Positions 1 through 28,275 of a stretch of DNA of 28,275 nt are shown here, one piece after another; position 1 is the first letter of the stretch; each line of letters opens with the position of its first letter. The notes beneath the pieces were generated by a model, which ran no database searches, was not told where the DNA came from, and was given only the letters and a program-made list of their open reading frames with translations. The DNA lies in IMG/VR virus record IMGVR_UViG_3300032173_000029, positions 1 through 28,275 of that record, one strand, 5' to 3'. The DNA is from a virus. A program made the translations under genes and the position numbers.

Positions 1-1109
1 GCCCAATCGCCTTCCTGGTGCGCATAGGGATCGGTGCTGCCAGCTTGGTATTCATTCCAATTTGAATCACTATGGTCATTGGTACCGCTAGCCATCCAAG
101 TCCCCATAGACCAATGCGGACTGCTGTTAATCGTCGTCAAATTCTCGTAAGAACGTGTGAGTTCAATCCACGGATCGGCGGTACCGGTCTTGCGCACTTC
201 GATCTGAACGCTGACGCTATAACTGTCCAGACCGCCACCATCGTTGGAATAAAACAGTCCTTGCGGGAAGGTTACTTCCACTTCCAACGCGTTGAAGGCA
301 CTCCCGATCGTGGAATAGATGTAGGGGGTCGGATTGATCACCTGCACCGACGTGGCATACTGGGTCTTGGTTTCGTTGAAGCCCTCGATGAGGGTCTGAT
401 CCATATCACCGCGGCGTTCGTAAACCTCCACGCCCTGAAACCGCTGACTTCCGCTAATAGAATCAATAATCATCGTCTGATTATTCAGCCGATAATCGTA
501 AAGGCGTTTGTACGGCCCGATCCCCAGGTCGATCAGCGCATTGACGTACTGATTGCTGCCATCATCCGTGATGAAGGCATTGATGATATTGCCGACCAGT
601 TTATTCGTGCCATACCAGCGCGCGATCGGGAGGCCTTCCTGCTGGGTGGACTGCGGCGACCATGAATAAACCGGGCTATTGGCGATGCTATTATTATTGA
701 CGCTCGGATTGGGTGGCGGCAGTAGATGATTGATCAGCATGCCACCGACCAGAAAGACAGCAGCCTGAGTAAAATAGAACCCCGTTAGACCGCCCGCGGC
801 CCCACCAAGCATGCCTGCGATCTCTGGGGCGGCGATGATTAAGGCAATAAATGCTAGGCTGCGTAAGACATCGCTGCCGTGCACCGATGGCACAAACACA
901 ATCTGATCGCCAGGCATCAGTATGATCAACGGCCAGCTCGTGCGCGGCATCAGCTCGCCGTTGATGCTGACACAGACTTCGATCTCGGCCGGGAAATATG
1001 CCTGACGCAACGCCAGCAATGTGATCCCCGCCGGACAGGGCAAAGGAATCAGATCACGTTCCCTCCGATCGAACGGGTTGCGGACAATGACGAGATTCAG
1101 CCCTTCCAT
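1..1109 (-). CDS. Tail tip attachment protein J-like, N-terminal part (runs off the window)
   Basis: The minus-strand frame is open from the ATG at 1109 to the left edge, about 369 codons, so the C-terminal receptor-binding part is missing. Residues 1-78 look like a ThiS/MoaD beta-grasp domain: V-x-INGE-x-MPR-x-x-W, then MPGD-x-I-x-FVPS. A hydrophobic, Gly-rich stretch follows (about 83-130), then a Pro/Asn linker and J-like sequence (YGTNKLVGNIINAFI, LIDLGIGPY). In lambda the beta-grasp protein I and the host-specificity protein J are separate; here they appear fused. The start overlaps the end of the NlpC/P60 gene by 13 bases, matching the lambda K-I-J order. The tail-tip assignment is firm; the fusion reading is a motif-based inference. 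Confidence 0.85.
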   Translation of the reverse strand, partial: MEGLNLVIVRNPFDRRERDLIPLPCPAGITLLALRQAYFPAEIEVCVSINGELMPRTSWPLIILMPGDQIVFVPSVHGSDVLRSLAFIALIIAAPEIAGMLGGAAGGLTGFYFTQAAVFLVGGMLINHLLPPPNPSVNNNSIANSPVYSWSPQSTQQEGLPIARWYGTNKLVGNIINAFITDDGSNQYVNALIDLGIGPYKRLYDYRLNNQTMIIDSISGSQRFQGVEVYERRGDMDQTLIEGFNETKTQYATSVQVINPTPYIYSTIGSAFNALEVEVTFPQGLFYSNDGGGLDSYSVSVQIEVRKTGTADPWIELTRSYENLTTINSSPHWSMGTWMASGTNDHSDSNWNEYQAGSTDPYAHQEGDW

Positions 1110-1480
1110 TGATAGAACCCCTTGATGCGTCCATGAAAAAGTGGTGAGCTCAGTCGCTCCACCGTCACATGAATGTTTTCAGCGATATGGATGAAACGAT
1201 AACCGTCATCCAACACCATCCCCAGGTGTGAGACGTAGCGCGGATGCATGCTGAAGGTCACGATAGCGCCAGGCATGGGTTGTGCGAGCTGCTGGAAGCG
1301 TTCCTGGGCATCATTGATCAAGCCATGGATCAGGCTTTTGTTATCGGTCGAGGCATAATCAGGCAGTTCGATGCCGAGATCGCGGTGGATTGCCTGCACC
1401 AATCCATAACAGTCATACATATCCGGGCCACGACCACCCCAGGCAAACTGTTTGCCAATGTATTTTGCGGCGTCGATCAT
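1097..1480 (-). CDS. NlpC/P60 family tail tip peptidase (K-like)
   Basis: The product has 127 residues. It carries the NlpC/P60 pattern: Asp-Cys at 23-24 (YDCYGL, C24 nucleophile), His85 in SHLGMVL, and His98 in FIHIAE as the likely third catalytic residue. The family cleaves peptidoglycan peptides. In siphophages it sits in the tail tip and helps the tail cross the cell wall. Lambda K has an extra N-terminal JAB metalloprotease domain that is absent here. The gene starts 3 bases after the L-like stop and overlaps the J-like start, so the M-L-K-J cassette is intact. Confidence in the family is high; the exact cleaved bond cannot be told from sequence. Confidence 0.9.
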   Translation of the reverse strand: MIDAAKYIGKQFAWGGRGPDMYDCYGLVQAIHRDLGIELPDYASTDNKSLIHGLINDAQERFQQLAQPMPGAIVTFSMHPRYVSHLGMVLDDGYRFIHIAENIHVTVERLSSPLFHGRIKGFYQWKG

Positions 1481-1483
1481 CGG

Positions 1484-2095
1484 TTACACCAGGCGAATAT
1501 TGCCGGCCGCCAGCCCCGGACGACCGCCGAAACGTGCCGAGTTGGCATGCGCCCGGCAATCGGTCAGGGTACGTTTGCAGGTAGTGAGGCCACCGGCGTA
1601 ATTGCATTCCCGCCCCTTGTAGGTCCAGTTACAACTATTGGCAATGGCACGAAACAGCGGATACCGACGGCGCAATGGATTCGGCGCGCCCAAATTGAAC
1701 GTAACCCAGCTCGAATCGGACAGACAGGACAACACATCGAATGTCATTTGCAGCTCAGTGTAATTCTCCGCGAGATAACTGGAATTGACCACGGTAATGC
1801 GGATCGAAAATCCGACCGCCCCGTTATATTGCTCGATGTATGGCTGCAGACTACGAGTCACGTTCGAAACCCGCAGTGCCACGGAGGGAATCTGACCCTG
1901 GGCATTAGACTTATTCGCGTCAATCTCAAACGGGAAGGCGGTATAGGTATTACCGCCGAACACAACGTCTTCAGTGTTGCGTGCAAGGCGAATGACCGAG
2001 GTATCCGGCAGAGTGATATCCAACAGCAATACCCATACCCCGGTCGTAGATAGACGATTCTTTTCGAGGATGAGATTAGCGGGAAGTATTTTCAT
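1484..2095 (-). CDS. Minor tail protein L-like, with four-Cys Fe-S motif
   Basis: The product has 203 residues. The N-terminal 140 residues are beta-rich (FGGNTYTAFPFEID) and resemble the tail-hub L/DUF2163-type proteins. The C-terminus holds four cysteines, C155, C164, C173 and C180, spaced CX8C-X8-CX6C. Lambda gpL binds a 4Fe-4S cluster through a C-terminal four-Cys set whose outer pairs have the same CX8C and CX6C spacing as I recall it. Place in the operon (after M, before NlpC/P60) agrees. The start ATG overlaps the M-like stop (ATGA), implying translational coupling. Function: part of the tail tip hub connecting the tube to J. Cluster binding is inferred. Confidence 0.85.
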   Translation of the reverse strand: MKILPANLILEKNRLSTTGVWVLLLDITLPDTSVIRLARNTEDVVFGGNTYTAFPFEIDANKSNAQGQIPSVALRVSNVTRSLQPYIEQYNGAVGFSIRITVVNSSYLAENYTELQMTFDVLSCLSDSSWVTFNLGAPNPLRRRYPLFRAIANSCNWTYKGRECNYAGGLTTCKRTLTDCRAHANSARFGGRPGLAAGNIRLV

Positions 2096-2442
2096 ACTTC
2101 ACGCAGACTAAAATCGACCGCGAACTTGTTGCGATCGAAATAATGATATTTGATCGGTGCCGCGAAACGTACCGTGTATGCCGTGGCCGTGACCGGATGC
2201 GTCCAGGTGAAACTGTCGGCACCGTTGCGTAACGTCGTCTGCTCAAAGGTGAATAAAGTGTTTTTATCCGCCGGCGTGAGCATGGGATAACGCAGACCCC
2301 AAATGCGGCGCGAGCGTGTATATTTCGGGCGCGTCAGTTCGTAACCACCCGTGAAAGGTGAGCGCAGCACAGCATCTTCTATCTCACCATCCGGATCGAG
2401 CGGAAAACTGGGTACTGTAGCGAGCGTGGGAAAATTCGGCAT
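2092..2442 (-). CDS. Minor tail protein M-like (tail tip)
   Basis: The product has 116 residues. It begins with the TMP-proximal phrase PSFPLDPDGEIEDAVLRSPFTGGYE and has the central W-G-L-R-YPML...FEQTTLRNGADSFTWTHP, close in layout to small tail-tip proteins of the lambda M type (DG-x-x-x-R near the start, SF-x-W-T-P in the middle, a beta strand at the end). It lies directly after the tape measure and is coupled to the L-like gene by an ATGA overlap. The role is completion of the tail tip beneath the tape measure. The family call rests on gene order plus these weak motifs, so the position is better supported than the exact homology. Confidence 0.75.
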   Translation of the reverse strand: MPNFPTLATVPSFPLDPDGEIEDAVLRSPFTGGYELTRPKYTRSRRIWGLRYPMLTPADKNTLFTFEQTTLRNGADSFTWTHPVTATAYTVRFAAPIKYHYFDRNKFAVDFSLREV

Positions 2443-4409
2443 TACCGCACCCCGGCAATGGCAGCATGCAACGGACCGTAACTATCAATGTTTTCCAGAA
2501 CGACGTCCTGGATGTATTTCTTACCATCGAAGCGTGGCGTTCCCGTCTTGGCATTGACGGGCGTTCCCGTCTGATTAATAACATTTATCGTGACGTTTGA
2601 GCTACCGAGAGCTGAATTGGGGATGATCGTTCCCGGCGATCGGTCAATGCGAACTTCGGGACCGCTCTCGCCTACCAGGTAGGGTGTTCCCACCGGCGGA
2701 TTGCCACCGGAAGCAAACCCTAACATTTTACCACCAAAATTCCCAAATAAAGTACCAGCGATCGGTGCGACGATCTGCTGACGAATAGCTATGCGCAACA
2801 AGTCTTGAATCACACTATCGGCAAAGCCCTTAAAATCTAATTTACCTTTCATAACAAACTGTACCAGCGCATTTTCCATATTATTGAAAGCATTCACGAA
2901 CAGCGTGTTCACTTGCGCGGCGGTGTTCGTGGCGGCATCTATGACACCAAGCAAACCATCATTAAAGCCGGTGGCAAAACTACGCGAGGCTTCGCGCTGC
3001 TCATTCAGGTTTCTTTTTGTCACTTCTTTCGCGCGTTCTCCCGCGGCCTTTAATTCAACGGCACGGCCAGAATAATCCAGATCATCCTGATTGAGTGCCG
3101 CGATACTTTTTATTACATCAAGATCAATCTTGCGGGCATCGGTGAGCTGCTTTTGTTCATCCACCGATTTACCATACAATGACGTCTGGAATTGGATCTC
3201 TTCACTGACCAGACGATTTCGCTCTATAAATTGATCGATGGCGACTCGATTCTGGTCAATGGCATCAAATTCCTTACCTGTCTCCAGATTAATGGCATGT
3301 TGTGCCTTCACGAGTTGTTCTTTTTTCTCGGATTGCTTGATGGTACGCTCAACCATATTACCGATATCTTGAGACTTGGCCTCGGCGCGCAAGACATCGA
3401 AATGGTTACCTCCTACCTTAGCCATATCCTTATGAAGTCTGTCGATGAACTCCTGTGCCTTGACCATGCGATCGGCGTTATGCAAAGCATCTTCGATATT
3501 TTTTGCGGCCTCTGATTGACCGGGAATGATGCCAGCATCGGTACTGAATGATTTTTTTGTTGGGTTCTGGAATGCCTCAAGATTAAAAGTGAGCGGCGGC
3601 AATTTGGTGGCGGCCAGTTTCTTGGCTTGATTAATGGCAATCTCCATCCCCAGGGCGCTGCTAAAATTCAGCTTGTTGGTACGCATATCATTGAGCGTTT
3701 TGACGAAGATATTCATCGCGGGAAGCAGCTTGTTGGCAAAGCTGGTCGCAAGGCCGGCCGTATTGGCGGACAATTCCTTTAATTGCTCATTGAAGTTCTC
3801 GGCAGCCTTGGCATCTTCGGCCGTAGTACGGCTCAAGCTCTTTCCGGTCTCCACCCATTTTCGCAATTCGACAGAACCTGCCGCAAGTGCCGGAATCATC
3901 TCATCACCGGCTTTACCCATGAGTTTGAGGGAAACAGCCGTTCTGGCAGGCGAGTCGCCCAACTCTTTGAAGGCATCAGCCAATTGATACAAAGCCTTCG
4001 TCGGCTCGGCGGCGGTGACGCCCAGCGCCTTGAGGACAGCCTCACTTTGCTTGTTTGAAATCGCCCCTTCCATATACTTATTCAGTTTCTTCACGCCGGT
4101 GGCGAATGTATCTAAGTCAATGCCTGACTTATTTGCAGCGAAACGAAAGCCCGCCAAGTCCTCAACAGAGATGGCAAGGCGCTTTGAGAGATGCTCCAGT
4201 TGAACTTCGGCTTCGATCTGGCTTCGGATAAACGAAACAAATAGATCGACGCCGAAACCTACACCGAGAAAAGTAGCGACCCCCTTCATTGTCAGATTGA
4301 CACTATGGGCAAATTTGTTGGCCCCATATTCGGCCTTGTTCAGACCTTCCTCGAACCGGGCAATATCCGCGGATAATGAAACCGTCAATGAACCCAGCGT
4401 GGAAGACAT
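2442..4409 (-). CDS. Tail tape measure protein
   Basis: The product has 655 residues and is one of the longest genes here. It is helix- and coiled-coil-rich, with a hydrophobic stretch near residues 48-66 (FLGVGFGVDLFVSF). The C-terminus carries the usual tape-measure signature: Gly-rich FGGKMLGFASGGNPP followed by GTPYLVGESGPEVRID. The protein sets tail length, fills the tube, and is thought to pass into the envelope at infection. At roughly 1.5 angstrom per residue a tail of about 100 nm is predicted. The ATG overlaps the stop of the T-frame (TAATG). Base composition looks more AT-rich than the head genes. Position after G/GT and before M is diagnostic. Confidence 0.95.
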   Translation of the reverse strand: MSSTLGSLTVSLSADIARFEEGLNKAEYGANKFAHSVNLTMKGVATFLGVGFGVDLFVSFIRSQIEAEVQLEHLSKRLAISVEDLAGFRFAANKSGIDLDTFATGVKKLNKYMEGAISNKQSEAVLKALGVTAAEPTKALYQLADAFKELGDSPARTAVSLKLMGKAGDEMIPALAAGSVELRKWVETGKSLSRTTAEDAKAAENFNEQLKELSANTAGLATSFANKLLPAMNIFVKTLNDMRTNKLNFSSALGMEIAINQAKKLAATKLPPLTFNLEAFQNPTKKSFSTDAGIIPGQSEAAKNIEDALHNADRMVKAQEFIDRLHKDMAKVGGNHFDVLRAEAKSQDIGNMVERTIKQSEKKEQLVKAQHAINLETGKEFDAIDQNRVAIDQFIERNRLVSEEIQFQTSLYGKSVDEQKQLTDARKIDLDVIKSIAALNQDDLDYSGRAVELKAAGERAKEVTKRNLNEQREASRSFATGFNDGLLGVIDAATNTAAQVNTLFVNAFNNMENALVQFVMKGKLDFKGFADSVIQDLLRIAIRQQIVAPIAGTLFGNFGGKMLGFASGGNPPVGTPYLVGESGPEVRIDRSPGTIIPNSALGSSNVTINVINQTGTPVNAKTGTPRFDGKKYIQDVVLENIDSYGPLHAAIAGVR

Positions 4410-4714
4410 TAGTTAATGCTCCGATCGTCGTAACCAGTCATGAACATGGCTATTCTCCGTTCCAATTCTGTTTCGGAAATATGTTCTGGTTTGTCCCGTT
4501 TCAGATATGGCATAAAGTCCGCCGGTTCGTAGATAGGCGTATGTGGCGCGCGATGCACGTTAGCGATCACGCTCGTGATCACGCCGGCGCGTAAATCGGC
4601 GCGGGCTTCCCCCCACGGCTCTAACGTGTAATATTCCATCCATTCCGACAGCTCCAATGCCGTCAGAGAATCGGCCAGACGATCTATGCTGGGTTCGCCC
4701 AAGGCCAGGGCCAA
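4409..4714 (-). CDS. Tail assembly chaperone T-frame (DUF4035-like), read as GT by -1 frameshift
   Basis: The frame can start at a TTG (4714), but is open up to 4747, where it joins the G frame through an A AAA AAC slippery heptamer. The GT fusion would be about 216 residues: 104 from G and 112 from T. The region ALGEPSIDRLADSLTALELSEWMEYYTLEPWGE is the typical DUF4035/phage tail assembly T signature. In lambda the GT fusion binds the tape measure and recruits the tube protein, and a set G:GT ratio is needed. No good ribosome-binding site precedes 4714, which favours frameshift expression. The stop overlaps the tape measure start. Confidence 0.85.
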   Translation of the reverse strand: MALALGEPSIDRLADSLTALELSEWMEYYTLEPWGEARADLRAGVITSVIANVHRAPHTPIYEPADFMPYLKRDKPEHISETELERRIAMFMTGYDDRSIN

Positions 4715-4740
4715 ACGGTAAAGGAAGCACCGCTGGCCCG

Positions 4741-5058
4741 TTAACCGTTTTTTACGGCGCCCTGATCAAATCCATTGACGCGCCGCGCGGCATCCATCAG
4801 CAAACGAACGGCATCACAGCTCTTATCCAGGAGTTCGCTGACGGTATCGATGGTATATAACCTGGCGCCCGCGTCATCGACGATGGAATAGGCGAGCAAG
4901 GTGGAAATAAACAATTCTTTATTGCTGGATTGCTCCCCTAGCAGGAAAGCCTCTTTCGCGGTCATGCCCATGACCCGGAGCGTGATGTCCCATTGCGGAA
5001 TTATCACGTCTTCCTGTGGACGGTCTTGGATGGCCTTGATCGTGTCTCTGAGACTCAT
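4741..5058 (-). CDS. Tail assembly chaperone G
   Basis: The product has 105 residues, mostly helical, with central MTAKEAFLLGEQSSNKELFISTLLAYSIVD, similar to G-type tail chaperones. It ends GAVKNG-stop, and the codons GTA AAA AAC near its end form the slippery site used to make GT. AGGAG lies 7 bases upstream of the ATG. A 13-bp hairpin lies between the tail tube stop and this gene. As in lambda, G is expected to be made in excess over GT, to coat the tape measure before tube polymerisation, and to be absent from the virion. Assignment is by position between tube and tape measure plus the frameshift. Confidence 0.85.
   Translation of the reverse strand: MSLRDTIKAIQDRPQEDVIIPQWDITLRVMGMTAKEAFLLGEQSSNKELFISTLLAYSIVDDAGARLYTIDTVSELLDKSCDAVRLLMDAARRVNGFDQGAVKNG
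4747..4753 (-). promoter_or_regulatory. -1 ribosomal frameshift slippery site (A AAA AAC) in G/GT
   Basis: On the minus strand, G-frame codons GTA AAA AAC GGT TAA give a canonical X XXY YYZ heptamer two codons before the G stop. Slipping -1 continues as CGG TTA ACG and runs without a stop into the T frame. The position matches the conserved frameshift of siphophage tail chaperones. Confidence 0.88.
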
Positions 5059-5075
5059 GTATTGCTCCTATTTAA

Positions 5076-5105
5076 ATTGCACGGTTTCTCGGGAAACCGT
5101 GCAAT
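5076..5105 (-). terminator. Perfect 13-bp hairpin between tail tube and G genes
   Basis: Arms 5076-5088 and 5093-5105 are perfect inverted repeats around a 4-base loop. On the minus strand the stem is followed by TTAAATAGGAGC, so the U-run is weak. It may stabilise the 3' end of the tube mRNA or attenuate G rather than act as a full terminator. Confidence 0.6.
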
Positions 5106-5111
5106 CAGGAA

Positions 5112-5750
5112 TTACGCGAACCAGGTCGGTTGACCGGTACCGCGCACCGATAAGGTGCCGGCCACAACCGCCTCGGGACTGCCCTTGGCATTGAACTGCA
5201 GGATGTAGCCGACGCCGGCGAACATCTTGCCGTTGCTGAGCGCCACGGTCAGCACCCGCGACAAGCCATCGTTCTGCGCCTTGGTCAATTCCGCCTGGCC
5301 GGTGTCGGACGAATCAATATCCATGGTGGAAGTCATGGTCCAGGAGCCGGCGAGGCCGATGCGGAACTCTTTACGCGTGCTGGCAAGGTTGGTGACATCG
5401 ATCTCAGCCGGTTTGTCCGGCTGGATGTCGAAATCCTTGATGTTGCCGACCGTGGTCATGGTCTGCGGCGTAGCCGTGCCGCCCGAGACATAGGTCGTGT
5501 AGCTCGTGGAATCGACGCCCTTCAACTGAAAGTTCGTTCCCGTCGGCACGGCCACCACGTAGGCACGGCCGTTAGTCTCGACCATGCCGCCGACGGCATC
5601 GATCTGGATGATCTCGCCGCCGACGAAGGTATTGGTGGCTGTCACCACGGCCGGGTTGGCCTTGGTGATAGCGGTAATGGTCAACGGCGAACCCTGGGCG
5701 GTGGCGATCTTGAGCGAACTGCGCTGGGCGGTAATAGCGGTAGAGGACAT
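5112..5750 (-). CDS. Major tail tube protein with inserted E1-FCCH-like beta module
   Basis: The product has 212 residues from the ATG at 5750, chosen because GGAG lies 6 bases upstream; an in-frame ATG at 5756 has no room for a Shine-Dalgarno. Residues 23-92 (ITAITKANPAVVTATN ... GGMVETNGRAYVVA ... GTNFQLKGVDSTSYTTYVSGG) match the repeat seen in many phage proteins annotated as E1 FCCH-like. The remainder (DIQPDKPAEIDVTNL...RIGLAGSWTMTSTMDID) is tail-tube-like. It forms the tube that carries DNA. Its place between the DUF3168 protein and G fixes the role. Two strong terminator hairpins lie directly upstream, the second running into the Shine-Dalgarno. Confidence 0.85.
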   Translation of the reverse strand: MSSTAITAQRSSLKIATAQGSPLTITAITKANPAVVTATNTFVGGEIIQIDAVGGMVETNGRAYVVAVPTGTNFQLKGVDSTSYTTYVSGGTATPQTMTTVGNIKDFDIQPDKPAEIDVTNLASTRKEFRIGLAGSWTMTSTMDIDSSDTGQAELTKAQNDGLSRVLTVALSNGKMFAGVGYILQFNAKGSPEAVVAGTLSVRGTGQPTWFA

Positions 5751-5763
5751 GGGCATCTCCAAT

Positions 5764-5784
5764 AAAAAACCGCCCGAAGGCGGT
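5764..5784 (-). terminator. Intrinsic terminator 2 upstream of tail tube gene
   Basis: On the minus strand: ACCGCC, TTCG loop, GGCGGT, then six T. The T-run continues as TTTTTTATTGGAGA, the last part being the Shine-Dalgarno of the tail tube gene. The same T-run plus SD string occurs ahead of the capsid gene. Confidence 0.8.
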
Positions 5785-5790
5785 TGGTTG

Positions 5791-5816
5791 AAAAAAAAGG
5801 CCGCCCGAAGGCGGCC
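5791..5816 (-). terminator. Intrinsic terminator 1 upstream of tail tube gene
   Basis: On the minus strand: GGCCGCC, TTCG loop, GGCGGCC, followed by eight T. This is a textbook intrinsic terminator with a stable UUCG tetraloop, inside the late operon 25 bases after the DUF3168 gene stop. Confidence 0.88.
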
Positions 5817-5840
5817 GGTCAAGGCGGATGAAGCGTTACG

Positions 5841-6221
5841 TCAATTCCAGATACTGAAATCCTGCGTCACGCGGTAAAGCTTTGTCTCATTGTCGTAACC
5901 GTCGAGATCCATCAGGAACAGGCCATACAATGGCGTGGTCATCATGGCCACGCGTACCGCGGCGGCGAGCGCCTTGGCGCCAAGATAGGTCTTATCCCAG
6001 CAATCCACCTGCACCCGCACCTGTTCGAGATTGTGATAGCCATCAACACCGTTCTGAGGTGCATTGGCCACGCGCTGATACACCACGGCCGGCAATACCA
6101 GCGGCTGCGACATCTGCAACGGGTAAACACCATTGTCAACACGGGTACTGGAGGGATTCACCAGCGCCTTGACGCCGGTGTCATTGGCCAGCGTGGCAGT
6201 CACGGTCTGCTCGACATTCAT
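5841..6221 (-). CDS. Tail completion / terminator protein, DUF3168-like
   Basis: The product has 126 residues. The pattern VEQTVTATLANDTGVKALVNPSST...LPAVVYQRV...QVRVQVDCWDKTYLGAKALAAAVRVAM fits DUF3168 proteins (gp17/tail-terminator type): an N-terminal helix, a YPL...LPAVVY strand, then VQVDC-W and a long helix. The protein caps the tail tube at the head-proximal end and joins it to the head. The start overlaps the gp10-like stop by ATGA. Two tandem terminators follow the stop. The place between the gp10-like and tube genes is the standard one for this family. Confidence 0.85.
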   Translation of the reverse strand: MNVEQTVTATLANDTGVKALVNPSSTRVDNGVYPLQMSQPLVLPAVVYQRVANAPQNGVDGYHNLEQVRVQVDCWDKTYLGAKALAAAVRVAMMTTPLYGLFLMDLDGYDNETKLYRVTQDFSIWN

Positions 6222-6664
6222 TCGCGCGCAACCTTGTCCAATCCTTCCGCTAACGCCTGCTTGATCGCCTGCACGGCTTTCTCCTTATTGGCCTCGAAGG
6301 CCGGCCGCAGAAACGGATGCGCCGGCATCTTGACCGTGCCGAACTCGACGAAACGCCAGTAAAAGGCATCGAGGTTTTTCTTCTGGAACTTCTTGCCGGA
6401 CTTCACGCCGACGATGAAAGTCTCATCGTGTTCGCTATCGCGCACATGCTTGCGGAAAATCGCGCGTTTCAGCGTGCCAGGCGGCGCGTGGCCCTGGCTC
6501 ACCTCGCCGGTATATTCTGGGGCAAGCTGTATCGCTGCAGCCTGCACGATCTTGGCCGCGGTCGAAACCGCGCCGCGCAGAACTTTCTTACGCAGCTTAT
6601 CGGGCAGTTGCTTGAGCTTATCGCTCAGCTCACGCAGGCCCTGGACTTCGATGGTCAAGGACAT
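6218..6664 (-). CDS. HK97 gp10-like head-tail / tail component
   Basis: The product has 148 residues from the ATG at 6664; a longer reading upstream would lie inside the head closure gene. The text LRELSDKLKQLPDKLRKKVLRGAVSTAAKIVQAAAIQLAPEYTGEVSQGHAPPGTLKRAI, and later FYWRFVEFGTVKMPAHPFLRPAFEANKEKA, is the standard HK97-gp10 family signature (W-x-x-FVEFGT-x-x-x-PAHPFLRPA). The family acts at the head-tail junction or neck in assembly. The ATG lies 2 bases after the head closure stop, with a GAGGG Shine-Dalgarno inside that gene, and the gene ends in an ATGA overlap with the DUF3168 gene. Confidence 0.92.
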   Translation of the reverse strand: MSLTIEVQGLRELSDKLKQLPDKLRKKVLRGAVSTAAKIVQAAAIQLAPEYTGEVSQGHAPPGTLKRAIFRKHVRDSEHDETFIVGVKSGKKFQKKNLDAFYWRFVEFGTVKMPAHPFLRPAFEANKEKAVQAIKQALAEGLDKVARE

Positions 6665-6666
6665 GA

Positions 6667-7008
6667 TCAGCCCTCGTTCATCCCTTCCGAACAAAGCAAA
6701 TTGATCTCCCGATTACGCTCATCCACATTGAGGCAAGCATGAATATTGAAATACCGGTTGTTATAAACGATCCGCATCGCCGCCACCGCCTTGGGATCGG
6801 CGAAGATCGATTGATAGCGTACCGTGACATGATGTGTCACTTCCGTCTGTACCGCCTTCGCCGCCTCCAGCTCACGTCCGGTCAGCGCTGCAATGTCGGC
6901 CCACATTACGACCAGGTCAGACCAGGTATTCACTTGGCCACCATAGGCATCCTGCGTCGTGGAGCGGCTTTGTAGCGTTACCCGTCGTCTCAGATCACCG
7001 GCGCGCAT
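6667..7008 (-). CDS. Head closure / head-tail joining protein
   Basis: The product has 113 residues. The N-terminus MRAGDLRRRVTLQSRSTTQDAYGGQVNTWSDL-x-x-x-WADI-x-x-LTGRELEAA is the hallmark of the phage head-tail adaptor family (SPP1 gp16 / HK97 stopper type): G-x-LR-x-R-(V/I)-x-LQ, then W, then A-x-I-x-x-L-x-G-E. It binds beneath the gp6-like ring and closes the DNA exit channel. In most relatives this gene follows the gp6-like connector at once. Here about 3 kb of extra genes separates the two (10848-9988 and 7008). Confidence 0.92.
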   Translation of the reverse strand: MRAGDLRRRVTLQSRSTTQDAYGGQVNTWSDLVVMWADIAALTGRELEAAKAVQTEVTHHVTVRYQSIFADPKAVAAMRIVYNNRYFNIHACLNVDERNREINLLCSEGMNEG

Positions 7009-7011
7009 GAT

Positions 7012-7098
7012 TTAGACTCGATCAATAAAAATTCCGACAGTGGACGGGTTGAATTGATTCTTATATCGCGCTCTGGCGGTTGGCGGCGTAAGAGTCAT
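7012..7098 (-). CDS. Short 28-residue ORF coupled to the secreted-protein gene
   Basis: The frame is MTLTPPTARARYKNQFNPSTVGIFIDRV. Its ATG overlaps the TGA of the preceding gene (ATGA) and its stop lies 3 bases before the head closure ATG, so it fills the whole gap. No family is recognised. It may be a genuine small protein or the surviving tail of a gene displaced when the beta-helix cargo was inserted. Nothing beyond coupling and exact fit supports it. Confidence 0.45.
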   Translation of the reverse strand: MTLTPPTARARYKNQFNPSTVGIFIDRV

Positions 7099-7505
7099 CC
7101 CGTACACCAATCCATTCCAGCTTGGTCGAAACCATAGCCGTTGGTGACAAACCAAATTCCATTGGCAGGGTTAACTATAGTATGAGTTACATCCGCACTG
7201 GTAACCGGAGAAGTTGGGGTGATCGCAGACATGCCATTAGAAGGAATGTATTTGCGCAACATACACACATGCTGCTTACCCCATAACACCGTTGGATAAA
7301 TAGTAGGAAATCCGCCACCGCAGGTAAATTGTCCCGGAACAGAGATAGCGCGCCCCCACCCATAAATCATGTTCTCCATTGGATTATAGGTGAGCTGCGA
7401 TTCTCCTTTTGCGATCACCTCTTGCATGGCACATAAGGATATTTCTTGTGATGCATACAATGAGGCAGAACAAAGAAGCGCAAGAATCAGTAAAAGATTT
7501 TTCAT
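7095..7505 (-). CDS. Secreted Cys-rich protein of unknown function
   Basis: The product has 136 residues from the ATG at 7505, which overlaps the upstream TGA (ATGA). Residues 1-18 form a classic signal peptide (Lys, then a Leu/Ile core, cleavage after SLYA). Four cysteines remain in the mature part (near C25, FTCGGG, HVCML and DWCTG), fitting two disulfides in the periplasm. There is no lipobox at C12. I do not recognise the family. A signal peptide is odd in a head-tail morphogenesis cluster: an exported protein should not be a standard virion part. It may modify the envelope of the infected cell or act in exclusion. Local composition is AT-richer than the flanking head genes. Confidence 0.75.
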   Translation of the reverse strand: MKNLLLILALLCSASLYASQEISLCAMQEVIAKGESQLTYNPMENMIYGWGRAISVPGQFTCGGGFPTIYPTVLWGKQHVCMLRKYIPSNGMSAITPTSPVTSADVTHTIVNPANGIWFVTNGYGFDQAGMDWCTG

Positions 7506-8020
7506 TTGTATCCCACGCACATCCTGCTGAACCGGCATATCGGAATGGTGATCCCATCTCCGCTGGCAAGCTGCATATCAAAGCAGATTCCGTAAACCGG
7601 ATTCTTAGGGTCTTGATTCCAGACGCTGAATTGATTGAGTAGCACCATCTCCGCCGCCGATAAATATTTTCTGTCGCGATGCACTCCATTGACCGGTGTC
7701 ACAATATCGCTTTCGTGAATCACCATAAAAGATTGCAATAAAGAAGGATCATCAGGTTTTGTTACCCAATCCTTACCGGCCCACGCTACCAGCCTTAATT
7801 TCACGCTCGCGGTGCCGGATGGATTCAAGCCTGTAATGCCTGAATCAATCCACATGATGTCCGGCAGGATTACTGAATCTAGCGTAGGCAGCCATTGCTC
7901 ACTGATTGGCCCTGAAAACGCATCTCCGATGCTGCGCCATCCTGGAAGCGGCAAGCCGCTGGCGTCAACATGTGCCGTCCATTTGTTGAAATTCCAGAAT
8001 GTCGCTGACTGAAGTTTCAT
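7502..8020 (-). CDS. Hypothetical protein in beta-helix cassette
   Basis: The product has 172 residues and I recognise no family. It looks beta-rich, with many Trp (WNFNKWTAHVDASGLPLPGWRSIGD) and turn motifs (LPDIMWIDSGITGL). No signal peptide, membrane helix or catalytic motif can be seen. The start overlaps the beta-helix stop (TAATG) and the end overlaps the next start (ATGA), so the three genes 9978-7095 form one coupled cassette. It may be a partner, chaperone or base-binding protein for the beta-helix protein. That is inference from position only. Confidence 0.7.
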   Translation of the reverse strand: MKLQSATFWNFNKWTAHVDASGLPLPGWRSIGDAFSGPISEQWLPTLDSVILPDIMWIDSGITGLNPSGTASVKLRLVAWAGKDWVTKPDDPSLLQSFMVIHESDIVTPVNGVHRDRKYLSAAEMVLLNQFSVWNQDPKNPVYGICFDMQLASGDGITIPICRFSRMCVGYK

Positions 8021-9978
8021 TATGTATCCGGCAAATCATAACAACCGGGTGTGGCATTTCCAGAAATGTTATTAGCCTGACCGTCGGCATAGGTGGTGTA
8101 AGTACCAGCCAACAGTTGAACCACTGAATGCACGCTGGTGTCGCCAGTCAGGGGATATCCATTGCCATCATAGGGCAACGAAGTTGGTAAGGCAGTTCCA
8201 TCTGGCTGCGTTGATCCAGCATCAAAGCCGGGTGCGACATATGCATTCTGCAAAACATCGACCGCCTGATAGGCGGCGATGCCAGTTGAGCGCGCAACCT
8301 GGTTCGGTGTACCTCCTACGATGTTCCACACCGTATTGTTGTTGCATGAGCGATAGCAGTTGCCACTGCCACCGGGAATGCCTTTGGTGGTGTTTATGCT
8401 GACGAAATAATATTGGGTGGCGGGGCTGCTTTGTAGCATATTTGCCACCAAGTTATTCGAGATATCCCATCCTAGCGGTGTCGGGGCAGTCAACGTCTGA
8501 CCAGATGCCAGTTGGAATGCCAAACTTTGACTGACACCGTAAGTGCGCTGAACGATGCTGTTGTGATGGCAAATTGAATTGCCAACGGTATTGGAGGCAA
8601 TCTGGCTGGCCAGATCCATCCCTTTGGAGGCACAGTCTTCGATGTAATTGAAACGAAGTGTGTTGCCGACGTTGATAAGGCGGGTGGCATCAGCACTTCC
8701 CGCGGCATTCAGATCGGTAGCCCAGATTCCGGAAGCGTGCCAGGTGTGCAAACGGGTCACGCCACCTGCCCGCTTGCCGATATTCTTTTCGACAAGGATG
8801 TTGGCGTTAGAGGTATACATTTCTATGACCGAATTACCACCAACGTCATGTCCATAGTTGTAGGCGACATGCAGACCATCGGTCATGGAAACTTCGAGCG
8901 CGTTATTCAGGCAATCGTACATTTCATTGCCCATGATCTCACCAGAGAGGCGGTGTGTGTCGTCCACTCCAGCGGCGTAGATACCATCGCCCACATAGTT
9001 GCCGCCAGCATCATCCGCCCCGGATTGCCCTACACGGCAACCATAAACATTAAACCCCGCGAGGGTAGGCGTGCCCGATGCAGTGCCATCGATAGCCAAT
9101 GTCGGCAGACGGGATTTTTTCAGATCGAGTCCGGCGATGGTTATGTACCCGGAATTAGTGACATTCTTCGCATAAGCGACATGCATAGCGTATAGGCCGA
9201 GCGTGATCTCGACCTGACCGAGGTTTGGATTCTCATTGCTATAGGGCCAGATGATGAGCGTCCCACCGGCACCTGCAGACCATTGCACTTGCCCGGCGGC
9301 AGCTGGAGCACCGCTGGTTTTCAATAAACGCACATCGCTCTGATAAACATCCGAGTTGTTGGTGATCCCGGTTAGTTGCCAGAGATTTCCTGATGTGTTT
9401 ACCCAATCGGTTCGTACCTGCCCGCCGGTTATAACAGGGAGCGCTAACGCATCGCCATAGGGCACCATGTAAAAGGGAGCGGCCGATGAACCATAGACCC
9501 CCAGACCAATCGCGCCTTGACCGATTCTCAGTCCATTGACGGAAGTACGCAGCGTTGTTCCGCGCTTGAATCCCAAGACCTGTCCCGCCATATTGCCAAT
9601 AATGGCGTTATATAACTGCGCCTCCGTGGCATAGGGATGAAGAAAAGTTCCTGTGGCCCCTGCGGAAGAAGCCGAGGGATCGAAGAATATGGTGGGGCGC
9701 GGGACAAATCCCTTGGCGTAAATATTGAATCGACTGATGCTGTCCGCAAGCCACGATAATCCACCCGGAATTCCGGATTTGATATGCGGATAATTATTTC
9801 CAAGAAATGATGCTAACAGATCATCGCTCGACTGATACTGTTGATATCCAAGATTTATTAATTCCAGAATGGTGTCTGGATCACTGATTGAGATACACCG
9901 ATTATTATCTGGTGTATAAGTAATATTTTTTTTGCTTTTGAAAAAAAGCATTCCTTGAGGTAACATGAATTGTTTCAT
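8020..9978 (-). CDS. Right-handed beta-helix protein (fibre/spike or depolymerase candidate)
   Basis: The product has 652 residues with AGGAG 7 bases before the ATG. The first 50 residues (LPQGMLFFKSKKNITYTPDNNRCISISDPDTILELINLGYQ) resemble short phage virion-anchor modules. FFDPSASSAGATGTFLHPYAT and LGFKRGTTLRT are typical of phage lyase-like beta-helix proteins. Residues about 280-520 hold repeated short strands and turns (AGLDLKKS, GNEMYDCLNNALEVS, VAYNYGHDVGG, ILVEKNIGKRAGG, LRFNYIEDCASKGMDL, NSICHHNSIVQR), as in parallel beta-helices. It could bind or cut a surface glycan. It lies among head-connector genes, so a head- or neck-attached fibre is possible. Confidence 0.8.
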   Translation of the reverse strand: MKQFMLPQGMLFFKSKKNITYTPDNNRCISISDPDTILELINLGYQQYQSSDDLLASFLGNNYPHIKSGIPGGLSWLADSISRFNIYAKGFVPRPTIFFDPSASSAGATGTFLHPYATEAQLYNAIIGNMAGQVLGFKRGTTLRTSVNGLRIGQGAIGLGVYGSSAAPFYMVPYGDALALPVITGGQVRTDWVNTSGNLWQLTGITNNSDVYQSDVRLLKTSGAPAAAGQVQWSAGAGGTLIIWPYSNENPNLGQVEITLGLYAMHVAYAKNVTNSGYITIAGLDLKKSRLPTLAIDGTASGTPTLAGFNVYGCRVGQSGADDAGGNYVGDGIYAAGVDDTHRLSGEIMGNEMYDCLNNALEVSMTDGLHVAYNYGHDVGGNSVIEMYTSNANILVEKNIGKRAGGVTRLHTWHASGIWATDLNAAGSADATRLINVGNTLRFNYIEDCASKGMDLASQIASNTVGNSICHHNSIVQRTYGVSQSLAFQLASGQTLTAPTPLGWDISNNLVANMLQSSPATQYYFVSINTTKGIPGGSGNCYRSCNNNTVWNIVGGTPNQVARSTGIAAYQAVDVLQNAYVAPGFDAGSTQPDGTALPTSLPYDGNGYPLTGDTSVHSVVQLLAGTYTTYADGQANNISGNATPGCYDLPDT

Positions 9979-9987
9979 TGATCACTC

Positions 9988-10848
9988 CTAAAATGTCACG
10001 ACCCGATAGGGATCGAGCAGGTTATCGATGTACGGCAATTCCGTGATCTGCCCGCGAATCGTGAGCATTTCCTCGCGGTTTTCATAAATCGAACTGAGGC
10101 GGATTTTTATCCAGCTTTTCAATCCCTCGAGATCCGCAGGGGACGTACCCAGATAATGCAGGCCGGTGCCAGCATCGGTCAGGTTAATCGCTGCGCCACC
10201 GGCGATCGCCGAGAGTTTATAAACCCCAGCGGAGAACGCGGCCTGAATAAAATAATCAGTGTTGATCACAAGCGGTGCAGGAAGTGCTCCACCACTATTG
10301 GCCAGGCGCACGACATCATTTACGATCATCGCTTTCCATCCGCTTACCATGATCGTATCGGCGGTAGCATCGGCAGTCAGCGGTGCGGCGAAGCCGGCAT
10401 CGAACGTAACCATGACTGCGCCGATCTGCGGCAGACTGATGGGCCAGATCTTGCCGAACACCGGCGTGATGCGCGCCGGTTGGCAGGCCAGATCGACCAC
10501 GTAATCCGTGGTGGGCATAGTCTGCAATGTCCCACTCATATCCAGGTACTGGATCGATACCACCTGAATCGCCGGCGATTTCGGTAACAGGATGGCATGC
10601 CCCGGCAGGCTGAAGGCCTGCCCCAGGGGAATACCCATCAGGCTCGGGCCGGGAAAAGCATCGAGCACCAGCTTCCAGCGCGCGGCGATGACCTGGCATT
10701 GCGTATTGGTCTCGGCAAACCGGCGCGCGGCGGCGATGAACGCGGTGATCTGCGCGTCGTCGGCAGTATCGGTGACGCGCAAATGGGCCTTCGCCTCATC
10801 GAGACTGATCGGTTCGGCGGTCGGCGGCGTAATGATCTGCAGCGGCAT
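9988..10848 (-). CDS. gp6-like head-tail connector with an internal beta-domain insertion
   Basis: The product has 286 residues. The N-terminus (PISLDEAKAHLRVTDTADDAQITAFIAAARRFAETNT) and the end (LKSWIKIRLSSIYENREEMLT) are the two halves of the gp6-like connector, which forms the adaptor ring under the portal. The family is usually near 170-210 residues. Residues 162-234 (ADTIMVSG ... NDVVRLANSGGALP ... NTDYFIQA ... GVYKLSAIAGGAAINLTDAG) are an inserted beta module of the type found in phage fibres, splitting the connector between VTFDAGF and the final helices. A terminator-like hairpin lies directly upstream of its start. Confidence 0.88.
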   Translation of the reverse strand: MPLQIITPPTAEPISLDEAKAHLRVTDTADDAQITAFIAAARRFAETNTQCQVIAARWKLVLDAFPGPSLMGIPLGQAFSLPGHAILLPKSPAIQVVSIQYLDMSGTLQTMPTTDYVVDLACQPARITPVFGKIWPISLPQIGAVMVTFDAGFAAPLTADATADTIMVSGWKAMIVNDVVRLANSGGALPAPLVINTDYFIQAAFSAGVYKLSAIAGGAAINLTDAGTGLHYLGTSPADLEGLKSWIKIRLSSIYENREEMLTIRGQITELPYIDNLLDPYRVVTF

Positions 10849-10857
10849 ACGATCCCC

Positions 10858-10886
10858 AAAAAACGAGGGCGGCCGAAACCGCCCTC
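10858..10886 (-). terminator. Terminator-like hairpin upstream of gp6-like gene
   Basis: On the minus strand: GAGGGCGG, loop of six, CCGCCCTC, then GTTTTTT. The hairpin ends about 10 bases before the gp6-like start and lies after the stop of the 148-residue gene. Confidence 0.72.
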
Positions 10887-10910
10887 AATCCACTACTAAA
10901 AGGAGACGGT

Positions 10911-11357
10911 TTAAACGATCTGTACCACACCAGCCTGGTTGAAGGCATCGGCGGGAGAGAAGCGCGGGAATGACCCAAGTAATGATGCGCCCACAAGGCT
11001 CGCCGCGGTGCCGACAGTGATCGACAATTGCACGAAAGCGAAGCCGCCTTCGGTATCGAGTTCGCCGCTACGGCAGTTGATGAGCGCCTGTTTGTTGTCG
11101 CCGGTGGCTTTGACGATCTGCGTGATGCCTTTGCCGGTGACGTCCTTGGCGCCGGTGCCGGCGCCATCGGTGGCCTGCTGCAGCTTGGCGTCAACGGTGG
11201 CATTGGCGCCGAGTACACCGGTCTGGATCAACGCCATCAGCGCCAAGTGGTTTTTGACTGCCACCCAGCCGGAGCTGACGGTACCGGCTCCCTGGCTCAT
11301 GGGATTGATCGTGGCGAGGACCGACAGGGTCTCGGAAGGTTTCTGGTTCGGGGTCAT
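10911..11357 (-). CDS. Head-associated protein of unknown function (decoration candidate)
   Basis: The product has 148 residues. NATVDAKLQQATDGAGTGAKDVTGKGITQIVKATGDNKQALINCRSGELDTEGGFAFVQLSITVGTAASLVGASLLGSFPRFSPA resembles a small protein found after the major capsid gene in several HK97-like phages, for which I know no proven function. A Shine-Dalgarno AAGGAG lies 8 bases before the ATG. Terminator-like hairpins lie on both sides, so it can be set apart in expression from the capsid and connector. It may be a capsid decoration or stabilising protein. That is inferred from position and not from a motif. Confidence 0.75.
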   Translation of the reverse strand: MTPNQKPSETLSVLATINPMSQGAGTVSSGWVAVKNHLALMALIQTGVLGANATVDAKLQQATDGAGTGAKDVTGKGITQIVKATGDNKQALINCRSGELDTEGGFAFVQLSITVGTAASLVGASLLGSFPRFSPADAFNQAGVVQIV

Positions 11358-11386
11358 GATGTAAGCTCCTTGAAAATCGATCGTTG

Positions 11387-11414
11387 AAAAAATCCGGGGC
11401 CTGTGCGGCCCCGG
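11387..11414 (-). terminator. Terminator-like hairpin downstream of major capsid gene
   Basis: On the minus strand: CCGGGGCC, five-base loop, GGCCCCGG, then ATTTTTTC. The stem of 8 GC pairs with a T-run lies 27 bases after the capsid stop, a good intrinsic terminator. Confidence 0.82.
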
Positions 11415-11441
11415 TCAGGTCATGGCGTTAACGCTTAACGC

Positions 11442-12773
11442 TTAACGCGCGGCGAGCTGGATGAATGGCGAGCGCGTTTTGGTGCTCTTGGGCGGCGTGA
11501 TAGGATTCGCAATCTTTGACTGCCCATCAACCCGGAAGGTGAAACGGAAGGCGGTCGCATCGGCATCGAAATAGAGATGCATCGAGGTCGCCATCTGGAT
11601 GCCACCGGCCTTGGTGATACTGCGATAATATTTGAAATCGAAGAGTGAGAGATCACCCAGACCGGAAAGTGCTGCCGCATGTTCCGTCAGGATCACCGGC
11701 CGTCCCATGAGCATGCCGAAAGTAGATCCGGCCTGTGCACCGGAATTCAATGGCAGGAACACCGGATAATTACCGATGGTCAGAGTCGGCAAAAGCGAAA
11801 CGAGATCCGGATTGGCGAACCACACGGCACGCGTAAGAGACCCCGCAGGCAGGCGGGAAATCATGTTAGTGATGTTGGTCATGCTCAGGGTGTTGGCTGC
11901 CTGACCTCCATCTTTCGCCACTGTAATCGTCGCGCCGCTATTCAACGCACCGACCGGCTGACCCGCGCCGGTGCCGTTCAGAAAGGCTTCATTGGTTTTC
12001 CAGCGAATCGAATCACCGGCCTTGCCGGGCAGATACCCGGCCAACGCGTTACTATCCGCCAATAGTTCGTCTGTGATCGGAACCAGTGCCATGAGCTTAT
12101 GCAACCGCAGCGTGGATGTGCCGAGCTTAGGCTTGCCCGCATTGGCGACCGAGGCCTCCGATTGCCAGTAGGCGCGCACACCATCCGTGCCCCAGGGCGT
12201 GGTCTCGTCCTTGGGATAGACCATGCTATTTCCGGTTAACTCATTGTTATCTGTCATCGGCAGCATGGAATCCTCTCCGAGTGAGAGCGTGAAGATTGTG
12301 CTGGAGAATTCGGGTGGCACCAAAAAGCCGCCATCTTGGCCGGCGCCTTCGCCGCCATAGCTCGTGGGTGCCGCGGCACCAATCAGCAGGCGCTCATCAG
12401 GACGTCCGCCAGACAGGGAGTCCTGATACACAGCACGGGCATATTCACCCAGGCTGCTAAAACCGTGTTTCGGATCATCCTCGCGGCGATCATGACCACC
12501 ACTGATGCGGCCGGGTTCGGGACTGCCGATCTGGGCTTCGGTGGCAATGCGGTCCTGCTCGAGATCGATCTGTGCCTGCACGTGGTCGATCTGCCCTTTG
12601 ATGGTTTTCACAGAGATCTGGTGCTTATCGAAAACAGTTTTTTCGTCATCGGTCAGATCGCGGTTCGCGGCGGCGGCGATATCGAGTACACCCTGCGCAT
12701 TGGCAATGGCTGTTGCCGCGGCCTTGAGGTGTTCGGATTTACGAGCCTGAAGCTCACGCAATTTCTTACTCAT
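11442..12773 (-). CDS. Major capsid protein, HK97 fold with N-terminal delta domain
   Basis: The product has 443 residues from the ATG at 12773, chosen for GGAG 6 bases upstream; a TTG at 12785 would lie in the Shine-Dalgarno region. Residues 1-80 form a charged coiled coil (the delta/scaffolding domain), normally removed by the prohead protease. Residues 147-155 (DGGFLVPPE) are the usual start of the HK97-fold body; later KLGTSTLRLHKLMALVPITDELLADSNA and MLMGRPVILTEHA are also typical. No separate scaffold gene is seen, as expected with a delta domain. It is flanked by terminator-like hairpins on both sides. Confidence 0.95.
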   Translation of the reverse strand: MSKKLRELQARKSEHLKAAATAIANAQGVLDIAAAANRDLTDDEKTVFDKHQISVKTIKGQIDHVQAQIDLEQDRIATEAQIGSPEPGRISGGHDRREDDPKHGFSSLGEYARAVYQDSLSGGRPDERLLIGAAAPTSYGGEGAGQDGGFLVPPEFSSTIFTLSLGEDSMLPMTDNNELTGNSMVYPKDETTPWGTDGVRAYWQSEASVANAGKPKLGTSTLRLHKLMALVPITDELLADSNALAGYLPGKAGDSIRWKTNEAFLNGTGAGQPVGALNSGATITVAKDGGQAANTLSMTNITNMISRLPAGSLTRAVWFANPDLVSLLPTLTIGNYPVFLPLNSGAQAGSTFGMLMGRPVILTEHAAALSGLGDLSLFDFKYYRSITKAGGIQMATSMHLYFDADATAFRFTFRVDGQSKIANPITPPKSTKTRSPFIQLAAR

Positions 12774-12783
12774 GTTTTTCTCC

Positions 12784-12808
12784 AATAAAAAACCCGCCAG
12801 AGGCGGGT
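12784..12808 (-). terminator. Intrinsic terminator upstream of major capsid gene
   Basis: On the minus strand: ACCCGCC, TCT loop, GGCGGGT, then a run of T that continues as TTTTTTATTGGAGA. The T-run merges with the capsid Shine-Dalgarno. It is near-identical in build to the hairpin ahead of the tail tube gene. Confidence 0.82.
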
Positions 12809-12890
12809 CGGGGTTGAACGGCTTGGTTGCACTGATCGCCGTCGGGTGATGGACCGCGGGCTCGATGGAGCCACGGCCGCGGGCTTGTAC
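12809..12890 (-). other. Intergenic leader between protease and capsid genes
   Basis: The gap holds no ORF of interest. It contains an imperfect nested inverted repeat (GGCTC...GAGCC within CCGCGG...CCGCGG, about 12857-12886), which may be part of an mRNA leader or processing site. No clear promoter is visible. Confidence 0.4.
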
Positions 12891-13811
12891 TTAGCCCAAA
12901 ATCTTCAATTCGTTTTGCGCTCGTGCCAGGCGTGAAGCAGCAGGCTTGGCCACCTGGCGCAGCTTGCGCTGCATGGATTTGATGACGCCGTCGAAAGTAT
13001 CGATGCCATCGACCATCTTCTCGCTCAGCGCCTGATCGGCGCCAAGCACACGGCCCTGACCCATACCGTCGCGCGCCTGCGCTACCGGCACGGCGCGGCC
13101 CTTGGCCACGGCGCGGGTAAAAGCGCCGTAGTAATCGTTTACGCGCGATTGCTGAAAGTCCCGCGCTTCCGGACTCAGCGATTCGTAGGGGTTGCCTTCA
13201 GTCTTGAACTTGCCGGCAGAGATGATCGTGGTGGTGACACCGGCCTCAGCCAGCGCGCGCGACCAATCTTCATGCGCGGACCAGACACCGATTGAACCGA
13301 CCTCGCCGCCGGGCGTGACATAGAATTCCGAGGCGTTGCTGCCAATCCAGTAGGCCGCCGAGGCAGCGAGGCTGTTGGCAATGGCCACGATCGGCTTTTG
13401 CGCCCGCGCGGCCAGGATCTCATCCGCCAGCTCCTGCACGCCGTACACCGAACCACCTGGGCTGTCGATATCGATCAGGATCGACCCGACGGTCTCGTCC
13501 GCCAGCGCGGCGCGCAAAGCCTGCGTGAACTGCTGGGTGCTGGCGCCGCCGGACCATTCCGTCATCATGCCGGCACGCTGGACGATGGTGCCGTAAAGTG
13601 GCAGCACGGCGATGCCGTTGCCACCGAGGCGCGCGGCCTGTTCGCGGCGGGCCTCCCAGGCAGATTTCTGCGGACCAAAGTCTTCATCCTCCATCGCGCG
13701 CGGCGTGCCGGCGGACCAGCGCGCGACCACGCCGGCATACAACGCCAGGCGTTCGCGCTTGACGGCCCATGGCGTGTCCAGGAATTCGGCGATCAGCAAG
13801 GCGTGTTTCAT
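12891..13811 (-). CDS. S49-family prohead protease (ClpP/SppA-like)
   Basis: The product has 306 residues from the ATG at 13811, which overlaps the portal stop (ATGA). The SppA-type motif IDIDSPGG (113-120) precedes the nucleophile Ser151 in NSLAASAAYW, and the general-base Lys lies in AGKFKTEGNPYE (K201 or K203). EVGSIGVWSAHEDW (170-183) is the conserved strand-loop. This is the lambda gpC-type protease that cuts the capsid delta domain and itself during prohead maturation. The C-terminal 50 residues are basic, perhaps the part that directs it into the prohead. Order portal-protease-capsid is standard. Confidence 0.93.
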   Translation of the reverse strand: MKHALLIAEFLDTPWAVKRERLALYAGVVARWSAGTPRAMEDEDFGPQKSAWEARREQAARLGGNGIAVLPLYGTIVQRAGMMTEWSGGASTQQFTQALRAALADETVGSILIDIDSPGGSVYGVQELADEILAARAQKPIVAIANSLAASAAYWIGSNASEFYVTPGGEVGSIGVWSAHEDWSRALAEAGVTTTIISAGKFKTEGNPYESLSPEARDFQQSRVNDYYGAFTRAVAKGRAVPVAQARDGMGQGRVLGADQALSEKMVDGIDTFDGVIKSMQRKLRQVAKPAASRLARAQNELKILG

Positions 13812-15364
13812 TTTTTGACCCCCAAAATCAGCAGGCGTTCGCGCGCGCGAACGCCGATGTCTTCGCAACCCACCACCGCCAGCGCCGCTTGGTGACCGCA
13901 ATACTCCAGTGCGGTTTCCCGGGAAACGGCCAGCACCTCGGCCACGTAATCCACATGCTTGTCGTAAAATTGTGTGATCGCGGTCACGGCATCCGGCCGT
14001 TCCCGCGCCTTTTTCACGGCATCTACTTCCTTGCGCACGACGCGATCGACGATGGCCGTCTCCAGGTGGCGCAACCGCGCCTGATCATTCGGTACGGGAG
14101 GTGTCTCGGCCGGGTCCGTTTCCCCATCACCCGGCTGGCCCCCGTTGGGATCGGCCGGTTCATCGACAGCATTGGGATCCGCGTTCGGATCCACCGTTAT
14201 CATGTTCAGCGGCTGCAGCGGGTCATCGAGCCCGTCCAGCGGGTCGAGGTTCTCCGCAATCCGTGCCTCGTTGCGCGTGAGCCAGCCGTCGATGATGCCG
14301 TTGTGGTAATAGCGCGAGCGCGCCTGCGAATCGCCACGCAGCAGGTTGGCGAAATCGAACTCCACCTCGAGGTCCGTGGCGTCCGGCAGCAGCTCGGCCT
14401 CGATCGAGGCCTCCCAGGCCTCGGCGCGGGGCGCGAGGCAATCCTGAATAAAATCCAGCGATTGTTGCTCAATGTTGCTGAAGGTCGCCTTCTCGAGGTC
14501 GCCGATTTTGTGCGGCGGCAGGTCGAACCAACGCGCGACCTCGGACACCTGAAATTTTCGGCTCTCAAGAAACTGCCCGTCCTCGTTGGTCATGCCGATC
14601 TCGTGATATTTCATTCCCATTTCGAGCACGGCTGTGTTTCCGCGATTGTTACCGGCCTGGGCCGCCTTCCAGGAGGCACGAAACATATCTTTGGCGGGCT
14701 GATCTTTGAACTGCCCGGGAAATTCGATCCAGCCACCCGTCGGGCGGGCATCGTTGGCAAAAAAACGCGATCCATACTCCTGTGCCGCGAGCGATAGGCC
14801 CAGGCTCTCGCGCGCGGCGGTAATCACACTCACACCGAGCAGCCCATCCCAGGAGAAGCCGCGGCGGTGCCAGATCTCGCCACGCGGGACAATCTCTTCG
14901 GTGCCGTCGGAACAGGTGATGCGATAACGGAAATCGCCATTGCCGCCGTCGAACGAATCCACGCGGATACGGTCCGGGTGGATCGGCACCAGATCGGTGA
15001 TCTCGCCGGTACGAAAATCCGTGATGATGCGGTTGTACGCATTGCCGCGCAGCTCGAGGTGGCCCTGCAGCATCTGGCGCCATTCAAAGGCGTTCTGCCA
15101 ACGGTTCGGCCGGCGCGCGAGCAACTGGTAAAGCCAGTGATCCGTAATCCGTTCCTTGCCGCCATTCAGCTTGTTGCGATAGAGCGTGAACGGCAATGAG
15201 GCCATCTGTCCGGCAATCAGTCGCACCGCGCGGAACACAGCGGCAATCTGCAGCGCCGTTTCCGAGGACACGCGGGCGCCGGCGAGCGTCCGCATGGTGA
15301 CCGGCTCGAACCAGAAATCGCCCCAGGGCGAACGGTCGTCGGCCGAGGCCTTGAATAAGAACAT
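13808..15364 (-). CDS. Portal protein, HK97 family
   Basis: The product has 518 residues. Typical features are VSSETALQIAAVFRAVRLIAGQMASLPFTLYR, then LYQLLARRPNRWQNAFEWRQMLQGHLELRGNAYNRI, and later SRKFQVSEVARWFDLPPHKIGDLEKATFSNIEQQSLDFI. The dodecameric portal is the DNA entry and exit channel and the docking site of the terminase. Compared with most relatives the C-terminus is extended: a Pro/Asp-rich linker (about 385-430) and a helical tail of about 90 residues. The start directly abuts the stop of the small membrane gene, and its end overlaps the protease start (ATGA). Confidence 0.95.
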   Translation of the reverse strand: MFLFKASADDRSPWGDFWFEPVTMRTLAGARVSSETALQIAAVFRAVRLIAGQMASLPFTLYRNKLNGGKERITDHWLYQLLARRPNRWQNAFEWRQMLQGHLELRGNAYNRIITDFRTGEITDLVPIHPDRIRVDSFDGGNGDFRYRITCSDGTEEIVPRGEIWHRRGFSWDGLLGVSVITAARESLGLSLAAQEYGSRFFANDARPTGGWIEFPGQFKDQPAKDMFRASWKAAQAGNNRGNTAVLEMGMKYHEIGMTNEDGQFLESRKFQVSEVARWFDLPPHKIGDLEKATFSNIEQQSLDFIQDCLAPRAEAWEASIEAELLPDATDLEVEFDFANLLRGDSQARSRYYHNGIIDGWLTRNEARIAENLDPLDGLDDPLQPLNMITVDPNADPNAVDEPADPNGGQPGDGETDPAETPPVPNDQARLRHLETAIVDRVVRKEVDAVKKARERPDAVTAITQFYDKHVDYVAEVLAVSRETALEYCGHQAALAVVGCEDIGVRARERLLILGVKK

Positions 15365-15520
15365 CTAGCCCTTGCCTATGATCTTCACGCCGACGAACGT
15401 GAGCATCAGCACCAGCACACCGACCGTCACCAACGCCAGGGGTACGCTCCACAGCGCCAGGCCGATACCAATGAGCCCCGTGCCGGCGCCGATCGAAAGG
15501 TTGTAGGTCAGTCGGTTCAT
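15365..15520 (-). CDS. Small two-helix membrane protein
   Basis: The product has 51 residues with two predicted membrane segments (LSIGAGTGLIGIGLALWSV and LALVTVGVLVLMLTFVGVKII) and a short basic end. The ATG overlaps the large terminase stop (ATGA) and its own stop abuts the portal ATG, so it is translated with both. I recognise no named family; small ORFs in this slot occur in other P27/HK97-like phages. It is not a typical holin by position, but an inner-membrane role during packaging or lysis is possible. Too small for confident assignment. Confidence 0.75.
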   Translation of the reverse strand: MNRLTYNLSIGAGTGLIGIGLALWSVPLALVTVGVLVLMLTFVGVKIIGKG

Positions 15521-17241
15521 ACCACCATAAGCCTGTAGTCGTTGCCGATAATGGCGTTGTGTTCTTGTTTCGCGATGACCATTCCCGCCGCCATGATCGC
15601 AGCGACGATGCCGTCCACCCGGCCGGTCGCCCGGTCTTTCGCGATCTTGCGATTCCCGGCAGGATCTGTGACCACCACCGCGTTCGCCGCGCACCAGGTC
15701 ATGATCGGATTGCCGTTGTGGCGCAAGGTGTCGGAGACCAGTAACCGTTCGAATTCGTCGACCGCAGGCGCCATATCCTTGAATCCTTGTCCGAATGGTT
15801 CGAGCGACAGAGAGATCCCCTCCCGGTCGAGGATCTGTTTCAAATCCTCGATACGCCACCGGTCATAACCCATCGCCTGCAGGTCATACAACGATACGAT
15901 TGCGGCCAGGCGTCTGGCGACCGCGAGCTTATTGATCGCGCGGCCCGGGAGCGCTTCGAGATAACCCGCATCTCGCCAGGCGATGTAGGGCACGCGATCC
16001 TTATCGGCCTTGTCATGCAGGCCATCACCGGGTAGCCAGAACCACGGCACCAGACGCCAAAAAGAATCGTCTGCCGAGGGCTCGAACAACAGCACGACGG
16101 CCGTGAGGTCCTGCGTGCTCGACAGATCCAGACCGCCCCAGCAGCGCCGGCCCACTAGACGATCCATCGCGAAATCCTTTTCCTCGCTCGCGAACCAGGC
16201 CTGCGAGGAAATCCACGGTGTTTCGGCCTCGACCCACTGGCAGAAGTTGAGCCGGCGCACGATCGATTCCTTCGCCGGCATCCCGCGTGCCTGGGTAACC
16301 TGTTCGCGGAGGTATTTCAGTCCCGGCAACCCGGCGGGAAGGCTTGGATTTACCTTTGGCCAGCAGCCTTCGTCCTTGAGCGGATCGTCCGCGTCGTCGA
16401 GCGCGCACACGTAGGCAAAGAAGCTATCGTCCGCGAGCTGGCCGGCGCCGACCTTCACGCTGTAATCGTGATAACTCCAGCACACGCTCTGTTTGTCGGT
16501 GCCGCTGTTCGTGATCATGAACAGCAGCGCCTGCCGCCGGCTCTTGGTGCCGGCGCGCATCATCTCCACCACATTCCCGGTCTTGTGCTCATGGATCTCA
16601 TCGAGCAGCGCGATGTGCGGACGCGGACCCGACTGTCCGTCATCGGCTGAGATCGGGCGGAAGAATCCGCCGGACGCCGGGTACGCGAGATTCCAGGCTT
16701 TCTCGCCAATGCCGCTCTTGGTCAACCGCGCCGAGAGACAGGGAGAGAGATCACACATCGCGATGGCGTCGCGAAACAGGATCATGGCCTGATCTTTTTT
16801 GGTAGCCGCCGCGTAAATTTCCGCGCGCGCTTCGCCGTCGGCCGTCAGTCCGTACATGCCGATGCCGGCGGCCAACGGACTCTTGCCGGAACCCTTGCCA
16901 GTCTCGACGTAGGCCACACGAAAACGCCGATACCCATCGGCACTGAGCCACCCAAACAGACTGCCGACAATAAATTGCTGCCAATCGAGCAGCTCGTAAG
17001 GGACGCCTTCGTATTCGCCGCCGTTGAGGCGCAGGATCTCAGAAAAATACGTGATCGCGCGATTAACTAATGCGACGTCGAATACCAATCCTCGGGCAGC
17101 ACCGTGTTCCATATCCGCCAGGTGCCGGCGACACGCGGCGCGCACATGCGGACCGGCGATGATTTTCCCGGCGAGGACCGCCTTGGCATAACGGGTAACG
17201 GGGTCACGAGAAGAACCGCGCCGTCGAGTCTTTGTCGCCAT
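15517..17241 (-). CDS. Large terminase subunit (Terminase_1 type)
   Basis: The product has 574 residues from the ATG at 17241; a longer reading inside the small subunit gene lacks support. Walker A is at 113-121 (ETGKGSGKS), Walker B at 208-215 (PHIALLDE, D214-E215), and the nuclease centre begins at D372 (WGGLDLSSTQDLT), with GRVDGIVAAIMA near the end supplying a late acidic residue. It is the ATPase and nuclease that packages DNA into the prohead. It overlaps the small subunit by 38 bases. With a P27-type small subunit and an adjacent HNH protein, cohesive-end packaging is likely. Confidence 0.96.
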   Translation of the reverse strand: MATKTRRRGSSRDPVTRYAKAVLAGKIIAGPHVRAACRRHLADMEHGAARGLVFDVALVNRAITYFSEILRLNGGEYEGVPYELLDWQQFIVGSLFGWLSADGYRRFRVAYVETGKGSGKSPLAAGIGMYGLTADGEARAEIYAAATKKDQAMILFRDAIAMCDLSPCLSARLTKSGIGEKAWNLAYPASGGFFRPISADDGQSGPRPHIALLDEIHEHKTGNVVEMMRAGTKSRRQALLFMITNSGTDKQSVCWSYHDYSVKVGAGQLADDSFFAYVCALDDADDPLKDEGCWPKVNPSLPAGLPGLKYLREQVTQARGMPAKESIVRRLNFCQWVEAETPWISSQAWFASEEKDFAMDRLVGRRCWGGLDLSSTQDLTAVVLLFEPSADDSFWRLVPWFWLPGDGLHDKADKDRVPYIAWRDAGYLEALPGRAINKLAVARRLAAIVSLYDLQAMGYDRWRIEDLKQILDREGISLSLEPFGQGFKDMAPAVDEFERLLVSDTLRHNGNPIMTWCAANAVVVTDPAGNRKIAKDRATGRVDGIVAAIMAAGMVIAKQEHNAIIGNDYRLMVV

Positions 17242-17683
17242 CGGGAAATAGATTGCCTTGCGGCTGGATGGCAATGCGGGTACGCGCCGCCGGCGACATG
17301 CCGAATTCACGCAACACCGTCATCGCCTGCTTGAAGCTCATGGATTGCACGACGAGCCAGGGATTGATGCTATCGCCCTTGCTCTCCGCGGCCACTGGCG
17401 AATGGCACACCAGGTTGCCCACCACCTCGGTGGCCGCCTGCCGGTATTGCGCGATCGCCACACAGCCCATGGAGAGCGCGTGCACGTCGATCTTCGTCAG
17501 CAACCGGCAATGCCGCAGGGCCGGCGCGAGTTCATCCCACACGATCGCGGCGGTCGCATCGAGCCACGCCGGCGGCGCGAGATCGTTCAGGTATTCGGGG
17601 TCCGGCTCCTGCCGGTTCAGAGCGCGCTTCCCGCGATTGCCCTCGATGACTTTCAGCGCCGTTGGTTTTATGGGTCTCCCCAT
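17204..17683 (-). CDS. Small terminase subunit, P27 family
   Basis: The product has 159 residues. The N-terminus MGRPIKPTALKVIEGNRGKRALNRQEPDP and PAWLDATAAIVWDELAPALRHCRLLTKIDVHALSMGCVAIAQYRQA are the P27-type signature. The end, MTVLREFGMSPAARTRIAI, is also typical (L-x-x-FGMSP-x-x-R). It recognises the packaging site and hands DNA to the large subunit. An unusual G-rich tract surrounds the start codon. The gene follows the HNH gene after a 100-base gap that may hold the cos site. Confidence 0.94.
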   Translation of the reverse strand: MGRPIKPTALKVIEGNRGKRALNRQEPDPEYLNDLAPPAWLDATAAIVWDELAPALRHCRLLTKIDVHALSMGCVAIAQYRQAATEVVGNLVCHSPVAAESKGDSINPWLVVQSMSFKQAMTVLREFGMSPAARTRIAIQPQGNLFPDGDKDSTARFFS

Positions 17684-17784
17684 GTCCCTTACCCCCCACC
17701 CATATCCATTACGCGGTGATGCAAAGAAAGAAGGCCAAGCGGTCGCCGGGCCACCGGGTATAGAGAGTTACCCTCCCTACCCCC
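17678..17784 (-). other. G-rich gap between HNH and small terminase genes, cos candidate
   Basis: On the minus strand, runs of 3, 6, 3 and 4 G lie at 17701-17678 with loops of 1, 3 and 4, fitting a G-quadruplex that spans the start codon of the small terminase gene. A second G-rich cluster (5, 3, 3) lies at 17784-17771. No other gene lies in the gap. In HNH/P27 phages the cos site is often near here. No cut site can be named from sequence alone. Confidence 0.4.
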
Positions 17785-18107
17785 TAGCGCCAGTGATGCC
17801 GGGCATCCAGCGGCAGGCCATTGAGGTCACAACCCAGCTGCGCCCCGCTCTTCTCGGCGCGCTGCTTGTGGCTGTCGTGGCAGTGCTTGCATAACGCCTG
17901 CCAGTTGCAGCTATCCCAGAACAGCACGCGGTTGCCCTGGTGCGGAACCCGGTGATCGACCACCGCCGCCGCCGTGGTGCGGCCGAAACGATGGCACTCG
18001 ACACACAGCGGGTGAGCCCGCAAGTAGGCGGCGCGGGCTTTGCGCCACGCATGACCATACCCGCGCTGCGTGGCCGAATCCCGCAACGGTGATGTCTTGC
18101 GCGCCAT
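17784..18107 (-). CDS. HNH endonuclease, packaging-associated
   Basis: The product has 107 residues. Two CXXC pairs (C35/C38 in LCVECH and C73/C76 in LCKHCH) bind zinc. D51-H52 in VVDHRVPH, N68 in WDSCNWQ and H77 or H80 form the HNH centre. The N-terminal RDSATQRGYGHAWRKARAAYLRAHPLC is the standard opening of phage HNH proteins lying next to P27 small terminase genes. In HK97-like phages this protein works with the terminase to cut cos. It is the first gene of the late operon, after the promoter and leader terminator. Confidence 0.93.
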   Translation of the reverse strand: MARKTSPLRDSATQRGYGHAWRKARAAYLRAHPLCVECHRFGRTTAAAVVDHRVPHQGNRVLFWDSCNWQALCKHCHDSHKQRAEKSGAQLGCDLNGLPLDARHHWR

Positions 18108-18140
18108 GAGAGCGTAAGTGCGTTGGTTTCTTCGGAAACG

Positions 18141-18172
18141 AAAAAGCCCGCCAGATCGGATCTGTGCGGGCT
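18141..18172 (-). terminator. Late leader terminator (tR'-like) before HNH gene
   Basis: On the minus strand AGCCCGC pairs with GCGGGCT, with an inner CAGATC/GATCTG pair extending the stem, followed by TTTTT. It lies about 50-75 bases after the predicted late start point and before the first late gene, so late genes need read-through. Confidence 0.88.
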
Positions 18173-18224
18173 TGAGAGGCTGTTACCGGTGCCTTGCATC
18201 GACACCTATACCAGCATGGGAAAA

Positions 18225-18253
18225 AATATACACATTTAGGAACCTCCAGTCAA
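18225..18253 (-). promoter_or_regulatory. Predicted late promoter (pR'-like)
   Basis: On the minus strand TTGACT (18253-18248) and TATATT (18230-18225) are separated by exactly 17 bases; each hexamer is one base from consensus. The -35 overlaps the stop codon of the Q-like gene. The expected start is near 18218. Directly after it, TGGTATAGG (18213-18205) resembles an extended -10, as in sigma-dependent pause sites of lambdoid late promoters. The promoter reading rests on consensus match and place; the pause is inference. Confidence 0.75.
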
Positions 18254-18966
18254 ATCCTTTCTAAAATTTTGATGATTTCAGCCATGCGCCGATGTGCGTC
18301 GGCAAGCTTCTTGCGGTACCAGCGTTCCGACACATGAAACCGCTGTGCCTTCATCTCCTGCGTCCCATTGCGCGTATATTCCTCAATCACTACCCGCGCC
18401 AGCCAATAGGTAGCATCGTAATGGCTCCAACCCTCCACCGTGCGCTCGATCAGCGCTGACACCGGATCGGGCTCATAGTCCTGCCCGAGGTAGCATGTGC
18501 CCTTGATCGTCGCCGGGTGCACCTGCAGCTCCATGATCACGCGTTTGCCCGCGCCCCGGCATACGTGGCAGGTGCGGCCGTCCGGCATGGTGCCGGTAGA
18601 GCGGCGCACCATGGGATCGGCATCGAAACAAAACACGCAACCGACCGTCCGTACATGCGTGCTGACACCGAGATTGCCATCGACCTTGCCCTCGCCGCCG
18701 CAGGTAGGACAGGGCTGGTTGATGAAGGCCTGCGCCGATCCGATCAGATGCCCCGGCATGCGCTTTGCGCCCTTGCAGGTGGAGCAAACCGACGAACCAC
18801 GGCTATCGCGCAGCTCACCCAAGACGCCAGTGCTCTTGCCTGATTCATCGCCGTAATACCGCGCTCCGCTGCGCCAACGTGCCCAGCGTTCAAAGGCCTC
18901 GCGTATCTTGGCTTTCGTATCGCTGGTGCTGAGCTGCAGAGGTTCGGCGATAGCCGCTGTGATCAT
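18250..18966 (-). CDS. Q-like late antiterminator / late gene regulator with DnaJ-type zinc fingers
   Basis: The product has 238 residues. Four CXXC pairs lie at 61/64, 86/89, 110/113 and 133/136, three with the DnaJ-like CXXCXGX(G/K) form. The C-terminal part (VIEEYTRNGTQEMKAQRFHVSERWYRKKLADAHRRMAEIIKILE) looks like a helix-turn-helix of the sigma region 4/Q-protein type. The position, as last early gene next to a strong promoter and terminator that precede the late genes, is that of lambda-family Q. By analogy it would load on RNA polymerase at the late promoter and permit read-through. It is coupled to the upstream gene by ATGA. DNA binding is inferred. Confidence 0.75.
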   Translation of the reverse strand: MITAAIAEPLQLSTSDTKAKIREAFERWARWRSGARYYGDESGKSTGVLGELRDSRGSSVCSTCKGAKRMPGHLIGSAQAFINQPCPTCGGEGKVDGNLGVSTHVRTVGCVFCFDADPMVRRSTGTMPDGRTCHVCRGAGKRVIMELQVHPATIKGTCYLGQDYEPDPVSALIERTVEGWSHYDATYWLARVVIEEYTRNGTQEMKAQRFHVSERWYRKKLADAHRRMAEIIKILERI

Positions 18967-19181
18967 CGTTTCATTCTCCTGGGTATCGCATCATTGTTTA
19001 ACGTGGAACATATTGACCAATCCCGGCAATTATCCTGCCCGCCCTCGGGCCATTGGATGCGACTGAGTACACAGTGAAACCCGCGTCCGTCTCGGCGCGG
19101 TTTGTGGTGCACACACGCTTGGCATCCGATCCGTTTCGATTCCCGCCGCAACGCTACCTGCAAGGGATCGCCGAACATCAT
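18963..19181 (-). CDS. Small Cys-rich protein, putative zinc binder
   Basis: The product has 72 residues from the ATG at 19181, chosen because it overlaps the stop of the preceding gene. Cysteines in GCQACVHHK, FHCVLSR and DNCRDW suggest one metal site, and the CXXC...C...C plan with a following W is common in phage small proteins upstream of Q. I do not know the function. It overlaps the Q-like start by ATGA, so the two are translated together and may act together. Confidence 0.7.
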   Translation of the reverse strand: MMFGDPLQVALRRESKRIGCQACVHHKPRRDGRGFHCVLSRIQWPEGGQDNCRDWSICSTLNNDAIPRRMKR

Positions 19182-19420
19182 GCCGCTTTGCCCTTCTGCC
19201 GCAGATGGCGATCGAGGATGTACTGGCGACAACGCTCGGCGAATTCGGTCGGGTTTTCGTCAGGGCGGCGCTCGAACCCGAGCTCGCGCAGCCGCAGGGC
19301 AATGGCGGGATGCATCGGCCTGGGAGTGGTCACCGGCGGCGCGGGCCATGCGAGCAGCGTGCCACAGATGCATTGCTTGGCATGATAAAAGGCCAGTCGT
19401 CCGCAGGTAGGGCAATTCAT
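19178..19420 (-). CDS. Small zinc-ribbon protein
   Basis: The product has 80 residues. The N-terminus MNCPTCGRLAFYHAKQCICGTLLAW forms a zinc ribbon (CPTCG and CICG). A helical tail follows (IALRLRELGFERRPDENPTEFAERCRQYILDRHLRQK). No specific family is recognised. It is coupled on both sides by 4-base overlaps, as are its neighbours in this run of small early genes. A role as a regulator or adaptor is possible but not shown by the sequence. Confidence 0.7.
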   Translation of the reverse strand: MNCPTCGRLAFYHAKQCICGTLLAWPAPPVTTPRPMHPAIALRLRELGFERRPDENPTEFAERCRQYILDRHLRQKGKAA

Positions 19421-19629
19421 GGTTCTGCCTTACCTCTCAGCAGTTCATTCATTCCTTCCCGTAAGGCTTGCATGTCCTGCAACAACTCGATCAGCACATC
19501 GTGTATTACCTGGGATTGTTCCATGGCAATGCGGGTGCGTTCTTTCGCGCTGGCATCGGCATAGCGTTTCCGATAGTGCTCCAGCCGCTCTATTTTTCCG
19601 CTCCTGTAGACCTGCGGACTTTCAGCCAT
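19417..19629 (-). CDS. Hypothetical helical protein
   Basis: The product has 70 residues, almost wholly charged and helical, with an apparent coiled coil from RLEHYRKRYADAS through VIHDVLIELLQDMQALREGMNELLRG. No family is recognised. It overlaps the winged-helix gene upstream by 8 bases and the zinc-ribbon gene downstream by 4 bases. It could be an oligomerising accessory factor of either neighbour; nothing more can be said. Confidence 0.65.
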   Translation of the reverse strand: MAESPQVYRSGKIERLEHYRKRYADASAKERTRIAMEQSQVIHDVLIELLQDMQALREGMNELLRGKAEP

Positions 19630-20215
19630 GTAAGAGCTTTCTCAGTTGAGAAAGGTGAGCGGCGGCTGTTGCAGGATCGCTGTGTCCGATTAAACGGTCG
19701 TCTTTTTTATTATTTTTCATCCCGCCGGGTTCACCGGCGGAACATTCTGAAAGAGAACCGGGTGGCGCACACCCGCTTTTGGGGTGCGTCTCCGGTATAA
19801 TTCTCTTATGTAGATAATATTGTGCCGAATTCGGCACACGGCTCGGATAAAGAAAAGAGGCCGCCCGATTTACGGCTCCCGCCATCCCGGCCAGCCATTT
19901 CAGCGCGCGGCCCTTGAGCTTGTAGATCGTGGAGCGGAACACCCAGCCGCGTTCGCCGTCCTTCTGGTGCCGGCGCTTACGTTCGATCCATCCGAGGCGC
20001 ACCAGTTGATTCAGATGGCGATTGAGCGATCGCAGGCTCATGCGCCGCCCGTAGCGGGCCAGCAGCGCCAGGATCTTATCCTGCGAGGGGAAACAGTAGC
20101 CCTTGTCGTATTTGTTCGCCGTGCCGGCGAGCACGGTGAGGATCAGCATCTCCGGATTGTGGACGAAGGTCTGGTATTCGTAATCCTGTTCCAGCAGGGC
20201 GTGCAAAATTAACAT
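19622..20215 (-). CDS. Winged-helix (HTH_36-like) protein, candidate replication initiator or regulator
   Basis: The product has 197 residues with GAGG upstream of the ATG. Residues 38-100 (KGYCFPSQDKILALLARYGRRMSLRSLNRHLNQLVRLGWIERKRRHQ...GWVFRSTIYKL) match the HTH_36 pattern: a CFPSQ opening, a helix-turn-helix and a wing. The C-terminus is low in motifs. Phage replication initiators and some transcription factors share this fold. It occupies the lambda O slot in the early operon, but no helicase or loader gene follows. A perfect 18-bp palindrome lies inside the gene and related inverted repeats lie just upstream, fitting a self-binding or origin role. Confidence 0.7.
   Translation of the reverse strand: MLILHALLEQDYEYQTFVHNPEMLILTVLAGTANKYDKGYCFPSQDKILALLARYGRRMSLRSLNRHLNQLVRLGWIERKRRHQKDGERGWVFRSTIYKLKGRALKWLAGMAGAVNRAASFLYPSRVPNSAQYYLHKRIIPETHPKSGCAPPGSLSECSAGEPGGMKNNKKDDRLIGHSDPATAAAHLSQLRKLLHG
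19821..19838. repeat. Perfect 18-bp palindrome inside the winged-helix gene
   Basis: TGTGCCGAATTCGGCACA reads the same on both strands. It falls in codons near residues 126-131 of the winged-helix protein. Its half-site GTGCCGA recurs in an inverted repeat upstream of that gene. Confidence 0.65.
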
Positions 20216-20225
20216 GGCTATTACC

Positions 20226-20384
20226 TCACTTGATTGCTTTAAGTTCAGATTTGGTGCTGTCGTTCATCTCTGGCTCCCGCGTATTACGCGAGCCGTCGGC
20301 ACCATGTGTGCCGAACGCAGCCATTTTTTCGCCAGGACGGCTACACGGGCGCGAGCGGCATCGATATTGCCGCTCGCGGTACAT
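20226..20384 (-). CDS. Possible 52-residue ORF upstream of winged-helix gene
   Basis: The ATG at 20384 follows GAGGCCAATCAA, a fair Shine-Dalgarno. The product (MYRERQYRCRSRPCSRPGEK...STKSELKAIK) has a basic, Cys-containing start and an acidic-to-basic end, with no recognised family. Its TGA lies ten bases before the next ATG. The same stretch holds three inverted repeats, so the reading frame may be chance in a regulatory or origin region. I give it as a possible gene only. Confidence 0.35.
   Translation of the reverse strand: MYRERQYRCRSRPCSRPGEKMAAFGTHGADGSRNTREPEMNDSTKSELKAIK
20272..20378. repeat. Cluster of three inverted repeats, candidate origin or operator region
   Basis: Three inverted repeats lie within 107 bases: an imperfect GGCTC...GAGCC stem (20272-20294), TCGGCAC-N5-GTGCCGA (20296-20314), and an 11-bp perfect stem CGCGAGCGGCA/TGCCGCTCGCG with a 7-base loop (20350-20378). 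The middle one uses the half-site of the palindrome at 19821. Confidence 0.55.
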
Positions 20385-20423
20385 TTGATTGGCCTCGTGT
20401 TTTTACGGGGCGGCGTGAAATGT

Positions 20424-20642
20424 TCATGTCGCGTATTCTTCGGTCATAAGCCGGGAAAGATCAGGCAAGTTGCGCTGGAAGCGACGGGCGAAATCATCCT
20501 CTACGTAAAATCGAACGATCGCGCGCCGGCGGGGATTGGCGATCAATGCCAGGGCGGATCTCCGCGCCTCGGGTGTTTTTATATTGAGGATGGCCGTGGC
20601 TTGGTGCCGCGGCCGGAGATTGTCGGTGTCAAGGATAGTCAT
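20424..20642 (-). CDS. Hypothetical protein
   Basis: The product has 72 residues (TPEARRSALALIANPRRRAIVRFYVEDDFARRFQRNLPDLSRLMTEEYAT), helical and basic in the middle, with no recognised family. The start overlaps the end of the small membrane gene by 14 bases and has no clear Shine-Dalgarno of its own, suggesting re-initiation after that gene. About 40 bases separate it from the possible 52-residue ORF downstream. Confidence 0.55.
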   Translation of the reverse strand: MTILDTDNLRPRHQATAILNIKTPEARRSALALIANPRRRAIVRFYVEDDFARRFQRNLPDLSRLMTEEYAT

Positions 20643-20745
20643 GCGGTTTTCGTTTGTATTCTTTCAGGTTCAGAAAACCGAAGGCGAGCCCGGCGATCAG
20701 TCCGGCGATGATCCACACGATCAGTCCAATTTGCCACCATTTCAT
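20629..20745 (-). CDS. Small single-helix membrane protein (38 residues)
   Basis: The ATG at 20745 has a perfect AAGGAGG five to six bases upstream. The product begins MKWWQIGLIVWIIAGLIAGLAFGFLNL and ends EYKRKPHDYP: one strong membrane helix of about 20 residues with aromatic and Gly-rich faces, then a basic cytoplasmic tail. Small membrane proteins of this type are common in phage early operons; functions range from lysis timing to exclusion, and none can be assigned here. The strong ribosome site makes it credible despite the size. Confidence 0.7.
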   Translation of the reverse strand: MKWWQIGLIVWIIAGLIAGLAFGFLNLKEYKRKPHDYP

Positions 20746-20787
20746 GCCAACCTCCTTGTCGCGTTGCCGTCTGAAAGTTTTACTTAT

Positions 20788-21087
20788 TCAGATTCCCACT
20801 TCGTCAAACACCATTGCGAGCTGCCGTGCTATCACGACGCGACGCGCGCCGGTCTCGCTCATCTTCGCGGCCATGAAGGATCGGATGACGGCGGGCTTGA
20901 GTTTCGTTTTGTCCGCCACGGCATCCACCAGGTTGGCATAGGCCTCGCGGGCGTTCACCATGCGCTGGTGCAAAGCCATGAGTTCCTTGATCGAGACTTG
21001 CAGGGGTTTCAGTGTGATCACCACGGCATCGGCTTCCGGTGTCGCTGCCGGTTCTGTTTTGATGGCGCTTGCGGTAGCTGTTTGCAT
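20788..21087 (-). CDS. Hypothetical protein
   Basis: The product has 99 residues with an AAAGGAGG site before the ATG. A flexible Ala/Thr-rich start (residues 1-25) leads to helices: IKELMALHQRMVNAREAYANLVDAVADKTKLKPAVIRSFMAAKMS, then RRVVIARQLAMVFDEVG. The second part recalls short proteins in phage early operons that are co-encoded with single-strand binding or recombination genes, but I do not recognise it with confidence. The high-quality ribosome site suggests strong expression. Confidence 0.65.
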   Translation of the reverse strand: MQTATASAIKTEPAATPEADAVVITLKPLQVSIKELMALHQRMVNAREAYANLVDAVADKTKLKPAVIRSFMAAKMSETGARRVVIARQLAMVFDEVGI

Positions 21088-21112
21088 ATAGCCTCCTTTG
21101 TCGCGTGAATTC

Positions 21113-21412
21113 CTATAAATTGTGCTTTTCTTCTTCCAGAGGTTCCAGAGATGCTAGATGATTCGCCAGAGCAGCTCGCTCTAGAGCTTGCAAAAATACA
21201 TCATGAAATCGCGCAGCTTCTGCAGCGATTTGTTGGGTCGACTGAGAAGTCGCCGCACAGAAAATGTCACGAATCTGTTCAGTATTTTCTCGGTCAGGTG
21301 ATGGGGTCCATAGGAAGTCTGCTTCGTCAACTGTCGCGATCACGGTCAAAGAAACCCCGCAATGTTTGAATCTCACCGAGAATTCCGGATTGCCTTTAAA
21401 CGGATAGGCCAT
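21113..21412 (-). CDS. Hypothetical protein
   Basis: The product has 99 residues. The first half is beta-rich (YPFKGNPEFSVRFKHCGVSLTVIATVDEADFLW), the second helical (TQQIAAEAARFHDVFLQALERAALANHLASLEPLEEE). No family is recognised. A GAGAGGG-like site lies before the ATG, and the gene overlaps the preceding one by 17 bases. It lies mid-way in the early run of small genes, with no further context. Confidence 0.65.
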   Translation of the reverse strand: MAYPFKGNPEFSVRFKHCGVSLTVIATVDEADFLWTPSPDRENTEQIRDIFCAATSQSTQQIAAEAARFHDVFLQALERAALANHLASLEPLEEEKHNL

Positions 21413-21653
21413 GTTTCCCTCTCAAACTTTCTAATAATTCACTTTCGGGAAACCACCAGAATTCGCGGCCTTCGGTGATCGGGATACCGGTGTTCTCCGA
21501 CTCGAACTGCCCGTGGCGCCAGTTGTAGAGACCACCGAGCAGATAAAAACTTTCCTCGCTCGGGACGCAGACCAGATCGGGATCGCGCACGGCGATCAGC
21601 GCCGAGAAAACTTTTCCGATGTCCGGTTGCCGCGTATGCGGGCGCCAGTTCAT
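21396..21653 (-). CDS. Hypothetical protein, DUF551-like end
   Basis: The product has 85 residues. It contains FYLLGGLYNWRHGQFESENTG and ends REFWWFPESELLESL, which recalls the W-(M/L)-P-x-x-E/L end of small DUF551-type phage proteins. The match is short and family membership is uncertain. The ATG overlaps the stop of the upstream 65-residue gene (ATGA), so it belongs to the same translational chain. Confidence 0.6.
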   Translation of the reverse strand: MNWRPHTRQPDIGKVFSALIAVRDPDLVCVPSEESFYLLGGLYNWRHGQFESENTGIPITEGREFWWFPESELLESLRGKHGLSV

Positions 21654-21847
21654 GGCGCCAGCTCCGCCATGATTTCGAGCAACGGGTAGCTGGGCTCGAT
21701 GAAAAGTTTCGTGCCATCCGCGAGCAGGTCATGAAATTCGCGCAGGAAATAAGCCGGATCAATGACAGCTTCAAGACGTGAAATAATCTCGTCCATAACC
21801 TGAGTCAGGGCTTCGGATTCGGCGCTGAGCGTAATGATGGCGGTCAT
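21650..21847 (-). CDS. Small hypothetical protein
   Basis: The product has 65 residues from the ATG at 21847, which overlaps the TGA of the CII-like gene. A longer frame upstream exists but lies inside that gene. The text ESEALTQVMDEIISRLEAVIDPAYFLREFHDLLADGTKLFIEPSYPLLEIMAEL is helical and acidic, with no recognised motif. The tight coupling to a regulator upstream could mean a modulatory role; this is conjecture. Confidence 0.6.
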   Translation of the reverse strand: MTAIITLSAESEALTQVMDEIISRLEAVIDPAYFLREFHDLLADGTKLFIEPSYPLLEIMAELAP

Positions 21848-22275
21848 TTCGCGCCTCGCGTGAGCACGCCGTATTTCACTAGTGTCTCGATCTCTTTCCG
21901 CTGGTCCTCGTTGGCCTTTTCTAGATCGCGGATGCGTTTGTCTTTGGCATCTTCGCACGGCAAGAGCCGATAACCGCGCTTGCTGGCGAGCCACTGCAGG
22001 GGAATTTCATTGCCGCACAATTCCATCAATCGCAATAGTTTGTTTTCCGGGAAAGAGGCATCGCCGTTCATGATGCGCGTCCAGTTGCCGGCGTCGATGC
22101 CGAGCGGCTTGTAGATTTCCTTGTCGTAACCGAACCCGGCGTACTGGATGCAAAGCTTGATCGCCGCGTGCAACGTCTGCTGCTTCTCGATGATGGAAAC
22201 ATCGGGCGCATCCTGGGCGGTGCCGGGCTGGCCGAAAAGCGGGATCTGGCCGGCCAACAAATTATTTGTTGTCAT
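21844..22275 (-). CDS. CII-like / phage HTH regulator
   Basis: The product has 143 residues. The central part (HAAIKLCIQYAGFGYDKEIYKPLGIDAGNWTRIMNGDASFPENKLLRLMELCGNEIPLQWLASKRGYRLLP) reads as a helix-turn-helix domain of the kind found in phage regulators of beta- and gammaproteobacteria. A C-terminal coiled coil (DKRIRDLEKANEDQRKEIETLV) suggests an oligomer. It is the second gene of the PR operon, after the Cro-like gene and a terminator, as CII is in lambda. A GGGG-containing Shine-Dalgarno precedes the ATG. The DNA-binding call is good; CII function is inferred from position. Confidence 0.7.
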   Translation of the reverse strand: MTTNNLLAGQIPLFGQPGTAQDAPDVSIIEKQQTLHAAIKLCIQYAGFGYDKEIYKPLGIDAGNWTRIMNGDASFPENKLLRLMELCGNEIPLQWLASKRGYRLLPCEDAKDKRIRDLEKANEDQRKEIETLVKYGVLTRGAK

Positions 22276-22296
22276 TTGTAGGCCCCTTTTCTAGTC

Positions 22297-22326
22297 AAAA
22301 AAAATCGATGCCCCATAATGCGGGGC
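22297..22326 (-). terminator. Intrinsic terminator between Cro-like and CII-like genes (tR1-like)
   Basis: On the minus strand GCCCC, a seven-base loop, GGGGC and a run of eight T closely follow. It lies in the 98-base gap after the Cro-like gene, the place of lambda tR1, and would limit downstream early transcription. Confidence 0.75.
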
Positions 22327-22373
22327 GGCGCAATTTCCACTGCTAGGAGGAGTGATTCGGTGATGGTCTTCAT

Positions 22374-22595
22374 TTATGCGGCCTTTTTCGGTGGTGACCG
22401 ACGCTTCAAAAGCTCTGTCGCTTTGATATCGCCCTTGGTAGCCGCTTCAATTTCAAACGCACGTAAACGAGGTACACGACCCCGCCACATATAAATTGCC
22501 TGTTTTGTAATCCCCAGCACTGACGCCAAGCCATCCACGCCCCCAAAGCGCTCTACGGCAAGGTCCAGCCCGGTTTTCCCCGATTTGGTTTCCAT
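22374..22595 (-). CDS. Cro-like / YdaS-like small HTH regulator
   Basis: The product has 73 residues from the ATG at 22595. Residues 11-45 (DLAVERFGGVDGLASVLGITKQAIYMWRGRVPRLRAFEIEAATKG) form a Cro/YdaS helix-turn-helix, ending in a basic tail (LKRRSPPKKAA). An upstream in-frame TTG at 22631 is part of the promoter -35 and is unlikely as a start. The predicted transcript begins about at this ATG, so the mRNA may be leaderless. It is the first gene of the PR operon, divergent from the repressor and separated from it by three operator-like sites. Confidence 0.82.
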   Translation of the reverse strand: METKSGKTGLDLAVERFGGVDGLASVLGITKQAIYMWRGRVPRLRAFEIEAATKGDIKATELLKRRSPPKKAA

Positions 22596-22601
22596 AGGCC
22601 A

Positions 22602-22631
22602 ATGGTAAGCATGCTTACTGTTTGTTGTCAA
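22602..22631 (-). promoter_or_regulatory. Early right promoter (PR-like)
   Basis: On the minus strand, a perfect TTGACA (22631-22626) is followed after 18 bases by TACCAT (22607-22602, 4 of 6). The operator GTAAGCATGCTTAC lies between and over the -10. The same TTGACAACAAA leader is found at the PL-like promoter near 24585. Confidence 0.72.
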
Positions 22632-22666
22632 GCATGCTTCCCTGCGTTGAGTGTAAGTTTGCTTAC
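22605..22666. promoter_or_regulatory. Three repressor operators (OR-like)
   Basis: Three related 14-bp sites lie at 22605-22618 (GTAAGCATGCTTAC, perfect palindrome), 22628-22641 (core AAGCATGCTT) and 22653-22666 (GTAAGTTTGCTTAC). Centres are 23 and 25 bp apart, like lambda OR1-3. The first covers the PR -10, the second its -35, and the third ends at the base before the first in-frame ATG of the repressor. Confidence 0.82.
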
Positions 22667-22681
22667 ATGGAGAACGAGAAA

Positions 22682-23044
22682 ATGCTTGGGGATCGGATCA
22701 AAAAGGCGCGCGGAAAACTAAGCCAGGAATTAGTCGCCAAGGCCGTGGGCGTTACCCGTGAGTCGGTAAGTCAATGGGAAAACGGCACCACAAAAGACTT
22801 GAAGATACAAAATCTTTTTAAGCTGGCTAAATTTTTAAAAAAAAATGCTGAATGGCTCGGCACTGGCGATGGGCTTGAAGAACCGGAAGCAATTGGTTTT
22901 CATGCCGCCGAAACGGCGGGAGAATATCAAAACCTGAAAGACTTGACCGATGATGCCATTAAGGCAGCACGCGAATGGATGAAACTGCCGGCAGCATTGC
23001 AAAAACACATTTTCGATATGATGGCGATTTTAAATAAAAAATAA
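22682..23044 (+). CDS. CI-like repressor, short form without autoprotease domain
   Basis: The product has 120 residues from the ATG at 22682, chosen for GGAG nine bases upstream; ATG 22667 (five residues longer) directly abuts the third operator and would be leaderless. Residues 3-55 (DRIKKARGKLSQELVAKAVGVTRESVSQWENGTTKDLKIQNLFKLAKFL) are an XRE helix-turn-helix. The C-terminal half is helical (DLTDDAIKAAREWMKLPAALQKHIFDMMAIL). There is no S24/LexA-type peptidase, so RecA-driven self-cleavage is not expected. It is the only plus-strand gene in the immunity region and lies next to the operators. Confidence 0.85.
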   Translation: MLGDRIKKARGKLSQELVAKAVGVTRESVSQWENGTTKDLKIQNLFKLAKFLKKNAEWLGTGDGLEEPEAIGFHAAETAGEYQNLKDLTDDAIKAAREWMKLPAALQKHIFDMMAILNKK

Positions 23045-23065
23045 TACCAACCAGTGGCGTGTGGA

Positions 23066-23695
23066 TCAGAGAAATTTAACCCACGTCTCTTCGGCGAGAA
23101 TCAGCGGGCTACCACCTTTCTTGCGTAACGTCACGGCGTGCTCGATCTTGCGTCCGTGGCTAGTGTGGGCCCAGTCGCGCGAGGCCAGCGTGCCAATGAC
23201 GAGATAATCGAGATTGCGGGTTACGGTATCCGCTACCTGTCCACCGCGATCGATTGCATCTGCCTCGCATTTATGGCGCGATCCATAAATGAATTTTCCG
23301 GTGAAGCAAAAGAGCGTGCCGGAAAAATCGAGCTTGTCGAGATTGTCCACCGGCAGGCGCGTGGCCATGCCATCGACGGCGCCAATATCCTCTGGCGCAC
23401 CGCCCACGATACTGGCGAGCGTTGTCTTGAGGTCATTTGCTTCCTCGTCCGTCACAACTCCATCGGCAAGGATTTCCCGCACGCGGGCGGCTAGAACATC
23501 TCCCGGCCAAGTGCGCGTAATTTCCTGATTCTCTTTTAACCAGGTATCGAGAAAAACAATCTCGGATTCAGTCAACCGGCTGTCGGCGACGAGTCCATGG
23601 CAGATACCGATAAGAGATTCGATGGATTTCTTGAGATTACGATGCCAGTTAAAGGCTTTAATAATTGGTTGGCCATCATCGTCACGCTGAGTCAT
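23066..23695 (-). CDS. TerB-like/BRCT two-domain protein (immunity-region cargo)
   Basis: The product has 209 residues with GGAGG before the ATG. Residues 25-95 (SLIGICHGLVADSRLTESEIVFLDTWLKENQE...VREILADGVVTDEEANDL) look like a TerB-type helical domain. Residues 120-209 (LDFSGTLFCFTGKFIYGSRHKCEADAIDRGGQVADTVTRNLDYLVIGTLASRDW...KIEHAVTLRKKGGSPLILAEETW) are a BRCT domain of the DNA ligase type, with GG-x-V and the W near the end. BRCT binds phosphopeptides or DNA ends. It is last in a three-gene minus-strand operon that converges on the repressor. A cargo role in exclusion or conversion is inferred. Confidence 0.8.
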   Translation of the reverse strand: MTQRDDDGQPIIKAFNWHRNLKKSIESLIGICHGLVADSRLTESEIVFLDTWLKENQEITRTWPGDVLAARVREILADGVVTDEEANDLKTTLASIVGGAPEDIGAVDGMATRLPVDNLDKLDFSGTLFCFTGKFIYGSRHKCEADAIDRGGQVADTVTRNLDYLVIGTLASRDWAHTSHGRKIEHAVTLRKKGGSPLILAEETWVKFL

Positions 23696-23717
23696 ATTTC
23701 TATCCTCCGAGTTATCT

Positions 23718-24014
23718 TTATTCTTTAGCGATAGGTTCGCAGCGAAAAGTTAATTCTGCGGATGTGCAGCGAACTATGGGGATGCCCATCTCAGTGTTTG
23801 AGCTGATCTCGACAGGCGACTCTTTTCTTCCTGCGCAAAATTTGACGGACTCCCCGCGCAGGTAATCCAACAGAACACTTGGTGACCCGACGGCACAGGC
23901 ATCGCTCATCTTGAAGAGGCGATATTCGTCTTTCCCGACGACAGAAAACTGCGTGCTCGCACACCCACCAAAAAACACCAAGGAAAAAACTAACAACAAT
24001 AATTTTAGCTTCAC
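23718..24014 (-). CDS. Small lipoprotein A (immunity-region cargo)
   Basis: The product has 98 residues from a GTG start at 24014, with AAGGAGG seven bases upstream. The signal MKLKLLLLVFSLVFFGGC ends in a lipobox (FGGC, Cys18). The mature part has four further or so Cys/charged features (FKMSDACAVGS, VKFCAGRKE, VRCTSAEL, TFRCEP), fitting disulfides outside the inner membrane. I recognise no family. It lies between the second lipoprotein gene and the TerB/BRCT gene with gaps of about 23 bases on either side, so the three form one operon. Confidence 0.72.
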   Translation of the reverse strand: MKLKLLLLVFSLVFFGGCASTQFSVVGKDEYRLFKMSDACAVGSPSVLLDYLRGESVKFCAGRKESPVEISSNTEMGIPIVRCTSAELTFRCEPIAKE

Positions 24015-24037
24015 TCACACCTCCTTTCAGCGCGATT

Positions 24038-24484
24038 TCATTTCAATTTCCCTTCTATATAGCCTTTGTAATTCTCATAGATCGGAGCCATCCGTTTTGC
24101 ACAGGCGGTGAAATTAAAACTCTCGAATCCTTTGCAGCTAATGGATAGTTTGATCTTGGCCGTTTCTCCTGCTTCCGGGGTTTTTGTGGCCGCAAAACCG
24201 AGATACCCATACTCAATGGGGCCATAGGTGGAAATAATGGTGTCATCGGCAAACTGAACTTTCATATCAGAATGCTCTTGGATATATATCTTCGTGAGAT
24301 TGAATGCTTTGTCGCAAGCCATTTTATTTTTGCAATCGACTGTCCTGAAGGCATAGGAAGCATTTAAGCGTTCGCTGATCGCCGAGGATTCAGCATTCCT
24401 CTGGGCAATTTCTTGTTGCGACAAACACCCCGTCAAACCGTTGATAGCTACCAACAAAAGGCCAAGGGCTATTACCTTTTTCAT
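24038..24484 (-). CDS. Lipoprotein B (immunity-region cargo)
   Basis: The product has 148 residues from the ATG at 24484, with GGGAG eight bases upstream. A longer in-frame reading starts in the operator region and is rejected. The signal MKKVIALGLLLVAINGLTGC ends in a lipobox (LTGC, Cys20). The mature part has paired Cys (VDCKNKMAC; SISCKGF; FTAC) and a mid beta region (DDTIISTYGPIEYGYLGFAATK). No family is recognised. It leads the three-gene cargo operon. Phage lipoproteins often block superinfection at the receptor; a role like that is inferred only. Confidence 0.75.
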   Translation of the reverse strand: MKKVIALGLLLVAINGLTGCLSQQEIAQRNAESSAISERLNASYAFRTVDCKNKMACDKAFNLTKIYIQEHSDMKVQFADDTIISTYGPIEYGYLGFAATKTPEAGETAKIKLSISCKGFESFNFTACAKRMAPIYENYKGYIEGKLK

Positions 24485-24574
24485 CGGAATTTCTCCCATG
24501 TAATTTATTGTGCCAAATTCTAAGGGAAAATCTTCACCCCCGCACGTTAAGCATTTCTCGGCATTTATTGGCAT

Positions 24575-24612
24575 GTAAGCATACTTGACAACAAATGCGT
24601 AAGCATGCTTAC
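24575..24612. promoter_or_regulatory. Two repressor operators at the distal promoter (OL-like)
   Basis: GTAAGCATGCTTAC at 24599-24612 is identical to the first OR site. GTAAGCATACTTGA at 24575-24588 matches it at 11 of 14. Centres are 24 bp apart. They lie 2 kb from the repressor-side set, around the second TTGACA promoter. A weaker half-site (TTAAGCA) is present at 24547. Confidence 0.8.
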
Positions 24613-24614
24613 AT
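24585..24614 (+). promoter_or_regulatory. Early left promoter (PL-like)
   Basis: TTGACA (24585-24590), 18 bases, then TTACAT (24609-24614, weak -10). The block TTGACAACAAA followed by the operator palindrome repeats the PR arrangement on the opposite strand. It would drive the plus-strand operon from 24652. On the minus strand, TTGTCA with AATAAA 16 bases later could serve the lipoprotein operon. Confidence 0.65.
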
Positions 24615-24651
24615 AAACCCCGTGACCACCACAAAGACCAAGGAGCCACCC

Positions 24652-25098
24652 ATGCAAACCGCCACCACCACCGAAACCCCCGCCATCAATCTCGCGGGCC
24701 TCAAACTCTCCTCCCTCCCTCGCCTAGGCACCGACTGGCCCAATCAGGCCGGCCAATTCGCCGGCCTCGTGCGCGGCGAAAACGGCGCTCCGGATTATCT
24801 GCTGATCCTCGGCCCGGAACACGACAGCGAACTTCCCTGGCAACAGGCCATGGATTGGGCCACCGGCCTCGATATCGATGGCCATAAAGATTTCACCCTG
24901 CCCACTCGCGCGGAACAGGCCATTCTGTTCGGCACCTGCCGCGATCAATTTAAGATCGATTGGTATTGGTCCTGTGAGCAGCACGCCGCGAACAGCGGCT
25001 GTGCCTGGGTGCAGTTCTTCAGCGACGGCGACCAGGACTACGGCCGCAAGTCGAATGACTACCGCGCTCGTGCCGTCCGCAGATTAATTATTCAGTAA
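24652..25098 (+). CDS. DUF1566 (C-type lectin-like) protein 1
   Basis: The product has 148 residues, with AGGAG seven bases ahead of the ATG. The pattern DYLLILGPEHDSELPWQQAMDWATGLDIDGHKDFTLPTRAEQAILF, then WYWSCEQHAANSGCAWVQFFSDGDQDYGRKSNDYRARAVRRL, is the DUF1566 fold: LPTR-x-E near the middle and W-x-S...A-W-x-x-F-x-x-G...RAVR at the end. It is the first gene of the PL operon. A second DUF1566 gene lies at 27904. Proteins of this fold bind sugars or proteins and include targets of diversity-generating retroelements. The phage-specific role is not known to me. Confidence 0.85.
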   Translation: MQTATTTETPAINLAGLKLSSLPRLGTDWPNQAGQFAGLVRGENGAPDYLLILGPEHDSELPWQQAMDWATGLDIDGHKDFTLPTRAEQAILFGTCRDQFKIDWYWSCEQHAANSGCAWVQFFSDGDQDYGRKSNDYRARAVRRLIIQ

Positions 25099-25132
25099 TT
25101 TAATAATTTCGCCTTTTTTTTGGAGAAACCGC

Positions 25133-26479
25133 ATGAAGGCATCCGCCGCCATCCTCGCCGTTGACCTCATTCCCGATCACGTCGCTTATCTGCCGATCGC
25201 GGCGATCTGCCCCGACCCGAACCAGCCGCGCACCGAATTCAACGAGACCGAGCTGCAGGGCTTGGCCACTGACATTGCCGCGCGCGGCATCGAACACGCA
25301 CTGCTGGTGCAAGCCAACGGTTACATCAAAGACGGTGAACGCCGCTGGCGCGCGGCACAGATCGCCAAGCTGGCCACGGTGCCCTGCCTGCTCGCGATCG
25401 ATGGCGTCGAGGTGGCCGGCCACGACCCGGTGGCGTACCTGCTCGATCAGGCCGCCGACAACGACCACGCTGCCAAACTCACACCACTTGATTGGGCGCG
25501 GTTTCTCAAGAAACTCGTTGAGACCCACGGCGTCGCCGTGAAAGACATCCCCGCCCTGCTCGCCGCACGCGGCATCACCATGAGCCGCCCCTATGCCTCG
25601 AACCTGATGCGGCTCACCGAGCTGCCCGACTGGGCCCAGGACAAGATTAAGACCGGCGCGCTTACGCCGGCCCACGGCAAGCACCTGCTCATCGCCAAGG
25701 ACTCACCGAAGGCGCTGGCAGAAGTGAAAAGCACCCTCGAGAACTGGGACACCGAATACGACCCGCTCACGATCGAGGCCCTGCGCTACGCCGTGCTCAA
25801 TGCCCTCGACGACGTGCATCTCGACCTCGAGTGCCGTCACGGAGACAAGGCCCCGCAGTTCGATACCAAGACTTGCGAGGGCTGTCCCAACCGCAAGGTG
25901 ATCAGCGAGAAAGGATGCCGCGATCGCATCTTTTGCTTCGATGAAACCTGCTTCAATAAAAAACAAACCGAGGCCGTGAATAAAGCCGCCGCCAAGAAAA
26001 AACAGGACCCCACGGCCAAGCCGACTCGCCCCATTGACCCCAAGACCCGCGAACGGCAACTACGCCAGAAAGCGGAGACTATTGCTCGCCGGCATGCAGT
26101 ATTGGCCATCGTTGGCAAGGCCAATGGTCACCCAGATACAGCAGATATGCACCTGCTCCTGAATAGGATTGCCGGCTACAGCGAAACCAAACAAATCTGC
26201 GAACGCCGCGGCTGGCAATCCAAGAATGGCCATTTCTTCGCTACCTTCGCGACGCGCACGAAAGGCCTGGGCGCCAGCGAGCTGCACGGCCTGCTGCTCG
26301 AGGCCGCCCTGGCGAACGGCAACGACGAACGCTTCATTGAGACCGCCAAACGCTACCACGTGAACCTCAAAGCGTTGGAGAAAACCGCGCTCGCAGAGCT
26401 CATGCCAAAGGCGGTTGCTAAGAAACCCAAGGTAAAGAAATCCTCCGCTGCCGCTAAACCCAAAGGCAAGAAAAAATGA
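25133..26479 (+). CDS. ParB-like protein with Cys-rich insert and Lys-rich tail
   Basis: The product has 448 residues; GGAG precedes the ATG. The ParB N-terminal domain is clear (PDPNQPRTEFNETELQGLATDIAARG, then DGERRWRAA at 67-75, the CTP-binding motif). A helix-turn-helix region spans about 115-190. Then a six-Cys insert (C234, C248, C251, C262, C268, C273), probably zinc-binding, and a Lys/Ala-rich tail from about 415. No ParA gene is in view, so simple partition is unlikely unless it lies beyond the edge. Phage ParB-like proteins can regulate transcription or act as nucleases. Its stop overlaps the next ATG. Confidence 0.88.
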   Translation: MKASAAILAVDLIPDHVAYLPIAAICPDPNQPRTEFNETELQGLATDIAARGIEHALLVQANGYIKDGERRWRAAQIAKLATVPCLLAIDGVEVAGHDPVAYLLDQAADNDHAAKLTPLDWARFLKKLVETHGVAVKDIPALLAARGITMSRPYASNLMRLTELPDWAQDKIKTGALTPAHGKHLLIAKDSPKALAEVKSTLENWDTEYDPLTIEALRYAVLNALDDVHLDLECRHGDKAPQFDTKTCEGCPNRKVISEKGCRDRIFCFDETCFNKKQTEAVNKAAAKKKQDPTAKPTRPIDPKTRERQLRQKAETIARRHAVLAIVGKANGHPDTADMHLLLNRIAGYSETKQICERRGWQSKNGHFFATFATRTKGLGASELHGLLLEAALANGNDERFIETAKRYHVNLKALEKTALAELMPKAVAKKPKVKKSSAAAKPKGKKK

Positions 26480-26604
26480 CCGACTTCAAGCACTATGGCC
26501 TTCACCACCGGCGCGACCAGCGCCTCGACGATATCGCGACCGGCATCGCTTGGGCCGTTGCCATCATCCTGTTGCTTCTGTATGTACCGGGAATGATGCC
26601 GTGA
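26476..26604 (+). CDS. Small membrane protein (42 residues)
   Basis: The ATG overlaps the ParB-like stop (ATGA), and the TGA overlaps a GTG start downstream. The first 20 residues are polar (TDFKHYGLHHRRDQRLDD), followed by a single membrane helix (IATGIAWAVAIILLLLYVPGMMP). No family is recognised. The two coupling overlaps, on both sides, make it a believable gene in spite of its size. Confidence 0.65.
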   Translation: MTDFKHYGLHHRRDQRLDDIATGIAWAVAIILLLLYVPGMMP

Positions 26605-26819
26605 GCCGGGCAAGCGATCACATCATCGTCAACAGCGACACCGGCTATTTCGAATGCCGTCGTTGCGGCGCGTCTTACAAGCCCGCTTTACCCTGCTCGA
26701 TCACCATGTACCTCGGCATGAGCCGGACGTTCATCCGTGAGCATCGTATCTGCCCGCCTCCGGCATCATTTTCACCTGCAGACGATCTGCCGATGATGCT
26801 CAGACGTCAGGCGGATTGA
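26601..26819 (+). CDS. Small zinc-finger-like protein
   Basis: The product has 72 residues from a GTG start at 26601 that overlaps the preceding stop (GTGA). YFECRRCGASYKPALPCSITMYLGMSRTFIREHRICPP has a CXXC, a third Cys and a final H-x-x-C, a plausible single zinc site found in other small phage proteins. I do not know the function. The chain of overlaps links it with the ParB-like gene. Confidence 0.68.
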   Translation: MSRASDHIIVNSDTGYFECRRCGASYKPALPCSITMYLGMSRTFIREHRICPPPASFSPADDLPMMLRRQAD

Positions 26820-26835
26820 AAATCTAGGAGGACCA

Positions 26836-27039
26836 ATGCTGACAAAACTTAAAATTCTCTGGTGCCGCTGGCGGATCCGGCGATTGCATCGCCAGGCCGA
26901 CATCCTTGCCGCCGATTTCCGCAACTGCGTCCGCGCAGCCCACGCCTATCATCGGGATGCCGAGGCGGTGCGCCGCGAATCGGCTCAGAAACGTGATCTC
27001 GCGTTGGCGCTAGAGACGCAATTGAAGTCAGCATTATGA
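26836..27039 (+). CDS. Hypothetical basic helical protein
   Basis: The product has 67 residues, with AGGAGG seven bases before the ATG. It is rich in Arg and His (LKILWCRWRIRRLHRQADILAADFRN...HRDAEAVRRESAQKRDLALALETQL), mainly helical with a coiled-coil end. The N-terminal ILWCRWRIRRL could bind membrane or nucleic acid. No family recognised. It overlaps the next gene by 4 bases. Confidence 0.65.
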   Translation: MLTKLKILWCRWRIRRLHRQADILAADFRNCVRAAHAYHRDAEAVRRESAQKRDLALALETQLKSAL

Positions 27040-27302
27040 CCGATGGCACACCTGGCGATGACGATAATATCTCACCATGTAAATGGACAACGATGCTCGA
27101 TGGCTTGGATGAAGCGGAGCAGATTCGTCATTGCATCAATACGGCAATAAACAATGACACGGGAATCCCGCCACAGGCATCCATGGCCGTCAAGCTCGAA
27201 ACCGACATCGACCCAGATAAGTCCTGTCTCAATTGTGGCCAGCCACGATCCTATACCGGCTGCTCAACCTGCGCCCACTGCGGCACGTCAATATGCGAAT
27301 AG
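27036..27302 (+). CDS. Small zinc-ribbon-like protein
   Basis: The product has 88 residues. The first half is acidic (TDGTPGDDDNISP...DGLDEAEQIRHCINTAI), and the second carries a CX2C...CX2CX2C set (DKSCLNCGQPRSYTGCSTCAHCGTSICE) that ends the protein, probably a zinc site. The ATG overlaps the previous TGA (ATGA). I do not recognise the family. Confidence 0.65.
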   Translation: MTDGTPGDDDNISPCKWTTMLDGLDEAEQIRHCINTAINNDTGIPPQASMAVKLETDIDPDKSCLNCGQPRSYTGCSTCAHCGTSICE

Positions 27303-27311
27303 GTGACGGAT

Positions 27312-27386
27312 ATGGATGAATTCCAGAAACAAACGATCACGATCGCCCTGCGGGAAATGTTCGTCCGGTTACAGACATTTTACTAA
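27312..27386 (+). CDS. Possible 24-residue micro-ORF
   Basis: MDEFQKQTITIALREMFVRLQTFY sits in the 97-base gap before the next gene with a GGTGA-like site upstream. It is amphipathic and helical. There is no further support, and the frame may be chance. Confidence 0.28.
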   Translation: MDEFQKQTITIALREMFVRLQTFY

Positions 27387-27399
27387 AACGGGATTATCC

Positions 27400-27612
27400 A
27401 TGTCACGAACTCTTGTAAACAAGGAATACACCGAAATCGCCTGCGAGGTTCACATCAAGACCGACCGCGCGATCCTGATCCACGACGGGGCGCGTGAGGC
27501 ATGGATCCCGCGCTCACAGATCGAGGATCCCGACCCGGAGGACATGGCGATCGGCAGCCACATCACACTGCTCATTCCCACCTGGCTCGCACAAGAAAAG
27601 GATCTGATATGA
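27400..27612 (+). CDS. Small hypothetical protein
   Basis: The product has 70 residues from the ATG at 27400, chosen for the GGGAT site just upstream and because a longer reading overlaps the gap without a good site. The sequence (NKEYTEIACEVHIKTDRAILIHDGAREAWIPRSQIEDPDPEDMAIGSHITLLIPTWLAQEKDLI) is a small beta-barrel-like protein. AREAWIPRSQIED is typical of a short family seen in many phages, with no known function. Its stop overlaps the next ATG. Confidence 0.75.
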   Translation: MSRTLVNKEYTEIACEVHIKTDRAILIHDGAREAWIPRSQIEDPDPEDMAIGSHITLLIPTWLAQEKDLI

Positions 27613-27863
27613 AAGTTTTCTTAATCGATGATTGTGATTATGTCGCCGCCGTCACGGCCGAGGACGCCATGGCATGGTACCGGAGCGAGATTTACGACGG
27701 CGCGGAGGAGTGTGACGAAGTAAGCCTCGATCTCGAATGCAACGAAGCCGAAGAAGGTGAGCCACCGATTATTACCACGTTTCAGGCCATGATCGAGCGC
27801 GACCTGCAAGATCCGAAAATCTCCTGGCCACACATCCTTGGCACGGATCCGTATTACGCATAA
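27609..27863 (+). CDS. Strongly acidic small protein (possible DNA mimic)
   Basis: The product has 84 residues with about 21 Asp/Glu against four Lys/Arg. Acidic residues cluster at IDDCDY, YDGAEECDEVSLDLECNEAEEGEP and ERDLQD. The ATG overlaps the stop of the upstream gene (ATGA). No family is recognised. Phage DNA-mimic proteins that block restriction or other DNA-binding proteins share such a charge and size; this gene is in the early-expressed left operon, where such proteins are often found. Function is inference only. Confidence 0.7.
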   Translation: MKVFLIDDCDYVAAVTAEDAMAWYRSEIYDGAEECDEVSLDLECNEAEEGEPPIITTFQAMIERDLQDPKISWPHILGTDPYYA

Positions 27864-27903
27864 GAGCATATCTAGCCCATCAACAACTTAGCAGGAGAAT
27901 CGC

Positions 27904-28275
27904 ATGAAACCAAAAATCCCCACCATTCCCGGCACCGCCTTCGCCGGCGGCTTCTACGCCGGCCGTATCAACATCGACAACATCGAATACGCTCTCGTGA
28001 TCGCGCCTAAAGCCGAAGGCGAATCAGGCGGAATCTGGAATGGCTCGATAAAGGAAATCAAAGGCGCATTGAACTATAGCGACGGACTGGCCAACACCAA
28101 AGCCATGGCCAAGACCGACAGCAAGCTCGCGCAGTGGGCACAAGCCCTCAAGATCGGCGGCTACGCTGATTGGTATCTTCCGAGCCTGGATGAGCTGGAA
28201 CTGTGCTATCGCTATCTCAAGCCCGATGTCGAGCAGAATTATTGCTGGGCCCGGGCTGGGATCGATCTGAGCGCA
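27904..28275 (+). CDS. DUF1566 protein 2, N-terminal part (truncated at window edge)
   Basis: The frame opens with AGGAG eight bases before the ATG and runs off the right edge after 124 codons. YALVIAPKAEGE, then LNYSDGLANTKAMA, and ADWYLPSLDELELCYRYLKP with a following YCWARAGID form the start of a DUF1566 domain, as in the protein at 24652. Overall similarity between the two looks modest by eye, so recent duplication is not obvious. The C-terminal, possibly ligand-binding part is outside the window. Confidence 0.8.
   Translation, partial: MKPKIPTIPGTAFAGGFYAGRINIDNIEYALVIAPKAEGESGGIWNGSIKEIKGALNYSDGLANTKAMAKTDSKLAQWAQALKIGGYADWYLPSLDELELCYRYLKPDVEQNYCWARAGIDLSA

Follow-up and report, generated by a model that had tools for sequence, protein, structure and literature searches.

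A probable Q-type antitermination switch for the late genes of a phage with a DnaJ-finger regulator

Known Q-like antiterminators act by a common mechanism without sharing sequence similarity. Three Pfam families of Q proteins have been named (PMC7171158), and published models of lambda Q contain an inserted zinc finger (PMC9371919). The binding elements of Q, AlpA, and GafZ lie between the -35 and -10 elements (PMC6606751, PMC7969949, PMC11150451). In the AlpA system, a -10-like sequence, CACGAT, occupies positions -1 to +5, and antitermination is impaired when its A or its T is replaced (PMC9371919). Further Q-like antiterminators were anticipated by those who described the AlpA structure. 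PA0613, from the pyocin regulatory region of Pseudomonas aeruginosa, is described in one paper only as a regulatory gene, and its function is not established in the papers found.

We analyzed a window of 28,275 nt, i.e., positions 1 to 28,275 of the IMG/VR record IMGVR_UViG_3300032173_000029. Its gene order is similar to that of lambda, comprising a repressor-like gene (22622-23044, plus strand) and, on the minus strand, a CII-like gene (21844-22275), an O-like replication gene (19622-20215), small ORFs, a regulator gene, and the late genes. Past the promoter-leader element, the minus strand encodes HNH, TerS, TerL, portal, protease, major head, connector, major tail, tape measure, and minor tail proteins, in that order. 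A ParB-like protein is encoded at 25133-26479 on the plus strand, and the phage is probably temperate. The features of the switch are as follows, with the corresponding sequences of a second phage, IMG/VR contig L001:

18250-18966, minus strand: Q-like regulator of 238 aa, with an N-terminal ERWARW helix, a CXXC block, and a C-terminal helix-turn-helix
18248-18253, minus strand: -35 element TTGACT, overlapping the regulator stop codon; identical in L001
18241-18247, minus strand: candidate regulator-binding element GGAGGTT, between -35 and -10; GGACGTT in L001
18225-18230, minus strand: -10 element TATATT, 17-nt spacer from the -35; CATAAT in L001
18213-18218, minus strand: putative -10-like sigma-pause element CATGCT, -1 to +5; TATGCT in L001
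18179-18215, minus strand: leader hairpin, z = -3.0
18141-18172, minus strand: intrinsic terminator (tR'-like), +46 to +77
17784-18107, minus strand: HNH endonuclease, first gene past the terminator (phrog_2323, E = 3.5e-40)
17204-17683, minus strand: TerS, at the start of the packaging and head genes
15517-17310, minus strand: TerL, at the start of the packaging and head genes

Regulator gene, promoter, -10-like element, promoter-proximal terminator, and then late genes make up the Q-type layout, and we consider it very probable that the locus is a Q-type processive antitermination switch for the late genes. The initial annotation had proposed a late switch of the Q - pR' - tR' type, and several observations now support that proposal well: the element is conserved next to the regulator in two phages, its geometry resembles that of lambda, it lies between a replication gene and the late genes, and the late operon contains strong internal terminators. 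Under the proposed mechanism, RNA polymerase would start constitutively at the promoter overlapping the regulator stop, sigma R2 would catch xATGCT at -1 to +5, and the complex would pause; if the regulator were absent, transcription would end at the terminator (+77). The regulator would bind DNA between -35 and -10 through its C-terminal helix-turn-helix, the candidate site being GGASGTT, load at the RNA exit channel of the paused polymerase, and block hairpin formation. So modified, the polymerase would run through the leader terminator and, among the head and tail genes, through at least five strong terminators.

The near-consensus promoter overlapping the regulator stop (TTGACT-17-TATATT), already recognized in the initial annotation, proved to be unique: TTGACT-N16-18-TATATT occurs once in the window and in none of 100 shuffles. 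A generic promoter scan found no excess of promoter-like sites (2 vs. 1.6 in shuffles) and is not significant alone; the proof of the promoter is its conservation in L001.

This conservation is the best evidence for the switch. Protein scans of viral contigs, genome contigs, phages, and plasmids returned L001 as the sole relative, with a regulator 61% identical to that of the window. L001 carries the same 71-nt promoter-leader element, 77% identical over 71 columns, compared to 65% overall and 49% at third codon positions for the regulator coding DNA; the element alignment score of 53 compares with a mean of about 15-16 and a maximum of 31 in 2000 dinucleotide shuffles. The conserved blocks are the -35 with GGA(G/C)GTT, the -10, ATGCTGGT, and GGTGTCG-TGCAAG-CACCG, and conservation extends to about +31, within the transcribed leader. 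The L001 terminator (+48 to +72) cannot be aligned with that of the window; the two are alike in position and not in sequence, the pattern expected from selection on function rather than sequence. A chance grouping of sequences resembling a promoter and a terminator near a zinc-finger gene unconnected with them would agree with the lack of general enrichment of promoter-like sites in the region, but the element is far better conserved than shuffles allow and better than the coding gene next to it, and the exact promoter match is absent from shuffles; we regard such coincidence as scarcely credible. Beyond L001, element pattern scans of viral contigs gave only chance matches lacking the hairpin or regulator, and DNA similarity searches of phage records gave terminator-like stretches only; the data searched contain just two examples of the switch.

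The surroundings of the element differ between the two phages. In L001, ~215 nt separate it from the regulator upstream, and the genes that come next are not those of the window; the first gene past the terminator (4970-5182), in place of HNH, encodes an apparent cold-shock (CspA-like) protein. Genes of the csp type also neighbor Q in the Qin prophage of E. coli. Unlike the window, L001 has an apparent large terminase gene (1468-3444) upstream of its regulator, where it is not part of the switch.

In both phages, xATGCT starts exactly 6 bp past the -10, and we infer that transcription starts at A18217. The conserved start region ATGCTGGT follows the -10 and precedes the hairpin and terminator. 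The expectation of a pause element just past the start was right insofar as a -10-like element is present, and wrong as to its identity: the conserved one is CATGCT, not TGGTATAGG. The latter is present at 18213-18205 (+5 to +13 if +1 is A18217), where L001 has TGGTCGTGG, and was rejected as a pause element for its lack of conservation. Comparison of the two phages suggests xATGCT, at -1 to +5, as the likelier pause element.

The strong terminator predicted about 80 bases downstream and before the first late gene was confirmed in both respects, since its T-run ends at +77 and HNH (18107-17784) comes next. It reads AGCCCGC-A-CAGAT-CCG-ATCTG-GCGGGCT followed by TTTTT, and a single bulged base kept a consensus terminator scan from detecting it. 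Together, leader and terminator fold at -36.8 kcal/mol (z = -5.1), a stability reached by none of 200 shuffles. The leader hairpin (18215-18179), which does not appear in the initial annotation, has an inner stem GGTGTC / GGCACC and loop GATGCAA at 18206-18188 that are kept in L001; an Rfam search gave no match. The hairpin may belong to the 5' leader, as its counterparts in P22 and lambda do, or it may serve as an additional signal for loading.

Such a hairpin also raises the question of whether antitermination depends on leader RNA, with the hairpin as main recruiter (boxB/N-like) or sole actor (put-like) and the fingers binding RNA. The near invariance of the GGTGTC-GNTGCAA-GRCACC stem and loop between the phages agrees with such a scheme, as does the finding that the leaders fold better than shuffles. 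However, the block upstream of the start site is conserved equally, the regulator has a Q-like C-terminal domain, Rfam gave no match, and P22 and lambda also form a 5' leader hairpin, yet their Q is DNA-loaded. RNA-based recruitment is therefore very unlikely. Somewhat less doubtful, though still unlikely, is a separate class in which the four-CXXC block would read the leader hairpin RNA and the helix-turn-helix the promoter, with loading requiring both.

The late operon itself contains further terminators. A strict scan of positions 1-18240 identified five on the late strand, lying between genes, and 0 on the other strand, compared to a mean of 0.4 (range 0-2) in shuffles:

12792-12808, minus strand: internal terminator immediately before the major head gene
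11395-11413, minus strand: internal terminator after the major head gene
10867-10884, minus strand: internal terminator ahead of the head-tail adaptor gene
5768-5816, minus strand: tandem terminators immediately before the major tail gene

The major tail gene was taken to start at the ATG at 5750, not at the longer ORF start. No comparable second promoter was found on the minus strand, where the only other promoter-like site is weak. Five strong late-strand terminators combined with the absence of a comparable second promoter call for processive antitermination. The internal terminators could also tune expression; the polymerase must pass them either way.

These terminators bear on whether the regulator instead acts as PrtN, ArpU, or RinA do, as a conventional late-promoter activator that binds near the -35 and recruits polymerase, with the leader terminator just ending an early transcript. 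Such a role would suit the helix-turn-helix, the location of the -35 region within the conserved stretch, and a weak match to phrog_248, annotated 'transcriptional activator' (E = 0.2). Against this, a promoter so near consensus should make an activator unnecessary, conservation reaches about +31 in the transcribed leader, the terminator is held at the same distance in both phages, and the five strong terminators of the late operon would still halt transcription. We thus judge simple activation to be highly improbable and favor processive antitermination.

Sequence analysis of the regulator bears out the four CXXC pairs (residues 61/64, 86/89, 110/113, and 133/136) and C-terminal helix-turn-helix (residues ~188-230) first annotated, and all eight finger cysteines are invariant in the L001 protein. 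The DnaJ finger profile PF00684 matches the regulator at 1.9e-5, below the Pfam curated cut-off. These fingers had been held to be unlike lambda Q, which was wrong: the contrast fails because lambda Q (8.9e-5, also under the curated cut-off) and QuuQ (1.3e-8) match the same profile. The regulator has no match at E<=1 to the Pfam Q families PF03589, PF06530, and PF06323 and is not a member of phrog_127; the L001 protein likewise has no match at E<=1 to PF03589, which detects lambda Q itself at 6e-58.

The best-scoring relative of the C-terminal domain is the PA0613 family. PA0613_fam (NF051483) matches this domain with E = 8.8e-4 for the regulator and 7e-5 for the L001 protein, scores of 19.5 and 23 bits that fall below the NCBI equivalog cut-off of 100 bits. 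We read the regulator as a distant homologue of the PA0613 family over part of the protein. Its best phage-family match at the C-terminus is the unnamed phrog_5285 (2.4e-4 to 4e-3), which is also matched by Pseudomonas Q-like phrog_79 proteins. The HMM comparison of the C-terminus with Q82, Q21, and lambda Q suggested by the initial annotation gave no Pfam match, but a custom QuuD/Q21-like profile gave weak, collinear matches at both ends (residues 20-32 and 189-228) on either side of an insertion of ~110 residues; this link is weak, as about 3-17 of 3000 shuffles reach an equal score. Profile-profile comparison with the Q families, built on the only two regulator sequences, found no significant match, and the QuuD relatives listed from viral contigs added nothing, as they did not differ from one another. 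AlphaFold models had a pLDDT of 33 for the whole regulator and 58 for the C-terminal domain, and fold searches from these low-confidence models returned nothing significant; the PDB matches of the C-terminal model, which included sigma factors and AlpA (7xya), had E>=1.7 and were set aside. In Pseudomonas phage LESphi3 (L110:403-1075), a 98-aa DnaJ-finger gene annotated 'antitermination protein Q' lies directly upstream of a 124-aa QuuD-like gene, a pair that looks like the two regulator halves as separate genes, although this resemblance is suggestive only.

Among known systems, the lambda Q family (PF03589; lambda, P22 gp23, phi80 gp17, and QuuQ) resembles the window in its DnaJ-type zinc finger and in having its gene just upstream of pR', a TTGACT -35, and a leader hairpin followed by a terminator. 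The -10 and the -10-like element are 6 nt apart in the window and L001, as they are in lambda and P22 (7 nt in phi80), and the window terminator (+46 to +77) is placed much as in phi80 (+46 to +74) and P22 (+31 to +59). The annotated Q site of phi80 has nearly the same placement as GGAGGTT, and the leaders of P22 and lambda form a 5' hairpin as in the window. In contrast to this family, the window regulator carries its finger block nearer the N-terminus, ahead of a different C-terminal domain, and the binding element differs.

The Q21/QuuD family (PF06530, phrog_79/943; DLP12, Sf6, and Pseudomonas phages) has a short N-terminal [E]RWxxW motif and a C-terminal helix-turn-helix that align collinearly, with weak statistics, with both ends of the regulator, which differs from Q21 by an insertion of ~110 residues with four CXXC pairs, roughly at the ring-forming segment of Q21. 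In Sf6, the promoter overlaps the end of the Q gene, as in the window. The PA0613 profile is 119 positions long, too short to accommodate the finger block. AlpA at P(alpB) of P. aeruginosa and GafZ of Caulobacter have a binding element placed like the window candidate, and the AlpA terminator tB begins at +54; these two proteins control lysis or gene-transfer-agent genes, unlike the window regulator, and no sequence match between them and the regulator was found.

The suggestion that the regulator forms a distinct antiterminator class thus holds for its sequence, in that no Pfam Q family matches, but not for its mechanism, which looks like a known one. From these comparisons, the locus appears to be a sequence-divergent variant of a known switch type, and a conserved promoter-pause-hairpin-terminator layout can reveal a late-gene antiterminator that protein profiles miss. 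The regulator joins a DnaJ-type finger block to a PA0613-like, perhaps Q21-like, end, and the profile similarities hint at a Q-like nature for the PA0613 family of the pyocin region as well.
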